The translations under genes and the position numbers were made by a program. From Tenacibaculum jejuense (GTDB lineage Bacteria > Bacteroidota > Bacteroidia > Flavobacteriales > Flavobacteriaceae): 64,000 bases of DNA. The notes below the pieces were generated by a model. The model had not been told where the DNA came from and did not search any database. It worked only from the letters and a program-made list of their open reading frames with translations. Location: assembly GCF_900198195.1 (NCBI RefSeq), contig NZ_LT899436.1:1281501-1345500 (forward strand). The letters run 5' to 3'. Every line of letters starts with the position of its first letter. Position 1 is the first letter of the stretch. This document shows, in pieces, positions 1-64,000 of the stretch.

Positions 1-1239
1 ATTAGGAACTATATCTCCATTAATGTCATAAGCACCACGGAAAGCATCTGCCCTATGTTCTTTTAAATCTTCATCCCAAGTTTGTTTCATGTATTGAGCA
101 TTAAACCCAAAGTTTTCAGTAAATTTTTTACTAAAACTAGCCATAAACATTACTTCTTTGGTATTGTAAAAGTCATTTAAAGCACCAGGATTTAAACTGA
201 TAGGAGTACTGTTAGGATCGTAATCTGCTCCAACTGGAGTAAAAATAGGTTGTCCTCTATCTAAGTTACCATCAGCAAGATTATAGATCATTTCTACATT
301 AAGAGCAGTGCTTTCATTTGGGATATAACTAATAGACGGTGATACTAAAAAGGTATTATTATTAACAATATCTCTAAACGAATCTGCTTCTTGGTATGCG
401 GCATTAAAACGATATAATAAAGTTTTTTCTTCATTTAAAGGACCTGTAAAATCTGCAGTAGTTCTTAAGGTTCCGAAACTACCAGCAGCAATAGAAATCT
501 CGCTGCGTTTTTCTTTTAAAGGCTTTTTAGTTACCATGTTTACAGTACCTCCAGGGTCTGCACTAGAGAAAGTAACAGAAGAAGGTCCTTTGATTACTTC
601 TACACGTTCTAAATGTGAGGTAATTGGCTGAATAAAATAAAATTGACGCGTACGCATACCATTCACTACTTGACCATCGTCTGCTTGGGTAATACCTCGA
701 ATATTATAATGATTGTATAAACCTGTAATAGAAACATTACTTACAGTTTTTACGGCTTCTGTTAATTGAAATGCTTGACGATCTGCAATTAATTCTTTTG
801 TTACAGTAGAAACAGCTTGTGGTAATTCTTTATTTTTTATAGCAATTTTTGTTGCTGAAAAAGAATAATCACTATTATAATCATCTCGTTTTCTACCTAT
901 AATTTCTACAGATTGAAGTAATTCTGCAGACTCTTTCAAAATTATGTTACCTAAATCGATATTATTGTCAGCTATAGTTACAGCTTTAGTTTGTGTTTCA
1001 AAACCAACAAATGAGATACGAATTAAATAATCATCATTTTTACTAGCCTCTAATATGAATTTACCATCATAATCTGTTACAACTCCTCTGATGTTTTTAG
1101 ATGCTTTTGTTAAAATAACATTAGCACCAAAAATAGGGGTGTTATCCGTATCTAAAACTGTCCCCGTAATTCTAGATTGTGAAAAACTTACATGTACCAG
1201 AAATATAAAGATTCCTAGTACTAACTTTCTAAATTTCAT
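1..1239 (-). CDS. TonB-dependent siderophore-type receptor, N-terminal part (runs off left edge)
   Basis: Only the first 413 residues are visible; the reading frame is open to base 1. The ATG at 1239 starts a signal peptide of about 20 residues ending VHVSFSQ. Residues about 23-105 form a carboxypeptidase-regulatory-like domain (SRITGTVLDTDNTPIFGANV). A plug domain follows, with IRGITQADDGQVVNGMR and VEVIKGPSSVTFSSADPGG, which is characteristic of ferric-siderophore receptors; barrel strands then begin. The protein would import an iron chelate or similar ligand across the outer membrane using TonB energy. It lies 20 bp downstream of the ABC ATPase gene on the same strand, so co-transcription is likely. 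The ligand cannot be told from the sequence. Confidence 0.92.
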   Translation of the reverse strand, partial: MKFRKLVLGIFIFLVHVSFSQSRITGTVLDTDNTPIFGANVILTKASKNIRGVVTDYDGKFILEASKNDDYLIRISFVGFETQTKAVTIADNNIDLGNIILKESAELLQSVEIIGRKRDDYNSDYSFSATKIAIKNKELPQAVSTVTKELIADRQAFQLTEAVKTVSNVSITGLYNHYNIRGITQADDGQVVNGMRTRQFYFIQPITSHLERVEVIKGPSSVTFSSADPGGTVNMVTKKPLKEKRSEISIAAGSFGTLRTTADFTGPLNEEKTLLYRFNAAYQEADSFRDIVNNNTFLVSPSISYIPNESTALNVEMIYNLADGNLDRGQPIFTPVGADYDPNSTPISLNPGALNDFYNTKEVMFMASFSKKFTENFGFNAQYMKQTWDEDLKEHRADAFRGAYDINGDIVPN

Positions 1240-1259
1240 TATTGTGTATTTATATTGGT

Positions 1260-1955
1260 TTAAATTGTTTTGATATATAGTTCTTGCAATTGCTGAGCTG
1301 AAATATTTTCTGTTTCTTCGATATGAACTAATGTACCTTCTTTCATTATTCCTATTCGGGCACATATATTAACAGCGTTAAATATATCGTGAGTGGCCAT
1401 TAATATTCCAACTCCATTAGCTGATAGCTCTTTACAAGTATTTGCAAATTCAACAGAAGCTTTAGGATCTAAACCAGATGTAGGTTCATCCATTAAAATA
1501 TAAGAAGCATTTTTTGCTAAGGCTATAGCAATTCCAACTTTTTGTCGCATTCCTTTAGAATACTTTTTTAGTTTTTTCTTGAAGGCTTCCGGTTCTAGAT
1601 TGGCTTTAGTTAAGTATTGTTTTAATTCTTCTTCACTATAAGAAAAACCAGCTAATCTACTGAAGAAATCAAGGTTTTCTAGTCCTGTTAAATTCCCATA
1701 TAATTGAACAATTTCAGGAATGTATGCGATGGCGTTTTTTGTTGAGTTATTATTTTTATTGACAGGGATTTCATCAATAAGAGCTTCACCAGATGAAGGT
1801 TCTAATAAGCCTAAAAAAATATTGATTGTAGTAGTTTTACCGGCTCCATTTTGTCCGAGTAGACAAAAAATTTCTCCGGGAGCTACAGAAAAACTTAAAT
1901 CTTTTAACGCTATTTTTTCATTATAGCGCATGCTAAGTTTTTTAGCTTGTAACAT
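1260..1955 (-). CDS. ABC transporter ATP-binding protein
   Basis: This 231-residue single nucleotide-binding domain has a Walker A motif GQNGAGKT (34-41), a variant signature YSKGMRQ (132-138), Walker B ILMDEPTSGLDP with the catalytic Glu near 157, and an H-loop ATHD. The YSKGM signature and the GLDP D-loop are typical of CcmA/NatA-like ATPases that pair with ABC-2 type permeases. No permease gene lies beside it in the window; one could lie beyond the receptor gene on the left. It sits between a small membrane-protein gene and the receptor, all on the minus strand, which suggests a role in export or metal/iron handling. The substrate is unknown. Confidence 0.9.
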   Translation of the reverse strand: MLQAKKLSMRYNEKIALKDLSFSVAPGEIFCLLGQNGAGKTTTINIFLGLLEPSSGEALIDEIPVNKNNNSTKNAIAYIPEIVQLYGNLTGLENLDFFSRLAGFSYSEEELKQYLTKANLEPEAFKKKLKKYSKGMRQKVGIAIALAKNASYILMDEPTSGLDPKASVEFANTCKELSANGVGILMATHDIFNAVNICARIGIMKEGTLVHIEETENISAQQLQELYIKTI

Positions 1956-2088
1956 AATAATTGTATTTAAATATGAAAAATGAGTCCTTAAGAATTAAGA
2001 ACATTTTTAGCAGATAATTTGCTAGATGTATGGTGTAATACACTTAACAATATTGAAAAAAAACAATTATTTAATTCAAATACTGAGC

Positions 2089-2442
2089 TTAAATGTATTG
2101 TATGAAATTAGGTGGCGATCTAGATTGTTTAAGATAAAGTATTATTGAATCTAGACTGTTTTCTAGTAGAAATATCTCTTTTGAAAAGAAATGAATTGAA
2201 AATGATGAAACTAATTTTGAAAAACTTTTTTTAATATCTAAATCTAGGTAAGTATCACAGATTAAACATTCTTCATCAGTATGATTACTCTTTCTGAATT
2301 CAATTTTTACAATAACTTCATCTATTTCTTTATCACTTGAAGAATGATAGTTGTGTTTGATTGTATGAAAAAAAACTATAAAGTGCGTTAGGAGTATAAC
2401 GCAAGACAAAAATAAACTTGTTATGCTTTTGAGTTTTTTCAA
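2089..2442 (-). CDS. Small exported or membrane protein with CxxC, upstream of the ABC/TonB genes
   Basis: The 117-residue protein has one hydrophobic N-terminal segment (about residues 7-27), then a His-containing stretch (HTIKHNYH), an acidic motif DEECLICD with CxxC, and a C-terminal RSPPNFI. The ensemble of N-terminal helix, His/CxxC motif and RxPP tail recalls small flavobacterial proteins found beside metal-uptake receptors (DUF2946-like); that link is from memory and tentative. The gene precedes the ABC ATPase and receptor on the same strand with a 133-bp gap. No function is established. Confidence 0.65.
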   Translation of the reverse strand: MKKLKSITSLFLSCVILLTHFIVFFHTIKHNYHSSSDKEIDEVIVKIEFRKSNHTDEECLICDTYLDLDIKKSFSKLVSSFSIHFFSKEIFLLENSLDSIILYLKQSRSPPNFIQYI

Positions 2443-2525
2443 TTTGAGGGTTTATTGCATCAAAGTTGCAAATATAATGTAATTTTAAATTATTCTAAAT
2501 AATGTGAAGTGTTAAAAACTGGTAT

Positions 2526-2559
2526 AAAAAAAGACCAGAATTAATTCTGATCTTTTTTT
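2526..2559 (-). terminator. Rho-independent terminator of katG
   Basis: An 11-bp stem (agaccagaatt/aattctgatct, one mismatch) with A-runs and T-runs on both sides lies just downstream of katG. The T-tract is present on both strands, so it could work in either direction. Confidence 0.8.
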
Positions 2560-2580
2560 GGTAATAAATATTATAGATAA

Positions 2581-4791
<2,211 letters not shown>

Positions 4792-4808
4792 TTAAGTTAG
4801 TTCGAATT

Positions 4809-4816
4809 CAAAGCTA
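4809..4816 (-). promoter_or_regulatory. Candidate -7 box of katG
   Basis: On the minus strand TAGCTTTG fits the Bacteroidota -7 consensus TAnnTTTG, about 32 nt before the katG ATG. No TTG box is found at the expected distance, so an activator may be required. Confidence 0.5.
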
Positions 4817-4985
4817 CAATAAAATTAAGTATTATTTTTATCTATAAATTTTATATTAAAATAAGATTTAGCTATTTTATTGTTTATTTGTTTGTTTTAT
4901 AGTGTCTTATAAAGATACGATAAAAGAGATTTGGTTAGTATTGAATTTTCTTATGATTGAATAAGATTTTCATTTAGAATTTGAT

Positions 4986-5015
4986 TTGTTTGGGGCTAAT
5001 AAGAGTTTAATTTTG
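4986..5015 (+). promoter_or_regulatory. Promoter of ahpC (TTG - 19 nt - TAATTTTG)
   Basis: A TTG at 4986-4988 is separated by exactly 19 nt from TAATTTTG at 5008-5015, a full match to the Bacteroidota housekeeping promoter. The resulting leader would be about 45 nt. Confidence 0.75.
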
Positions 5016-5068
5016 CACCTGTTTTTGAAAAACAATGCAAATAATAATTCAATTTTAAAAATAATAGA

Positions 5069-5710
5069 ATGGCAACATTAGTTGGAAAAAAGTTCCCAAA
5101 CTTAAACGTAGATGCAATGAACGAAATGGGAGACACGTTCAAATTAAACGTTTTAGATGAAGCAGTAAATAATAAAAAGAAAGTAGTATTATTTTGGTAT
5201 CCAAAAGATTTTACTTTTGTGTGTCCTACTGAATTACATGCTTTCCAAGCTGCTTTACCAGAGTTTGAGAAAAGAAATACTATCGTAATTGGAGCTTCTT
5301 GTGATACTCCTGAAGTACACTTCGCTTGGTTAAACCAATCTAAAGATAACGGAGGAATTGAAGGTGTTACTTACCCATTATTAGCAGATAGCAACCGTAA
5401 CTTATCTTCTATATTAGGAATTTTAGATATTACTAACGAAGTATATGACGAAGCTACAGGAACTGTACAAGTAGAAGGAGATAACGTAACTTATAGAGCT
5501 ACATATATTATCGATGAAGAAGGAACTGTTGTACACGAAGGTGTAAATCACATGCCAATCGGTAGAAATGTAAACGAATATTTACGTTTAATCGATGCTT
5601 ACACTCACGTACAAGAAAAAGGTGAGGTTTGTCCAGCTAACTGGGAAGAAGGAAAAGCGGCTATGCAACCAAATGCTAAAGCTACTGCTGAATACTTAGC
5701 TGTAAACTAA
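5069..5710 (+). CDS. ahpC: Typical 2-Cys peroxiredoxin (AhpC/TSA family)
   Basis: The 213-residue protein has the peroxidatic cysteine C52 in FTFVCPTE and the resolving cysteine C188 in EKGEVCPANW, the arrangement of typical 2-Cys peroxiredoxins. It reduces H2O2 and organic peroxides in the cytosol. No AhpF gene follows; a thioredoxin-fold gene with a CGNC site is next in line, so that protein is the likely electron donor. The gene has a strong promoter and codon use rich in GTA, TTA and AAC, typical of highly expressed genes here. A 46-nt perfect-looking hairpin separates it from the thioredoxin gene. Divergence from katG supports co-regulation in peroxide stress. Confidence 0.96.
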   Translation: MATLVGKKFPNLNVDAMNEMGDTFKLNVLDEAVNNKKKVVLFWYPKDFTFVCPTELHAFQAALPEFEKRNTIVIGASCDTPEVHFAWLNQSKDNGGIEGVTYPLLADSNRNLSSILGILDITNEVYDEATGTVQVEGDNVTYRATYIIDEEGTVVHEGVNHMPIGRNVNEYLRLIDAYTHVQEKGEVCPANWEEGKAAMQPNAKATAEYLAVN

Positions 5711-5719
5711 TAAAATATT

Positions 5720-5765
5720 AATTACGAATTATGGATTGCTAATTTTCAATTCATAATTCGTAATT
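5720..5765. repeat. Long inverted repeat between ahpC and the thioredoxin gene
   Basis: The arms are 19 nt each (5720-5738 and 5747-5765) around an 8-nt loop. The outer 14 bp are perfect (aattacgaattatg/cataattcgtaatt), then one mismatch and 4 more pairs. There is no T-run after the right arm, so it is not an ordinary terminator. It may act as an mRNA-stabilising or attenuating hairpin between ahpC and its partner, or be an intergenic palindromic repeat. Confidence 0.8.
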
Positions 5766-5792
5766 CTTCATTTATAAATCATAATTAAAAAT

Positions 5793-6101
5793 ATGGTACA
5801 AGAATTAAATAGCGATAATTTAACAAATATCGTTTCAGAGAATAAAACTGTAGTAGTAAAATACTCAGCTACTTGGTGTGGTAACTGTAGAATTATGAAA
5901 CCAAAATTTAAAAAATTAGCAAGAGAGAATGAAAACGTTTCTTTTGTAATTGCTGATGCTGAGAAATTCCCTGAAAGTAGACAATTAGCTACTGTAGATA
6001 ACTTACCTACATTTGCTACTTTTGTTGATGGTAAATTCGTAAATCAAGTTCAAACAAATAAGTTTGAAGTATTGAAAGAATTAGTAGAAGAAGTAATATA
6101 A
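5793..6101 (+). CDS. Thioredoxin-family protein with CGNC active site
   Basis: This 102-residue, single-domain thioredoxin fold has W28-C-G-N-C32 in place of the canonical WCGPC, plus the cis-Pro region NLPTFATF. It lacks a signal peptide. The change of Pro to Asn in the active site normally alters redox potential and partner choice. Its place right after ahpC suggests it recycles the peroxiredoxin. It is followed 2 bp later by the next small gene, so the two are translated as a unit. Confidence 0.88.
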   Translation: MVQELNSDNLTNIVSENKTVVVKYSATWCGNCRIMKPKFKKLARENENVSFVIADAEKFPESRQLATVDNLPTFATFVDGKFVNQVQTNKFEVLKELVEEVI

Positions 6102-6103
6102 TT

Positions 6104-6361
6104 ATGAAGTTACCAGTAATTAAACATTTGACTTCGTTTATCGAAGAGAATGATCAGGATTATGTTATTGAAACAATTGAAACTTTAGAAGCTTTAACTG
6201 AAGTTCCATCATTAAAAGATGAAGAATTAGATGTTATTGGAGAATTAATCTCTAATATGTATGGAGCGATTGAAGTTGATAAAATGATAAAAGAAGGAAC
6301 TCCAAAGAAAGAAGCTTTAAATAACTTTATGAAGCGAGTTTTGGGTTCAATAGATAAATAG
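6104..6361 (+). CDS. Small conserved protein of the ahpC-thioredoxin operon (DUF6952-like)
   Basis: The 85-residue, acidic, all-helical-looking protein begins MKLPVIKHLTSFIEEN. It has no Cys, no membrane segment and no known catalytic motif. From memory it matches a small Bacteroidota family annotated DUF6952, found next to peroxiredoxin and thioredoxin genes. The 2-bp gap to the thioredoxin gene argues for a shared job, perhaps as an adaptor; that is inference. A strong terminator follows. Confidence 0.75.
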   Translation: MKLPVIKHLTSFIEENDQDYVIETIETLEALTEVPSLKDEELDVIGELISNMYGAIEVDKMIKEGTPKKEALNNFMKRVLGSIDK

Positions 6362-6391
6362 AAATCCTAAGCCTAAGCTTAGGATTTTTTT
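6362..6391 (+). terminator. Terminator of the ahpC operon
   Basis: A perfect 10-bp stem aaatcctaag/cttaggattt with a 6-nt loop is followed by a T-run, right after the stop of the last operon gene. Confidence 0.9.
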
Positions 6392-6404
6392 ATTTAGTAT
6401 ATAA

Positions 6405-6860
6405 TTATTGCTTTTCCAAAACTATTGATACATCTTCATAATATAAAATTAGATTATTATTAATAATATCATAACGGTTTACTTTATTTAGAGCAAATAG
6501 TTGAGTCCATTCTGGTTCACTAATAAAAGTTGTAAACACAGAAAAAGAGATTTTTTTATCCGTATCTATATTATACTCTCCAAAGAAATTATTGGTAACC
6601 GTTTTTCCGGAAGCTGATCTTTCTCCTTCTTCATTTTCAGCTGCTAATAATAAGGTGATTTCACCATCATTAATATCAGGCCATGTTGGTTTTTCAGCTT
6701 TAGTAATTTTATTTCCGTCTTGGATATAGTGTGTAACTTTCCAACTTCCTTCTATTGTATTAGGTTGAATGTTATTGTCTTCATCTTTTGAGCAACTTGT
6801 AAGGCCAATTAAAAGAGTTAAAAAAGTAATCGATACGATAGTTCTAATTTGTTTTTTCAT
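6405..6860 (-). CDS. Lipocalin-like lipoprotein
   Basis: The 151-residue protein starts with a lipoprotein signal (LLIGLTSCSKDEDN, Cys about 23). The mature part opens with IEGSWKVTHYIQDG and alternates short strands, the pattern of the lipocalin-like or META-type domains common in Bacteroidota lipoproteins. It is probably anchored on the periplasmic or outer-membrane surface. It converges on the ahpC operon and is separated from its minus-strand upstream neighbour by about 60 bp. Its ligand or role is unknown. Confidence 0.75.
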   Translation of the reverse strand: MKKQIRTIVSITFLTLLIGLTSCSKDEDNNIQPNTIEGSWKVTHYIQDGNKITKAEKPTWPDINDGEITLLLAAENEEGERSASGKTVTNNFFGEYNIDTDKKISFSVFTTFISEPEWTQLFALNKVNRYDIINNNLILYYEDVSIVLEKQ

Positions 6861-6923
6861 ATGTATATAAAGTTTATACTCTATAGATATTTAAAAACCC
6901 AAAAGGTTGCGTTTATAAAAATA

Positions 6924-7292
6924 TTAGCAACTTTTTTTTAGTGCAATTAATTGATTTATTCCCATAAAAAGAACAATTAAGGCTATAACTCCAATAATAG
7001 TAAGTCCTGCATTTGAAATTTGAAACGGATTAAAAATTAAAAGTACAGAGCTACCTATCACCCATAGAAAATCCTGAATAATAATCCATAAAACAGCAAT
7101 CTTTCTTTGCTTTTTTATTTCATAAAAAATAGTTACCATGAAATAGAGTAGAATAAGTCCGATAATCCAAAAAACATTATTGTTATTTAGTTGAAAAACT
7201 TTTGATGTTGAGTTATAGAATAAGATTAATATAAAGCCAGAAACTCCAGAGAATACTGCATTTGTTAAAAGAGATTTTTGAAGACGATTCAT
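6924..7292 (-). CDS. Four-helix integral membrane protein
   Basis: From the ATG at 7292 (MNRLQKSLLT) this is 122 residues with four predicted membrane helices separated by short loops. An upstream in-frame ATG at 7316 would add eight polar residues (MCKSKFYT) and is less likely, since the shorter start puts the first helix near the N-terminus. It lies 74 bp downstream of a Crp/Fnr-type regulator gene on the same strand, so it may be that regulator's operon partner. The family is not recognised; no catalytic motif is seen. Confidence 0.7.
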   Translation of the reverse strand: MNRLQKSLLTNAVFSGVSGFILILFYNSTSKVFQLNNNNVFWIIGLILLYFMVTIFYEIKKQRKIAVLWIIIQDFLWVIGSSVLLIFNPFQISNAGLTIIGVIALIVLFMGINQLIALKKSC

Positions 7293-7366
7293 TGTGTAAA
7301 ATTTTGATTTACACAAAATTTGCTCATTTATTTCATTTCTCTCTTGACAAATGGTAAGAAATCTAA

Positions 7367-7933
7367 TTAACTTACATTTTTTCGAAGTCTACTTAAAGAT
7401 TCTGGAGTAACTCCAATCATAGAAGCTATATATTGCAATGGTACATCTTTAAATAAATTTGGTTCTTCTTTCATTAATAAATTGTAGCGTTCTTGAGCTG
7501 TAGTGTGTAATTGAGAAAACATATTTTTTTCTAACAAAGCAAAAGAATGTGCTAGTAAAAGGTTATCGAACTCTAACCATTTCATTTCTTTTTTACATAA
7601 ACTAAAATGCTTTTCTCTTGATATAACTTGTAGTGTACAATCTGTTATTGCTTGAATATTCCAAAAATTACTAGTTTGAAAAACAAAGCTAGCAACAGAA
7701 GTGATGAACCTTCCAGCACTGCCAATCCAAAGTGTAATTTCTTTTCCATCGGCAATGCTAAACATTCTAATATAACCAGATTGAATAAAAGCCATTTTCT
7801 GACATATAACTCCAGATTTTAAAAAGTATGTTCCTTTTTTTAGTGTAACAGATTCAAACTCGTTGGTAATAGTATTTAGAGTTTCGTTAGTTACATTAAT
7901 ATGATTATTAATACAATTTTTAAGTAGCTCCAT
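7367..7933 (-). CDS. Crp/Fnr-family transcriptional regulator
   Basis: The 188-residue protein has an N-terminal cyclic-nucleotide-binding beta-roll (about 20-125: LKKGTYFLKSGVICQKMAFIQSGYIR) and a C-terminal helix-turn-helix (PLQYIASMIGVTPESLSRLR). It lacks the Fnr N-terminal cysteine cluster and the classical cAMP-contact RxS pair, as is usual for the short Crp-like regulators of Bacteroidota. It probably controls the adjacent membrane-protein gene, possibly sensing the state of the cell through an unknown ligand. The ATG at 7933 precedes a plausible first helix. Confidence 0.9.
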   Translation of the reverse strand: MELLKNCINNHINVTNETLNTITNEFESVTLKKGTYFLKSGVICQKMAFIQSGYIRMFSIADGKEITLWIGSAGRFITSVASFVFQTSNFWNIQAITDCTLQVISREKHFSLCKKEMKWLEFDNLLLAHSFALLEKNMFSQLHTTAQERYNLLMKEEPNLFKDVPLQYIASMIGVTPESLSRLRKNVS

Positions 7934-8034
7934 TTCATACGTGTTTTAGCAGGAATATTATTCTGAAATATATCTACTAATAAATATAAAGCTTTATGAA
8001 AATTATAAGTGTTTTATGATGAATTTAAATCTTG

Positions 8035-8475
8035 TTAATTGCAGTTTCTTTGTATTGGGTAATTAATCATATCTTTTAAATTTTCGTGATATTTATGAGC
8101 AAAATTTTCTAAATTTTCTTTTACAATTTTTCCATCAGCATTAATTACTTTTTCTTCTACAAGTACAGCAATTGTATGTTTCCAACCTCTAGCTTTAAGT
8201 CGAGTAGATTCAATTTTAAAATTCTCTTTAGTGAAATATAATTTCTTGAATCCTCCGTTTATGTATTGTCGGCTAGAATATTCAACAAAATCACCAATTT
8301 CTTCGTTAGAGTCTATAGTATAAAGTTTTAATTCTGAATTAAATGTTCTTTTTTCATATTTTAAAATTACTTTATCGTCCAGATAAACGTTACCGTTAAA
8401 TAACTTTATTTTTTGAGCATAAGTAAAATTGAAAATAAGCCATAAGAAGAATGTAATAGTTAGTTTCTTGATCAT
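8035..8475 (-). CDS. Secreted hypothetical protein
   Basis: The 146-residue protein has a clear signal peptide (MIKKLTITFFLWLIFNFTYA, cleavage before QKIK). The mature part is beta-rich, containing GNVYLDDKVILKYEKR and a conserved-looking RGWKHTIAVLVEE. I do not recognise the family. It is flanked by minus-strand genes at 92-101 bp, so it may be transcribed alone. Confidence 0.7.
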   Translation of the reverse strand: MIKKLTITFFLWLIFNFTYAQKIKLFNGNVYLDDKVILKYEKRTFNSELKLYTIDSNEEIGDFVEYSSRQYINGGFKKLYFTKENFKIESTRLKARGWKHTIAVLVEEKVINADGKIVKENLENFAHKYHENLKDMINYPIQRNCN

Positions 8476-8567
8476 AGTCGTAGGTTTTTAAAAAGTTAAG
8501 TTTAGCTTTTTATTTGATCAAAAAACATACCAATCATATAGAATTTTGAGATTTAACAATGCTCTCT

Positions 8568-9062
8568 TTAGCCGGGTAAATCAATTCTTTTTAAATCTTT
8601 TCCTTGGAGTTTTATCAATTCATTTTCTAAATATTGAAGTATTTCTGGACATCCACATTTATAATCATCACAAGAGATAATTTTTTTCTTTTCACCTAGT
8701 TGGATTGTAACTTTTAAGTTGCTGGTACAAGATCGATCACAACCGTATTGATTATTCAGTCTCCAGATATTACTGTCTTCTATTTTCTGAATTAACTGTT
8801 TTAATTGTTGCTGAGAAATTTTTTGTTCTGATTTTTGATAATATTTAGCTAGTTCCGATTCATTTCCAAGAACATTATTATCTAGTTTTTCTGGGTTAAA
8901 TGAAAGTAAAGTGTCTTTTAAAATAAAAGTATCGTAATGAAAAGCTCCACGTTCAATTGTAATTTCAAGAGATTTTTGTTGTGTTTTTTGTTCTTTTTTC
9001 TTGTAAGAACAATCGATAAAAGTACAAGAGATTAAAATTAAAACTAAGAACACTTTTTTCAT
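8568..9062 (-). CDS. Putative lipoprotein
   Basis: The 164-residue protein starts MKKVFLVLILISC; the lipobox LISC places the lipidated Cys at 13. Four more Cys follow in the mature part (YGCDRSCTSN and DYKCGC), suggesting disulfides or metal binding. It starts 2 bp after the stop of the DUF985 gene, so it is probably the last gene of the symporter operon. The family is not recognised. Confidence 0.75.
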   Translation of the reverse strand: MKKVFLVLILISCTFIDCSYKKKEQKTQQKSLEITIERGAFHYDTFILKDTLLSFNPEKLDNNVLGNESELAKYYQKSEQKISQQQLKQLIQKIEDSNIWRLNNQYGCDRSCTSNLKVTIQLGEKKKIISCDDYKCGCPEILQYLENELIKLQGKDLKRIDLPG

Positions 9063-9064
9063 TT

Positions 9065-9565
9065 CTAATGATGTGTAAGTCGTGTAATAATTTTTTCGTG
9101 TTGTGGAAATAATTCGATTAATACCTTTCGTTCAGGTAATACAAAATCATTAAAGTCAAAACCAGGAGCAACAGTACATCCAGTAAATGAAAAACTGTTT
9201 TCATTGACAACTTCGGCAGCAAACCAATATTGAGCAGGAACTACAAATTGTGGAACTTCATTATTTACAATATCATTCCCAATACGAACAAAAGAATATT
9301 CACCATCAGGAGAGATCATATGTAGTTTTAAGGTTGTACCTAAATAGAAATGCCACATTTCATCTTGATTTATTTTGTGAAATGCAGAAAAACTCTCTGA
9401 AGTTAATAAGAAATAAATACCAGTACTGTAATTTCTATCACCAATAAAAATTTCTGATAAATTCTCATTTTTTATAATTCCGTTACTTCTATAAGTTTCC
9501 TTAAAATAACCTCCTTCAGGATGTTGTGTAAGGCCAAATTTATTAACTATCTGTTGTGCTGTCAT
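9065..9565 (-). CDS. Cupin-fold DUF985 protein
   Basis: At 166 residues it matches the DUF985 (cupin_5) family: the N-terminal LTQHPEGGYFKETYRS and the later WHFYLGTTLKLH and FTGCTVAPGFDFNDF blocks are the family hallmarks. These cupins bind a metal or small ligand in a double-stranded beta-helix, but their reaction is not established. The start overlaps the 3' end of the 60-residue upstream gene by 23 bp, implying translational coupling. It belongs to a four-gene minus-strand unit headed by a sodium:solute symporter. Confidence 0.88.
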   Translation of the reverse strand: MTAQQIVNKFGLTQHPEGGYFKETYRSNGIIKNENLSEIFIGDRNYSTGIYFLLTSESFSAFHKINQDEMWHFYLGTTLKLHMISPDGEYSFVRIGNDIVNNEVPQFVVPAQYWFAAEVVNENSFSFTGCTVAPGFDFNDFVLPERKVLIELFPQHEKIITRLTHH

Positions 9566-9725
9566 TGTTTTCTTCTGCTTTAGCTTCGTTTGCTTTTTTT
9601 ATAATTGCTTTTAAACGTTCTTTAGTTCTTTGCTTTTCTAGTCGAAGCTTGTTTTCTTTTTGCTTCATTAATCGACTATGTTTAGCCTTATTTACTGTGT
9701 TTTTAGCTTTTCCTTTTTTAGGCAT
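9543..9725 (-). CDS. Small highly basic protein overlapping both neighbours
   Basis: The 60-residue protein is rich in Lys and Arg (MPKKGKAKNTVNKAKHSRLM) with a charged coiled-coil-like middle and an acidic Ser/Thr tail. Its start overlaps the symporter stop by 8 bp and its end overlaps the DUF985 start by 23 bp, so it is nested tightly in the operon. The overlap on both sides and the clean basic composition argue that it is real. It might bind nucleic acid or ribosomes; no function is known. Confidence 0.7.
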   Translation of the reverse strand: MPKKGKAKNTVNKAKHSRLMKQKENKLRLEKQRTKERLKAIIKKANEAKAEENNDSTTDS

Positions 9726-11160
9726 AGTGTTTAGTTTTTATAGCTAATAATCCTAAGAAAGTTAATAATCCGTTTAAAATTAGGATGAAAAATCCAAAAT
9801 CAAAATCTAAATTATGTTTCGTGTAATAACTAATTCCAAAGGTTAAAAATGGAGATAAAATACAGATATATGGAACTAATTTGTCTTTTACTTTAAGTTT
9901 GGTGAATAATCCGAAAGCATATAAACCTAAAAGCGGACCATATGTATATCCTGCAAATTGAAATATTTTAGCAATGACACTTTCATCAGCAATAAAATAT
10001 TTAAAAATTAAAATAGTAATCACTAGAATAAAAGAAAATAAGACATGAATTTTTTTTCTAGTTTTTTCTTTTTCAGCTTCATCTTCTTTCTTGTCAATTT
10101 CTAAAATATCGATACTAAATGATGTAGTTAAAGAGGTTAAAGCGCTATCTGCACTAGAATATGCTGCAGCAATTAAACCTAATAAAAAGAATAAAGAAGC
10201 AGCAATTCCTAATTTACCACTCATTGCAATAGTTGGAAATAACTGATCTTTATGAGCATCGATACCATTTTGAGTTGCAAAATCTGTAAGTAAAATTCCT
10301 AAGGCAAGGAAAAAGAAGTTCACAATAACTAAAACTAAAGTAAACCAAAACATGTTTTTTTGTGCATCTTTTAAACTTCTACAAGTAAGATTTTTCTGCA
10401 TCATATCTTGGTCAAGACCAGTCATTACAACAGCTATAAAAGCTCCTGAAAAGAATTGTTTCCAAAAGTAATTTCCAGCTTTTACATCATCGAAAAAGAA
10501 AATTTTAGAGAGTTTATTCTCATTTACATAACTTAATAAACTTTCAATTTGTAAAGCGTCTTTTATTGCAATAATACACACACCAACAGCAATCAACATA
10601 AATAAGGTCTGTAAAGTATCTGTCCAAACAATAGTTTTTATTCCTCCTTTAAAAGTGTACAACCAAATTAATAAAATGGTAATGGTAACAGTTACCCAAA
10701 AAGGGATTCCGTAAGCATCAAATAAAATTAATTGTAAAACATTAGCAACTAAAAATAATCGGAAAGCAGCTCCTACAGTTCTAGAGATTAAAAAGAATGA
10801 AGCTCCAGTTTTATAACTCAATTTTCCAAAACGTTCTTCTAAATACGTATAAATAGAAGTTAAATTGAGTTTATAATACAGAGGTAATAAAATTAGGCCA
10901 ATTATGGTATAGCCTAATATATAGCCTAGAACCATTTGCATATATCCCATTTGTTGATTTTCGACCCAACCAGGAACAGAAATAAATGTTACTCCAGATA
11001 AAGAAGCTCCAATCATTCCGAAAGCAACTAAATACCAAGGCGAGGAATTATTTGCCTTAAAAAATGTTTGATTGTTTGCGGATTTTCCTGTTAAATAGGC
11101 AATTAGTATAAGTACACTAAAATAAGATACAATTAAAAGTACAATATGTATTGGCTGCAT
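9718..11160 (-). CDS. Sodium:solute symporter (SSS family)
   Basis: The 480-residue protein has about 13 hydrophobic helices and SSS-family features: an early FGMIGASLSGVTFISVPGW segment in the Na+-site region, and FKGGIKTIVWTDTLQTLFML mid-protein. It would import a small organic solute with Na+ across the inner membrane; the substrate cannot be inferred. A charged loop (DKKEDEAEKEKTRKK) separates two helices near residue 360. It heads an overlapping operon with the 60-residue basic protein, the DUF985 cupin and a lipoprotein. Confidence 0.92.
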   Translation of the reverse strand: MQPIHIVLLIVSYFSVLILIAYLTGKSANNQTFFKANNSSPWYLVAFGMIGASLSGVTFISVPGWVENQQMGYMQMVLGYILGYTIIGLILLPLYYKLNLTSIYTYLEERFGKLSYKTGASFFLISRTVGAAFRLFLVANVLQLILFDAYGIPFWVTVTITILLIWLYTFKGGIKTIVWTDTLQTLFMLIAVGVCIIAIKDALQIESLLSYVNENKLSKIFFFDDVKAGNYFWKQFFSGAFIAVVMTGLDQDMMQKNLTCRSLKDAQKNMFWFTLVLVIVNFFFLALGILLTDFATQNGIDAHKDQLFPTIAMSGKLGIAASLFFLLGLIAAAYSSADSALTSLTTSFSIDILEIDKKEDEAEKEKTRKKIHVLFSFILVITILIFKYFIADESVIAKIFQFAGYTYGPLLGLYAFGLFTKLKVKDKLVPYICILSPFLTFGISYYTKHNLDFDFGFFILILNGLLTFLGLLAIKTKHYA

Positions 11161-11198
11161 TACTCTAAAGTTATTTGGAGACTAAGATAGGAATAAAT

Positions 11199-11236
11199 AA
11201 AAAGTGCCAACAATTATAAAAATTGCCAGCACTTTT
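11199..11236 (-). terminator. Terminator of the nitroreductase gene
   Basis: A two-part stem (aaagtgc/gcacttt and caatt/aattg with a small internal loop) lies between the nitroreductase stop and the symporter start; the minus strand ends in a T-run. Confidence 0.75.
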
Positions 11237-11268
11237 AAAAAATAGTCCCCAATTAAAAATCTTTCTAG

Positions 11269-11904
11269 TTAGTTGATATCCAAGGTAACTTGGCTAATAT
11301 TCTTGCGGACCTTCTTTAAATCTTTCATGTAGTCGTCTTCAGCTCTAAAACCTAACGGTAAAACTAACACAGATTGTAAGTTTTTTTCATTTAACTTTAA
11401 AATCTCATCATATTTTTCTGGAATGAAACCTTCCATAGGACATGAGTCTATTTTTTCTAAAGCACAAACTGTTAGTAAGTTACCGAGAGAAATATAAGCT
11501 TGGTTTTTATTCCATGCTAATAATTCTTCTTGAGTTTTCTTTGAAAAAGAATCCATTAAAAAATCTCTAAAAGGATTTAAAATTTCATCTGGTGTATTTC
11601 TAATTTCTTTTACTAATTTGAAATAATTTTCAACATCTTTAGCAGTATGTTCTTTCGGTACACATAAAACTAAAACATGCGAAGCTTGAGCTACTTGTTG
11701 TTGATTCCATGAATGTTCAACTAACTGTTTTTGTAATTCTTTATTTTTAATAACTACTAAACTTACTGGTTGTAAACCGTAAGAAGTTGCAGTTAAATTA
11801 AAAGCTTCTTTTATAGTTTGTATCTGTTCTTCTGACAGATATTTATTGTCGTCAAATTTTTTTACAGCATAACGCCATTTTAAGCTGTCAATAGTTGTAC
11901 TCAT
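11269..11904 (-). CDS. Nitroreductase-family NAD(P)H-dependent oxidoreductase
   Basis: The 211-residue protein has the nitroreductase N-terminus (LKWRYAVKKFDDNKYLSEEQI with the FMN-binding R-AVK), the mid-segment TATSYGLQPVSLVVI, and the C-terminal LPLGFRAEDDYMKDLKKVRK that closes the FMN site. Such enzymes are FMN homodimers that reduce quinones, nitroaromatics or flavins. This one resembles NfsB-type members. It is transcribed alone and ends at a strong terminator. Confidence 0.9.
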   Translation of the reverse strand: MSTTIDSLKWRYAVKKFDDNKYLSEEQIQTIKEAFNLTATSYGLQPVSLVVIKNKELQKQLVEHSWNQQQVAQASHVLVLCVPKEHTAKDVENYFKLVKEIRNTPDEILNPFRDFLMDSFSKKTQEELLAWNKNQAYISLGNLLTVCALEKIDSCPMEGFIPEKYDEILKLNEKNLQSVLVLPLGFRAEDDYMKDLKKVRKNISQVTLDIN

Positions 11905-11999
11905 TATTTTGTTTTATAAATACAATTCAAAATTACAACTAACTTCTGCATGAATATGAAAATGAGCATTGAAAAAAACTATAGTAAAAGCGAAGAATT

Positions 12000-12827
12000 T
12001 TATAGTGTTTTTTTATCTATGATTTTCAGGAAAGTAGCTGGTTCTGGTCTTACTCTATAATTATCTGTAAGATCTGCAAAAATAACTTCATTCATTTTAT
12101 TTGTTATAATTACAGTGGGCATAATAACATCAGATTCATATCCAAAAACTTGAAATCCCATCGGTAATCCATTTTCATGAAGAATATTTAAACGTCTAGC
12201 GTTTTCGTTGTTTTTATCAGTTAAATAATGAAAAGGAACATTATATTTTTTAGCCAAACTTTCGGTAAACTTGTGAGGTTGAGAACTAATTAAAAAGATT
12301 TCTGTATTTCTTTTAGCTAATTCTTGATATTCATTTGCTATTTCTTTGATTTGTGCCATACAAAGCGGACACCAATTTCCTCTGAAAAAAAGCAAAACTT
12401 TATAATCACTGTCAAATTCGGTAAGATTCACTTTTTGTTTCTGAATATTTTCAAAAGTTAGTGGAGGTAATTTTTTTCCAACTTGAATGGTATTTTGATC
12501 TCTCTTTTCAAATTTAGAATACCAAGTCAAATATAAAAACCATCCTAAAGCTAATGCTACACTAATTACGATTGCATTTAAATTTAATGTAAATAAAGTC
12601 ACAGCTGTTCCAATTATTACTGGAACGGTAAAAGAAGTTAATGTTGTACTTGTTCTTGCTACAGGTTTTATAAATAAAGAGCTAAAGAAAATTATAATGG
12701 GTAACGCATTAAGTAAAAGTCCAACATTAGTAAGATTATTATCGAACTGTATAAGTGTTTTTACAAAAATGATTAAAGCAAAAACAGGTAATGCACTTAT
12801 AAAAATTGACTTAAGTAGATTTTTCAT
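12000..12827 (-). CDS. Membrane-anchored peroxiredoxin-like protein
   Basis: The first ~110 of 275 residues hold four hydrophobic helices. After a short charged linker (YSKFEKRDQ) comes an AhpC/TSA-type thioredoxin fold with FFRGNWCPLCMAQIKEI, the peroxidase-like WCPLC site, and a later HENGLPMGFQVFGYES region. The redox domain thus sits next to the membrane. A four-helix segment fused to a redoxin resembles a miniature DsbD/MauE-like arrangement, but there are no Cys residues in the helices to support electron transfer through the membrane. It is divergent from the DUF2851 gene. Confidence 0.82.
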   Translation of the reverse strand: MKNLLKSIFISALPVFALIIFVKTLIQFDNNLTNVGLLLNALPIIIFFSSLFIKPVARTSTTLTSFTVPVIIGTAVTLFTLNLNAIVISVALALGWFLYLTWYSKFEKRDQNTIQVGKKLPPLTFENIQKQKVNLTEFDSDYKVLLFFRGNWCPLCMAQIKEIANEYQELAKRNTEIFLISSQPHKFTESLAKKYNVPFHYLTDKNNENARRLNILHENGLPMGFQVFGYESDVIMPTVIITNKMNEVIFADLTDNYRVRPEPATFLKIIDKKTL

Positions 12828-12865
12828 AAATTTATTGTCGAAAAAAGAAAAAGAAATTACAAGCT

Positions 12866-14137
12866 ATGAAAGAAAATTTCCTTCATTATGTATGGCAGTA
12901 CAAGTTATTTAACAAACTCAACTTAAAACTGATATCAGGAGAATCACTTCAAATATTACATTCTGGATTATCTAATAAAAATTCTGGTCCAGATTTTTTC
13001 AATGCCAAAGCAATTATTGACAAAATTTTGTGGTATGGTCATATAGAAATTCACGTGAAATCATCAGATTGGTATCAGCATCAACATGAGGAAGATAAAA
13101 ATTATGATGCCGTAATTTTACATGTTGTTTATGAACATGATGTAGATATTTACATGAAAGGAAACAAACAAATTTCCACTTTAGAGTTAAAAGATTTTAT
13201 CGATAGCTCTATTACAGAAAAATATGCATCAATATTTCAACAACAAACAAATTGGATTTCTTGCGAAAAAGAAATTCACACGATTAATAGTTTCATATAT
13301 CAAAACTTTACAGAACGACTGTATTTAGAACGATTAGAAAGTAAATCTAAGTTTATTTTCACTTTACTAGAGAATACGAATTATGATTTTGAAGCTGTGT
13401 TGTTTCAATTGTTAGTCAAAAATTTCGGACTTAAAGTTAATGGAGATACTTTCTTAAAATTAGCAACCTCATTCGATTTTTCTTTGATTCGAAAAATTGG
13501 AGCAAATGAATTTCAATTATCAGCTTTGTTATTCGGTCAAGCAGGTTTTTTAAATGAAATAGAGGAAAGTGAATATCAAAATAAACTTAAAAAAGAATAT
13601 GAATATTTAAAACATAAATATCAACTGAATTCATTAGGTAAAAATGAATTTCAATTTTTTAGAATGCGACCTAATAATTTCCCAACAATACGATTGGCAC
13701 AAATAGCTACTTTGTATTCGAGTTACAGGAGTTTATTTTCTAAACTGATTCATTTAGAGAATATAGATGATTTTTATGAACTACTTTCTACGGGTGTAAA
13801 TGAATTTTGGGAAGAACATTATACGTTTTTGAAATCATCAAAGAAGAATAAAAAACAATTAACAAAGTCATTTATAGATTTACTTTTAATCAATACTATT
13901 TTACCATTAAAATTTGTGTACTTAAAGCATAGAGACGAATTTGAAGAAACTAACTTTTTCAAATTACTAGAGAGTATTCAGCCAGAGAAAAATACTATTA
14001 TTCAAAAATTTGAATCGTTAAAAATTAGTTCAAAAAATGCTTTAGAGAGTCAAGCTTTACTTCAGCTAAAAACAAACTATTGTAATCATAAAAAATGTTT
14101 ATCCTGTAGTTTCGGGAATACAATATTGAGAAGTTGA
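12866..14137 (+). CDS. DUF2851 family protein
   Basis: The 423-residue protein begins MKENFLHYVWQYKLFNKLNL and contains LSNKNSGPDFFNAKAIIDK, WYGHIEIHVKSSDWYQH and AVILHVVYEHD, the hallmarks of DUF2851, a family nearly restricted to Bacteroidota. The GPDF...EIHVKSSDW block looks like a PD-(D/E)xK-type nuclease core, which is inference. A CxxxxCxxC cluster (CNHKKCLSC) near the C-terminus could bind a metal. It is divergent from the membrane redoxin gene and precedes ppk1 by 111 bp. Confidence 0.9.
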   Translation: MKENFLHYVWQYKLFNKLNLKLISGESLQILHSGLSNKNSGPDFFNAKAIIDKILWYGHIEIHVKSSDWYQHQHEEDKNYDAVILHVVYEHDVDIYMKGNKQISTLELKDFIDSSITEKYASIFQQQTNWISCEKEIHTINSFIYQNFTERLYLERLESKSKFIFTLLENTNYDFEAVLFQLLVKNFGLKVNGDTFLKLATSFDFSLIRKIGANEFQLSALLFGQAGFLNEIEESEYQNKLKKEYEYLKHKYQLNSLGKNEFQFFRMRPNNFPTIRLAQIATLYSSYRSLFSKLIHLENIDDFYELLSTGVNEFWEEHYTFLKSSKKNKKQLTKSFIDLLLINTILPLKFVYLKHRDEFEETNFFKLLESIQPEKNTIIQKFESLKISSKNALESQALLQLKTNYCNHKKCLSCSFGNTILRS

Positions 14138-14248
14138 AATAATGTAAAGTTTACAATTAGTTAAAAAAATAGTAATTTGTAATATCGTATACATTTATAT
14201 AATATTTGCCTTTTAAATAGGTAATCATCTTAACTAAAAATTTATTCA

Positions 14249-16249
14249 TTGAGCTTAATTACTAAACAATATTACAATAGAGATTTATCTTGGTTACGAT
14301 TTAATCATAGAGTATTACAAGAAGCACAGGATACTAGAAATCCTTTGTATGAGAGGATAAAATTCTTAGCAATATATTCATCGAATCTAGATGAGTTTTT
14401 TAAAGTTAGGGTTTCTCATATTAGACAAATAAAAAAATTAGATAAGTCGCTAAGAAAAAAGCTAATCTCTAAGCCTAATAAGTTATTAAAGCAGATAAAA
14501 AAAGAAGTAGATAAGCAACAAAATAAGTTTGGTAAAATATTTAGGAATCAAATTTTACCTGAGTTGAAAAATCATCAAATTCATTTAATAGATGAAAAAA
14601 ACTTAACTTCTTCTCAAGAAAAATTTTGTGTGAATTTTTACAGAAAACTTCTAGAAAATAAACAAGTAGAAATTAAAGAAGAGGTTTTTGTAGAGAATGA
14701 AAAATTATACTTATTTGCTGTAAAAGAAGAAAAAGAATTATGGGTTAAAATCGATGGAGTTTCAAGATTTGTAGTCCTTCCAAAAGAAGAAGATAATCAG
14801 CACTATATTATGTTTGTTGATGATATTATTCGTTGGAATCTTCAGAAACAGTTTGAAGTGAATTTTTATGAAGTTAAAGTTTCTCGAGATGCTGAGTTAT
14901 ATATAGATAATGAGGTTTCTGGAAATTTACTGGAAAAAATACAACAATCTTTATCTAACAGAGATGTTGGACAAGTGACTAGAATTTTAGTTGACGAAGT
15001 TATTCCTGAAACGTATTTAGAACAACTCAAAAAAAGTTTAGATGTAAATGAAACTGATATTGTAGTAGGAGGAAAGTATCATAACTTTAAAGACTTCTTT
15101 TCATTTCCAAATCCTACAGATCAAGATTTAAGTTTTGTTGATTTACCACCTATTCAAATAAAAGAATTTGATCATTATAATTCTATGTTTGAAGCTGTTT
15201 TAGAGAAAGATCGACTTTTCTCTTATCCTTATGAATCGTTTGATAGTTTTTTAAGATTCGTAAATGAAGCCGCTTCAGATCTTACAGTCACTGAGATCAA
15301 AATGACATTATATCGTATGTCTAGTGATTCTAAAGTTGCTCAAGCATTAATAAAAGCTGTAGAAAATGGTATTAAAGTGACAATTTTTATTGAAACAAAA
15401 GCCAGGTTTGATGAAGAGAATAATATTAAATGGGGAAAAATTTTAGAAGCAAAAGGAGTGAAGGTTCATTACAGTTATCCTGAGATAAAAGTGCATTCTA
15501 AAATTCTGTATGTGAAAAGAATCATAGAAGGAGAAGAACAAAACTTTGCTTATATCGGTACTGGGAATTTTAATGAAAAAACTGCTGAAATTTATACAGA
15601 TTTCGGGCTATTAACTTCAAAAAAGAAAATCACAACAGATGTTGCCCATGTATTTTTGGTGTTAGAAGGAAATTTAATTATACCTAAAACAGAAAAGATT
15701 TTAGTTTCGCCATATACAACGCGTAGTGGCTTTACAGAATTAATTCAAAATGAAATTGAAGCTGTAGAGTCAGGCGATGAAGCTAGCATTATTTTAAAAT
15801 TGAATAGTTTACAAGATGAAAAATTAATTACACAATTATATAAAGCCAGTAACAAAGGAGTACAAATTAAAATTATTTGTAGAGGTATTTGTTGTTTAGT
15901 TCCTGGAATAAAATTACAAAGTGAAAACATAGAAGTTATAAGTATTGTTGATCGTTTTTTAGAACATGCGCGTGTCTTTATCTTTTCAAATAAAGGAAAA
16001 GAGAAAACATATATTGGTTCAGCAGATTACATGACAAGGAATTTAGATCATAGAATAGAAGTGATAACTCCAATTACAGATAAAGAGATTCAATCTAAAA
16101 TTAAACAGATTATGAATTTACAATTAAATGATGTTGCTAAGGCTAGAGTTATAGATGAAAATCAAGAAAACAATTATGTTCAAAAAAATGAAAACTATTT
16201 AGAAAGTGCTCAACATAAAATTTATGAGTATTTAAAAAGTTATCACTAA
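14249..16249 (+). CDS. ppk1: Polyphosphate kinase 1
   Basis: This 666-residue Ppk1 makes and degrades polyphosphate with ATP. The N-terminal domain YYNRDLSWLRFNHRVLQEA and SSNLDEFFKVRV is diagnostic. The catalytic phospho-His region is EIKVHSKILYVK (H416), and the second conserved His lies in LEHARVF (H573); GSADYMTRNLDHRIEV closes the site. The start is a TTG at 14249; no ATG lies close enough to keep the conserved N-terminus, and family members begin just before YxNRELSW. Length is slightly under the usual 690. It is probably monocistronic. Confidence 0.95.
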   Translation: MSLITKQYYNRDLSWLRFNHRVLQEAQDTRNPLYERIKFLAIYSSNLDEFFKVRVSHIRQIKKLDKSLRKKLISKPNKLLKQIKKEVDKQQNKFGKIFRNQILPELKNHQIHLIDEKNLTSSQEKFCVNFYRKLLENKQVEIKEEVFVENEKLYLFAVKEEKELWVKIDGVSRFVVLPKEEDNQHYIMFVDDIIRWNLQKQFEVNFYEVKVSRDAELYIDNEVSGNLLEKIQQSLSNRDVGQVTRILVDEVIPETYLEQLKKSLDVNETDIVVGGKYHNFKDFFSFPNPTDQDLSFVDLPPIQIKEFDHYNSMFEAVLEKDRLFSYPYESFDSFLRFVNEAASDLTVTEIKMTLYRMSSDSKVAQALIKAVENGIKVTIFIETKARFDEENNIKWGKILEAKGVKVHYSYPEIKVHSKILYVKRIIEGEEQNFAYIGTGNFNEKTAEIYTDFGLLTSKKKITTDVAHVFLVLEGNLIIPKTEKILVSPYTTRSGFTELIQNEIEAVESGDEASIILKLNSLQDEKLITQLYKASNKGVQIKIICRGICCLVPGIKLQSENIEVISIVDRFLEHARVFIFSNKGKEKTYIGSADYMTRNLDHRIEVITPITDKEIQSKIKQIMNLQLNDVAKARVIDENQENNYVQKNENYLESAQHKIYEYLKSYH

Positions 16250-16352
16250 AATAGTTTCATTACTAGCGAAAATGCACTGAATTGTATTTTACAATAACTT
16301 AAAAAAGATAATGTTAGTTATAATTATATCTTTGTAATCAAAATCAAATAAA

Positions 16353-17111
16353 ATGAGAAAAATATTTATTGCTGTTGTTTCAATTTCTTTTTTAGTAGTT
16401 GGATGTAAGACTGAAAATGGAAGTTCAAATAACAACACTACAGTAGAAGCTAACAATTCTGAAGAAAAAACAACTTCATCTAATACTGATGATGGTTCCG
16501 GTGATGCCATTTGTTTATTAGATAAATTATCTGTTAGAGAAACTCCAACAGCTAAAGGGAAGTGGATTACCTCTATGAGTCTTGGTGAAAAAGTATATTT
16601 TACAGGAGAAAAACATATTGATTCTGTAACTAAGAAAGATTATTTTAAAGTAAAATTAATCGATGGTAAAGAAGGTTGGTCTAGAGCTCCATTTTTAGCT
16701 GTAAATGGTAAAGTAGGAGTAATGCTTAAGAAAACAAACACATATAAAAGACCAGATTTGTTAACTAAAACAGGAGAAGAGTTTAGTCCAATGGATATTA
16801 TCGCTGTTGTTGGAGAACAAGACGATTGGGTTCAAGTAAAGGGAAAAAGAGCTACAGGAAAGTATATTGAAGAAGTTTGGATAAAATCAAATAATATTTC
16901 AAATAATTCAATAGATATTGCAACTGCAAAATATGCAGGAATAGCAATGGCTAAACCAACAATGACTGATAGAATAAAAGCTTTACAAGAAGTGGTAGGA
17001 AATTCTGATCTTTCAGAATCTACTTTTATTAGTTTAATTAAAGATAAGATTAGAGATTATGAGTCTAAAAATGTGCCAGTAGATGTACAAGATGTAAAAG
17101 TAGATGAATAA
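16353..17111 (+). CDS. SH3-domain lipoprotein
   Basis: The 252-residue protein has a lipobox FLVVGCKTENG (Cys 18), a Ser/Asn/Thr-rich linker, and then two bacterial SH3-like repeats (LLDKLSVRETPTAKGKWIT... and VGVMLKKTNTYKRPDLLTK). SH3b modules usually bind cell-wall peptides or act as protein docking domains. It is probably a periplasm-facing lipoprotein. It ends at a bidirectional terminator that it shares with the metalloprotease gene from the other strand. Confidence 0.82.
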   Translation: MRKIFIAVVSISFLVVGCKTENGSSNNNTTVEANNSEEKTTSSNTDDGSGDAICLLDKLSVRETPTAKGKWITSMSLGEKVYFTGEKHIDSVTKKDYFKVKLIDGKEGWSRAPFLAVNGKVGVMLKKTNTYKRPDLLTKTGEEFSPMDIIAVVGEQDDWVQVKGKRATGKYIEEVWIKSNNISNNSIDIATAKYAGIAMAKPTMTDRIKALQEVVGNSDLSESTFISLIKDKIRDYESKNVPVDVQDVKVDE

Positions 17112-17132
17112 TATCCTTTTAATAATGAATAC

Positions 17133-17163
17133 AAAAATCCCGATGAATTTCATCGGGATTTTT
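17133..17163. terminator. Bidirectional terminator
   Basis: A 13-bp perfect stem aaaatcccgatga/tcatcgggatttt with a 3-nt loop, A-rich before and T-rich after, lies between two converging genes. Confidence 0.92.
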
Positions 17164-17168
17164 TATTG

Positions 17169-19601
17169 TTATTTTTTAGGATTTAAAATTGAATTAATCC
17201 TTTCTAAACAATCTTTGTAATGATATTTTGTAATTCTATTTGTAGCTCTTTTACTGGCTAAATTCACTTGATACTTTAATGAATTAAGTTCTCCTCTAAC
17301 TATAGAAGGAATATCTGTATTAGTAATTCTATCATTTCTTAATAACTTTTCCATTCTACTAATAAAACTCTTCTGTAAATTTCTTCGGTAAACATCAACA
17401 TTTCTTAAAGCGTTTGTTTCAGAAAATAAACCTTTTCTTAAATCTCTTATAAATTCTGAAGCACTGTAGAAATCAGAGCTAATTACTTCGGTGTTAATCA
17501 CACGTTCTAATCTGCTTGTATTTAGTAAACTAGAAAGTTGTCTATTTTGTAAAGAAAGCATTGTGTTAGTATATTTTGTATGATTAATTTTTGCCAGAGT
17601 ATTTTTATCTAACAGCCAATTTTGAGTAGCAAATACATTTTTAAGTAGCCAGTTTAAGGATTCTTTCTGTTTTGCTTTTGAAAGTACAGTATATACATTT
17701 CCTGTTTGTTCAGGTTTTTTATTATCTTCAAAAACACCACCTACATTACCAACAACATGACCAGAATATCGACTCCAAACACCAAGTAATTCACGATATA
17801 ATTCATTTAAATCATCATAATTATTAGTTTGATCAGAAGTCCATTTTTGTAAGTTTTTAGCAACTATTTTTAAGTTTTTAATTCCGTAAGTACTAGCTTT
17901 TACTTGATCATTTCCTATACCTTCAGTTTGAGAAGCGGGATCAAAACCATTAAAACGCTGAATTCCGAATTTATAAATAGGATCTTTAGCTTTATCAGTA
18001 ATCCACTTATCTAAAGTTTTTACTTCATCTTCAGGTTTACCAGTAAAAGGTAAATAACGATATCCCCAATTAATAGAATAATGATCGTATGGACCAATTT
18101 GACGAATAAAACGAATATTCTTGTCACCAGGTTGCGCTACATAATTATAACGAGCATAATCCATAATAGTAGCAGCAATACCATATTTTTGAGTAAACTT
18201 TCCTGAACGTAATGAATCTACAGGGTAAGCATAACTTGCGGCCATATTATGAGGTAATCCTAAAGCATGACCAATTTCATGTGCAATAACCATTCGCATC
18301 ATTTCTCCAATTTCTTCGTCTGGAGTATTTAAAGTTCTAGCTGAAGGATTAGCAGCTCCAGTTTCTAATAAATATCTATTTCTGTAGGAACGTAAATGAT
18401 TATGATACCACACAATATCACTTTCTATAATTTCACCAGAACGAGGATCGGAAACACTTGGCCCCATTGCATTTCTTGTGGTACTAGCTACATATCGAAT
18501 AGAAGAATAACGAATATCTTCCATACTAAATTCAGGATCTTCTTCTTTGGTAGGCGGATCTTTGGCTATGATTGCATTTTTAAATCCAGCGGTTTCAAAA
18601 GCTTGTTGCCAATCTTCAACACCTTGTTTAATGTATTTTCTTAGTTTTTTGGGAGTAGCAGGATCTAAGTAATAAACAATTGGTTTTATAGGTTCTACTA
18701 ATTCCCCTCTGTTATACGCAGCTTTATCTTTAGGTTCTAATCTCCATCTTCTGATATATGTTTTATAGTCTGCTTTTAAAGCTTCAGAACCATAATCTAC
18801 TGTTCCAACTGAAAAATAACCCACACGTTTGTCAAATATACGAGGCATCATAGGCTTTTCAGGAAGTAAAATCATAGATTGATTCATTCTAATACTAATA
18901 CTTCCGGCAGCTCTTTGTGATGGAGGAGTAGCAGCATCATAAGTAAAGTCTTGAATAACTTCTATATTTTTTGGATAACTTTTAATAGCGTTGATAAAAC
19001 TACGTTTAGGATCTAATCTTCTTACTTTATATTGTCTTCTTGCTCTAGCACCAATTCCGCTAATAGCTTTTATATCTGAAGTGAAAAACTTAGAAACATC
19101 AATCAGAACAGCAGTTGAGTCATTATTATGAACTTTAATATCAAATGCATGGATAACAGGTTCTAAATTGTTTGATTTTACAGATTTGTAGATAGGAAGA
19201 GAATCGTTAGCTGTAGCTTGGTAGGATTTTATTTTTAATAAAATTTTCTTTTTGTAATGCTCCCAAACAACAACTTGTTCGTTAGTTTTAGAACCGGCGT
19301 TCATAAACCCACCTCCAAAACCAGAAGGTAATGCTTTTATTCTACTAACTAATAACATTTCTTTTCCTAATAAAAACTTAGGAATTTCATAGTAATATTT
19401 ACCATTAGTTTCATGGACTTTAAATAACCCTTCATCTGTTTTAGTTTTTTTAGTTACAAAGTCACTGTATTTAGGTTTCTTTTTTTTGGAAGTTTTTTTA
19501 GCAATTTCTTTTTTATTGCTTTTAGCTTTTTTTCTTTGTGCTTCTAATTGGCTAGGAATACCTAAACTCATTAAGAGTAGAAGCAATACTACTTTTCGCA
19601 T
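17169..19601 (-). CDS. Secreted zinc-dependent metalloprotease (DUF5117/DUF4953 type)
   Basis: The 810-residue protein has a signal peptide (MRKVVLLLLLMSLGIPSQLEA) and a basic linker. The extended zinc motif HEIGHALGLPH gives H441, E442, H445 and H451, the metzincin HExxHxxGxxH pattern; a Met-turn candidate ATIMDYA follows. The N-terminal half (YSDFVTKKTKTDEGLFKVHETNGKYYYEIP) matches DUF5118/DUF5117, and the zinc part DUF4953, a combination common in Bacteroidota. It would be an exported endopeptidase; its substrate is unknown. It is followed by a bidirectional terminator. Confidence 0.93.
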   Translation of the reverse strand: MRKVVLLLLLMSLGIPSQLEAQRKKAKSNKKEIAKKTSKKKKPKYSDFVTKKTKTDEGLFKVHETNGKYYYEIPKFLLGKEMLLVSRIKALPSGFGGGFMNAGSKTNEQVVVWEHYKKKILLKIKSYQATANDSLPIYKSVKSNNLEPVIHAFDIKVHNNDSTAVLIDVSKFFTSDIKAISGIGARARRQYKVRRLDPKRSFINAIKSYPKNIEVIQDFTYDAATPPSQRAAGSISIRMNQSMILLPEKPMMPRIFDKRVGYFSVGTVDYGSEALKADYKTYIRRWRLEPKDKAAYNRGELVEPIKPIVYYLDPATPKKLRKYIKQGVEDWQQAFETAGFKNAIIAKDPPTKEEDPEFSMEDIRYSSIRYVASTTRNAMGPSVSDPRSGEIIESDIVWYHNHLRSYRNRYLLETGAANPSARTLNTPDEEIGEMMRMVIAHEIGHALGLPHNMAASYAYPVDSLRSGKFTQKYGIAATIMDYARYNYVAQPGDKNIRFIRQIGPYDHYSINWGYRYLPFTGKPEDEVKTLDKWITDKAKDPIYKFGIQRFNGFDPASQTEGIGNDQVKASTYGIKNLKIVAKNLQKWTSDQTNNYDDLNELYRELLGVWSRYSGHVVGNVGGVFEDNKKPEQTGNVYTVLSKAKQKESLNWLLKNVFATQNWLLDKNTLAKINHTKYTNTMLSLQNRQLSSLLNTSRLERVINTEVISSDFYSASEFIRDLRKGLFSETNALRNVDVYRRNLQKSFISRMEKLLRNDRITNTDIPSIVRGELNSLKYQVNLASKRATNRITKYHYKDCLERINSILNPKK

Positions 19602-19694
19602 GGTTTTTTAAAAATTAGTTGATAAGGGAACTAAATTATTAAAAACATACGTAATAGTTTGTTAATACTGAAATTTTAGTAAAATTTGAGAGTA

Positions 19695-19723
19695 AAAAAA
19701 CCGATGAAATCTCATCGGTTTTT
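19695..19723 (-). terminator. Terminator of the E1 gene
   Basis: A perfect stem aaaaaccgatga/tcatcggttttt with a 4-nt loop lies between the fused E1 stop and the metalloprotease start, with a T-run on the minus strand. Confidence 0.88.
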
Positions 19724-19743
19724 AATCTTATATATAAAATTTA

Positions 19744-22197
19744 TTAGTATAAACTTTTAAATTTTGTAGGGTTTGCTTCATGCATAATTTCATAAACCTT
19801 TTCGAAGATATCTTCTACTGAAGGTTTAGAGAAGTAATCTCCATCTGTACCATAAGCTGGTCTATGTGCCTTAGCTGTTAACGTTTGAGGTTTACTATCT
19901 AAGTGTACATACCCGTTTTGGTTTTCTACAATTTCTTGTAGTAAATAAGCAGAAGCACCACCAGGAACATCTTCGTCTACAACTAATAAACGATTTGTTT
20001 TCGCTAGAGATTTTACAGTATCATGATTAATATCAAAAGGTAGTAAACTCTGTGCATCAATAATTTCAATACTAATACCAACTTGAGCTAAATCTTTAGC
20101 AGCTTCTTCTACCAATCTTAACGTAGAACCATAAGAAATAACAGTCATATCTGTTCCTTCTTTAATTGTTTCCACAACACCAATTGGAGTTTTAAACTCA
20201 CCTAAGTTATTTGGTAACGCTTCTTTTAAACGATATCCATTTAGACATTCTATGATTAAAGTAGGATCATCTCCTTCTAAAGCAGTGTTATAGAAACCAG
20301 CAGCTTTAGTCATATTTCTAGGAACTAATACATGAATACCACGAACATTATTAATAATTCCTCCCATCGGAGAACCAGCATGCCAAATACCTTCTAAACG
20401 GTGACCACGAGTTCTAATAATTAAAGGAGCTTTTTGCTTTCCGTAAGTTCTGTAACGAAGTGTTGCTAAATCGTCACTCATTATTTGTAAAGCATACAAT
20501 AAATAATCTAAGTATTGAATTTCAGCAATAGGACGTAATCCACGCATTGCCATTCCAATTCCTTGACCTAATATTGTAGCTTCTCTAATTCCAGTATCAG
20601 ATACTCTTAATTCACCGAATTTTTCTTGTAAACCTTCTAAACCTTGATTTACATCTCCGATATATCCTGAGTCTTCACCAAACACTAAAGTTTCTGGATA
20701 TTTATTAAAAATAGCTTCAAAATTATCACGCATAATAATACGTGCATCTACCATTTTCTTTTCAGCGTCGTAAGTTGGTTCAACTTTCTTAACTTTAACT
20801 GTAGATTTTTCAGTTTCACTGTATAAGTGTGTAGAATATTTGTTTGCTGCATCGTCAATTCTTTCCTTAATAAAGTTTTGTAATTCAACTTTTTCAGGGA
20901 AATTTTCGTCAACAATTAGTTGTAGTGTTTTTCTACAAGCAACTAAAATATCTTTTCTAATTGGCTCAATTAAAGCTTCTAAATCATTTTTATATTTAGT
21001 AATAAAAGAACCATTTTTACTTTTAGCTGCAACCCTTTCTAAAATTTTAGTAGCGTTACTTAATTCAGCTTTTATTTCATTTACAAAAGCACTCCAAGCA
21101 TTACGCTTAGCTGTACTTACTTCTCTTTTAATTTCTTTATCTAAACTAGTAAGTTCTTCTTCATTTTCAACAAAACGTAAGACATTACCAGACTCGTCTG
21201 TAAGTTCAAAGTCTAATATCCAAGCTCTCATTTTAGCAATACAATCGAATTCTTGTTCCCATTGCAAACGTTCTTTGGATTTATATCTTTCGTGAGAACC
21301 AGAAGTAGAATGTCCTTGAGGTTGTGTTAACTCTTTTACATGTATTAAAACAGGAACGTGCTTTTCTCTAGCAATTTCTCCAGCTTTGTTGTATACATCT
21401 ACCAACTTTACATAATCCCAACCATTAACAACGAAAATTTCATATCCGTTACTTTCATTTTCTCTTTGGAAACCTTTTAAAATTTCAGAGATACTTTCTT
21501 TAGTTGTTTGATGTTTAGCGTGAACAGAAATTCCATATTCATCATCCCAAACACTCATTACCATTGGTACTTGTAAAACTCCAGCAGCATTAATTGCTTC
21601 AAAGAATAAACCTTCACTGGTACTTGCATTACCTATTGTTCCCCATGCTACTTCATTTCCTTCATTAGAAAAATTAGTAAATCCTTCAAGTCCTTTTACA
21701 TTTCTATAAATTTTCGAAGCTTGTGCCAATCCTAATAATCTAGGCATTTGTCCTGCAGTTGGAGAAATATCTGAAGATGAATTTTTTTGTTGTGTTAAGT
21801 TTTTCCACTTTCCATTTTCATCTATAGAATGCGTAGCAAAGTGTCCACCCATTTGACGACCAGCAGACATTGGTTCTTGAACAATATCTGTATGAGCGTA
21901 TAAACCAGCAAAAAATTGTTGAGCGCTTAATTCTCCAATGGCCATCATGAAAGTTTGATCACGATAATACCCCGATCTAAAATCTCCATTTTTAAAAGCT
22001 TTAGCTAGAGCAAGTTGAGGTACTTCTTTACCATCACCAAAAATTCCGAATTTAGCTTTTCCGGTTAATACTTCTCGTCGACCGAGTAAACTGCATTCTC
22101 GACTCATTTTGGCGATTCGATAATCATTTAATACTTCTTTTTTAAAATCTTCGAATGATATCTGTTGTGAGTTTGGTACAGCTACTTTTACAGTCAT
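19744..22197 (-). CDS. Fused 2-oxoacid dehydrogenase E1 (alpha plus beta in one chain)
   Basis: The 817-residue protein joins an E1-alpha (about 1-400) and E1-beta (about 470-817) half. The alpha half carries the thiamine-diphosphate-binding region GTIGNASTSEGLFFEA...SVWDDEYGIS. The beta half has FGEDSGYIGDVNQGLEGLQ, EIQYLDYLLYALQ and GSPMGGIINN...LVPRNMTKAAG. It would decarboxylate a 2-oxoacid, probably branched-chain (2-oxoisovalerate), and transfer the acyl group to an E2 lipoyl domain; no E2/E3 gene is in the window. Fusion of both subunits is common in Bacteroidota. It has its own terminator. Confidence 0.93.
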   Translation of the reverse strand: MTVKVAVPNSQQISFEDFKKEVLNDYRIAKMSRECSLLGRREVLTGKAKFGIFGDGKEVPQLALAKAFKNGDFRSGYYRDQTFMMAIGELSAQQFFAGLYAHTDIVQEPMSAGRQMGGHFATHSIDENGKWKNLTQQKNSSSDISPTAGQMPRLLGLAQASKIYRNVKGLEGFTNFSNEGNEVAWGTIGNASTSEGLFFEAINAAGVLQVPMVMSVWDDEYGISVHAKHQTTKESISEILKGFQRENESNGYEIFVVNGWDYVKLVDVYNKAGEIAREKHVPVLIHVKELTQPQGHSTSGSHERYKSKERLQWEQEFDCIAKMRAWILDFELTDESGNVLRFVENEEELTSLDKEIKREVSTAKRNAWSAFVNEIKAELSNATKILERVAAKSKNGSFITKYKNDLEALIEPIRKDILVACRKTLQLIVDENFPEKVELQNFIKERIDDAANKYSTHLYSETEKSTVKVKKVEPTYDAEKKMVDARIIMRDNFEAIFNKYPETLVFGEDSGYIGDVNQGLEGLQEKFGELRVSDTGIREATILGQGIGMAMRGLRPIAEIQYLDYLLYALQIMSDDLATLRYRTYGKQKAPLIIRTRGHRLEGIWHAGSPMGGIINNVRGIHVLVPRNMTKAAGFYNTALEGDDPTLIIECLNGYRLKEALPNNLGEFKTPIGVVETIKEGTDMTVISYGSTLRLVEEAAKDLAQVGISIEIIDAQSLLPFDINHDTVKSLAKTNRLLVVDEDVPGGASAYLLQEIVENQNGYVHLDSKPQTLTAKAHRPAYGTDGDYFSKPSVEDIFEKVYEIMHEANPTKFKSLY

Positions 22198-22321
22198 AAA
22201 TAAAAAGTTTTGTTTTGGCTATTGCTGCAAAGATACATTTTTTAAATGAAATTTAAAAATCGGCCTTAGAGTTTGAATTAATCGTAAAAAAAGTAAAAAA
22301 AGATGTGTTTTGTTGAATTAT

Positions 22322-25138
22322 CTATAATAAACCACGGCGTAAAAAGTTATAAATACGATCTAAACTAGTAGTGATCACAAAACGAATCTTAGTAGGATAT
22401 GCTCTTTGATTAATTTCAAAACCTTCGTTAGTGTAAATAGGGAAGTAGAATTCAAAAATATTTGGGACAAAGTTTAAACGAATTCCGTTTTCATAGAAAA
22501 ATCGAGCTTTTGAGTTTTTACTTTTCAGCATAGCAAAATCATTATAAACTTCTGCCCATCTCCACACACTAACACTTGTGTTAGCAGACATCATTAACTG
22601 ATTAGCAAAAGATCGTTCTTTAAAAAAGGATTTAAAACCTCCGTCTGAAACCACAAATTGTTGACTAAATAATCCCGAGCTTTCTGATCTTCCAAATAAA
22701 TTTTGTTCGAATAAATAATCTGAGCTACGATTTAAACCAAAACTAAAAAAGTTACCATCAGAATTATTATACAAGAAAAAGCCACCAAAGAATCTTAAAT
22801 TGAAACTTCTCTTTTCTGTGAAAAATTTTAAATAACGAATATCTGTAGAAAACTTTGTGAAGTTATCTCCAAATTCACCATTTACGGCATATTGAAATCT
22901 ACGAATAACATCAGGCTTACTGTATACATATCTGAAATTTAGAATTCTATATTTATCACTTTCTATTTCAGTATCGACAGGGTTTATTTCCCGATCTACA
23001 TATATTATCCTAGATAACAAGAATTTAGTCCCAACATCTCTTAACGTGTTTCGTCTAAATTGGATGTTTACAAAAGGAGAAAAAATATTATAACTTAATT
23101 CTGGAGCATAATGAAAATTACTACCTCTAATTCCATAACGAATCTTGTAAATTTTTGATTTCTCAAAGAAATGATCATAACCTAAAGAAAAAGAGCCTGT
23201 TATGTTTTTACTTCGGAATGCATAATTTGGTGTGATATTGAAATCGAAATTATGACGAATTATCGCTCTATTATTAAAATTAACACCTAAAATAACTCCA
23301 TCGTATAAGTTAAATTTAACATTAGGATTGAAGAAAATTTGATTGAAATTTGGGTCTTCAATGTCTTTTAAAAATCGAAATTGTATAGGCTTACTAATTA
23401 TAGCATTATTAGGTTTCTTGTAATTATTTAGTGAGTTGTATTCAGGATAAATTTGTTCGTAATTTAAAGCCAACTTATCAAAATCATTGTCTTTAATTTT
23501 AATAGTTTTCGTACTATCTACATCTGTAATCCAAGTTTTAAATTTTATAGAATCATTTTTAATTCCGTATAAGGAAACAGGAGCACTTATATTACGCTTA
23601 TTTTTTATGGTAACAGCTAAAGAATCTTCAGATTTCAGTTGTTTGATCCTTTTGATTTTATAATCAATTTTTTTATTTGTTCTAATATAATCACCAAAAA
23701 ACCAATCTAAATCTTTATCTGAATTACGTTGTAGTATTTTCTCAAACGCTTTAGAATTTGTTAACTGTAATGATTGATCTTTATAAAATTCTTTTAATGA
23801 ATTTTTTAAAATATCTTTATTAAGAAAATCTTGTAAATATTTAAATCCTAAGCCAGCTTTGTATGGATTTACTACTTTTCGATTAAAATTAGATAAAGAA
23901 TCAGCTCTCGTTGTTAATGCTTGATCAAAAAAACGTCTAGCACTAAACTGGTAAAAGAAAGCTTGTTTATCATTTTGTTTTAGTTTGGCAAGATTATACT
24001 TTTTGAAACCCCATATTTTTGAAAAACGACCAAAAACAGTAATATCTGGATAATACTTATTAATATATTCCATCATTAAATATGTTTCTATGCCGTCTGT
24101 TAACCAATAATCTTTTCGATTATTTAAAATAAGTACATCTTCTATGTATTTACTAGTTAAAGCTTTAAAAAAACGTATTTCCCATTTAAAGTTTTCAGGA
24201 TAGGGACGTAACCAGTTAGGTATTCCATAAATATCTCTTAGTGAGTTTTTGTTTACAGTATTACCATCTACTAAAATTTCAGTATGTGGATGTGTACCTA
24301 TAAATTCTTCAATAAAAGCAATTTGTTTATTTACAATTTCATTAGCTAAAATTAAATCTATACGTTTATCAAAAATATCAGTTTTAATTTGTGAAGTTTT
24401 TGTTTTAAATACACGAAATTTCTTTCGTTTACTTATACTGAGTATGATGTCTTTTTTTTTGTTACCAACTAAGTAATAGTGATTTAATTTTTCTTTTTCA
24501 GTTTTGTATTGGTATAAGTTACTTTCTAAGTTTAATTTTTTAGGAATATCGATTTCTAGAGAATAGTTTGCAACATCTTCATATAAATCATCCATGTTTA
24601 AGTTACTCATTAATTCCCAGCCATTATGATACACAGCAGGAACTAAATACCAAAACCGCAGATGATATCCATCTCCAGTTCTACCATATCCAGTATATTT
24701 TGCTTTGGGAAGTTTTACAGTATATTTTGCTGATAAAGTAATTGTATCTTGAGGCGGTAGTATTTTATTTAGCTGAATTTCAATAATGTCATTTCTTTTA
24801 GGGACTTCTTGATAATCTAACTCTTCATGGTTAGAAGTAATCTTCTCAACATTTGAAAAACCACGTTCATTCTCTTCAGAGAAATAAAAATCTTTCTTAT
24901 AATCTTTTACTAATCTTTTTCCTAATGGAGTATAATTATTTTTAAAGCTATTTCCCCAATTATGCAAGTAAATTTTGTTTAAATCTTCATGAGTAGTGTT
25001 TATATAAGTAATTTCTTGTTGAATAGAGAGAGTATGGTGAATTGTATCTAAACTAGCAGAAATATGTATAGAATTTTCTTGAGCTAATATTGAACAAGAA
25101 AATAAAAAAAGGATAATATGTAGTGTTTTTTTGATCAA
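22322..25138 (-). CDS. M1-peptidase-like protein with C-terminal outer-membrane beta-rich region; zinc motif missing
   Basis: The 938-residue protein starts at a TTG (MIKKTLHIILFLFSCSILAQ, signal peptide). Residues about 25-210 form an M1-like N-terminal beta domain. Residues about 310-480 resemble the M1 catalytic region: DYWLTDGIETYLMMEYINKYYP matches the WLNEGxAxYxE block, but the expected HExxH upstream is replaced by FFKALTSKY. Beyond about residue 590, alternating polar/aromatic strands rich in FR..Y and FGL suggest an outer-membrane beta-barrel. It is therefore probably a pseudopeptidase; the shared fold with peptidases is inference. Confidence 0.78.
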   Translation of the reverse strand: MIKKTLHIILFLFSCSILAQENSIHISASLDTIHHTLSIQQEITYINTTHEDLNKIYLHNWGNSFKNNYTPLGKRLVKDYKKDFYFSEENERGFSNVEKITSNHEELDYQEVPKRNDIIEIQLNKILPPQDTITLSAKYTVKLPKAKYTGYGRTGDGYHLRFWYLVPAVYHNGWELMSNLNMDDLYEDVANYSLEIDIPKKLNLESNLYQYKTEKEKLNHYYLVGNKKKDIILSISKRKKFRVFKTKTSQIKTDIFDKRIDLILANEIVNKQIAFIEEFIGTHPHTEILVDGNTVNKNSLRDIYGIPNWLRPYPENFKWEIRFFKALTSKYIEDVLILNNRKDYWLTDGIETYLMMEYINKYYPDITVFGRFSKIWGFKKYNLAKLKQNDKQAFFYQFSARRFFDQALTTRADSLSNFNRKVVNPYKAGLGFKYLQDFLNKDILKNSLKEFYKDQSLQLTNSKAFEKILQRNSDKDLDWFFGDYIRTNKKIDYKIKRIKQLKSEDSLAVTIKNKRNISAPVSLYGIKNDSIKFKTWITDVDSTKTIKIKDNDFDKLALNYEQIYPEYNSLNNYKKPNNAIISKPIQFRFLKDIEDPNFNQIFFNPNVKFNLYDGVILGVNFNNRAIIRHNFDFNITPNYAFRSKNITGSFSLGYDHFFEKSKIYKIRYGIRGSNFHYAPELSYNIFSPFVNIQFRRNTLRDVGTKFLLSRIIYVDREINPVDTEIESDKYRILNFRYVYSKPDVIRRFQYAVNGEFGDNFTKFSTDIRYLKFFTEKRSFNLRFFGGFFLYNNSDGNFFSFGLNRSSDYLFEQNLFGRSESSGLFSQQFVVSDGGFKSFFKERSFANQLMMSANTSVSVWRWAEVYNDFAMLKSKNSKARFFYENGIRLNFVPNIFEFYFPIYTNEGFEINQRAYPTKIRFVITTSLDRIYNFLRRGLL

Positions 25139-25150
25139 TTACATACAAAT

Positions 25151-25178
25151 AAAAACTCGTTGCTATAAACAACGAGTT
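25151..25178 (-). terminator. Terminator of the LOG-family gene
   Basis: A perfect 9-bp stem aactcgttg/caacgagtt with a 7-nt loop is followed on the minus strand by a T-run; it lies 60 bp past the LOG stop. Confidence 0.85.
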
Positions 25179-25237
25179 GAAGATAAAGTTTATTTTTTAA
25201 TTTAAAATCGGTTCTGTTTTTTTAACAGAAATTCAGA

Positions 25238-25945
25238 TTAGAAATTTGGTTTTAATTGATATTTAGCATAGAATTTATTGAAGTGTTCAACTGCTTCTTC
25301 AGCTGTATCTACAACTCTAAATAATTTTAAATCACCAGGACTAATATTTCCTTCTTCTAAAAGTGTGTTTTCAATCCAATCTAATAAACCACTCCAGAAT
25401 TTTTTACCAACTAAAACGATTGGGAAACGTCCAATTTTATGAGTTTGAATTAAAGTAATAGCTTCAAAAAGTTCATCCATAGTTCCAAAACCACCAGGCA
25501 TTACTACAAAACCTTGAGAGTATTTTACAAACATTACTTTACGAACAAAGAAATAATCAAAGTCTAAACTTTTACCTGGATCAATCCAAGGGTTATCGTG
25601 TTGTTCGAAAGGTAATTCAATATTTAAACCAACAGATGTTCCTTTTCCTCTATTAGCTCCTTTATTACCTGCTTCCATAATACCAGGTCCTCCACCTGTA
25701 ATTACACCAAATCCACTTTGAGTTAGTTGATAAGCAACTTCTTCAGCTAATTTATAATATTTATGGTCTGGTTTAGTTCTCGCAGAACCAAAGATAGAAA
25801 CACAAGGTCCGATTTTACTCAACCTTTCATATCCATCTACAAACTCGGCCATAATTTTAAAAATAGCCCAAGAATCGTTAGTTTTTATCTCATTCCATGT
25901 CTTTTGTTGAAGTTTCTCACGGATTTTTCTATCGTCGTTTGTCAT
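25238..25945 (-). CDS. LOG-family (TIGR00730) nucleotide phosphoribohydrolase-like protein
   Basis: Starting at the ATG at 25945 the protein has 235 residues. It carries the two LOG motifs GGGPGIMEAGNKGA and PGGFGTMDELFEAI, which bind the nucleotide phosphate and provide the catalytic residues. Family members hydrolyse AMP-type nucleotides; in plants they make cytokinin. An in-frame ATG at 26068 would add 41 residues, but that stretch overlaps a terminator hairpin (26013-26043) and is low-complexity, so the shorter start is preferred. It ends at a strong terminator. Confidence 0.92.
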   Translation of the reverse strand: MTNDDRKIREKLQQKTWNEIKTNDSWAIFKIMAEFVDGYERLSKIGPCVSIFGSARTKPDHKYYKLAEEVAYQLTQSGFGVITGGGPGIMEAGNKGANRGKGTSVGLNIELPFEQHDNPWIDPGKSLDFDYFFVRKVMFVKYSQGFVVMPGGFGTMDELFEAITLIQTHKIGRFPIVLVGKKFWSGLLDWIENTLLEEGNISPGDLKLFRVVDTAEEAVEHFNKFYAKYQLKPNF

Positions 25946-26012
25946 TTTATCAATTTTTAAAGGACTTGCTAATTTAGTGCTTTTTTTTAGATTAAAAATG
26001 CTTTTAAATAAA

Positions 26013-26043
26013 CAAAGGAGAAACAAATATTGTTTCTCCTTTT
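26013..26043 (-). terminator. Terminator before the LOG gene, related to the repeated terminators at 27.2, 28.1 and 28.5 kb
   Basis: A 12-bp perfect stem aaaggagaaaca/tgtttctccttt with a 5-nt loop, followed by T-runs on the minus strand. The same aaaggagaaac hairpin is found at 27163, 28073 and 28450. Confidence 0.85.
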
Positions 26044-26194
26044 TGCAAACAGAAAAGCTTCCCTTCAACCTTTCATACAGGGTTCCCTAAAAAAAACTAG
26101 AAAGAAATTAGGTATATCCTTTAATGAATTAACTTATGTTTAAGTTTTTTCTGCTTTATTTATAAGACTTGTTTTTGTCTTCTTAACTTTTTTA

Positions 26195-26422
26195 CTAAAG
26201 TCTAGTAGGCTCGTCAGGAACTTCAATTTCATAACAACTACCAGATCCACAATGCGGACTATTCCATGTTCCTGTAGCGTAATCACATACACAATTATTA
26301 ACAGGGTTTGATCCTGTTGATGTTCCTCCTGTTAAATCAAAAAATGAATGGTTGCCTCCACTAATTTTCTTTTGATCACTTTTATTTAATGTTTTTCCAA
26401 AACTTAAAATTGATTTTTTCAT
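26195..26422 (-). CDS. Double-glycine-leader cysteine-rich precursor peptide 1
   Basis: The 75-residue peptide has a 23-residue leader, MKKSILSFGK...ISGG, ending in Gly-Gly, as in class II bacteriocin-type precursors cut by C39 peptidase exporters. The 52-residue core begins NHSFFDLTGG and holds four Cys (NNCVCDY and PHCGSGSCYE) and an acidic tail. It is expected to be secreted and disulfide-bonded; whether it is an antimicrobial or a signal is unknown. The leader family is shared by six more genes here. Upstream lie the leader-RNA element at 26451-26485 and the promoter-like box at 26580-26606. Confidence 0.82.
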   Translation of the reverse strand: MKKSILSFGKTLNKSDQKKISGGNHSFFDLTGGTSTGSNPVNNCVCDYATGTWNSPHCGSGSCYEIEVPDEPTRL

Positions 26423-26450
26423 AATTTTTGTGTGATTTAAATATTTAAAA

Positions 26451-26485
26451 CCCTAGGTTATTTAAAGACATCTAAGGAACATGTC
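26451..26485 (-). promoter_or_regulatory. 5'-leader pseudoknot element, copy 1 (divergent)
   Basis: In RNA orientation: stem 1 GACAT/ATGTC (5 bp) and stem 2 CCTTAG/CTAGGG (6 bp, one G-U) interleave as stem1-stem2-stem1'-stem2'. Loop 1 is 3 nt and loop 3 is 10 nt, A/U-rich. It ends 28 nt before the start codon. Stem 2 differs from the other copies at two positions (GA/TC to AG/CT) but stays paired. Confidence 0.65.
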
Positions 26486-26579
26486 TGTTGTTTTAAAAAT
26501 TATAATAGGTTTTATTTTCTTAAGCAATTTGTTAATTATGATTTCTTTTATCAGATATAAATATGTCTGTCTTTTTTAA

Positions 26580-26606
26580 TACGTTCTTGAAACTCATAAA
26601 ATGTTA
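26580..26606 (-). promoter_or_regulatory. Candidate ECF-type promoter of peptide 1
   Basis: On the minus strand TAACA-N16-AACGTA, within the block TTAACATTTTAT...GAACGTATTA shared with peptide genes 2 and 3. It lies about 160 nt before the start codon, so the leader RNA would include the pseudoknot element. Confidence 0.5.
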
Positions 26607-26679
26607 ATCTTAATTTCAAAAAAGTTACCAGTCAAATAGAAACCAACGACAATTTTTAATTTACTTAAGAGAATCAACA

Positions 26680-26714
26680 AAAGACTATCTGGAATTGGTT
26701 TCCAGATAGTCTTT
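26680..26714 (-). terminator. Terminator of peptide gene 2
   Basis: A perfect 14-bp stem aaagactatctgga/tccagatagtcttt, with a short loop, lies 7 bp after the stop of the peptide 2 gene. Confidence 0.88.
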
Positions 26715-26720
26715 ATTTTA

Positions 26721-26858
26721 CTAAACGACTCTTACTCTTTCATCATCATCACATTCAGGCAGGCTATTGTCTACTAAACATATAGGCATACCACCTGTAA
26801 TATTTCTTTGTTGTTTTTTTTCTAATGGTTTTCCAAAGTCTAAAATTGATTTTTTCAT
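26721..26858 (-). CDS. Double-glycine-leader precursor peptide 2
   Basis: The ATG at 26858 gives 45 residues: a 23-residue leader (MKKSILDFGK...NITGG) and a 22-residue core with two Cys (MPICLVDNSLPECDDDERVR), the shortest core of the set. An in-frame ATG at 26906 is ignored because it would run through the conserved leader-RNA element and hide the leader. The gene has its own leader element (26887-26920), promoter-like box (27069-27095) and terminator, so it is an independent unit. Confidence 0.8.
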   Translation of the reverse strand: MKKSILDFGKPLEKKQQRNITGGMPICLVDNSLPECDDDERVRVV

Positions 26859-26886
26859 AATTTTTGTATGATTTAAATAATTAAAT

Positions 26887-26920
26887 CCTTGAGCATTTAG
26901 AGACATTCAAGGTGTATGTC
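26887..26920 (-). promoter_or_regulatory. 5'-leader pseudoknot element, copy 2
   Basis: Stem 1 GACAT/ATGTC and stem 2 CCTTGA/TCAAGG interleave with a 3-nt loop 1 and a 9-nt loop 3. It ends 28 nt before the ATG. A TCGCGA palindrome flanked by A/T runs lies just upstream at 26927-26932. Confidence 0.7.
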
Positions 26921-27068
26921 TATTTTTCGCGAAAAAAGTATTGTTAGTGTAAGAGTGATTTTATTAAACAATTTTTTTGATACTATTTCTAGTTAATTAG
27001 CAGTTTTAGTTTTTATTTATTTTTTCTTTAATCTTTTAAATAGTTAGGTTAATTCTACTTTTTATTAA

Positions 27069-27095
27069 TACGTTCCTAGGATAAATAAAATGTTA
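27069..27095 (-). promoter_or_regulatory. Candidate ECF-type promoter of peptide 2
   Basis: On the minus strand TAACA-N16-AACGTA, nearly identical to the box before peptide 1 in position and sequence, about 210 nt before the start codon. Confidence 0.5.
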
Positions 27096-27153
27096 ATCTA
27101 TTTTTCGAAAAAATAAAATAGCGAAGTATGCAATAAGCTTTTATCTACTAGTA

Positions 27154-27434
27154 AAAACAAACAAAGGAGAAACTAATGTTTCCCCTTTTGTTTTGTAAAA
27201 AAGATTTCTTTTTCATGACTAACTTTTTTACACCTCCCTTTCATAACTTTTTCCCGTCGCAATTTCCCCGTTAAGACGTTTCTTAGCAATTTATTTTCTT
27301 TTTCTAGCAATTATTGTCAAACCTAATAAACGAAAATATAAAGAGAAATAACTTTTGAAATTTCTTATTACACTTATACGTTCTCGATTTAGATGATTGT
27401 TACCCTCTTTTTTTGAAAAATAAGAAAATAATAG
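27154..27434 (-). repeat. CHAT 3'-end/terminator repeat, copy 1 (degenerate)
   Basis: About 280 bp similar to the 3' end of the CHAT gene plus its downstream region (28441-28690). In minus orientation it holds a decayed CHAT C-terminus, the conserved hairpin gtaaaaaag/cttttttac (27195-27203 with 27223-27231), and a final aaaggagaaac hairpin terminator near 27163-27187. It fills most of the gene-free stretch 26859-27583; nothing else coding was found there on the minus strand. Confidence 0.65.
27342..27434 (-). pseudogene. Vestigial C-terminus of a CHAT protein, remnant 1
   Basis: The translated frame contains SKKEGN then RERISV, aligning with KKEGN...EHKGV of the intact CHAT tail at the same spacing. 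No upstream coding sequence survives. Homology is judged by eye. Confidence 0.5.
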
Positions 27435-27526
27435 AATGAAAGTTCAGATTTAATCAAAGGGAAACTAGTTATGTTTTTGATTTTTAGTGTTTTATTTGCG
27501 GGTTGGTTAGTTGGAGATTTTATGCA

Positions 27527-27554
27527 AAAAACCCAGTAATAATACTGGGTTTAA
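27527..27554 (-). terminator. Terminator of peptide gene 3
   Basis: A perfect 10-bp stem aaacccagta/tactgggttt with a 4-nt loop and a run of six T on the minus strand, 30 bp after the stop of peptide gene 3. Confidence 0.9.
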
Positions 27555-27583
27555 AATTTTAATAAGTTGAAAGCATGAAAATC

Positions 27584-27730
27584 TTATTCTTCACAATAGC
27601 AACGTATAATTAACCAATTTGGTTGTTCTCTACATTCTAATTCTGTACAACGTCTTAGGCTTCCTCCATTAACTTTTTGTTGTTCTGTTTTTTTTAGTTC
27701 TTTTCCTAAGTTTAAGATTGAATTTTTCAT
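27584..27730 (-). CDS. Double-glycine-leader precursor peptide 3 (48 codons)
   Basis: This short gene encodes a 23-residue leader (MKNSILNLGK...KVNGG) and a 25-residue core, SLRRCTELEC then ...RCYCEE, with four Cys. The leader matches the other six precursors except for Asn at position 3. It has its own leader element (27760-27794), promoter-like box (27930-27956) and a strong terminator. It is too short for common gene-calling cut-offs. Confidence 0.8.
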   Translation of the reverse strand: MKNSILNLGKELKKTEQQKVNGGSLRRCTELECREQPNWLIIRCYCEE

Positions 27731-27759
27731 TTTAGTTTTTGTGATTTAAATGATTAAAT

Positions 27760-27794
27760 CCTTGATCATTTTAAAGACATTCAAGGTATATGTC
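27760..27794 (-). promoter_or_regulatory. 5'-leader pseudoknot element, copy 3
   Basis: Stem 1 GACAT/ATGTC and stem 2 CCTTGA/TCAAGG interleave with a 3-nt loop 1 (ATA) and a 10-nt loop 3 (TTTAAAATGA). It ends 29 nt before the ATG; TCGCGA lies upstream at 27800-27805. Confidence 0.7.
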
Positions 27795-27929
27795 TATTTT
27801 CGCGAAAAAATATTATTGAGTAATTAAATTAAATAGCAATTTATCAGTGATAATTATTCCAAAACCGAAATAGAATAATAGAATCATAATGTGTGTTTTA
27901 TTATTTTATGATAGTTATAGTTGTATTAG

Positions 27930-27956
27930 AGTGTTCCTGAAATAAGTGAAATGTTA
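27930..27956 (-). promoter_or_regulatory. Candidate ECF-type promoter of peptide 3
   Basis: On the minus strand TAACA-N16-AACACT; the upstream half (TTAACATTT) is conserved with the other peptide promoters, the downstream half is weaker. Confidence 0.4.
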
Positions 27957-28061
27957 ACTACTTTTCATTAAAAATATAGAAAGAATATCGTATTTTTTTG
28001 ATGTAGTTTGATATACAAAAGCTTAGGAAGAATAATCTTTTAATGAAGGAATAAAAATTTA

Positions 28062-28348
28062 TAAAAACAAACAAAGGAGAAACTAACGTTTCCCCTTTTG
28101 TTTTGTAAAAAAGATTTTTTTTTCAGTACTAGCTTTTTTACGTTTTCTTTTCCATAACTTTTTTACAGTGTAATTTCCGCGAATAACATTTCACAACAAT
28201 TTATTTTCCTTTTCTAGCAATTTTACTTAATCAAACAAAAATGTATATGTTATGAGAAATAACTCTTAAAAATTAGTTACTTACACCTTTATGTTCTTTA
28301 GTGTGCAAAACGTTACCCATTTTTTTTGAAATTATTTTTTAATAATGG
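28062..28348 (-). repeat. CHAT 3'-end/terminator repeat, copy 2 (degenerate)
   Basis: About 285 bp in the same layout as copy 1: decayed CHAT C-terminus, the gtaaaaaag/cttttttac hairpin (28105-28113 with 28133-28141) and an aaaggagaaac/gtttccccttt terminator at 28072-28098. It fills most of the gene-free region 27731-28600. Confidence 0.65.
28252..28348 (-). pseudogene. Vestigial C-terminus of a CHAT protein, remnant 2
   Basis: The frame reads SKKMGN, five residues, then EHKGVSN and a stop. This matches KKEGN-x5-EHKGVNN of the intact CHAT tail, so it is a relic of a third CHAT copy. Confidence 0.6.
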
Positions 28349-28440
28349 AATTACACTAATTACGTGTTAATCTTAAATAGTCATATCTCTCTTTCTGTTG
28401 TTTGATTATTACCATTATTTCAAAGAAATTATTTATATAT

Positions 28441-28690
28441 AAACAAGCAAAGGAGAAACATTAGTTTCTCCTTTGTGTTTTGTAAAAAGATTTCTTTTTC
28501 AATACTAACCTTTTTACGTTCTTCTTTTCATAACAATTTTGCTTCTTTTTCAAGCAAAAAATGATTAAACCTAACAAATATGAATTATGAGAAATAACTC
28601 TCAAAATTTGTTATTTACACCCTTATGTTCATCTTGTTTAGATTTGTTACCCTCTTTTTTTAAAAAAATAAAAAAGAATAAAAATAGTGT
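28441..28690 (-). repeat. CHAT 3'-end/terminator repeat, copy 3 (attached to the intact gene)
   Basis: This is the presumed parent form: the last ~30 codons of CHAT protein 1, then the hairpin gtaaaaag/ctttttac (28482-28489 with 28510-28517; one pair shorter on both arms than in copies 1 and 2), then the terminator aaaggagaaac/gtttctccttt at 28450-28473. Confidence 0.65.
28450..28473 (-). terminator. Terminator of the CHAT 1 unit
   Basis: A perfect 11-bp stem aaaggagaaac/gtttctccttt with a short loop, followed on the minus strand by a T-rich run; about 130 bp after the CHAT stop. Confidence 0.8.
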
Positions 28691-31363
28691 TGAAATTGCT
28701 ATGATATAGTGTATTGTATAGTTTGATTCAAAAGTAGGATTAGTGTCACCAATTAAAATAAAAGAGGCCCAATAATAAGGTGATTTTTGAGAAAGAGAAT
28801 GATTTTTTAAATACTTTCTTTTTGCATTATTTAAAGCTTCCGATTTTGATTGATGATCTTTTAAGTTAGTGTAAAAATCAGTCATTAATTCTGTAGTTGC
28901 TACGTCATTTACTTTCCATAAAGATGATACCACAGATTTAGAACCAGAATAAAAGAACCCACGAGCTAAGTTTAAGATTCCTTCTCCTCTTTTTAGTTCT
29001 CCAACATTGGTTTCACAAGCACTTAAAACCACTAAATCTGCATTATTTTTATAAGTATATAATTCATGTAGATTAAGAGAATCTTTACTAAAATGAATTA
29101 CAGGTTTTCTTGAAACATTAGCATGTGTAGCCAAGTGAATAATTTTAGCATTTGAAGCATTAGTTAAAAAACTGTCTTTAGTTACATTTTCACCTGTTAA
29201 AGTTATTCCGTTTAAATTGTTATTTATTGAATTAATTTCTTCAGCGGAATGTTGTAGTGTAGTTAATTTTTTATTTTCAAATTCGACAGGAGCAAAGCCC
29301 GCAAATTCTTTTTCAGAAGTTCTAGAGATATTATTATTCACATTTAAAAACGACATAGAATATGCATAACTGATATCAGTATTTTCTATTAAAAATCTAT
29401 TTGAAGTCGTGTCAGTAACAAAAGCTTCAAAAGGAATGTTTTGAAGATTATCATCAGGAATAATAACAACTTTTTTATTTTGAATTAAATCTTTGATTTC
29501 ATCAGTAGGAAATAAGCTATTATATAGAGAATTTGCTACGGTATTGTATTGTTTAATTTCGTTTTTATTGTTTAAAGGTTTTGCAATAAATTTTGTAAAA
29601 GTTTGTATTTCATTTTTTATTGTGTAGCTATTTAAAGTGAAGGGGAGAATATTATTTTTACTGATACATAAACCAATAGATGTATCTATGAAGTTTTCTT
29701 CATTATTATTTTGAATAGAATAAGAAACAACTACAGTATCATCATCTAAATTTTGTTGAACTTCCTGAAGAGAAATTAAATCTGTTTTACTTTTTAATTG
29801 AAAATACTTAGGAAAAACAGTTCGAATAGAATCTTTAAATTGCTGATAAGAAAATCTAAAATCAAATAAAGAATCTTTTACAGTTTTAGTTTCTTTATTG
29901 GTAATTTTATACTCTAAATCTAATATCTTTTTTTTATATTGTTTATCCTTGTCTAAAATAGCTTTTGGAAGCTCTCTATTTATATTGTCGTTATCTATAT
30001 TTTGTGCTAATAAAAAGGCTTTGTTTTTTTCTAAATACCTGAAGCTAGATTTATAATCTTTTTTTAAGTAATAAATATAAGCTGCGTAATTATAAATTTC
30101 TGAAGCATCTTTTCTCCATCGAAATTGAGATTCTGAATTAGTATCATTGTCTAAAATAACTGAAATTAAGTTGTCAAAGTTTTGGATACTAACAATAGCG
30201 TCATCTATATATTTTTCTTTTAGTTTTGATGACTTTTCAATTAAAGCTATTAATGCTTTTAAATTGAACTTATAGGTAATTAAGGAACTATTTTTTCTAT
30301 TATTATTTTGATGTAAAACTTCTGGATATATTTCACTGAACTTCTTGTTGTTTGAGGTATAGAAAAAGTCAAAAGCTAAGTATGAGTTTTTTAAGGCTTT
30401 TAAGTAATTTTTCTTCTTGTAAAAAAACTCACTTAAGTTTAAATAAGCATTAGCTTTGATTAATTCAAGGCCATCAATTTGATTACAATAATTAAGGCTT
30501 TTATTTAAAAAATAAAATGCACTATCTTTTTGATGAGTTAAATAATGTTGACCTTGGTTTCTGATAATTGAGGTAATTAGATTGTTATTGTTAATTTTTT
30601 TAGCTTCTTTAAGGGCTTTTTTATAATAAAAATTAGCTTTATCAAAGCTTTCCATTATTTTTTGAGAGTGTGCATTAGCTAAATTTAGATTAATTCTAGT
30701 AGCTAATTTTTGATTTTTCAAACTATTCCTATATCTCTTTAATAAAGCATCAGAAAACTTTAAAAAATTAATCGTGTTTTTTAAATGATTTTTGTCTTCA
30801 GTAAAGTATGAGTTTTTCGCAATATCTAAAGAATATGTTATTATACTGGTTGGTTTTCCGTGTATCTTTAAGATGTTAATTCCCTTGTGATAATAGTTAA
30901 AAGATTTATTGTAATCCCCTCTTAAAAAAAAACATTTGCCTAATAAACATAAAGCTTGTCCTTTTCTCTTTTTACTATAGCTTGCTTTTGAAGCAATAAC
31001 TAAGAATCTTTCAGCTTTTAATAAATCATTTTTTCTTAAATATAGATAACCCAATTGTAATATTAGATGTTGGTAATATGAATTTTTTTTTTGATTATCT
31101 AATATTTTTATTTCCTGTTTTAAGTATTTTATAGCTATATTAATTTTTTTCTTTTTGTAAAAAAATCTAAAAAAAATAGAATAAATTTTTGCTTTTTCTT
31201 CTTCGTTAATTACAGTATCGAGAATACTATCAGCTTTCTTTTCATTAAAATTTACAATTTCGTCTAATTTAATATCCTTAAATAAAGATTGCCCTTCAAT
31301 CTTAATAGAAAAAAGAGCAATAAATATTATCAGAATTGGAACTTTAAAATTAATAGGTTCCAT
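28601..31363 (-). CDS. TPR-CHAT caspase-like protease 1, periplasmic and membrane-anchored
   Basis: The 920-residue protein has an N-terminal signal or anchor (PILIIFIALFSIKIEG), TPR-like helical repeats over about 60-450, and a C-terminal CHAT domain (about 600-870). The CHAT catalytic dyad is intact: H747 in IIHLATHAN and C783 in VLSACETNVG. A last hydrophobic helix (HYIIAISTLFLFFFIFL) precedes a charged tail. Two membrane segments imply that TPRs and protease face the periplasm. CHAT domains are cysteine proteases of the caspase-separase clan, usually triggered through fused sensor repeats. The gene follows a small lipoprotein gene by 26 bp. The CHAT part is almost identical to that of protein 2, while the TPR parts diverge. 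Confidence 0.9.
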   Translation of the reverse strand: MEPINFKVPILIIFIALFSIKIEGQSLFKDIKLDEIVNFNEKKADSILDTVINEEEKAKIYSIFFRFFYKKKKINIAIKYLKQEIKILDNQKKNSYYQHLILQLGYLYLRKNDLLKAERFLVIASKASYSKKRKGQALCLLGKCFFLRGDYNKSFNYYHKGINILKIHGKPTSIITYSLDIAKNSYFTEDKNHLKNTINFLKFSDALLKRYRNSLKNQKLATRINLNLANAHSQKIMESFDKANFYYKKALKEAKKINNNNLITSIIRNQGQHYLTHQKDSAFYFLNKSLNYCNQIDGLELIKANAYLNLSEFFYKKKNYLKALKNSYLAFDFFYTSNNKKFSEIYPEVLHQNNNRKNSSLITYKFNLKALIALIEKSSKLKEKYIDDAIVSIQNFDNLISVILDNDTNSESQFRWRKDASEIYNYAAYIYYLKKDYKSSFRYLEKNKAFLLAQNIDNDNINRELPKAILDKDKQYKKKILDLEYKITNKETKTVKDSLFDFRFSYQQFKDSIRTVFPKYFQLKSKTDLISLQEVQQNLDDDTVVVSYSIQNNNEENFIDTSIGLCISKNNILPFTLNSYTIKNEIQTFTKFIAKPLNNKNEIKQYNTVANSLYNSLFPTDEIKDLIQNKKVVIIPDDNLQNIPFEAFVTDTTSNRFLIENTDISYAYSMSFLNVNNNISRTSEKEFAGFAPVEFENKKLTTLQHSAEEINSINNNLNGITLTGENVTKDSFLTNASNAKIIHLATHANVSRKPVIHFSKDSLNLHELYTYKNNADLVVLSACETNVGELKRGEGILNLARGFFYSGSKSVVSSLWKVNDVATTELMTDFYTNLKDHQSKSEALNNAKRKYLKNHSLSQKSPYYWASFILIGDTNPTFESNYTIHYIIAISTLFLFFFIFLKKEGNKSKQDEHKGVNNKF

Positions 31364-31389
31364 AAATTATTTTTGTATTTTGTTTTATG

Positions 31390-31893
31390 TTAATCCTTTA
31401 AAATAATTCTTGTAGATAAAATACCATTACATATTCCTTTAGTTTGACTATGAAAATCTTCTATAATTGAAGACTTTTTAAGAATTAAGTCTTCATCTTC
31501 ATCTTCATCTTCATCATCAACAGGGTCACCATGTTCTCCACGAATAAGCCATACTTCACAGTTGCCATTGATTGAAACTCTACTTATAGTATTAAAAGGG
31601 AAAATGTAACAATTTATAGCTTCTTGTTTTTGAGAAATACTTAAACCTTCTATGAAACAAAACTCTCTCTGATAATTAAAATCAAGAAAGTTATCATCAT
31701 TTTCTTGGTTGTCATCGTCACTACTCAAATCATTCTTTACAATTATTCCATCTTCCGTAAAAGCATTTCCTCTACCCATCAACTCGAGTTCTGGTTCAAT
31801 AACTTCGTCTAAATTTTCATTATCACTACAGCTAAAAGCAAATATTAAAATAGAAAATACTACAGCTAATTTTAAATAATTAAATAATTTCAT
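31390..31893 (-). CDS. Acidic lipoprotein paired with CHAT protein 1
   Basis: The 167-residue protein has a lipobox (ILIFAFSCSDNEN) and two acidic stretches, SSDDDNQENDD and an alternating Asp-Glu run at 31489-31516 on the DNA (repeat unit gatgaa). Four Cys lie in the mature part (EFCFIEG, INCYIF, GNCEVW, KGICNG). It is the first gene of a two-gene unit with the CHAT gene and has the conserved promoter region upstream. As a cell-envelope partner it may be the ligand or substrate of the CHAT protein; that is inference. Confidence 0.8.
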   Translation of the reverse strand: MKLFNYLKLAVVFSILIFAFSCSDNENLDEVIEPELELMGRGNAFTEDGIIVKNDLSSDDDNQENDDNFLDFNYQREFCFIEGLSISQKQEAINCYIFPFNTISRVSINGNCEVWLIRGEHGDPVDDEDEDEDEDLILKKSSIIEDFHSQTKGICNGILSTRIILKD

Positions 31894-31918
31894 TGTGTTT
31901 TATTTTTATATACATCTT

Positions 31919-31948
31919 CTATGTTTTTTAAACTTAAAAATGTTACCC
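31919..31948 (-). promoter_or_regulatory. Candidate ECF promoter of the lipoprotein-CHAT 1 unit
   Basis: On the minus strand GGGTAACA-N15-AACATAG, ending 26 nt before the ATG. A -7-like TACTTTTG lies further upstream. The whole block (gcaaaagtataaaatttta on the plus strand, then tgttaccc) is duplicated at 35185-35212. Confidence 0.6.
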
Positions 31949-31966
31949 GAGCAAAAGTATAAAATT

Positions 31967-34705
31967 TTATTTTCTCTTGTTAATTAGTTTGTTATAAGAA
32001 AAAAAGAAGAGAAACACGATAAATATTCCACCCAAAATCCAATATATTAAAGAGTTGCTTTCAAAAGTAGGATTAGTATCACCAATTAAGATAAAAGAAG
32101 CCCAGTAATAGGGAGATTTTTCAGATAGTGAATGATTTTTTAAATATTTTCTTTTTGCGTTATTTAAAGCTTCCGATTTTGATTGATGATCTTTTAAGTT
32201 AGTGTAAAAATCAGTCATCAATTCTGTAGTTGCCACGTCATTTACTTTCCACAAAGATGATACTACAGATTTAGAACCAGAATAAAAGAATCCGCGGGCT
32301 AAGTTTAAGATTCCCTCTCCTTTTTTTAGTTCTCCAACATTGGTTTCACAAGCACTTAAAACCACTAAATCTGCATTATTTTTATAAGTATATAATTCAT
32401 GAAGATTTAAAGAGTCTTTGCTAAAATGAATTACAGGTTTTCTAGAAATATCAGCATGTGTAGCCAAATGAATGATTTTAGCATCTGAAGCATTAGTTAA
32501 AAAACTGTCTTTAGTTACATTTTCACCTGTTAAAGTTATTCCGTTTAAATTGTTATTTATTGAATAAATCTCTTCAGCGGAATGTTGTAGTGTAGCTAAT
32601 TTTTCATTTTCAAATTCGACAGGAGCAAAACCAGCAAAGTCTTTTTCAGGAGTTCTGGAGATTTTATTATTCACATTTAAAAACGACATAGAATACGCAT
32701 AACTGATATCAGTATTTTCTATCAGGTATTTGTTAGAAGTAGTATCTGTAATAAATGCTTCAAAAGGAATATTTTGAAGATTATCATCTGGAATAATAAC
32801 AACTTTTTTATTTTGAATTAAATCTTTGATTTCATCAGTAGGAAATAAGCTGTTATATAAAGAATTAGCGGCAGTGTTGTATTGCTTAATTTTGTTTTTA
32901 TTACTCAAAGGTCTAGCTAGCAGTTGACGATAGATGTTTAAATCTGTTTTCAATTTTTCGATGTTTGAAATTGAAAAAGGGATAGATTTATTTTTTGAAA
33001 TCAACAAACCAGTAGAAGCGTTAAAAGTTGTTGTTTCATCATGTAAAGCATAAGAAATAACAATAGTATTGTTGTCTATTTGTTGTTTTACATCTTGTAA
33101 AGAAGTTAGTTCAACTTTTTTCTTACTTTCAAAATGTTCAGGATAAATTTTTTGTATAGAATCTTTAAAGCTTTGATAAGCAAATTTGATATCAAATAAG
33201 GAATCTTTTAATTTTTTAGAATCAGAAGTTAAAGTTTGATCCTCTAATTGTAATATCTGTTTTTTATACCCTAACTCTTCATCAACAATATGATTTGGTA
33301 AGTTTAAAGAATAGTTATTGTCATTTATACTTTGGGTGAGCAAAAAAGCTTTGTTTTTCTCTAGATACTGAAATTGTAGATTTTCGCTACCTAATAATCT
33401 AGCTGCGTAAATTCCATACTTATAAATTTTAGAAATATTGTTACGCCAAGAAAATTGAGTACTAGATTCTGTACTATCTTCCAAAATGATTTCTACTAGT
33501 TGATCACTAATATTTACTGTTTCAATAATTTGATTTAAATATTTAGAATCATCAGTTTTTAAATACAATTGATTTAAAATTTGGATCTTAGTGTTTAATG
33601 CTTTGGAAATATTTAATCTCTCACTAGTCTTATGTAATTGAAATTTAGTAGGACTCATATCTTCTATTTCTAAATTGAAACTAGTTTTCAAAGAAATATT
33701 TATACTTTTTAAAGCTTTTTTTAAGTTTTTTTTCCAGAAGTAGTAATTAGCAATATTTCGATGACTTTCAGCTTTTAAGAGATTATAATTTTGATGTTTC
33801 TTATTTGTGTTTTTTATTAAGCTTTTATTTAAATAATATATTGAACTATCGCTTTTGATTTTAAGTAGTAACTCTCCATAATTCATACTAGCTAGAGAGA
33901 GGAAAAAATATTTGTTTTCTTGTTTTGAAAGTCTTAAGCATTTAAGGTAGTGGTATTTAGATTTTTTTATATCAAATGTTTCTTTTTTGCTATATAGGTT
34001 ACCTAATGAGTTATTAATATTAAAAACATCTAAAAAAAAATTTGGATATGATTTGTTTTTTATAATCGAATCTACTTTGAATAGATAGTTAATTGCATCT
34101 TGTATATCTGATATATTATTACTAAAATTAGCAGTTAAAGCTAGATTGATGGAGTGTGCAACTATACTCTTTTTATTATTTAACTTTTTTAAAGAACTAA
34201 TACCTTTCTTATAATAATTTATTGATTTTTTTATATCACCTTTAGCTCTATAACAACTTCCTAGCATACATAGTGACTGAGCAGCTTTTTTAGGATAAAT
34301 ATCTAATCTAGCAGATTTTTTTAATATTTCTATAGCTTTTAAAAATTGATTGTTATCATGATAGTAACAGCCTACTAGATGTAAAGCTATATGGTATTTT
34401 TTATCTTTTAAATTCAATTTATCAAAATACGTTAATTCAATATTCCCATATTTCAAGGCTGACTTATTATCTCCATATATCCTGAAGAATCTAGAAAAAT
34501 TATGGTATAGCTCCTTCTTACTTTCTAAACTATTTAGCTTGTTAGCTAAAGAATCTATCAATTGACTATTGATTTCTATTTTAGAACTAAGTTTTTCAAT
34601 ATCTTTAATAGACAAAACTTTTTGAGAAAAACAATAGTTAAATGTAAATAAAGTAAATAGGATGATTATTACTTTATTAGTTAATAAATTTACATATAAA
34701 ATCAT
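31967..34705 (-). CDS. TPR-CHAT caspase-like protease 2, periplasmic and membrane-anchored
   Basis: The 912-residue paralogue of protein 1 has an N-terminal signal segment (LTNKVIIILFTLFTFNYCFS), TPR-like repeats (for example KAAQSLCMLGSCYRAKGDIK) and a C-terminal CHAT domain with H750 in IIHLATHAD and C786 in VLSACETNVG. It ends in a hydrophobic helix (LIYWILGGIFIVFLFFF) and a basic tail. The region from about residue 610 to 885 differs from protein 1 at only a few positions, whereas the TPR region shares only scattered residues. It follows a small exported-protein gene by 27 bp and stops just before the second unit's promoter. Confidence 0.9.
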   Translation of the reverse strand: MILYVNLLTNKVIIILFTLFTFNYCFSQKVLSIKDIEKLSSKIEINSQLIDSLANKLNSLESKKELYHNFSRFFRIYGDNKSALKYGNIELTYFDKLNLKDKKYHIALHLVGCYYHDNNQFLKAIEILKKSARLDIYPKKAAQSLCMLGSCYRAKGDIKKSINYYKKGISSLKKLNNKKSIVAHSINLALTANFSNNISDIQDAINYLFKVDSIIKNKSYPNFFLDVFNINNSLGNLYSKKETFDIKKSKYHYLKCLRLSKQENKYFFLSLASMNYGELLLKIKSDSSIYYLNKSLIKNTNKKHQNYNLLKAESHRNIANYYFWKKNLKKALKSINISLKTSFNLEIEDMSPTKFQLHKTSERLNISKALNTKIQILNQLYLKTDDSKYLNQIIETVNISDQLVEIILEDSTESSTQFSWRNNISKIYKYGIYAARLLGSENLQFQYLEKNKAFLLTQSINDNNYSLNLPNHIVDEELGYKKQILQLEDQTLTSDSKKLKDSLFDIKFAYQSFKDSIQKIYPEHFESKKKVELTSLQDVKQQIDNNTIVISYALHDETTTFNASTGLLISKNKSIPFSISNIEKLKTDLNIYRQLLARPLSNKNKIKQYNTAANSLYNSLFPTDEIKDLIQNKKVVIIPDDNLQNIPFEAFITDTTSNKYLIENTDISYAYSMSFLNVNNKISRTPEKDFAGFAPVEFENEKLATLQHSAEEIYSINNNLNGITLTGENVTKDSFLTNASDAKIIHLATHADISRKPVIHFSKDSLNLHELYTYKNNADLVVLSACETNVGELKKGEGILNLARGFFYSGSKSVVSSLWKVNDVATTELMTDFYTNLKDHQSKSEALNNAKRKYLKNHSLSEKSPYYWASFILIGDTNPTFESNSLIYWILGGIFIVFLFFFSYNKLINKRK

Positions 34706-34732
34706 CCCAATTAATTTTAATCATTAGTGTTT

Positions 34733-35131
34733 TTAATTGAATGTGCTTAGTGAAGGAGGTCCAGAAAATATATTTGTATTTGTGTATGGACTCAGAAAAT
34801 AGGGGTAAAAACAAGGGAAATCTGCCTCTTCTGTATCATTAGATGTAACACCTGTTGTGTTTTGTAAACGAAATTTTACTTTCCAAGTTTCACCTATTGT
34901 ATTTGGTTTATAAATTAAATTTATAAAAACATATCTTTCACTAAGACATTTTCTGATTTCTTCGGAGCTATCATTTGAATTAGGAAATATATGCATAATA
35001 TAATATTCTGTTTGATTTAAACTTTTAAATCTTTGAGTAATACTTTTGTCTATGCTTCCTCCAGCAAAACTAAAACAAACAAGTACTAATAGTCCTAAAA
35101 TTGTTGGATTAACTAATTGAAATAATTTCAT
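34733..35131 (-). CDS. Small exported protein paired with CHAT protein 2
   Basis: The 132-residue protein starts MKLFQLVNPTILGLLVLVCFSFAGG, a signal peptide like that of the 167-residue lipoprotein but without a lipobox. The mature part holds two Cys (RKCLSE and FPCFYP) and WKVKFRLQNTTGVTSND. It occupies the same position before its CHAT gene as the lipoprotein does, and the promoters are near copies, so the two units arose by tandem duplication even though the small proteins have diverged. No known domain is recognised. Confidence 0.75.
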   Translation of the reverse strand: MKLFQLVNPTILGLLVLVCFSFAGGSIDKSITQRFKSLNQTEYYIMHIFPNSNDSSEEIRKCLSERYVFINLIYKPNTIGETWKVKFRLQNTTGVTSNDTEEADFPCFYPYFLSPYTNTNIFSGPPSLSTFN

Positions 35132-35163
35132 AATATTTTGTTTTTATATATATTCGTTGTCCC

Positions 35164-35192
35164 CTAGTTTATAAAACTTTAAAATGTTACCC
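35164..35192 (-). promoter_or_regulatory. Candidate ECF promoter of the exported-protein-CHAT 2 unit
   Basis: On the minus strand GGGTAACA-N15-AACTAG, ending 32 nt before the ATG, a normal promoter-to-start distance. It lies in the 105-bp gap that also holds the promoter for the divergent sigma-factor gene (-7-like TATTTTTG at 35212-35219). Confidence 0.6.
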
Positions 35193-35236
35193 TCGCAAAA
35201 GTATAAAATTTTATTTTTGTGTATCAGATAGAAAAA

Positions 35237-35797
35237 ATGGATAGTAGTTTATATTTAAATGCGCTAGTTGAAGGAAATTCAAGAATCATCTCAAAAATTT
35301 ACAGTACTAATTTTTCTCAAGTAAAAAGATTTATACTTCAAAATAAAGGTGGAGTAGTAGATGCAGAAGATGTTTTTCAAAAAGCGTTATTACAAATCGC
35401 AGTTCGTCATAAAAAGGAAGGTATAGCAATTAAAAGTAGTTTTGATGCTTATTTATTCACAGTATGTAAGAATTTATGGAGAAGAGAATTAAATAGTAAA
35501 AAAAATAGGGTAACAAATCAGGAGGTTATTGAACTGGTTAGTGAAGCTAAAGAAAATGCAAATGCTTTAGTAGAACAAAAAAGACACGAATTGTTCTTAG
35601 AAAAGCTAAATATGGTTTCAGATAATTGTAAAAAAATACTATCACTTTTCTTTGCCAAAGTACCATATGCTGAGATTGTAGAAAGTACTGAGTACAATTC
35701 TGAAACTGTTGTAAGACAGCGAGTGTTTAAGTGTAAAAAGAAATTAACCGACTTAATTAGGGGAGATAAAAGATATCTTTCGTTACAAGAATTATGA
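35237..35797 (+). CDS. ECF-type RNA polymerase sigma factor
   Basis: The ATG at 35237 gives 186 residues. Region 2 (VVDAEDVFQKALLQIAVRH...FDAYLFTVCKNLWRREL) binds the -10 element and core polymerase; region 4 (DNCKKILSLFFAKVPYAEIVESTEYNSETVVRQRVFKCKKKL) reads the -35 element. A GTG at 35219 in frame would add six residues but falls on a -7-like box. The gene overlaps the downstream anti-sigma-like gene by 4 bp (ATGA). It faces away from two CHAT units that share a GGGTAACA promoter block, the likely target of this sigma factor. Confidence 0.92.
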   Translation: MDSSLYLNALVEGNSRIISKIYSTNFSQVKRFILQNKGGVVDAEDVFQKALLQIAVRHKKEGIAIKSSFDAYLFTVCKNLWRRELNSKKNRVTNQEVIELVSEAKENANALVEQKRHELFLEKLNMVSDNCKKILSLFFAKVPYAEIVESTEYNSETVVRQRVFKCKKKLTDLIRGDKRYLSLQEL

Positions 35798-36579
35798 ATT
35801 TAGAAGACGACATATTAATTGAACGTTTTTTAAGAAATGAATTGACTGATGAAGAACAGTCAGATTTCTTAAAACGTTTAGAAGATGATTCTGATTTTAA
35901 AGAAAACTATCATCTAGAAAAACAGTTATTCGAATCTTTAAACGACGACAGTTGGAGTTTTGTTGAAAACACAGATGATATCGAAGTCAAAGAATACGAA
36001 CAGTTGTATAATAGTCCAGAAGTAATAGCAATTAAAGAAGCAATTAAAGATGCCTCTAGAGTAAAAACAAAAAGTAAAAACAGAAAAGTTATTGCATTTA
36101 TTTCAGGTTTTGCAGCGGCAATTGTATTGGTACTAGCTTCTAATATTTTCTTAAAGGAAACTGTAGATGCACAGGTTTTATATGCAGATAATATTCAATT
36201 AGAAAAATTACCATCTTTTGTTACTAGAAGTCAAACAACTGATGTAAAACTCGTCGATGCAGAAAAACTATTCAAAGCTAAAAGATATGAAGATGCATTG
36301 GCTATTTTTTCTATCGAATTGGAAGAAAATAAAAATAGTAACATATTTATTTATAAAGCACTTTCTGAAGTTGAATTGAATAAGTTTGATAACGCCAAGC
36401 GAACTTTGAAAACACTAACTAATAGTGATTTCATTGATGCAGAAAAAGGATATTGGTATTTAGGTCTTTTGTATTTAAAATCTAACAATAAAAAAGAAGC
36501 TAAGGAAGTATTTAAAAAAATAGTAAAGGAAAAACTGTTTAATAAAGATAAAGCAGAAAAAATTTTAGATAAAATATAA
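35794..36579 (+). CDS. TPR-containing anti-sigma-like membrane protein
   Basis: The 261-residue protein has a cytoplasmic N-terminal part of about 95 residues (DDILIERFLRNELTDEEQSDF, as in Bacteroidota anti-sigma partners, without a zinc site), one membrane helix (VIAFISGFAAAIVLVLASNIF, about 97-118) and a periplasmic TPR region (KLFKAKRYEDALAIFSIELE...YWYLGLLYLKSNNKKEAKE). The 4-bp overlap with the sigma-factor gene supports a sigma/anti-sigma pair. Its periplasmic TPRs parallel the sensor repeats of the CHAT proteins, so both may read an envelope peptide or protein state. A bidirectional terminator follows. Confidence 0.82.
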   Translation: MNLEDDILIERFLRNELTDEEQSDFLKRLEDDSDFKENYHLEKQLFESLNDDSWSFVENTDDIEVKEYEQLYNSPEVIAIKEAIKDASRVKTKSKNRKVIAFISGFAAAIVLVLASNIFLKETVDAQVLYADNIQLEKLPSFVTRSQTTDVKLVDAEKLFKAKRYEDALAIFSIELEENKNSNIFIYKALSEVELNKFDNAKRTLKTLTNSDFIDAEKGYWYLGLLYLKSNNKKEAKEVFKKIVKEKLFNKDKAEKILDKI

Positions 36580-36608
36580 GAAAAGGAGAGTTTAAAACTC
36601 TCCTTTTC
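36580..36608. terminator. Bidirectional terminator between the sigma operon and the peptide 4-6 operon
   Basis: A 12-14-bp stem gaaaaggagagttt/aaactctccttttc with an almost empty loop lies one base after the anti-sigma stop and before the end of the convergent peptide 4 gene. Confidence 0.9.
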
Positions 36609-36655
36609 TAATACCTGTATAGTTTAAATTGTAAACTACAATCTAAAAAATAATT

Positions 36656-36874
36656 CTATTGTGGAAATATACCAAAGCACTTCAATGGTGTTGCACTCAT
36701 ATCACATGGGAAATTTGTGATAACATATCGAACACCAATAAGGCTAGTAGGATCTGGAACTTCTTCACATTCGCATCCTATTAATTGTGGAACAGCCGAA
36801 TTAATACCTCCAACAATTTCTTGTTGTTTTGTTTTATTTAAAACTTTACCTAGATTTAAAATTGATTTTTTCAT
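36656..36874 (-). CDS. Double-glycine-leader precursor peptide 4
   Basis: The 72-residue precursor has a 23-residue leader (MKKSILNLGK...EIVGG) and a 49-residue core starting INSAVPQLIGCECEE, with four Cys. It is the last gene of a three-peptide run (peptides 6, 5 and 4 in transcription order) and has no leader element of its own; it starts 30 bp after the stop of peptide gene 5, so it is read from the same transcript. Confidence 0.82.
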   Translation of the reverse strand: MKKSILNLGKVLNKTKQQEIVGGINSAVPQLIGCECEEVPDPTSLIGVRYVITNFPCDMSATPLKCFGIFPQ

Positions 36875-36904
36875 GATTTATACTTTAAGATTATTTGAGT
36901 GTTT

Positions 36905-37078
36905 TTAAAAAGTACCTCCATGGGCTAAATAACATGTTTCTTCACATTCGAAGACATCATCACCAGTGTGTCTTTCCGCACAACTGTCTAAACATCTTCC
37001 TAAATAATATCCACCTTTAATTTGTTTTTGTGCCGTTTTATTTAAAGTAAGTCCTAAGTTTAAAATTGATTTTTTCAT
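36905..37078 (-). CDS. Double-glycine-leader precursor peptide 5 (57 codons)
   Basis: This short gene encodes a 23-residue leader (MKKSILNLGL...QIKGG) and a 34-residue core, YYLGRCLDSCAERH...CEETCYLAHGG, with two CxxxC pairs spaced like a helical hairpin stapled by two disulfides. It is preceded at 37113-37138 by a hairpin rather than the pseudoknot element, so it is probably an internal gene of the peptide 6-5-4 operon. It is too short for usual cut-offs. Confidence 0.8.
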   Translation of the reverse strand: MKKSILNLGLTLNKTAQKQIKGGYYLGRCLDSCAERHTGDDVFECEETCYLAHGGTF

Positions 37079-37112
37079 TTTTTTGAATAATAAGTTTTAG
37101 ATAAAATTTATT

Positions 37113-37138
37113 CAATAAGGGTATTTACTAATACCCTT
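37113..37138 (-). promoter_or_regulatory. Intra-operon hairpin between peptides 6 and 5
   Basis: A perfect 11-bp inverted repeat ataagggtatt/aataccctta (plus closing pair) around a 4-nt loop with no long T-run. It could be a weak attenuator that sets the ratio of the peptides. Confidence 0.65.
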
Positions 37139-37153
37139 ATCTTTAGAAGTCAT

Positions 37154-37315
37154 TTAAAAAAGACAGTTTCCTTGAAAACAGAAAGCTGGACATCTTGGTA
37201 ATATAACACCAGGAGGGTTATAGCCACCTGGACAAAAATAACGAGTACCACCGTTTACATTTTTTTGCTCTACTTTGTTTAAAGCTTTACCTAGATTTAA
37301 AATTGATTTTTTCAT
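37154..37315 (-). CDS. Double-glycine-leader precursor peptide 6 (53 codons)
   Basis: The precursor has a 23-residue leader (MKKSILNLGK...NVNGG) and a 30-residue core, TRYFCPGGYNPPG...FCFQGNCLF, with four Cys and Gly/Pro-rich turns. It heads the three-peptide operon and has the pseudoknot leader element 24 nt upstream (37340-37373). It is too short for usual cut-offs. Confidence 0.8.
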   Translation of the reverse strand: MKKSILNLGKALNKVEQKNVNGGTRYFCPGGYNPPGVILPRCPAFCFQGNCLF

Positions 37316-37339
37316 AATTAAGATTTAAAAATTATTAAT

Positions 37340-37373
37340 CCTTGAACATTTATAGACACTCAAGGTTTGTGTC
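37340..37373 (-). promoter_or_regulatory. 5'-leader pseudoknot element, copy 4
   Basis: Stem 1 GACAC/GTGTC and stem 2 CCTTGA/TCAAGG interleave with a 3-nt loop 1 (AAA) and a 9-nt loop 3 (TATAAATGT). Stem 1 has a C-G pair where copies 1-3 have T-A, a compensatory change. TCGCGA lies upstream at 37379-37384. Confidence 0.7.
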
Positions 37374-37501
37374 TTTCTTCGCGAAAAATGTTTTATAATA
37401 TTTTAGGATTAATGTAATTTAAAAACACCTTACTTCACATGTATATTAAGAAACACTCTAGTAATAAAAACTATTAGTTTTATATTATTTCCATTAATAG
37501 T

Positions 37502-37552
37502 TAAGCTAAACGTCATATAAAACTTGATATGTATCAAGTATACGTTTGGCTT
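37502..37552. repeat. Long imperfect hairpin downstream of peptide gene 7
   Basis: Outer arms taagctaaacgt/acgtttggctta (one G-U in RNA) and an inner perfect acttgata/tatcaagt. There is no T-run, so it is not a classic terminator; it may be a 3' stabiliser or processing site of the peptide 7 transcript. Confidence 0.75.
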
Positions 37553-37622
37553 AGAATTTTGTTTGTACAAAGACTAAAGAAAATATCTAATTAATTACAT
37601 AGTTTCTATAATATATAGAATA

Positions 37623-37823
37623 TTAAAAAGGGCAAGTTGTAAATACTTGGTTTTGGCAGTGTACAGGTAAGTTTTTATAATCTTCACAAGGAGCACATTG
37701 AGGCGATCCGAAACTTGTTATTCCGTAACAAATAGGGTAAGAAGCACAAGTATTACCACCGTTAATAGATTTTTGTTGGTTTTTATTTAAAGTTTTACCT
37801 AGATTTAAGATTGATTTTTTCAT
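37623..37823 (-). CDS. Double-glycine-leader precursor peptide 7
   Basis: The 66-residue precursor has a 23-residue leader (MKKSILNLGK...SINGG) and a 43-residue core, NTCASYPICYGITSFG...CPF, with six Cys. It is the most upstream of the set on the minus strand and is a single-gene unit with its own pseudoknot leader element (37852-37885). A short stem ttctata/tatagaa follows the stop. Confidence 0.82.
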   Translation of the reverse strand: MKKSILNLGKTLNKNQQKSINGGNTCASYPICYGITSFGSPQCAPCEDYKNLPVHCQNQVFTTCPF

Positions 37824-37851
37824 AATAATTAAGATTTAAAAATGATTAAAT

Positions 37852-37885
37852 CCTTGAACATTTATAGACACTCAAGGTTTGTGTC
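37852..37885 (-). promoter_or_regulatory. 5'-leader pseudoknot element, copy 5
   Basis: Identical in both stems to copy 4 (GACAC/GTGTC and CCTTGA/TCAAGG; loop 1 AAA; loop 3 TATAAATGT). It ends 28 nt before the ATG, with TCGCGA at 37891-37896. Confidence 0.7.
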
Positions 37886-38013
37886 TTTCTTCGCGAAAAA
37901 TATTATAGAAGATATTCGTTAAGACTATCTTGTTTAGTATAAAATGATATTAAATAAAAAGATTGCATAGCAAGTACAATTTTTTACTTTTTCATATAAA
38001 GTAAATATAACAA

Positions 38014-38051
38014 TAAAACCATTAATGACATTGTTTTCATTAATGGTTTTT
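38014..38051 (-). terminator. Terminator of uvrA
   Basis: A perfect 14-bp stem aaaaccattaatga/tcattaatggtttt with an 8-nt loop, 30 bp past the uvrA stop. It separates uvrA from the peptide region. Confidence 0.9.
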
Positions 38052-38082
38052 TAATTTTTTTTGATGGACTTTATTATTACAG

Positions 38083-40941
38083 TTATAACTCTTTTTTCAA
38101 GAATTTAGCAGTATAACTTTCTTTGTGTTTTGCTACTTTTTCCGGAGTTCCAGTAACAAGAATTTGTCCGCCACCTTTTCCGCCTTCCATACCAACATCT
38201 ATAATATGATCGGCTAATTTTATAACGTCTAAATTATGTTCGATGATTAAAACAGTATTTCCTTTCTCTACAAGTTTATTTAAAACTTCCATTAAAACAC
38301 GAATGTCTTCAAAATGTAAACCAGTAGTTGGTTCATCTAAGATATAAAAGGTGTTTCCAGTATCTCGTTTAGAAAGTTCAGAAGCTAGTTTAATACGCTG
38401 TGCTTCTCCACCAGATAATGTAGTAGATTGTTGTCCGAGAGTTATATAACCAAGACCAACATCTTGAATGGTTTTTAACTTTCTATAAATTTTTGGAATG
38501 TGTTCAAAAAATGCAACTGCTTCATTGATCGTCATTTCTAACACATCAGAAATTGATTTTCCTTTATAACGAATTTCTAAAGTTTCTCTATTGAAACGTT
38601 TTCCTTGACAAGTTTCACATTCTACATGAACATCGGGTAAAAAGTTCATTTCAATTACACGTAAACCACCTCCTTGACAAGTTTCGCATCTTCCACCTTT
38701 TACATTAAAACTGAAACGGCCTGGTTTATAACCACGAATTGAAGCCTCTGGTGTTTTAGCAAATAAACTACGAATTTCACTAAATACTCCTGTGTAGGTT
38801 GCTGGATTTGAACGTGGCGTTCTACCAATCGGAGATTGATCGATATCAATCACTTTATCTACATGTTCTAATCCTTTAATGCTTTTGTAAGGCATCGGTT
38901 TTTTTACGCCTCTGTAAATGTGTGCATTTAAAATAGGATATAGCGTTTCGTTAATTAAGGTAGACTTTCCACTTCCTGAAACTCCTGTAACACAAATCAT
39001 TTTCCCTAAAGGGAATTCTACAGAAACATTTTTTAAGTTGTTTCCAGAAGCACCTGTTAACTTTATCTTTTTTCCGTTTCCTTTTCTACGTTGCTTAGGA
39101 ACTTCAATGGCTTTTCGCTTGGCTATATAATCTGCAGTTAGTGTTTGTTGTTGGGTCAAATCTTCAAAAGATCCTTTACTTACAATTTCTCCACCATGTC
39201 TACCTGCACCCGGACCAATATCTAAAACATAATCTGCATGTTTTATCATGTCTTCATCATGTTCTACAACTAAAACTGAGTTGCCAACATCTCTAAGTTT
39301 TATCAAAGAATCAATTAACTTCTGGTTATCACGTTGGTGTAAACCAATGCTCGGTTCATCTAAAATATAAAGTACACCTACTAGTTGGGATCCGATTTGA
39401 GTTGCCAAACGAATACGTTGTGCTTCACCACCAGATAAAGATTTTGAAGTTCGATCTAAGGTTAAATAATCTAAACCAACATCTAATAAAAACTGAATCC
39501 GAGTACGAATTTCTTTTAAAATCTCTGAAGCGATTTTTAATTGTTTAGCACTTAATTTTTCTTCAATATTAGCAAACCAATTAGCTAATTCACTAACATC
39601 CATTTGTGCTAAATCACTGATGTTTTTATCTGTGATTTTAAAGTTTAAAGCTTCTTTTTTTAATCGTTTTCCTTCACAACTTGTACATTTTACTTCATCC
39701 ATAAATCCTTTCGCCCATCTTTTGATAGATGAACTGTCGGAATTTTTATATTGATTTGTAATGAATGAAATAATTCCTTCAAAGTCGATATCGTAACTAC
39801 GTGTAACTCCAGCTGTTTTAGATTGAATTTTAAAACTCTCTTTTCCTCCATTTAAAATTACATCTAATGCTTCTTCTGGAATTTTATTAATAGGATCTGT
39901 AAGTTTAAACTTATAGCGTTCCGCAATATTCTGAAGTTGTTTAAAAATCCAACTGTTTTTTTGTTCACCTAATGGAACAATTCCTCCATTTTTAATGGAA
40001 ACAGAATCGTCAGGTATTACTTTTTTAAGATTAACTTCGTTGTTAATACCAAGTCCGTTACATTTCTCACAAGCTCCTTTTGGAGAGTTAAAAGAAAAAG
40101 TATTTGGTTCTGGATTTGGATATGCAATTCCAGTAGTAGGACACATCAATTCTCTACTAAAATATCGTGGCTTTACATCATCAACATCAATAACCATTAA
40201 AATATTGTTTCCTGTGTAAAGAGCAGTTTTAATGGTTTCTTCTAATCTTTTTTCAGCTTCATTGTTAACAACAAGTCGATCTATAACCACTTCTATATCG
40301 TGAGTTTTATAACGATCGAGTTTCATGCCTTTTTCTATTTCTCTAATTTCTCCATCAACACGAACTCTAACAAAACCTTGTTTAGATATTTGTTCAAACA
40401 ATTCACGATAATGTCCTTTTCTAGATTTAATTAAAGGAGCAAGAACGGCAATTCGTTTATTCTCAAAATCTTTTAGAATTAATTCCTTGATTTGATCATC
40501 AGAATAACTAACCATTTTCTCCCCTGTATTATAAGAGTAAGCATCTGAAGCTCTAGAGAATAAAAGACGTAAGAAATCATAAATTTCTGTAATTGTTCCA
40601 ACGGTAGAACGTGGACTTTTATTAGTGGTCTTTTGTTCAATGGAAATTACAGGAGATAAACCATTAATTTTATCAACATCTGGTCGTTCTAATCCGCCTA
40701 AAAATTGTCGTGCATAAGCAGAAAATGTTTCAATATATCTACGTTGCCCTTCAGCGTAAATGGTATCAAAAGCTAATGAAGATTTTCCACTTCCGCTTAA
40801 ACCAGTGATTACAACTAGTTTTTCACGAGGAATTTTAATATCTATATTCTTTAAGTTATGAGCTCTTGCTCCGTAAACTTCAATGAATTCTTGTTCTTTC
40901 AAAGTAATATATTTGACAAAAAGCAAATTTACTGAATACAT
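38083..40941 (-). CDS. uvrA: Excinuclease ABC subunit A
   Basis: The 952-residue UvrA scans DNA for lesions and loads UvrB in nucleotide-excision repair. It has two ABC modules, Walker A GLSGSGKSS near the N-terminus and GVSGSGKST after about residue 630, and the zinc-binding motifs CEKCNGLG...CTSCEGKRLKKE and CETCQGGG...CETCQGKR. Both ABC signatures LSGGEAQRI are intact. The ATG at 40941 gives 13 residues before a TTG at 40902 (LKEQEFIEVYGARAHNLK), where many homologues begin; the true start may be that TTG. The neighbours show no functional link. Confidence 0.97.
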   Translation of the reverse strand: MYSVNLLFVKYITLKEQEFIEVYGARAHNLKNIDIKIPREKLVVITGLSGSGKSSLAFDTIYAEGQRRYIETFSAYARQFLGGLERPDVDKINGLSPVISIEQKTTNKSPRSTVGTITEIYDFLRLLFSRASDAYSYNTGEKMVSYSDDQIKELILKDFENKRIAVLAPLIKSRKGHYRELFEQISKQGFVRVRVDGEIREIEKGMKLDRYKTHDIEVVIDRLVVNNEAEKRLEETIKTALYTGNNILMVIDVDDVKPRYFSRELMCPTTGIAYPNPEPNTFSFNSPKGACEKCNGLGINNEVNLKKVIPDDSVSIKNGGIVPLGEQKNSWIFKQLQNIAERYKFKLTDPINKIPEEALDVILNGGKESFKIQSKTAGVTRSYDIDFEGIISFITNQYKNSDSSSIKRWAKGFMDEVKCTSCEGKRLKKEALNFKITDKNISDLAQMDVSELANWFANIEEKLSAKQLKIASEILKEIRTRIQFLLDVGLDYLTLDRTSKSLSGGEAQRIRLATQIGSQLVGVLYILDEPSIGLHQRDNQKLIDSLIKLRDVGNSVLVVEHDEDMIKHADYVLDIGPGAGRHGGEIVSKGSFEDLTQQQTLTADYIAKRKAIEVPKQRRKGNGKKIKLTGASGNNLKNVSVEFPLGKMICVTGVSGSGKSTLINETLYPILNAHIYRGVKKPMPYKSIKGLEHVDKVIDIDQSPIGRTPRSNPATYTGVFSEIRSLFAKTPEASIRGYKPGRFSFNVKGGRCETCQGGGLRVIEMNFLPDVHVECETCQGKRFNRETLEIRYKGKSISDVLEMTINEAVAFFEHIPKIYRKLKTIQDVGLGYITLGQQSTTLSGGEAQRIKLASELSKRDTGNTFYILDEPTTGLHFEDIRVLMEVLNKLVEKGNTVLIIEHNLDVIKLADHIIDVGMEGGKGGGQILVTGTPEKVAKHKESYTAKFLKKEL

Positions 40942-41008
40942 TCTGATTTTTAAATTGATATTGATAACAATTAAAATTCGATGTATCTTGCGTTAAATTA
41001 TAAATGTA

Positions 41009-41230
41009 ATGGTTGATTCAATACGACATTTTTTTGAACGAAATGGTTTTGATGTATCTTCTAGATTAGGAGATAGACTAGGAATGCGAGTGGTAAATGT
41101 GCGTTTATTTTTTATTTACTTTTCATTTGTAACCGTCGGTTTATCTTTCGGATTATATTTAATTTTAGCTTTTATTTTAAAACTAAAGGATAAAATTTAC
41201 ACTAAAAGAACTTCTGTTTTTGATTTATGA
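41009..41230 (+). CDS. PspC-domain small membrane protein
   Basis: The 73-residue protein matches the PspC domain: SSRLGDRLGMRVVNVRLFFIYFSFVTVGLSFGLYLILAF has the conserved RLGxxLGxRxxxVRLxF core with a membrane helix. PspC proteins take part in envelope-stress responses in other bacteria; here the role is unknown. The gene overlaps the K+ channel gene by 4 bp (ATGA), so the two are coupled. Confidence 0.82.
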   Translation: MVDSIRHFFERNGFDVSSRLGDRLGMRVVNVRLFFIYFSFVTVGLSFGLYLILAFILKLKDKIYTKRTSVFDL

Positions 41231-42231
41231 TTCGAATAGTTTTAAAATCTCGTCTTTACAAAGCTTTCTTTTTTACAGGGTTAATATTTTCTATAGGAGT
41301 TTTAGGGTATTTACTTTTTTTTGATTATTCCCTAATTGATGCTTTTTACATGACTGTTATTACAGTTACTACTGTTGGTTTTGGAGAAGTTCATCCATTT
41401 TCTACTGAAGAGAAAGTATTTACTACATTTTTAATATTATCGAGTTTATTTACTTTTGGATATGCTGTATCTTCCTTTTCTGAATATTTAATAAGCGGCG
41501 ATTTTTTTCAACAACTAAAAATAAAACGAGTGCAAAAACAAATTGAACAACTAGAAGGACACACTATTGTATGTGGTTTTGGAAGAAATGGAAAGCAAGC
41601 TTTAGCAAAACTAAAAAGTTACAAAAGAGAGGTTGTTATTATTGAAAAAGATAAAGAGTTAATTAAACATTTAGATGAAAACCGTGTTCTAAATGTAGAA
41701 GGAGATGCAACTTCAGATGAAACCTTACTTAAAGCAGGAATCGAAAAAGCGAAGTATTTAATCACAGCATTACCTTCAGATGCAGATAATTTATTTGTGG
41801 TTTTAACAGCAAGTCAATTAAATAAGAAATGTAAGATTATTAGTAGAGCTTCTAAAGAGACTACATATAGTAAGCTGAAAATTGCAGGAGCTCATAATGT
41901 AATAATGCCAGATAAACTTGGTGGAGCACATATGGCATCTTTAGTCGTAACTCCTGATGTTATTGAATTTGTAGATCGATTAACAATTGAAGGCGACACA
42001 ACAGCAAATTTAGAAGAAGTTGCTATTAATGATTTACCTAAAGAGTATTTAAATAAAACAATCTTAGATTTAGATTTAAGAAAAAAAACAGGTTGTACTG
42101 TAATAGGTTACAAAACTTTAAACAATGAATATATAATTAATCCAGATGCTTCTTTAAAGTTAGAAACTAACGGAAATTTAATTGTTTTAGGAAGACCAGA
42201 ACAAATTGATAAGTTGAGAGAGTTGTTTTAA
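41227..42231 (+). CDS. Potassium channel with RCK/TrkA domains
   Basis: The 334-residue protein has two membrane helices around a pore loop with the selectivity filter TVGFGE (49-54), and then an RCK domain starting HTIVCGFGRNGKQ (NAD(H)/ligand-binding GxGxxG variant) and a TrkA-C-like C-terminus. This is the MthK/Kch-type two-helix layout; ligand or nucleotide binding by RCK gates K+ flux. It is translationally coupled to the PspC-like gene. Confidence 0.93.
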   Translation: MIRIVLKSRLYKAFFFTGLIFSIGVLGYLLFFDYSLIDAFYMTVITVTTVGFGEVHPFSTEEKVFTTFLILSSLFTFGYAVSSFSEYLISGDFFQQLKIKRVQKQIEQLEGHTIVCGFGRNGKQALAKLKSYKREVVIIEKDKELIKHLDENRVLNVEGDATSDETLLKAGIEKAKYLITALPSDADNLFVVLTASQLNKKCKIISRASKETTYSKLKIAGAHNVIMPDKLGGAHMASLVVTPDVIEFVDRLTIEGDTTANLEEVAINDLPKEYLNKTILDLDLRKKTGCTVIGYKTLNNEYIINPDASLKLETNGNLIVLGRPEQIDKLRELF

Positions 42232-42390
42232 TTTATAAACACAAATCAGAAAAATTAATTTTGTTTTAACCATTACAGAGTTTCTAATAGTTTAGGTGAT
42301 TAAAAAGTAGTTTTAACGAGAAAAACTTGTTAAAAGTTCAGTTTTTTAAGATATTGCGAGCTACTAATTCAACAAAACTATTATTTACAC

Positions 42391-43989
42391 ATGATGAATA
42401 AAAAACTAACGGCATTACTATTGGGGTTATTGCCGATGTTAACTTTCGCCCAGGAGAAAGGTTTAGATCAAAAAATAGATGAAGCATTTCAACCAATTTC
42501 AAATTTTTTTAGTGAAGTAATTTTCTTTCCAGTTTGGAAAGACCCAAATATTCCATTCGTTTTAGTACTGTTAGTATTCAGTGCTGCTTTTTTTACAATT
42601 TATTTTGGATTTCCAAATATCCGTCATTTTTTAACTTCTATAAATGTAGTAAGAGGAAAATATGACGATTTAGATAAAGCTGTAGTAGAGCCAGCTTATG
42701 GAGATTCTACTCCAGGTGGAGATTCAATAGAAACTATTAGAGATGAAAGTAAAGAAGGAGAGGTAACTCACTTTCAAGCTTTAGCAACAGCAGTATCTGG
42801 TACTGTTGGTAACGGAAATATTGCAGGTGTTGCCTTAGCAATTGCTTTAGGTGGTCCAGGTGCTACATTTTGGATGATTATTTGTGGTTTGTTAGGAATG
42901 TCAACAAAATTTGTTGAATGTACTTTAGGAGTTCAATATAGAGATGTAGATGAAGAAGGTACTGTTTATGGTGGTCCAATGTATTACTTGTCTAAAGGTT
43001 TAAAGGAAAGAGGTTTCGAAATGCTAGGTAAAATTGCGGCTGTTTTATTTGCAATTTTCTGTATTGGAGGATCTTTTGGTGGAGGTAATGCAGCTCAGTC
43101 AAATCAAGCAACTGTAGTAATTAAAGATTTATTAGGAATTCAAAGCACTAGCGCAGGAGCAATTATCGGTTTAGTATTAGCATTAATCGTTGGTATTATT
43201 ATTATAGGTGGTATTAAGCGTATCGCTACAGTAACAGAAAAAGTAGTTCCTCTTATGGCTGTAGTTTATATTCTTGCATGTTTATATATTATTTTTAGTA
43301 ATTTCTCTTTAGTAGATGATGCATTTGGATTAATTTTTAGTGAAGCTTTTAGTCCTAGATCTATTGCTGTAGGTGGTTTTATAGGTGTTTTATTACAAGG
43401 ATTTAAAAGAGCAGCTTTCTCAAATGAAGCCGGAGCTGGTTCTGCTTCAATTGCACACTCAGCTGTAAAAACGAAATATTCAGCTTCTGAAGGTTTAGTA
43501 GCATTATTAGAACCTTTTATTGATACAGTAGTGATTTGTACAATGACTGCTTTAGTAATTATTATATTTAATACAGGAGGAGTTTTTGAATATGGTGGAG
43601 ACGGAACAGGAGCTGTATTAATTGATGGTGTAGCATATGAAGGAGCAGGAATTACTTCTAAAGCTTTTGCTGCTTACATTCCTTATTCAGATGTTTTCTT
43701 AACTATTGCAGTAGTATTATTTGCTGTTTCAACAATGATTTCTTGGTCTTACTACGGATTACAATCTTGGAAATTCTTATTCGGTAGAGGTAAAAAAGCT
43801 GATTTAACTTATAAGGTTTTATTCTTAACTTTTGTTGTAATTGGAGCTGCGGCAAGTATGGGGTCTATTTGGGCTTTCTCTGATGCAATGATCTTTGCAA
43901 TGGTGTTTCCAAATATGGTAGGATTATATTTCTTAATGCCAGTTGTAAAAAAACAATTAAGAAGATATTTAGATGCTATCAAAAGATAG
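42391..43989 (+). CDS. Alanine/glycine:cation symporter (AGCS family)
   Basis: The 532-residue transporter has an N-terminal signal-like segment (LTALLLGLLPMLTFAQ) and about 10-11 helices. Family hallmarks are GTVGNGNIAGVALAIALGGPGATFWM and the C-terminal FSNEAGAGSASIAHSAV. It would take up alanine or glycine with Na+ across the inner membrane. An N-terminal cleavable-looking signal on an AGCS transporter is common in this family in Bacteroidota. It is followed 15 bp later by the HhH protein gene, but a functional tie is not obvious. Confidence 0.95.
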   Translation: MMNKKLTALLLGLLPMLTFAQEKGLDQKIDEAFQPISNFFSEVIFFPVWKDPNIPFVLVLLVFSAAFFTIYFGFPNIRHFLTSINVVRGKYDDLDKAVVEPAYGDSTPGGDSIETIRDESKEGEVTHFQALATAVSGTVGNGNIAGVALAIALGGPGATFWMIICGLLGMSTKFVECTLGVQYRDVDEEGTVYGGPMYYLSKGLKERGFEMLGKIAAVLFAIFCIGGSFGGGNAAQSNQATVVIKDLLGIQSTSAGAIIGLVLALIVGIIIIGGIKRIATVTEKVVPLMAVVYILACLYIIFSNFSLVDDAFGLIFSEAFSPRSIAVGGFIGVLLQGFKRAAFSNEAGAGSASIAHSAVKTKYSASEGLVALLEPFIDTVVICTMTALVIIIFNTGGVFEYGGDGTGAVLIDGVAYEGAGITSKAFAAYIPYSDVFLTIAVVLFAVSTMISWSYYGLQSWKFLFGRGKKADLTYKVLFLTFVVIGAAASMGSIWAFSDAMIFAMVFPNMVGLYFLMPVVKKQLRRYLDAIKR

Positions 43990-44004
43990 TTAATTATCAT
44001 AAAT

Positions 44005-44901
44005 ATGAAAAATTTCAAATCCCATTTCTGGTATTCTAAAAGCCAAAGAAATGGGATTTTATTTTTGGCTTTACTAATTATAATATTTCAATTGGTATAC
44101 TTTTTTATTGATGTCTCTCCTGAAAATGAAATTCCTGTCAATACAGATGAAATAGTAACATTACAATCGGAAATAGATAGCCTTAGAAAAGTAAAAGAAG
44201 AAAAGCTTAATAAAATATATTCGTTTAATCCAAATTACATTACAGATTACAAAGGAGAAAAACTAGGAATGTCTTTAGAGGAAATTGATAGATTACATGC
44301 TTTTCGTAAACAAAATAAGTTTGTGAATTCTGCATCAGAATTTCAAAGAGTTACTCAGGTTTCTGATAGCTTATTAAATGTAATTTCTCCATATTTTAAA
44401 TTTCCAGATTGGGTTACTAAGAAACAGAAGTATAAATCAGAACAAACTATCAATAAATCTGTAATCGACGATTCAGATGTTTCTATTAAAAAAACAGTTT
44501 CTACAAACGATATCAATAAAGCTAGTGTAAACGATTTTACTGTTGTGAGTGGAGTAGGAGAAGTAATTTCAACTAGAATTATTAAGTATCGTTCTAAATT
44601 AAAGGGATTTAGTTTTAAAGATCAACTTTATGAAGTCTGGGGTTTAGAGAAAGGACTCGCAAATGAAATATTAAAAACCTTTGAGATTCAAGAAAAACCT
44701 TACATTGAAAAAATCAATGTAAATACAGCTTCATTTAAGGAAATATTGAATTTACCCTACATAGATTATAATTTATGTAAGAAGATTTTTGAATATCGAG
44801 ATGAGGTAGCCGAACTTCAAGATATAAAAGAATTAAGAAATATTAAAGATTTTCCTCAAAACAAATACGACAGAATAGTATTATATTTGAATGCAAAATA
44901 A
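44005..44901 (+). CDS. ComEA-like helix-hairpin-helix membrane protein
   Basis: The 298-residue protein has one N-terminal membrane helix (GILFLALLIIIFQLVYFFID) and three helix-hairpin-helix blocks. Two of them are DINKASVNDFTVVSGVGEVI and INVNTASFKEILNLPYIDYN, both of the DNA-binding ComEA type; an earlier one (LHAFRKQNKFVNS) is weaker. This arrangement suits periplasmic DNA binding during natural transformation, though binding is not shown. It lies 34 bp before the acyl-CoA dehydrogenase gene. Confidence 0.85.
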   Translation: MKNFKSHFWYSKSQRNGILFLALLIIIFQLVYFFIDVSPENEIPVNTDEIVTLQSEIDSLRKVKEEKLNKIYSFNPNYITDYKGEKLGMSLEEIDRLHAFRKQNKFVNSASEFQRVTQVSDSLLNVISPYFKFPDWVTKKQKYKSEQTINKSVIDDSDVSIKKTVSTNDINKASVNDFTVVSGVGEVISTRIIKYRSKLKGFSFKDQLYEVWGLEKGLANEILKTFEIQEKPYIEKINVNTASFKEILNLPYIDYNLCKKIFEYRDEVAELQDIKELRNIKDFPQNKYDRIVLYLNAK

Positions 44902-44935
44902 CAAACAACAAACTTAATTAAAACTTATTTACAGT

Positions 44936-46093
44936 ATGTACTTTACTGAAGAACATGAATCATTTCGTAAAAGTTTTAGAGACTTTTTACAGAAAGAAGT
45001 AGTTCCTCATATTGAAAAATGGGAGGAAACTGGTACCATAGATCGCTTTATTTGGGAGAAATTTGGAGAAATGGGGTACTTTGGTTTATACCAACCAGAA
45101 GAATATGGTGGATTAAATCTTGATTTATTTTACACAATAATATTTTTAGAAGAATTACAAAGGATTAACTCAGGAGGTTTTGCTGCTGCTATGTGGGCAC
45201 ATGCATATTTAGCAATGACACACCTTAAAAAAGAAGGAGATCACAGAATAAAAACAGAGTATCTTACTCCTAGTATAGAAGGAAAAAAGATAGGTTGCTT
45301 GTGTATTACAGAACCTTTTGGTGGTAGTGACGTTGCTGGTATGAGAACTACAGCAGTTAAACAAGGTGATAATTATGTAATAAATGGTTCTAAAACATTT
45401 ATTACTAATGGAGTATACTCTGATTATTTAATCGTGGCTGCTAAAACAGATCCTAACGATAAATATAAAGGGATGAGTATTTTCCTTGTTGATAGAGAAA
45501 CAGAAGGTGTTTCTTCTACAAAATTAAATAAATTAGGATGGAGAGCTTCTGATACAGGAGAAATAGCTTTTGATAATGTTGTAATCCCTAAAGAAAACTT
45601 AATGGGCGAAGAAGGAAAAGGTTTTCCTTACATTATGCAACATTTTGCTTTAGAGAGATTAATCATGGGAGTTAATGCGCATGCTAGGGCAGAGTATGCT
45701 TTAGAGTATGCCATAGACTATATGAACGAGCGTGAAGCTTTTGGTAAAAAAATAAATGAATTCCAAGCATTAAGACATAAGGTGGCTGAAATGGCTTCTA
45801 AAGTTGATATGTGTAAAGAATATAACTATTCTATTACAAAAAGACTAAACGATGGTACTTATGTAGTTAAAGAAGCTAGTATGAGTAAATTCTTATCTAC
45901 TAAAATTGCAGACGAAGTAATTTATGATGCTTTGCAATTATTAGGAGGTTATGGTTATATGGAAGATTATCCTTTAGCTCGTATGTTTAGAGATAGTAGG
46001 TTAGGACCTATTGGAGGAGGAACATCTGAAATCTTGAAAGAGATTATTGCAAAAATGATAATTGACAAAAAAGAGTACAAGCCAGCAACATAA
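44936..46093 (+). CDS. Acyl-CoA dehydrogenase
   Basis: The 385-residue FAD enzyme oxidises an acyl-CoA to the enoyl-CoA. It has the flavin motif CITEPFGGSDVAGM and the C-terminal LLGGYGYMEDYPLARMFRDSRLGPIGGGTSE. The usual catalytic Glu of the EGT motif is Gly here (GGGTSE), so the base is probably E240 in ALERLIMG on helix G, as in long-chain and isovaleryl-CoA dehydrogenases. The last 48 bp are repeated downstream at 46132-46179. Substrate length is not decided. Confidence 0.93.
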   Translation: MYFTEEHESFRKSFRDFLQKEVVPHIEKWEETGTIDRFIWEKFGEMGYFGLYQPEEYGGLNLDLFYTIIFLEELQRINSGGFAAAMWAHAYLAMTHLKKEGDHRIKTEYLTPSIEGKKIGCLCITEPFGGSDVAGMRTTAVKQGDNYVINGSKTFITNGVYSDYLIVAAKTDPNDKYKGMSIFLVDRETEGVSSTKLNKLGWRASDTGEIAFDNVVIPKENLMGEEGKGFPYIMQHFALERLIMGVNAHARAEYALEYAIDYMNEREAFGKKINEFQALRHKVAEMASKVDMCKEYNYSITKRLNDGTYVVKEASMSKFLSTKIADEVIYDALQLLGGYGYMEDYPLARMFRDSRLGPIGGGTSEILKEIIAKMIIDKKEYKPAT

Positions 46094-46131
46094 TTTATGT
46101 CAATTTCTTTTTGCAAAAATGTATCTCTACA

Positions 46132-46179
46132 TTGCAAAAATGATAATTGACAAAAAGGAATATAAGTCTGCAACTTAAA
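46132..46179 (+). repeat. Duplicated 3' end of the acyl-CoA dehydrogenase gene
   Basis: This is a 48-bp near copy of 46045-46092. The translated tail IAKMIIDKKEYKPAT and its stop are repeated as IAKMIIDKKEYKSAT and stop, with mostly silent differences. It is non-coding in context because the first stop precedes it. Confidence 0.85.
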
Positions 46180-46203
46180 AACAGTAGGTGGAAACAATTT
46201 TAT

Positions 46204-46236
46204 AAAAAAGAGAATACCGAGGTATTCTCTTTTTTT
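46204..46236 (+). terminator. Terminator after the acyl-CoA dehydrogenase gene
   Basis: A perfect 14-bp stem aaaaagagaatacc/ggtattctcttttt with a 2-nt loop and a T-run. Confidence 0.92.
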
Positions 46237-46303
46237 TGTCTTATAATTTATTAAAACAAAATTTAGAGGTTGTTTTTATTACGATTTGTTTAATTTATTA
46301 ACA

Positions 46304-46317
46304 CGAAATCGATTTCG
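46304..46317. promoter_or_regulatory. LacI-type operator upstream of alpha-amylase
   Basis: The perfect 14-bp palindrome cgaaatcgatttcg has the central CG and flanking AAAT/ATTT of LacI/CcpA-type sites. A second half-like cgatttcg follows at 46327-46334. It lies about 70 bp before the amylase ATG, so it could control that gene; no LacI-family gene is nearby. Confidence 0.55.
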
Positions 46318-46385
46318 CTTCTACACCGATTTCGTAGTTTACTTCTCATTAAATAACTTGAGAAAAACAAATAAATCTTATTAAA

Positions 46386-47771
46386 ATGAAAACTCTTTTT
46401 AAATTTTTGATAATACTATTATTTATCAATTATTCTTGCTCAAATAATGAAGCAGGGGTAGATTCAGTTATAGATGAAACTTCATCACAAAATAGTTCAG
46501 AAAAAAAACTGAAAGCCAGACAAGGTTTAAAACCTATCGGTACAGGTGTTATGATGCAAGCTTTTTATTGGGATGTTCCAGCAGGTGGTACTTGGTGGGA
46601 AAAAGTAGAAAGCAAAGTTCAAAGTTGGAGTGATGCTGGAATCGATGCTATTTGGCTACCACCAGTATCAAAAGCACAAAACGGAGCTTTTTCAATGGGA
46701 TATGATCCTTTTGATTATTATGATTTTGGTCAGTACAATCAAATGGGAAGTGTGGAAACACGTTTTGGTTCGAAAACTGAACTAGAAAGTTTAATTAATA
46801 AAGCGCACAATGCAAAATTAAGTGTAATTGCAGATATCGTAATCAATCACAATAGTGGAGGAGAATTAGAAGACAATCCATATACTGGTACACCATATTA
46901 TACAGATTTTAATCCGAAATCAGGAAAGTTTTTTAGAACTAACAGTGATTTTCATCCAAATGCAAATTGTAATAGTGATTCAGGGGTATTTGGAGGTTTT
47001 CCAGATTTAAGTCATTGTCAACCCTATGTGCAAGATTGGCTATGGAAGAGATCTAACAGTGTAGCTAAATATTATAAGAATGTTATGGGATTCGATGGTT
47101 GGAGATTCGACTATGTAAAAGGTTTTGAACCATGGGTAGTAAGAGAATGGAAAAATGCAGTAGGCGGATTTTCAGTAGGAGAGTATTGGGATGGTAATGC
47201 AAGTACTTTAGATTGGTGGTCAGGTGAAGCACAAGTTTCAGCTTTTGATTTTGCGTGTTATTACAGAATGAGAGATGCTTTTCAAGGCAATGATTTAAAT
47301 AAATTAAAAGGAGATATGCTTTGGAAGAGAAATTCTAGAAAAGCAGTTACATTCGTAGCAAATCATGACACAGATGAAATTTATAATGGAAAATTATTAG
47401 CTTATGCTTACATTTTAACTCATGAAGGGTATCCAACTATTTTTTATAGAGATTACGAAGAATGGCTAAGTAAAACAAAATTGAAGAATTTAATTTGGAT
47501 TCATAATAATCTTGCAGGTGGAAGTACATCTATCCTTCATGTAGATAACGATGAGTATGTAGCAAGAAGAAATGGACACAATAATGCTGGTTTAGTAGTT
47601 TATATAAATAATTCTAATTCTTGGAAAGAAAGATGGATTGAAACGAACTGGTCTAATACAAGAATAAAAGATTATACAGGAAATTCAAACTGGCAACCTG
47701 TAACTCAAGGAGGAAAATGGGTTAAAGTTCAAGCGCCACCTAAAAGTTATACAGTTTGGTCACCAAAATAA
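46386..47771 (+). CDS. Secreted alpha-amylase lipoprotein, archaeal-type GH13
   Basis: The 461-residue protein has a lipobox (FINYSCSNNEAG) and a GH13 barrel starting GVMMQAFYWDVPAGG. Catalytic residues are the nucleophile D242 in GWRFDYVKG, acid/base E266 in GEYWD and D328 in NHDTD. The sequence closely tracks Pyrococcus-type alpha-amylases (GH13 subfamily 7) through the whole barrel and the C-terminal domain, judged from memory of that family. It would hydrolyse starch-like alpha-1,4-glucans at the cell surface. No SusC/D genes adjoin it; a LacI-like operator lies upstream. Confidence 0.95.
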   Translation: MKTLFKFLIILLFINYSCSNNEAGVDSVIDETSSQNSSEKKLKARQGLKPIGTGVMMQAFYWDVPAGGTWWEKVESKVQSWSDAGIDAIWLPPVSKAQNGAFSMGYDPFDYYDFGQYNQMGSVETRFGSKTELESLINKAHNAKLSVIADIVINHNSGGELEDNPYTGTPYYTDFNPKSGKFFRTNSDFHPNANCNSDSGVFGGFPDLSHCQPYVQDWLWKRSNSVAKYYKNVMGFDGWRFDYVKGFEPWVVREWKNAVGGFSVGEYWDGNASTLDWWSGEAQVSAFDFACYYRMRDAFQGNDLNKLKGDMLWKRNSRKAVTFVANHDTDEIYNGKLLAYAYILTHEGYPTIFYRDYEEWLSKTKLKNLIWIHNNLAGGSTSILHVDNDEYVARRNGHNNAGLVVYINNSNSWKERWIETNWSNTRIKDYTGNSNWQPVTQGGKWVKVQAPPKSYTVWSPK

Positions 47772-47783
47772 ATTATTGATTAA

Positions 47784-47813
47784 TTGGATTATATAATATA
47801 ATATGTATCTTTG
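47784..47813 (+). promoter_or_regulatory. Promoter of rpsU (TTG - 19 nt - TATCTTTG)
   Basis: A TTG at 47784-47786 and TATCTTTG at 47806-47813 are 19 nt apart, a full match to the Bacteroidota consensus. The same tttgcagtcc run follows the -7 box of the tRNA operon. Confidence 0.8.
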
Positions 47814-47892
47814 CAGTCCCAAAAAATAAGATAATAATTTTTAAAATTAGATAACTTTCTGATTTTGAAACAAAAATATAGAAGATACGTAT

Positions 47893-47900
47893 GAGAGGAG
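47893..47900 (+). promoter_or_regulatory. Strong Shine-Dalgarno of rpsU
   Basis: A gagaggaggt run precedes the rpsU ATG by about 10 nt. Most genes here lack any Shine-Dalgarno, so this one stands out; in Bacteroidota the anti-SD is usually sequestered with the help of S21, so a strong SD on rpsU would allow feedback control. Confidence 0.7.
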
Positions 47901-47910
47901 GTGCAAAAAC

Positions 47911-48108
47911 ATGTTAATTATTCCAGTTAAAGAAGGTGAGAATATCGATAGAGCTTTAAAACGTTACAAGCGTAAATTCGATCGTACGAAAACTATGAGA
48001 AACTTACGTGCTCGTAAGCAGTACACAAAACCATCTGTAGCAAAAAGAGCTCAGAAAATTAAAGCTTCTTATATCCAAAGATTAAGAACACAAGAAGAAA
48101 TTGGTTAA
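47911..48108 (+). CDS. rpsU: 30S ribosomal protein S21
   Basis: The 65-residue basic protein begins MLIIPVKEGENIDRALKRYK and contains KFDRTKTMRNLRARKQYTKP, the S21 signature. S21 sits near the anti-Shine-Dalgarno region of the 30S subunit and helps initiation. It has its own promoter and a strong terminator, apart from the xerC gene downstream. A gaggaggt run lies upstream of the start (47893-47900), an unusually strong Shine-Dalgarno for this phylum, in line with S21 autocontrol seen in other Bacteroidota. Confidence 0.95.
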   Translation: MLIIPVKEGENIDRALKRYKRKFDRTKTMRNLRARKQYTKPSVAKRAQKIKASYIQRLRTQEEIG

Positions 48109-48130
48109 ACCAATTTTTTACAATAAGAAT

Positions 48131-48165
48131 TAAGCCCATACATTTTGTGTGGGCTTATTTTTTTA
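48131..48165 (+). terminator. Terminator of rpsU
   Basis: An 11-bp stem taagcccatac/gtgtgggctta (one G-U) with a 5-nt loop and a T-run. Confidence 0.92.
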
Positions 48166-48194
48166 TTAATATTATTCAAAATTGAAGTTGGTTT

Positions 48195-49082
48195 ATGTTT
48201 ATTGATGCTTTTTTAGATTATTTATCTCTTGAAAAAAAATATTCAGCACATACTGTGTTAGCATATAAAACAGATTTAATTGCTTTTAAAGATTATTGTG
48301 AGGTCGAATTCGATCAAGTTGATTTAGAATCTATCAATTATAATCAAATTAGAAGTTGGATAGTTACTTTAGTAGATCAAGGGATATCAAATAGAACCAT
48401 AAATAGAAAAGTAAGTAGTTTAAAGACCTTTTATAAATTTCTTCAAAAAATAGAAGTGATTACTGCTAATCCGCTCTCTAAACATAAGGCATTAAAAACA
48501 CAGAAGAAAAATGAAATTCCGTTTTCTATAAAAGAAATGGAAAATGTCTTTAAAGATTTAAATGAGGATGATTTTGTTTCTTTAAGAAACAGATTAATTG
48601 TAGAGTTGTTTTATTCTACAGGAATGAGAAGAATAGAGCTAATTAACATTAAGTTATCTGATGTAGATTTAAGTTCTAATACAGTGAAAATATTAGGGAA
48701 AAGAAATAAAGAAAGAATAGTTCCTTTGATATTTGCTGTAACCCAAACTCTGAAGAAATACATAACCAGTAGAAATGAAATAGTTGAAAATAATGAATAC
48801 TTATTTATAACAGAGAAAGGAAATAAAATTTATGAAACACTTGTTTATCGAATTATAAATCGTTACTTTAGTAAGGTCTCGACAAAGACAAAAAAAAGTC
48901 CGCATATTCTTAGGCACACTTTTGCTACCCAATTACTCAATCAAGGTGCGGATTTAAATTCGGTTAAAGAATTACTAGGACATTCTAGTTTAGCCTCAAC
49001 CCAAGTTTACACTCACAATAACTTGGAACAATTAAAACAAGTGTTTAACAAAGCTCATCCTAGGAGCAAAAAAAAAGACTGA
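48195..49082 (+). CDS. xerC: Tyrosine recombinase XerC
   Basis: The 295-residue protein has an N-terminal SAM-like core-binding domain (FIDAFLDYLSLEKKYSAHTVLAYK) and the catalytic domain with FYSTGMRRIELINI (first Arg), HILRHTFATQLL (His-x-x-Arg), GHSSLASTQVYTH (second His and the Tyr nucleophile). It resolves chromosome dimers at dif with a partner. XerC and XerD cannot be separated by sequence alone here; position beside rpsU and hpf is the usual Bacteroidota setting. Confidence 0.93.
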   Translation: MFIDAFLDYLSLEKKYSAHTVLAYKTDLIAFKDYCEVEFDQVDLESINYNQIRSWIVTLVDQGISNRTINRKVSSLKTFYKFLQKIEVITANPLSKHKALKTQKKNEIPFSIKEMENVFKDLNEDDFVSLRNRLIVELFYSTGMRRIELINIKLSDVDLSSNTVKILGKRNKERIVPLIFAVTQTLKKYITSRNEIVENNEYLFITEKGNKIYETLVYRIINRYFSKVSTKTKKSPHILRHTFATQLLNQGADLNSVKELLGHSSLASTQVYTHNNLEQLKQVFNKAHPRSKKKD

Positions 49083-49087
49083 AGATT

Positions 49088-49396
49088 ATGAAGGTATTCA
49101 CACAATCGGTAAATTTTAAAGTAGATGGAGATTTAGTTAATTTCATTGAGAAGAAAGTGGGAGGTTTAGAAAAGTTCCACGATAAGATAGTTGATGCGGA
49201 AGTTTTCTTAAAAGTTCAAAAAACTAGTGATAAAGAAAATAAATTTACAGAGATTAAAATAAATATTCCAGGAAATGAATTAATTGTTAAAAAAATGAAC
49301 AAAACCTTCGAAGAAGGCGTGAGTCTTGGGGTTGAATCATTAAAAAGACAATTAAGAAAGTCAAAAGAAAAAAAAAGAGTATCTTTGGTACTATAA
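49088..49396 (+). CDS. hpf: Ribosome hibernation promoting factor (short form)
   Basis: The 102-residue protein matches the HPF/YfiA fold: MKVFTQSVNFKVDGDLVNFIEKKVGGLEKF and IKINIPGNELIVKKMNKTFEE with conserved alternating positive charges. It would bind the 30S decoding centre in slow growth. It starts 5 bp after xerC stops, so the two are co-transcribed, and it ends before a terminator-like hairpin and the tRNA operon. Confidence 0.9.
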   Translation: MKVFTQSVNFKVDGDLVNFIEKKVGGLEKFHDKIVDAEVFLKVQKTSDKENKFTEIKINIPGNELIVKKMNKTFEEGVSLGVESLKRQLRKSKEKKRVSLVL

Positions 49397-49445
49397 AAGT
49401 TTATAAAAAAAATGCAAAAAGTTTTATAAATTCAAAATTACTTTA

Positions 49446-49453
49446 TAAATTTG
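49446..49453 (+). promoter_or_regulatory. -7 box of the tRNA operon
   Basis: TAAATTTG followed by cagtcc, the same start region as rpsU; about 42 nt before the first tRNA. Confidence 0.5.
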
Positions 49454-49456
49454 CAG

Positions 49457-49487
49457 TCCGTTAGAAATAACGGATTGTTTTTTTATA
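49457..49487 (+). terminator. Hairpin between hpf and the tRNA operon
   Basis: A short stem ccgtta/taacgg with a gaaa tetraloop, followed by a T-run. It falls right after the presumed tRNA-operon start, so it may be an attenuator of that operon rather than an hpf terminator. Confidence 0.6.
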
Positions 49488-49494
49488 ACAAAAA

Positions 49495-49568
49495 GCCGAT
49501 ATAGCTCAGCTGGCTAGAGCAGCTGATTTGTAATCAGCAGGTCGTGGGTTCGAGTCCCTCTATCGGCT
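49495..49568 (+). tRNA. tRNA-Thr (anticodon TGT)
   Basis: 74 nt with 7-bp acceptor stem gccgata/tatcggc, anticodon loop tttgtaa and T-loop ttcgagt. No CCA is encoded. It is first of a Thr-Tyr-Gly-Thr run before tuf. Confidence 0.97.
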
Positions 49569-49611
49569 CAAAAAACAAAAGTTCATTAAAATATTAAATT
49601 TAAGATTTAAA

Positions 49612-49694
49612 GGGGAGATTCCAGAGCGGCCAAATGGGACGGACTGTAACTCCGTTGTCTTTCGACTTCGCAGGTTCGAATCCTGCTCTCCCCA
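49612..49694 (+). tRNA. tRNA-Tyr (anticodon GTA)
   Basis: 83 nt with acceptor stem ggggaga/tctcccc, anticodon GTA in ctgtaac and the long variable arm of a class II tRNA. Confidence 0.96.
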
Positions 49695-49711
49695 CTAATC
49701 TTAAAATTAAT

Positions 49712-49784
49712 GCGGGAGTAGCTCAGTTGGTAGAGCGTCAGCCTTCCAAGCTGAATGTCGCCGGTTCGAACCCGGTCTCCCGCT
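49712..49784 (+). tRNA. tRNA-Gly (anticodon TCC)
   Basis: 73 nt with acceptor stem gcgggag/ctcccgc, anticodon TCC in cttccaa and T-loop ttcgaac. Confidence 0.97.
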
Positions 49785-49847
49785 CAAAATCATTTACTGT
49801 TTGGTTTTTGAAGTTGAGTGTCAAAACAAAATAATAGTAAATGTGAC

Positions 49848-49920
49848 GCCGGTGTAGCTCAGCTGGTAGAGCGCATCCTTGGTAGGGATGAGGTCACGGG
49901 TTCAAGTCCCGTCATTGGCT
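49848..49920 (+). tRNA. tRNA-Thr (anticodon GGT)
   Basis: 73 nt with acceptor stem gccggtg/cattggc (two G-U pairs), anticodon GGT in ttggtag and T-loop ttcaagt. Confidence 0.96.
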
Positions 49921-49982
49921 CAAATAAAATAGAGTTTACGATAACACTAAATATATTTAACTAAGAATTAAAATTAATAATC

Positions 49983-51170
49983 ATGGCAAAAGGAACTTAC
50001 GATCGTTCGAAACCGCACTTAAACGTAGGTACAATCGGTCACGTAGATCACGGTAAAACTACATTAACTGCTGCTATTACTAAAGTATTAGCTGATGCAG
50101 GATATTCAGAGCAAAGAGCATTTGATCAAATCGATAATGCTCCTGAAGAGAAAGAAAGAGGTATTACAATTAACTCTTCTCACGTAGAGTATGCTACTGC
50201 AAACCGTCACTACGCACACGTTGATTGTCCAGGTCACGCCGATTATGTAAAGAACATGGTAACTGGTGCTGCACAAATGGATGGTGCTATCTTAGTAGTT
50301 GCTGCTACAGATGGACCAATGCCTCAAACTCGTGAGCACATCTTATTAGGTCGTCAGGTTGGTATTCCACGTATCGTTGTTTTCTTAAACAAAGTTGATA
50401 TGGTTGATGATGAGGAGTTATTAGAGTTAGTTGAGATGGAAGTTAGAGAGTTATTATCTTTCTATGAGTATGATGGAGATAATAGTCCTGTAATCCAAGG
50501 TTCTGCTTTAGGAGCTTTAAATGGAGAGCAAAAGTGGGTTGATACAGTATTAGAATTAATGGAAGCTGTTGATACTTGGATTGAGGAGCCGCCAAGAGAT
50601 ACTGAGAAAGATTTCTTAATGCCGATTGAAGATGTATTCTCTATTACAGGTCGTGGTACTGTTGCTACTGGTCGTATTGAAACTGGTATCATCAACTCTG
50701 GAGATCCTGTAGAGATCATCGGTATGGGTTCTGAGAAGTTAACTTCTACAGTGACTGGAATCGAAATGTTCCGTCAAATCTTAGATAGAGGTGAAGCTGG
50801 AGATAACGCAGGTATCTTATTAAGAGGTATTGACAAGACAGATATCAAAAGAGGTATGGTGATTACTAAGCCTGGATCTGTTACTCCACATGCTAAGTTT
50901 AAAGCTGAGGTATATATCTTAAAGAAAGAAGAAGGTGGTCGTCACACTCCTTTCCATAATAACTACCGTCCACAATTCTACGTACGTACAACTGACGTAA
51001 CTGGTAACATTGGTTTACCTGATGGAGTAGAAATGGTAATGCCTGGTGATAACTTAACAATCAATGTTGATTTAATCCAACCAATTGCATTAAACATCGG
51101 TTTACAGTTCGCTATCCGTGAAGGAGGTAGAACAGTAGGTGCTGGTCAGGTAACTGAAATTTTAGACTAA
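49983..51170 (+). CDS. tuf: Elongation factor Tu
   Basis: The 395-residue GTPase delivers aminoacyl-tRNA to the ribosome. The P-loop [16 protein letters not shown] and NKVD motifs are intact, as is the C-terminal [12 protein letters not shown]. It follows the tRNA-Thr/Tyr/Gly/Thr run and precedes tRNA-Trp and secE, the order known from the E. coli tufB region. Codon use is strongly biased (GTA, GGT, CGT), as expected for a very highly expressed gene. Confidence 0.98.
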
Positions 51171-51190
51171 TAATTAATTAGTGAATAAAT

Positions 51191-51219
51191 TAGAGGCGTC
51201 CCAGCCGGGACGTCTTTAT
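51191..51219 (+). terminator. Hairpin between tuf and tRNA-Trp
   Basis: A 9-bp stem aggcgtccc/gggacgtct (one G-U) with a 4-nt loop and a short T-run; a leaky terminator or processing site would fit. Confidence 0.75.
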
Positions 51220-51222
51220 AAT

Positions 51223-51295
51223 ACGGGTTTAGCTCAGTTGGTAGAGCACTGGTCTCCAAAACCAGGTGTCGGGAGTTCGAGCCTCTCAACCCGTG
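51223..51295 (+). tRNA. tRNA-Trp (anticodon CCA)
   Basis: 73 nt with acceptor stem acgggtt/aacccgt, anticodon CCA in ctccaaa and T-loop ttcgagc. It lies 16 bp before secE. Confidence 0.97.
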
Positions 51296-51310
51296 CAAAT
51301 TTTAAAAGTG

Positions 51311-51502
51311 ATGAACAACTTTATACAATACATTAAAGATTCTTTCGAAGAATTAAGCACAAATATGACTTGGATTTCACGCGAAGAAGCACAGAAATCA
51401 ACAGTTGTAGTGGCAGTTTTTACAATAGTTTTTGCATTAGCTGTTGCAGTTATTGATAAAGTTTTTCAAACTAGTTTAGATAAATTTTTTAATTTATTTT
51501 AA
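51311..51502 (+). CDS. secE: Preprotein translocase subunit SecE
   Basis: The ATG at 51311 gives 63 residues, MNNFIQYIKDSFEELSTNM, then TWISREEAQKSTVVV and a single membrane helix, as in short SecE proteins. It clamps SecY in the translocon. The upstream in-frame ATG at 51266 lies inside tRNA-Trp and is rejected. nusG follows after 2 bp. Confidence 0.95.
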   Translation: MNNFIQYIKDSFEELSTNMTWISREEAQKSTVVVAVFTIVFALAVAVIDKVFQTSLDKFFNLF

Positions 51503-51504
51503 GG

Positions 51505-52053
51505 ATGGCTGATTCAGTTATGAAATGGTATGTCGTGAGAGCGATAGGTGGACAGGAGAATAAAGTCAAGTCTTATATCGAAACTGAGATAGCTAGGCAT
51601 GGATTATCAGACTACGTAAGCCAAGTTATCGTTCCTACAGAGAAAGTTGTTCAAATCAGAAATGGTAAGAAAATAAACAGAGAAAGAGTTTACTTTCCAG
51701 GCTATATAATGGTTGAAGCAAATTTAGCTGGGGAAGTTCCTCACGTAATAAAATCGGTTACAGGTGTAATTGGTTTTTTAGGTGAAACTAAAGGAGGAGA
51801 TCCAGTTCCTATGCGTAAGTCAGAAGTTAACAGAATGCTTGGTAAAGTTGATGAACTTTCAGTTAACGAAGAAAACGTTGCTATTCCTTATACAGTAGGT
51901 GAAACTGTGAAGGTTGTTGACGGTCCTTTTAATGGTTTCGATGGAATAGTTGAAAATGTAAATGAGGAAAAACGTAAACTTGAGGTAATGGTGAAAATTT
52001 TCGGTAGAAAAACACCATTAGAATTAAGTTACATGCAAGTAGAGAAAATATAA
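51505..52053 (+). CDS. nusG: Transcription termination/antitermination protein NusG
   Basis: The 182-residue protein has the NGN domain (KWYVVRAIGGQENKVKSYIE...VYFPGYIMVEA) and C-terminal KOW (GETVKVVDGPFNGFDGIVENV). It binds RNA polymerase and couples it to the ribosome or Rho. It is in the usual secE-nusG-rplK order. Confidence 0.97.
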   Translation: MADSVMKWYVVRAIGGQENKVKSYIETEIARHGLSDYVSQVIVPTEKVVQIRNGKKINRERVYFPGYIMVEANLAGEVPHVIKSVTGVIGFLGETKGGDPVPMRKSEVNRMLGKVDELSVNEENVAIPYTVGETVKVVDGPFNGFDGIVENVNEEKRKLEVMVKIFGRKTPLELSYMQVEKI

Positions 52054-52114
52054 CAATTAATATATATTTTATTTGATATATCGCTTCCATAGATATATCA
52101 TTAAAACTTAAACA

Positions 52115-52552
52115 ATGGCAAAAGAAGTAAGTAAATTAGTTAAACTACAAGTTAGGGGAGGTGCTGCGAATCCGTCGCCACCAGTTGGACCCGCTTTAGG
52201 TGCTGCCGGAGTTAACATCATGGAGTTCTGTAAGCAGTTTAATGCTCGTACGCAGGACAAACAAGGTAAAGTTTTACCTGTTGTGATTACAGTATATACT
52301 GATAAATCATTCGAATTTGTTGTTAAAACTCCACCAGCTGCAGTGCAATTACTAGAAGCGGCCAAAATTAAGAAAGGTTCAGGAGAGCCTAATAGAAAAA
52401 AAGTAGCAAGTGTTACTTGGGATCAAGTAAAAACTATTGCTGAAGATAAGATGGCAGATTTAAATGCTTTCGAAATCGAATCAGCAATGAGAATGATCGC
52501 AGGAACAGCTCGCTCTATGGGATTAACAGTAACAGGTGATGCACCTGCTTAA
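52115..52552 (+). CDS. rplK: 50S ribosomal protein L11
   Basis: The 145-residue protein has the Pro-rich N-terminal motif [20 protein letters not shown] and the C-terminal rRNA-binding [15 protein letters not shown]. It forms the GTPase-associated centre with rRNA and L10/L12. Two gatatatc palindromes lie in the 61-bp leader (52075-52099) and could belong to L1/L11 feedback control; that is inference. Confidence 0.97.
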
Positions 52553-52569
52553 ACTAAAAGAGAATTATA

Positions 52570-53262
52570 ATGGCAAGATTAACAAGAAAGCAAAAAGAAG
52601 CTCGTGCTAAGATTGACAGCTCTAAAGTTTATGACTTAAATGAAGCATCAGCCTTAATAAAAAATATTACTAATGTAAAGTTTGATGCATCTGTAGATTT
52701 AGCTGTACGTTTAGGAGTAGATCCTAGAAAAGCTAATCAAATGGTTCGTGGAGTTGTAACATTACCACACGGAACAGGTAAAGATGTGAAAGTTTTAGCT
52801 TTAGTTACTCCAGATAAAGAAGCAGAAGCTCAAGCAGCGGGTGCTGATTATGTTGGATTAGACGAATACCTTCAGAAAATCAAAGGAGGTTGGACAGACG
52901 TAGATGTCATCATTACTATGCCTAGCGTAATGGGTAAATTAGGTCCTTTAGGTCGTATATTAGGACCAAGAGGTTTAATGCCAAACCCTAAGACAGGTAC
53001 AGTTACTATGGATGTTGCAAAAGCAGTGAAAGAGGTAAAAGCTGGTAAAATCGATTTTAAAGTTGATAAAACTGGTATCGTACATGCTGCAATCGGTAAA
53101 GCATCTTTCGATGCTGAGAAAATTGCCGAAAATGCAAATGAATTAGTTCAAACACTTTTAAAATTAAAGCCAACAGCAGCAAAAGGCACTTACATTAAGA
53201 GCATTTTTATGTCATCAACAATGAGTCCTAGTGTTCCTGTAGATGTGAAATCTGTTTCATAG
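52570..53262 (+). CDS. rplA: 50S ribosomal protein L1
   Basis: The 230-residue protein has the family motifs [24 protein letters not shown] and [22 protein letters not shown]1 builds the L1 stalk and often represses its own operon by binding the leader mRNA. It lies 17 bp after rplK. Confidence 0.97.
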
Positions 53263-53282
53263 GCAGTTAAAATCTATATATC

Positions 53283-53798
53283 ATGACTAGAGAGGAAAAA
53301 TCACAAGTAATACAAGATTTAACAGCGCAATTAGCAGATACAAGTACAATCTATTTAGCAGATATTTCTGGATTAGATGCTGTAACTACATCTAACTTAC
53401 GTAGAGCTTGTTTTAAAGCTAACGTTACATTGGCTGTTGTTAAAAATACATTGCTAGAAAAAGCAATGGAAGTTTCAGATAAAGATTTTGGTGAATTACC
53501 AGAAGTTTTAAAAGGAAACACTTCAATGATGATTGCAGAAGCTGCTAATGCTCCTGCTAAAGTTATCAAAGAGTTTAGAAAAAAATCAGATAAGCCTTTA
53601 TTAAAAGGTGCTTATGTAGAAGAGGCAGTTTACGTTGGAGATGATCAATTAGACGCTCTTGTAAACATTAAGTCACGTGAAGAGCTTATCGGTGATATTA
53701 TCACATTATTACAATCGCCTGCTAAGAATGTTGTATCAGCGTTACAATCAGGAGGTAGTAAATTATCTGGTATCTTAAAGACATTATCAGAAAAATAA
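53283..53798 (+). CDS. rplJ: 50S ribosomal protein L10
   Basis: The 171-residue protein starts MTREEKSQVIQDLTAQLADTS and has LAVVKNTLLEKA and the C-terminal helix that binds L7/L12 dimers. It lies 20 bp after rplA. Confidence 0.96.
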   Translation: MTREEKSQVIQDLTAQLADTSTIYLADISGLDAVTTSNLRRACFKANVTLAVVKNTLLEKAMEVSDKDFGELPEVLKGNTSMMIAEAANAPAKVIKEFRKKSDKPLLKGAYVEEAVYVGDDQLDALVNIKSREELIGDIITLLQSPAKNVVSALQSGGSKLSGILKTLSEK

Positions 53799-53843
53799 AT
53801 ACGCGCACTAATAAACTAATAATAAAAAATTAAAACAATTAAA

Positions 53844-54218
53844 ATGGCAGATTTAAAAGAATTCGCAGAACAATTAGTTAACTTAACAGTAAAAGAAGTT
53901 AATGAATTAGCAGATATCTTAAAAGAAGAGTATGGTATCGAGCCTGCAGCAGCAGCAGTAGCAGTAGCAGCTGGACCAGGTGGTGGTGGTGAAGCAGCTG
54001 AAGAGAAGTCTGAGTTCGACGTAATCTTAAAAGCAGCAGGAGGTTCTAAATTAGCAGTTGTTAAATTAGTTAAGGAATTAACTGGTTTAGGATTAAAAGA
54101 AGCTAAAGGAATCGTTGATAGCGCACCAGCTCCAGTAAAAGAAGGAGTATCTAAAGATGAGGCTGAAGGTCTTAAGAAGTCTTTAGAAGAAGCAGGAGCT
54201 GAAGTAGAGTTAAAGTAA
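53844..54218 (+). CDS. rplL: 50S ribosomal protein L7/L12
   Basis: The 124-residue protein has an N-terminal dimerisation domain, an Ala/Gly hinge ([17 protein letters not shown]) and the C-terminal factor-binding domain ([20 protein letters not shown]). A long hairpin between it and rpoB can lower downstream transcription. Confidence 0.97.
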
Positions 54219-54254
54219 GCTTACTCCCCACAATAAAGTGGGAAAACAAAATAT

Positions 54255-54292
54255 AGGTTTAGGTTCTAGAACAAAAGTTCTAGACCTAAACC
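54255..54292 (+). terminator. Attenuator hairpin between rplL and rpoB
   Basis: A 16-17-bp stem ggtttaggttctagaac/gttctagacctaaacc with one bulge and an aaaa loop, followed by attttg rather than a long T-run; a partial terminator is the likely role, as in other rplL-rpoB gaps. Confidence 0.8.
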
Positions 54293-54460
54293 ATTTTGTG
54301 TATATATTTGTTCTTAAAATCACATTCAATTCGTTTGTGTTTTTTTACAACTTTTAATTTTTAATTATCAAATCGTTAATTCTTAAATTTAGTTGTAAAC
54401 TATTAGAAAAAAACTTTATTAGTTTAATAAGATATTTTTAATTCAAAAATAGTTTCTCTT

Positions 54461-57400
54461 TTGGCAACGACAAAAACTACTGAAAGAATCAACTTCGCAT
54501 CTTCACGCATTGGAGCAGATTATCCAGATTTTTTGGATATTCAAATTAAATCTTTCCAAGATTTTTTCCAATTACAAACAAAAGCTGAAGAAAGAGGAGA
54601 AGAAGGTTTATACAAAACCTTCATGGATAACTTCCCAATCACAGATACAAGAAATCAATTCGTATTAGAATTTTTAGATTATTTTGTTGACCCACCAAGA
54701 TACAGTATACAAGAATGTATCGAAAGAGGTTTAACTTACAGTGTACCTCTTAAAGCAAGGTTAAAGTTATATTGTACAGACCCTGAACATGAAGATTTCG
54801 AAACCATTGTTCAAGATGTGTACTTAGGTACTATACCTTATATGAGTGGATCAGGAACATTCATCATAAATGGAGCAGAGAGAGTTGTTGTATCCCAATT
54901 ACACAGATCTCCTGGAGTTTTCTTTGGTCAGTCTTTCCATGCAAATGGAACAAAATTATATTCAGCAAGGGTAATACCTTTTAAAGGTTCTTGGATTGAA
55001 TTTGCTACGGATATTAATCAGGTAATGTATGCTTATATTGATAGAAAGAAAAAATTACCTGTAACTACATTATTCAGAGCAATAGGTTACGAAAGAGATA
55101 AAGATATCTTAGAGATTTTTGATTTAGCAGAGGAAGTAAAAGTTTCTAAAGCTGGATTAAAAAAAGTCTTAGGAAGAAAATTAGCTGCAAGAGTTTTAAA
55201 AACTTGGCACGAAGATTTCGTAGATGAGGATACAGGAGAGGTAGTTTCTATCGAGCGTAATGAGATTATTTTCGATCGTGATACTATCTTAGAGAAGGAA
55301 CATGTAGATGAAATAATTGAAGCAGGTGCTAAAACCATATTATTACACAAAGAAGATAATGATATGGCAGATTATGCTATTATTCATAATACATTACAAA
55401 AAGATCCTACGAACTCTGAAAAAGAAGCTGTAGAACATATTTATCGCCAATTACGTAATGCTGAACCACCAGATGAGGAAACAGCAAGAGGTATCATAGA
55501 TAAATTATTCTTCTCAGAGCAAAGATATAACTTAGGAGAAGTTGGTCGTTTTAGAATGAACACTAAACTTCAACTAAACGAAGATATAGATCAAAAAGTA
55601 TTAACAAAGAATGATATTATCACAATTGTTAAATACTTAATCGAGTTAATTAACTCAAAAGCAGAAGTAGATGATATTGATCACTTATCTAATCGTCGTG
55701 TTCGTACGGTAGGTGAACAATTAGCAGGTCAGTTTGGTGTAGGTTTAGCTCGTATGGCTCGTACTATTCGTGAAAGAATGAATGTTCGTGATAACGAAGT
55801 ATTCACGCCAATTGATTTAATAAATGCAAAAACTCTTTCTTCTGTAATAAATTCATTCTTCGGAACGAATCAGTTATCTCAGTTTATGGATCAAACGAAT
55901 CCACTTGCTGAAATTACACACAAACGTCGTTTATCTGCTTTAGGACCTGGAGGATTATCTAGAGAAAGAGCTGGATTTGAGGTTCGTGATGTTCACTATA
56001 CACATTACGGTCGTTTATGTCCGATTGAAACACCTGAAGGTCCAAATATTGGTCTTATTTCTTCTTTAGCCGTATACGCTAAAGTAAACCCAATGGGATT
56101 CATTGAAACACCATACAAAAAGGTAACTGAAGGTAAAGTTTTAGACGAAGGACCTATCTATTTGAGTGCTGAAGAAGAAGAAGGAATGAAGTTTGCGCAG
56201 TCAAATATCGAAGTTAATGAAGAGGGAGCAATTGATAAAGATAAGGTTATTGCAAGAGAGGAAGGAGATTTCCCTGTAGTTACTCCTAATGTAGTGAACT
56301 ACATGGACGTAGCTCCTAACCAAATCGCTTCAATTTCTGCATCTTTAATTCCTTTCTTAGAACATGATGATGCAAACCGTGCCTTAATGGGATCTAACAT
56401 GATGCGTCAGGCAGTTCCATTATTAAGACCAGATGCACCAATTGTTGGAACAGGATTAGAAAGAAGAGTAGCAAAAGATTCAAGAATCTTAATCAATGCA
56501 GAAGGTAATGGTGTTGTTGAATATGTAGATGCTAATACAGTTACTATCAAATACGATAGAACAGATGATGAGCGTTTAGTTAGCTTTGATACAGATGACA
56601 AATCATACGATCTAATTAAGTTTAGAAAAACGAATCAGGGGACTAACATTAACTTAAAACCAATCGTAAGAAAAGGTGATAGAGTTGAAAAAGGTCAAGT
56701 ACTTTGTGAAGGTTATGCTACACAACAAGGAGAATTAGCTCTTGGTAGAAATATGAAGGTTGCCTTCATGCCTTGGAAAGGATATAACTTTGAGGATGCA
56801 ATTGTAATTTCAGAAAAAGTTGTTCGTGAAGATATCTTTACATCAATTCATATTGATGAATATTCTTTAGATGTTCGTGACACAAAGTTAGGAGCTGAAG
56901 AATTAACAAATGATATTCCAAATGTTTCTGAAGAAGCTACAAAAGATCTAGATGAAAACGGAATGATCCGTATAGGAGCAGAAGTTAAACCTGGGGATAT
57001 TTTAATTGGTAAGATTACACCAAAAGGAGAAAGTGATCCAACACCTGAAGAAAAGTTATTAAGAGCTATCTTTGGTGATAAAGCAGGAGATGTTAAAGAT
57101 GCTTCTTTAAAAGCTTCTCCTTCTTTAAAAGGTATTGTAATCAATAAGAAATTATTCAAGAGAGCGGTAAAAGATAAAAATAAGAGAGCTAGAGATAAAG
57201 AAGCTGTAGCTACTTTAGAAGCTTCTTTTGTTTCTAAATTTGAAGATTTAAAAGATCGCTTAATTGAAAAATTATTCCATTTAATCAGTGGAAAAACATC
57301 TCAAGGAATATTTAATGATTTAGGTGAAGAAGTATTACCAAAAGGTAAAAAATTCACTCAAAAGATGTTAAATTCTGTTGATGATTTTACACACTTAAGT

Positions 57401-58270
57401 GGAGTTTGGACTACAGACAAAGAATTAAATGCTTTAGTTGTAGAATTAATTCATAACTATAAAATTAAAGTTAACGATTTACAAGGAGTTTTACGTCGTG
57501 AGAAGTTTACAATTTCTGTAGGAGACGAATTACCAGCAGGTATTCTGAAGTTAGCTAAGATTTATATCGCTAAAAAGCGTAAACTGAAAGTAGGAGATAA
57601 GATGGCAGGACGTCACGGTAACAAAGGTATTGTTGCTCGTATTGTACGTCAAGAAGATATGCCTTTCTTAGAAGATGGAACACCAGTAGATATCGTATTA
57701 AATCCGTTAGGGGTACCATCTCGTATGAACATCGGTCAGATTTATGAAACTGTTCTTGGATGGGCAGGACAAAAATTAGGTCAGAAATACGCAACTCCAA
57801 TTTTCGACGGTGCTTCTTTAGATGAGATCAATAAATTAACTGATGAAGCTGGAATTCCAAGATTCGGTCATACTTATTTATATGATGGAGGAACAGGACA
57901 ACGCTTTGATCAGCCAGCAACAGTTGGAGTAATTTATATGATTAAGTTAGGTCACATGATTGAAGATAAGATGCATGCACGTTCTATCGGACCATACTCT
58001 TTAATTACACAGCAGCCATTAGGAGGTAAAGCTCAATTTGGAGGTCAGCGTTTTGGAGAAATGGAGGTATGGGCTCTTGAAGCATATGGAGCATCAAGTA
58101 TCTTACGTGAGATCTTAACTGTAAAATCAGATGATGTATTAGGTAGAGCTAAAGCTTACGAAAGTATAGTAAAAGGTGAAGCTATGCCAGAACCTGGATT
58201 ACCAGAATCATTTAACGTATTAATGCACGAACTTAAAGGTTTAGGATTAGACGTTAAGTTAGAAGAGTAA
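54461..58270 (+). CDS. rpoB: DNA-directed RNA polymerase subunit beta
   Basis: The 1269-residue subunit has the rifampicin-pocket region [47 protein letters not shown] and the C-terminal [19 protein letters not shown]. The start is TTG at 54461 ([15 protein letters not shown]); no ATG lies near enough to preserve the family N-terminus. It is followed by rpoC after a 10-bp hairpin at 58281-58304. Confidence 0.98.
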
Positions 58271-58280
58271 AAAAGATAAT

Positions 58281-58304
58281 CAAGATTGCAGTAATGCAAT
58301 CTTG
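58281..58304 (+). terminator. Hairpin between rpoB and rpoC
   Basis: A perfect 10-bp stem caagattgca/tgcaatcttg with a gtaa tetraloop and no T-run; likely a processing or pausing signal rather than a terminator. Confidence 0.75.
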
Positions 58305-58365
58305 GTTTCAGTGTTAATATAATTTATAATTTAAGCATATAGCTTAAAGCATTTTGCAAACTATT

Positions 58366-61300
58366 ATGGCAAGAAAAAACGAAAAATACACTGTTAAGAA
58401 ATTTAACAAAATTTCAATTGGTTTAGCATCTCCTGAATCTATTTTAGAAGCATCTAAAGGGGAAGTTTTAAAGCCAGAAACAATAAATTACCGTACACAC
58501 AAACCTGAAAGAGATGGACTTTTCTGTGAAAGAATTTTTGGTCCTGTTAAAGATTACGAGTGTGCTTGTGGTAAATATAAAAGAATCCGATATAAAGGAA
58601 TCGTTTGTGATCGATGTGGAGTAGAAGTAACTGAGAAAAAAGTTCGTAGAGATAGAGTTGGTCACATTAATTTAGTAGTACCAGTTGCTCATATATGGTA
58701 CTTCAGATCATTACCTAACAAGATGGGATATTTATTAGGTTTACCATCTAAGAAGTTAGATATGATCATTTATTATGAGCGTTATGTAGTTATACAACCA
58801 GGTATAGCAAAAAATGCTGAAGGTGAGCCATTACAAAAATTAGACTTCTTAACTGAAGAAGAATATTTAGATATAGCTGATTCATTACCTCAAGACAATC
58901 AATATCTAGAGGATTCAGATCCTAATAAGTTTATCGCTAAGATGGGAGCTGAGTGTTTAATTGAATTATTAGCTCGTATTGATTTAGATGAATTATCTTA
59001 TCAATTAAGACACAAAGCGAATACAGAAACATCTAAACAACGTAAAAATGAAGCATTAAAGCGTTTAAACGTTGTTGAGGCCTTTAGAGAATCTCAAAAA
59101 AATAGAGAGAATAAGCCAGAGTGGATGATCATGAAAGTGGTTCCTGTAATTCCACCAGAATTACGTCCATTAGTACCGTTAGATGGAGGTCGTTTTGCAA
59201 CTTCAGATTTAAATGATTTATATCGTCGTGTAATTATTCGTAACAATCGTTTAAAAAGATTAATGGAGATTAAAGCTCCAGAAGTAATCTTAAGAAACGA
59301 AAAGCGTATGTTACAAGAATCTGTAGATTCATTATTTGATAATACACGTAAGTCATCAGCAGTTAAAACAGAATCTAACAGACCTTTAAAATCGTTATCT
59401 GATTCGTTAAAAGGTAAACAAGGACGTTTCCGTCAGAATTTATTAGGAAAACGTGTTGATTATTCTGCTCGTTCTGTAATTGTTGTTGGACCAGAATTAA
59501 AATTATACGAATGTGGATTGCCAAAAGATATGGCTGCTGAATTATACAAACCTTTTGTAATTCGTAAATTAATTGAAAGAGGTATTGTAAAGACAGTTAA
59601 ATCTGCAAAGAAAATAATAGATAGAAAAGAACCTGTAGTTTGGGATATTCTTGAAAATGTAATTAAAGGTCATCCAGTTTTATTAAACCGTGCCCCTACA
59701 TTACACCGTTTAGGTATTCAAGCATTTCAACCTAAATTAATAGAAGGTAAAGCAATTCGTTTACACCCATTAGTATGTACGGCCTTCAATGCCGATTTCG
59801 ATGGAGATCAGATGGCGGTTCACTTACCTTTAGGACCAGAAGCTATTTTAGAAGCACAATTATTAATGTTAGCTTCTCATAATATCTTAAACCCTGCAAA
59901 TGGTGCTCCAATTACAGTACCTTCTCAGGATATGGTATTAGGTCTTTACTATATGACTAAAGAGCGTAAATCTACTCCTGAATTAGAAATCAAAGGAGAA
60001 GGTTTAACTTTCTATTCACCAGAAGAAGTTACTATCGCTTTCAACGAGAAGAGAGTTGATTTAAATGCAGGAATAAGCGTTCGTACTAAAGATGTAGAAG
60101 ACGGAAAAGTAGTTACTAAAATAATTAAAACAACAGTTGGTAGAGTTTTATTTAATGAAGTTGTACCTGAAGCTGCTGGATATATAAATCAAGTTTTAAC
60201 TAAGAAATCATTACGTGGAATTATTGGTGGTATTTTAAAAGTTACTGATATACCGTCTGTAGGAAGATTCTTAGATGAAATTAAGAACATGGGATATATG
60301 TTCGCATTCCAAGGAGGTTTATCATTTTCATTAGGTGATATCATTATTCCAGAGGAAAAGCATACAATGATTTCTACGGCTAACCAGAAAGTTGATGAAA
60401 TTGTAATGAACTATAACATGGGATTATTAACCCAAAAAGAACGTTACAATAAAGTAATTGATATTTGGGGTAGAACTAACAATCAATTAACAGAGTTATC
60501 GATGAAGCGTTTACGTGAAGATCAACAAGGATTCAACTCTGTATTTATGATGTTAGATTCTGGAGCTCGTGGATCTAAAGAGCAAATTCGTCAGTTAACT
60601 GGTATGCGTGGATTAATGGCAAAACCTAAAAAATCTACAGCAGGTGGTGGAGAAATTATTGAAAACCCGATTCTTTCTAACTTTAAAGAAGGACTTTCAA
60701 TTTTAGAATATTTTATCTCTACTCACGGTGCTCGTAAAGGATTAGCCGATACAGCATTAAAAACTGCCGATGCAGGATATTTAACACGTCGTTTAGTAGA
60801 TGTATCTCAGGATGTAATCGTAAATGAAGAAGATTGTGGTACGTTAAGAGGTTTAGAGGTAATGCCTTTAAAGAAGAATGATGAAATCGTAGAATCTTTA
60901 GCTGATAGAATAGAAGGTAGAGTTTCGTTACATGATGTTTATCACCCAACAACTGATGAAATTTTAGTAACAGCAGGAGAATTAATTACATATCAATCGG
61001 CTTCTTTGATACAAGAATCTGGAATTGATAGAGTTGAAGTACGTTCTCCACTAACTTGTGAATCTAAGAGAGGAATTTGTGCACAATGTTATGGTAAGAG
61101 TTTATCTACTGCCAAAAAAGTACAAAAAGGAGAAGCAGTTGGAGTTATCGCAGCACAGTCTATTGGAGAGCCTGGTACACAGTTAACACTTCGTACTTTC
61201 CACGTTGGAGGGGTAGCAGGAAACATTTCAGAAGACAACAAGTTAATAGCTAAATTTGATGGTAATGTAAAAATAGAAGATTTACGTACCGTTAAAGGTA

Positions 61301-62637
61301 TAGATAACGAAGGACAAGATATAGATATCGTTATTTCTCGTACTGCTGAAATTAAAATTTTAGATAAGAAGACTGGAATTACATTAAGTGCAAATAATAT
61401 TCCTTATGGTTCAACTATCTTTGATTTGGATAGAAAATCAATCAGTAAAGGTGATACAATTTGTCAATGGGATCCATTTAACGGAATCATAGTTTCTGAA
61501 TTTGGAGGAAAAGTTAAGTTCGATAACTTAGAGCAAGGTATTAACTACTCTGTTGAAGTTGATGAGCAAACTGGAAAACAAGAAAAAGTAATTACTGATT
61601 CTAAGAATAAGAAGATTATTCCTTCTTTAATCATTGAAGATGCTGATGGTAACGCTTTACGTTCATACAGTTTACCAGTAGGAGCACACTTAATGGTAGA
61701 AAACGGAGATGCTGTAGAATCTGGTAAAACTTTAGTTAAGATTCCTCGTAAATCTGGTAAAGCAGGAGATATTACAGGAGGTCTTCCTCGTGTAACTGAA
61801 TTATTTGAAGCAAGAAATCCTTCGAATCCAGCTGTAGTTGCTGAAATTGACGGAGTTGTTGCATTCGGAAAAATCAAACGTGGTAACAGAGAAATCATAG
61901 TTGAGTCTAAGACAGGAGAGATTAAGAAATACTTAGTAAAGCTATCGAACCAGATTTTAGTTCAAGAGAACGATTTTATCAAAGCAGGAATGCCATTATC
62001 AGATGGAGCTACAACTCCAGCAGATATTTTAAGAATTAAAGGACCTTCTGCAGTTCAAGAATATCTTGTAAATGAGATCCAAGAAGTATATCGTTTACAA
62101 GGGGTGAAGATTAACGACAAGCACTTTGAAGTTGTTGTTCGTCAGATGATGCGTAAAGTAAAAATTATTGATTCAGGAGATACATTATTCTTAGAAAACC
62201 AATTAGTTCATAAAAACGATTTTATCGAAGAAAACGATAAGATTTACGGTATGAAAGTAGTTGAAGATTCTGGAGATTCTGATAACTTAAAAGCAGGTCA
62301 GTTAATCACTGCTCGTGAATTAAGAGATGAAAATTCTATTTTACGAAGAAATGATAAGAACTTAGTAGAGGCTAGAGATGCTCAGCCTGCTACTGCAGAA
62401 CAAGTACTACAAGGTATAACAAGAGCTTCATTACAGACTAAATCATTTATTTCTGCAGCTTCTTTCCAAGAAACTACAAAAGTATTAAATGAAGCAGCTG
62501 TAAATGGAAAGATTGATAACCTAGAAGGATTAAAAGAAAATGTGATTGTTGGTAAACGTATACCAGCAGGAACAGGTCTAAGAAATTATGAACAAATCAT
62601 AGTTGGACCAAAAGACGAAATCCAACAGAGTTTATAA
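58366..62637 (+). CDS. rpoC: DNA-directed RNA polymerase subunit beta'
   Basis: From ATG 58366 ([20 protein letters not shown]) the subunit has 1423 residues. The N-terminal zinc site [22 protein letters not shown], the catalytic NADFDGDQM and the second zinc site [13 protein letters not shown] are intact. An upstream in-frame TTG at 58354 adds four residues and is less likely. A terminator follows only 14 bp before DUF3467. Confidence 0.98.
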
Positions 62638-62643
62638 AACTAT

Positions 62644-62671
62644 AAAGACCTCTTAACTAAGAGGTCTTTTT
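62644..62671 (+). terminator. Terminator of rpoC
   Basis: A perfect 11-bp stem aaagacctctt/aagaggtcttt with a 4-nt loop and T-run, ending 13 bp before the DUF3467 start. Confidence 0.93.
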
Positions 62672-62684
62672 TTATTACACAAAT

Positions 62685-62996
62685 ATGGAAGATAAAAATA
62701 ACGACCCACAAATTAATATTGAGTTAGATCAAGAAGTAGCAGAAGGAACCTATAGTAACTTAGCTATAATTAATCACTCAGTTTCTGAGTTTATTGTTGA
62801 CTTTATTAATATCATGCCAGGTGTTCCAAAGGCAAAAGTTAAGTCAAGAATAATATTAACACCACAACACGCCAAACGCTTAACAAAAGCATTAGCAGAT
62901 AATGTTCGTAAGTTCGAGCAAGTACATGGTGAAATTAAAGAATACGAGCAACCACCAATACCAATGAATTTTGGAGGTACTACTGGAGAAGCTTAA
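62685..62996 (+). CDS. DUF3467 family protein
   Basis: The 103-residue protein contains EVAEGTYSNLAIINHSVSEFIVDFINIMPGVPKAKVKSRIILTPQHAKRL, the DUF3467 core, and an acidic tail. In Bacteroidota it regularly follows rpoC, which suggests a link to transcription, but its function is unknown. The strong terminator just upstream means it is probably expressed by read-through or from its own promoter. Confidence 0.93.
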   Translation: MEDKNNDPQINIELDQEVAEGTYSNLAIINHSVSEFIVDFINIMPGVPKAKVKSRIILTPQHAKRLTKALADNVRKFEQVHGEIKEYEQPPIPMNFGGTTGEA

Positions 62997-63000
62997 CATA

Positions 63001-63029
63001 AAAAAATCGAGATTTATCTCGGTTTTTTT
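63001..63029 (+). terminator. Terminator of the DUF3467 gene
   Basis: A stem aaaaatcgagat/atctcggttttt (one G-U) with a T-run right after the stop. Confidence 0.85.
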
Positions 63030-63094
63030 ATTTTAATAAATACACTACTTTAACTTAAAACTTTATATAATTTTCGTTTTTTATGTAAAAAAAT

Positions 63095-63102
63095 TATATT
63101 TG
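63095..63102 (+). promoter_or_regulatory. Candidate -7 box TATATTTG upstream of the last gene
   Basis: It fits TAnnTTTG and would give a leader of about 270 nt before the ATG at 63380. The stretch 63030-63379 holds no gene I can support; beyond this box I see only AT-rich sequence. Confidence 0.4.
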
Positions 63103-63379
63103 CCCTATGAAGTAAATCTATTCTATATGATTTAATAGTATTAACTTCTGATAAAATCAAACTATTACTACATTGTTTTTGATATTCTTTCCCCCCTCTT
63201 AAAAGTATAAGAAGATTGAAAATATTTTAATTAAGTTCATATTTAAATTAATGAGCATGTTATCCATTATATAGCTTAATGAGAGTAACATTGTATAATG
63301 TAATAAAATATTAATAGAGAGAAATTATATCAATTTTTAAAGGTTTACAAAGCTTTTAAAATTTAAACTTAAGTATCTA

Positions 63380-64000
63380 ATGAAAAGAGTCATTTTATTC
63401 TATTTATTGTTTGTAACAGCTTTTGCTTACACACAACGTAGATATGCTGCAGATCGTTATTTTAATGAATTTGCATACAAAAAGTCAGCAGAATTATATA
63501 AAATTTTATATGATAAAGGTGATGATTCTCAATTGGTCATAAGTAGACTAGGGGATTCATATTATTATAATACAGAATCTGAAGAAGCAGAAAAGTGGTA
63601 TAAACTTCTAATGGAAAAGTACCAAGATAAAGTTTTACCAGAATATTTATTTAGATATGCACAAGCGCTTAAAAGTAATGGTAAAGTTAAAGAGTCTGAT
63701 TTATGGTTAGAAAAACTCAAAGAGTTAGATAAAAACGATTCTCGTGCTATAGAATTAACAAAGAATAGAAATTATTTTGTCGAATACTCTAACAGAAAAA
63801 AAACATTTGTCAACGTAAAAAACTTATCTATTAATACAGAGTTTTCAGATTTCGGAGGCTTTATTTATGGTAACAAGTTATACTACGCATCAACAAAACC
63901 TAGCGGAACAAAATTTGATCGTAGAAAATATAAATGGAATAATCAACCTTTCCTAAACGTATATACTGCAGAAGAAGAGTTTAGTGATATCGCTGAAGGG
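63380..64000 (+). CDS. TPR-containing OmpA-family-like outer-membrane protein, N-terminal part (runs off right edge)
   Basis: The 207 residues visible begin with a signal peptide (VILFYLLFVTAFAYTQ), then TPR-like repeats (AADRYFNEFAYKKSAELYKIL, ESEEAEKWYKLLMEKYQDKV, LFRYAQALKSNGKVKES) and the start of a beta-propeller-like part (NTEFSDFGGFIYGNKLYYAST). This layout matches flavobacterial OmpA-family proteins with TPR, PD40-type repeats and a C-terminal OmpA domain, often adjacent to porP/sprF genes; only the first part can be seen. Confidence 0.75.
   Translation, partial: MKRVILFYLLFVTAFAYTQRRYAADRYFNEFAYKKSAELYKILYDKGDDSQLVISRLGDSYYYNTESEEAEKWYKLLMEKYQDKVLPEYLFRYAQALKSNGKVKESDLWLEKLKELDKNDSRAIELTKNRNYFVEYSNRKKTFVNVKNLSINTEFSDFGGFIYGNKLYYASTKPSGTKFDRRKYKWNNQPFLNVYTAEEEFSDIAEG

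Follow-up and report, generated by a model that had tools for sequence, protein, structure and literature searches.

Many small genes for double-glycine-leader (GG-leader) peptides in Tenacibaculum jejuense and other Flavobacteriaceae are preceded, on the sense strand and at a nearly fixed distance from the start codon, by members of one sequence family, whose covarying segments can pair as an H-type pseudoknot and which frequently occupy intercistronic positions. We consider it probable, albeit by no means certain, that they represent an undescribed class of cis-regulatory pseudoknots, which would specify a genome-wide post-transcriptional regulon of exported (bacteriocin-like or signalling) peptides in this family of non-Shine-Dalgarno bacteria, with a dedicated RNA-binding protein or a new ligand as their reader. 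As for the mode of action, we lean, with some reservation, towards a transcribed cis-acting leader RNA bound by a shared trans-acting factor, with the exported GG-leader peptides as its regulon. The element may mark a control system common to small, probably exported, peptides.

Copies of the element and the genes they precede

The window, i.e. the whole 64,000-nt stretch of DNA that was analysed and to which all coordinates refer, contains five copies, all on the minus strand. A preliminary description had located them ahead of five peptide genes, 24-29 nt from the ATG, with a TCGCGA palindrome on the 5' side of four, and the sequence bears out each of these points, copy 1 being the one that lacks the palindrome. 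The core of copy 1 occupies 26451-26485 and its 5' block extends to 26509 (45.2 bits with model R2); stem 1 combines 26481-26485 with 26467-26471, stem 2 combines 26472-26477 with 26451-26456, and loops 1 and 3 lie at 26478-26480 and 26457-26466, respectively. Its stem 2 is indeed the CCTTAG/CTAGGG variant that had been described, with two adjacent pairs compensated and one G·U, and the following gene (26195..26422) encodes a GG-leader peptide of 75 aa. The other four copies, whose blocks include TCGCGA, likewise precede GG-leader genes on the same strand: copy 2 (core 26887-26920, block to 26944, R2 score 73.6 bits) a 45-aa peptide (26721..26858), copy 3 (27760-27794, to 27818, 67.7 bits) a 48-aa peptide (27584..27730), copy 4 (37340-37373, to 37397, 72.9 bits) a 53-aa peptide (37154..37315), and copy 5 (37852-37885, to 37909, 70.1 bits) a 66-aa peptide (37623..37823). 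The gene after copy 2 is taken to start with the ATG at 26858; the list of open reading frames (ORFs) has a longer in-frame ORF from 26906. The pattern GACAYNNNCCTTNNRTGTCN{8,12}YYAAGG is matched exactly by four of the five copies and found no match across 100 dinucleotide shuffles. Two more GG-leader genes are located on the minus strand downstream of the copy 4 gene (36905-37078 and 36656-36874), with no R2 match ahead of either. Of the seven GG-leader peptides that the window encodes, four have no Pfam or NCBIfam match at E <= 1, so the element can flag small peptide genes missed by family models; the best score with NF038153, the class I lanthipeptide leader model, is 14.0 bits, below the NCBIfam cut-off of 22.

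All five copies are real, but they turned out to be part of a larger set, comprising 16 clear copies genome-wide (E <= 3.5e-6, the next match having E of 0.27). A weak match (E 0.9) ahead of another GG-leader match may be a degenerate seventeenth copy and was left uncounted. By position, 15 of the 16 clear copies lie directly ahead of GG-leader peptide matches, and the last one is followed by an apparent decayed peptide start and then by a C39 exporter gene. That this copy heads the exporter gene itself was considered and rejected, as about 200 nt separate the two and, by eye, contain the apparent decayed start. A clear copy is missing from 40 of the genome's 55 GG-leader matches, hence the element is not required for GG-leader peptides generally. 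At least one match was found in 54 of 397 sampled genomes of Flavobacteriaceae, representing 46 of 237 genera, while it seldom occurs beyond the family, the class search having yielded a single genome and the order search a single good hit. No more than 13 candidates were scored for any genome in the family, order and class searches, therefore copy numbers from them are lower bounds.

The comparisons that follow are based mostly on 269 copies, obtained from 409 aligned model hits (one contributing set being represented by the best 150 of 159) by removing duplicates and seven unparsable hits, which left 275 distinct copies, and then six low-scoring or chance hits. The start codon lies 24-31 nt downstream in 236 of the 269, and the ATG offset averages 27.4 (sd 1.9) over the 245 copies in which it falls between 20 and 36; the ORF that follows has GG within its first 45 residues in 240 of the 269 cases. 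The stop codon of the upstream ORF falls within the 5' block in 54 of 245 copies, and 36 of those 54 upstream ORFs are HlyD-like or ABC-like by their end motif. This genome has three C39 matches and an HlyD/C39-ABC cluster that carries copies; in a cross table of 149 genomes, all presumed to belong to the 397-genome search, a C39 match was found in 22 of 25 genomes with the element (three having none) vs 29 of 124 others. The targets thus fit the definition of exported GG-leader peptides (a short GG-ended leader and a genome that encodes a C39 peptidase exporter), their export being predicted from sequence.

Pairing, covariation and strand

The whole element spans about 58 nt and comprises a linker rich in A, what is probably a small hairpin (its loop region mostly reading UCGCG) and the H-type pseudoknot. 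The geometry originally proposed stands with respect to the 3-nt loop 1, the 6-bp stem 2 and the lack of a spacer between the stems, but stem 1 has six pairs rather than five: a flanking A-U pair covaries with G-C (AU 225, GC 26, other 18; n = 269 copies), and loop 3 is consequently 8-9 nt long, instead of the 9-10 nt counted beside a 5-bp stem. The element thus has two interleaved helices of 6 + 6 bp, both supported by compensatory changes in the alignments, and a loop 3 of 8-9 nt (or 9-10 nt where stem 1 has 5 bp) in 256 of the 269 copies, as expected of an H-type pseudoknot. Loop 1 has three nucleotides in 233 of the 269 copies, with A first in 231 of these 233, and loop 3 includes a near-fixed AA (213/214 and 214/214) and a G in 199 of 214; these loop bases are near-invariant, whereas stem 2 drifts. 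Some copies contain broken pairs, namely G·A at the last pair of stem 1 (8/269) and mismatches at the outer pair of stem 2 (CA 8, TT 5, AA 4, CT 4; n = 269).

Covariation in further copies had been proposed as the test of the pseudoknot reading, and the reading is supported by it, as both stems covary across genera. The sequence-only model R1 was seeded largely with matches to a pattern that fixes GACA/TGTC and CCTT/AAGG, therefore only the free letters of those copies (Y/R and NN/NN) and later model hits test the pairing. R1 retrieved distant copies from other genera with rewritten, still-pairing stems: CTTCAA/TTGAAG, CTATGA/TCATAG, ATGTGA/TCACAT and TCAAGA/TCTTGA for stem 2, and GACAG/CTGTC and GACCG/CGGTC for stem 1, to which R2 added GACTG/CAGTC and GTCAT/ATGAC. 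In a MAFFT alignment of 32 chosen copies, including ten that the pattern had missed (copy 1 plus nine distant loci), 97.9% of 384 cells are paired, vs 16.6-52.3% in controls with slid partners; double changes occur at nine of the 12 pairs, in 39 cells vs 5.9 in shuffles. Stem 1 is 96.6% paired in an alignment of 125 distinct rows fitted only to stem 2, with 50 double-change cells vs 5.1, and stem 2 covaries freely in an alignment fitted to it, the rows of both alignments being mainly model hits from whole genomes. An alignment of R1 rows agrees with the pairing in a partly circular way, many rows coming from loci found by the pattern. All these cells count sequences and not events, related copies being non-independent.

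The informative pair of stem 1 is U·G in 85 of the 269 copies and its mirror image, C·A, in only two, an asymmetry expected of a folded transcript and not of a symmetric DNA site. At the free Y/R positions, the matches with an AT-rich loop (n = 127 among the matches listed) have C/G 61, T/G 34, T/A 30 and C/A 2, both C/A cases coming from loci outside Bacteroidota; the remaining 31 listed matches have C/G 7, T/G 6, T/A 8 and C/A 10. Over 12 pairs in 236 distinct cores there are 169 wobbles and 26 mirror mismatches, counts which lean towards wobbles since the parser favours them, and both the parser and R2 are biased towards pairs. A double-stranded operator or promoter, with overlapping dyads and TCGCGA bound by a transcription or sigma factor and any RNA structure incidental, is largely refuted for the pseudoknot part by this wobble asymmetry, together with the free covariation of stem 2. 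Folded single-stranded DNA also tolerates G·T pairs, and tandem small genes occur, several of them with a folded element of their own, as could be expected of a recombination site such as a folding gene-cassette attachment site; the near-fixed distance to the start codon, the single class of genes across many genera and the positions directly after exporter genes make this reading extremely improbable.

Surroundings of the element and its possible mode of action

Instead of a DNA operator, the TCGCGA palindrome may represent a small hairpin's loop region, a suggestion in which we have moderate confidence. The arms of the 5' block are correlated with z of 9.2 if G·U is allowed and 5.7 with mirror pairs, although the hairpin is weak by folding energy (mean -1.1 vs -0.8 kcal/mol for shuffled sequences, 46% of 220 copies being below their own shuffles). 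An operator in this part of the element would agree with the arm correlation in the palindrome register (z 7.6) and with the sharp beginning of conservation at -24, without a promoter consensus further upstream, but the higher correlation with G·U and the middle of the block, which varies in both length and sequence among distant copies, argue against it, and we regard the operator as a whole as very unlikely. A promoter upstream of the element was considered and rejected: the flavobacterial -7 consensus TAnnTTTG is found in 14 of 222 non-redundant upstream sequences vs 17.5 in shuffles, and within -124..-10 in two of the 54 copies whose block contains the upstream stop codon. An unusual promoter could itself make up part of the 5' block.

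Terminator-like hairpins abut some copies. Any such hairpin was found in 70 of 264 copies in the 92 nt searched, and a GC-rich hairpin ending within 8 nt of the block in 37 of 264, two of which have at least five T in the next 8 nt; some hairpins scored as lacking a U tail have T at the stem end (e.g. L084 and L210) and may be ordinary terminators. RNAs of the put type, which consist of two hairpins, are comparable in size to the element, and processive antitermination by a put-like or LoaP-type leader would let RNA polymerase pass terminators between peptide genes. However, the element follows those hairpins instead of preceding them, only the 70 copies have any, and a fixed distance to the AUG would be unexpected, hence this reading has little to recommend it. 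A constitutive 5' stabiliser or processing site would need no regulator: a cut in the A-rich linker would leave a new 5' end protected by the hairpin and pseudoknot, and peptide mRNA would exceed exporter mRNA. The upstream stop codons inside the block, the A-rich stretch conserved at its 5' edge and the 37 closely placed GC-rich hairpins, which resemble paired 3'/5' protectors, are consistent with this, but protection should not call for near-fixed GACA/UGUC, loop bases or AUG distance, and we find it rather unlikely.

Known aptamers include compact pseudoknots of the H-type whose loop bases are fixed, such as preQ1-I and SAM-II, and a riboswitch, in which a small molecule bound by the pseudoknot alters how the peptide message is translated or degraded, is among several mechanisms that deserve consideration. 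The near-invariant loop bases beside a drifting stem 2 would suit it, and the downstream-peptide RNAs (RF01704), described in passages of PMC2864571 as candidates ahead of small ORFs, provide a precedent. Nevertheless, the element ends 24-31 nt before the AUG and gave no sign of an expression platform in predictions of access to the start region, the 3-nt loop 1 and absent inter-stem spacer would leave little room for a pocket, and the listed targets include no metabolic enzyme, so a riboswitch appears doubtful. Sequestration of the start codon was also considered and rejected, as the accessibility of the start region, predicted from nested structures in 120 copies, is 0.495 vs 0.507 for shuffled leaders.

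We return to a leader RNA with a shared factor. With its 3' end some 27 nt from the start codon, the element would lie just outside the initiating 30S subunit, and it is followed by a strong Kozak-like initiation region: A-3 and A-12 are present at 90% and 87% of element-linked starts vs 45% and 58% in a baseline of 74 long ORFs from the same genome, which are taken to begin at their first ATG, possibly not the true start. The pseudoknot, if formed in the cell, would be recognized in mRNA through stem 1 and loops 1 and 3 by one trans-acting factor that serves every copy, with a metabolite less likely in this role than an RNA-binding protein. The translation of the peptide cistron, or its stability, could thereby be set, in either direction, separately from the exporter genes that often precede it. 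With strong covariation, no Rfam 15 match in the loci searched, presence in roughly a seventh of the Flavobacteriaceae genomes sampled and a tie to one class of small ORFs, this structured RNA family, for which a shared trans factor is predicted, offers a handle on peptide control in bacteria with no reliance on Shine-Dalgarno signals.

Comparison with known RNA families

Within the limits of Rfam 15, the searches agree with the preliminary opinion that no described riboswitch or leader has this form: at the gathering score only tRNAs were found in the window, at E <= 10 nothing in 26300-28000 coincided with copies 1-3, and at E <= 5 eight distant loci gave three weak matches, none on the element. 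The element is unmentioned in the passages seen of PMC2864571, PMC6847099, PMC9723704, PMC10734526, PMC11109978 and PMC8040213, and no paper on an RNA motif in Tenacibaculum was found, in a literature coverage that mostly excludes subscription journals and supplements and cannot show that the element is missing from the literature. By description, several known RNAs are similar.

The preQ1-I riboswitch is likewise an H-type pseudoknot of about 34 nt with an A-rich loop 3, but it differs in sequence and loop lengths, and the present element has its stem 2 at 24-31 nt before the AUG and gave no Rfam match. SAM-II shares the H-type class with our element, and the downstream-peptide motif RF01704 contains a pseudoknot. 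According to passages of PMC2864571, the long-loop SAM-II variant (RF01726) is listed for Bacteroidetes, i.e. the same phylum, and RF01704, a riboswitch candidate, is a leader before short ORFs like the present one but is found in Cyanobacteria and marine sequences; neither matched here, where the targets seen are GG-leader peptides. Flavo-1 (RF01705) is a computed RNA motif widespread in Flavobacteriaceae, but passages of PMC9723704 describe it as lying on no fixed strand with respect to transcripts, and none of the copies searched was matched by its Rfam model. The translational operator of T4 gene 32 is an H-type pseudoknot leader that serves autoregulation of a single gene. By description, our element resembles it as a short H-type pseudoknot 5' of the start codon and beyond the ribosome footprint, but occurs in many copies per genome before one class of genes.

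Base pairing and anatomy of the element

All five copies of the leader element were located at the positions given in the preliminary description, and copy 1, with its CCTTAG/CTAGGG stem 2, was confirmed as a compensated variant. That description had also called for covariation in further copies, and this was borne out by R1, a sequence-only model built without base pairs: it recovered distant copies whose stems are rewritten with complementarity kept, stem 2 being wholly different and stem 1 partly so. In a MAFFT alignment of 32 copies, picked by us for diversity, 97.9% of 384 cells are paired, nine of the 12 pairs carry double changes, and each of five measures lies above every one of 500 shuffles; sliding the partners by 1-3 columns lowers pairing to 16.6-52.3%. 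Stem 1 is 96.6% paired (50 double-change cells versus 5.1) on an alignment in which only stem 2 guided the fitting, and stem 2 is 97.1% paired (178 versus 48.5) on its own fitted alignment, which leans towards structure. The 121 distinct rows of R1 matches are 98.4% paired (37 versus 10.6), a partly circular figure, as many rows come from loci found by a pattern that fixes part of the pairs. Stem 1 has an extra sixth pair, A-U in 225 and G-C in 26 of the 269 parsed copies.

Conservation sets in sharply 24 nt upstream of GACA, and the element runs from an A-rich stretch through ATTCT-YTCGCGAR-GAATA to the pseudoknot. This 5' block is read as a small hairpin because its arms correlate beyond the consensus (z 9.2 with G·U, 7.9 for Watson-Crick pairs only and 5.7 for mirror pairs, all inflated by relatedness) and because its middle varies in both length and sequence in distant copies; against this stand a z of 7.6 for the DNA-palindrome register and an RNAfold stability just slightly above that of shuffles. 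Loop 1 is 3 nt long in 233/269 copies, with A as its first base in 231 of these, and in the 214 copies with a nine-base loop 3 this loop has two A residues at set positions (213/214 and 214/214) and a G in 199/214.

Target genes and genomic distribution

A relaxed pattern matched four of the five window copies exactly and none of 100 shuffles, while a looser one gave eight exact matches in the whole T. jejuense genome (4.6 Mb) and none in the reversed control. Covariance search of this genome found 16 copies at E ≤ 3.5e-6, the next match having E 0.27, and the family is therefore well separated from noise. A short ORF with GG or GA within its first 45 residues lies downstream of 240/269 copies; the other 29 include eight before near-GG leaders and three before genes for secreted or lipoprotein-like products (loci L133, L184 and L212), and most of the remainder lack a clear ORF. 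Such lipoprotein-like or secreted targets (L137/L184 in genome G045, L212 in G218, L133 in G220) possibly represent a wider regulon. Of the 55 GG-leader matches in T. jejuense at E ≤ 1, 15 are preceded by a clear copy.

The T. jejuense cluster includes HlyD_3 proteins, Peptidase_C39/ABC proteins and one VKOR-thioredoxin protein as neighbours, and a C39 match is present in 22/25 element genomes versus 29/124 others (Fisher p 1.5e-9). At the T. jejuense locus L216, an intact-looking element (15643-15708, minus strand) is followed by an apparent decayed peptide start ahead of a C39 exporter gene, and a PAS/LuxR-type regulator-like ORF, recognized by eye, adjoins the exporter and peptide cluster (17611-18360). 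In the window, a pair of similar TPR proteins, each with a CHAT domain at its C-terminus, is encoded beside the peptide genes (28601-31363 and 31967-34705, minus strand), and an ECF-like pair, a Sigma-70 region 2 protein and a TPR-like protein (35219-35797 and 35794-36579, plus strand, 4-base overlap), is located between the two peptide groups. Three degenerate direct repeats (27150-27254, 28060-28164 and 28436-28540; 82% and 78% for the first and third, the second being the reference), surrounded by more repeats, mark a duplicated intergenic segment with hairpin-like sequence between the peptide genes and a CHAT-protein gene.

A pattern scan of 149 Flavobacteriaceae genomes gave a match in seven, versus two for the reversed control, and R2, a later model including the pairs, matched 54/397 genomes and 46/237 genera of the family. 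At the class level R2 matched 8/395 genomes, only G1049 lying outside the family, with two copies, both before GG-leader peptides. At the order level R1 matched 17/395. The single good match from outside the family (E 3.9e-8) precedes a gene for a secreted-like protein in G220; five further matches from outside it are weak (E 0.001-0.005), come from genomes sized 0.3-1.4 Mb and are probably due to chance. Among the matches listed in public genome contigs, judged by record titles, contexts and model scores, copies occur in Tenacibaculum, Aquimarina, Winogradskyella, Dokdonia, Algibacter, Psychroserpens, Flagellimonas, Gaetbulibacter, Flavivirga, Snuella and Aquaticitalea, and those from other phyla look like chance.

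A probable transcript-level module and its proposed control

The scan pattern left free C/T at the last position of the 5' strand of stem 1 and A/G opposite. Among the matches listed, the 127 with A/T-rich loops comprise 61 C/G, 34 T/G, 30 T/A and two C/A, both C/A cases (L045 and L092) being loci outside Bacteroidota, and the remaining 31 comprise 7, 6, 8 and 10, respectively; the 269 parsed copies have C/G in 126, T/G in 85, T/A in 31, C/A in two and others in 25. To a symmetric DNA site T/G and C/A are equivalent, whereas a transcript folded from this strand can tell them apart. Folded single-stranded DNA could likewise do so, but the near-fixed distance from the end of stem 2 to the start codon (24-31 nt in 236/269 copies) speaks against it. 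These results show a leader module, tied to one gene class, with strand specificity, base pairing and constrained spacing.

Upstream of it, no enrichment of the flavobacterial promoter consensus was found. In 37/264 copies the 5' block lies no more than 8 nt from the end of a GC-rich hairpin, which is followed by a T-rich stretch in two; some others, including loci L169, L172, L178, L012 and L135, have an A-run before the hairpin and no such stretch after it, i.e. a terminator shape minus the tail. Where no less than 700 nt of upstream sequence is available (245 copies), an upstream ORF on the same strand has its stop codon within the conserved block in 54 cases (by end motif, 21 HlyD-like, 15 ABC-like, 6 GG peptides and 12 others). 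Downstream start sites, compared with 74 T. jejuense ORFs of at least 200 codons, are enriched in A at -3 (90% versus 45%) and -12 (87% versus 58%) and low in A at -6 (28% versus 55%). As Baez et al. 2019 (PMC6847099) report that efficient translation in F. johnsoniae accompanies A at -3, -6 and -12/-13, the target genes look suited to strong initiation by their bases at -3 and -12, though not by that at -6, and the element looks like a separate module immediately upstream of the start region.

We think that translation or message stability would be the step under control, because the distance of the element is nearly constant to the start codon and not to any promoter, and because it often directly follows an exporter gene. 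A trans-acting factor would recognize stem 1 and the loops, since these parts hardly vary, in contrast to the drifting stem 2, and since the 16 copies in one genome precede different peptides. That the element is instead a riboswitch seems unlikely to us, and a role as a passive stabilizer equally so.

Relation to known elements

No Rfam 15 family matched the element in the window, in 26300-28000 for copies 1-3, or at eight distant loci, and no published description was found in the literature searched, the coverage of which is incomplete. Cis-acting structured leaders are already known as a kind; what is new, to the extent of these sources, is this family of elements together with its regulon and host range.
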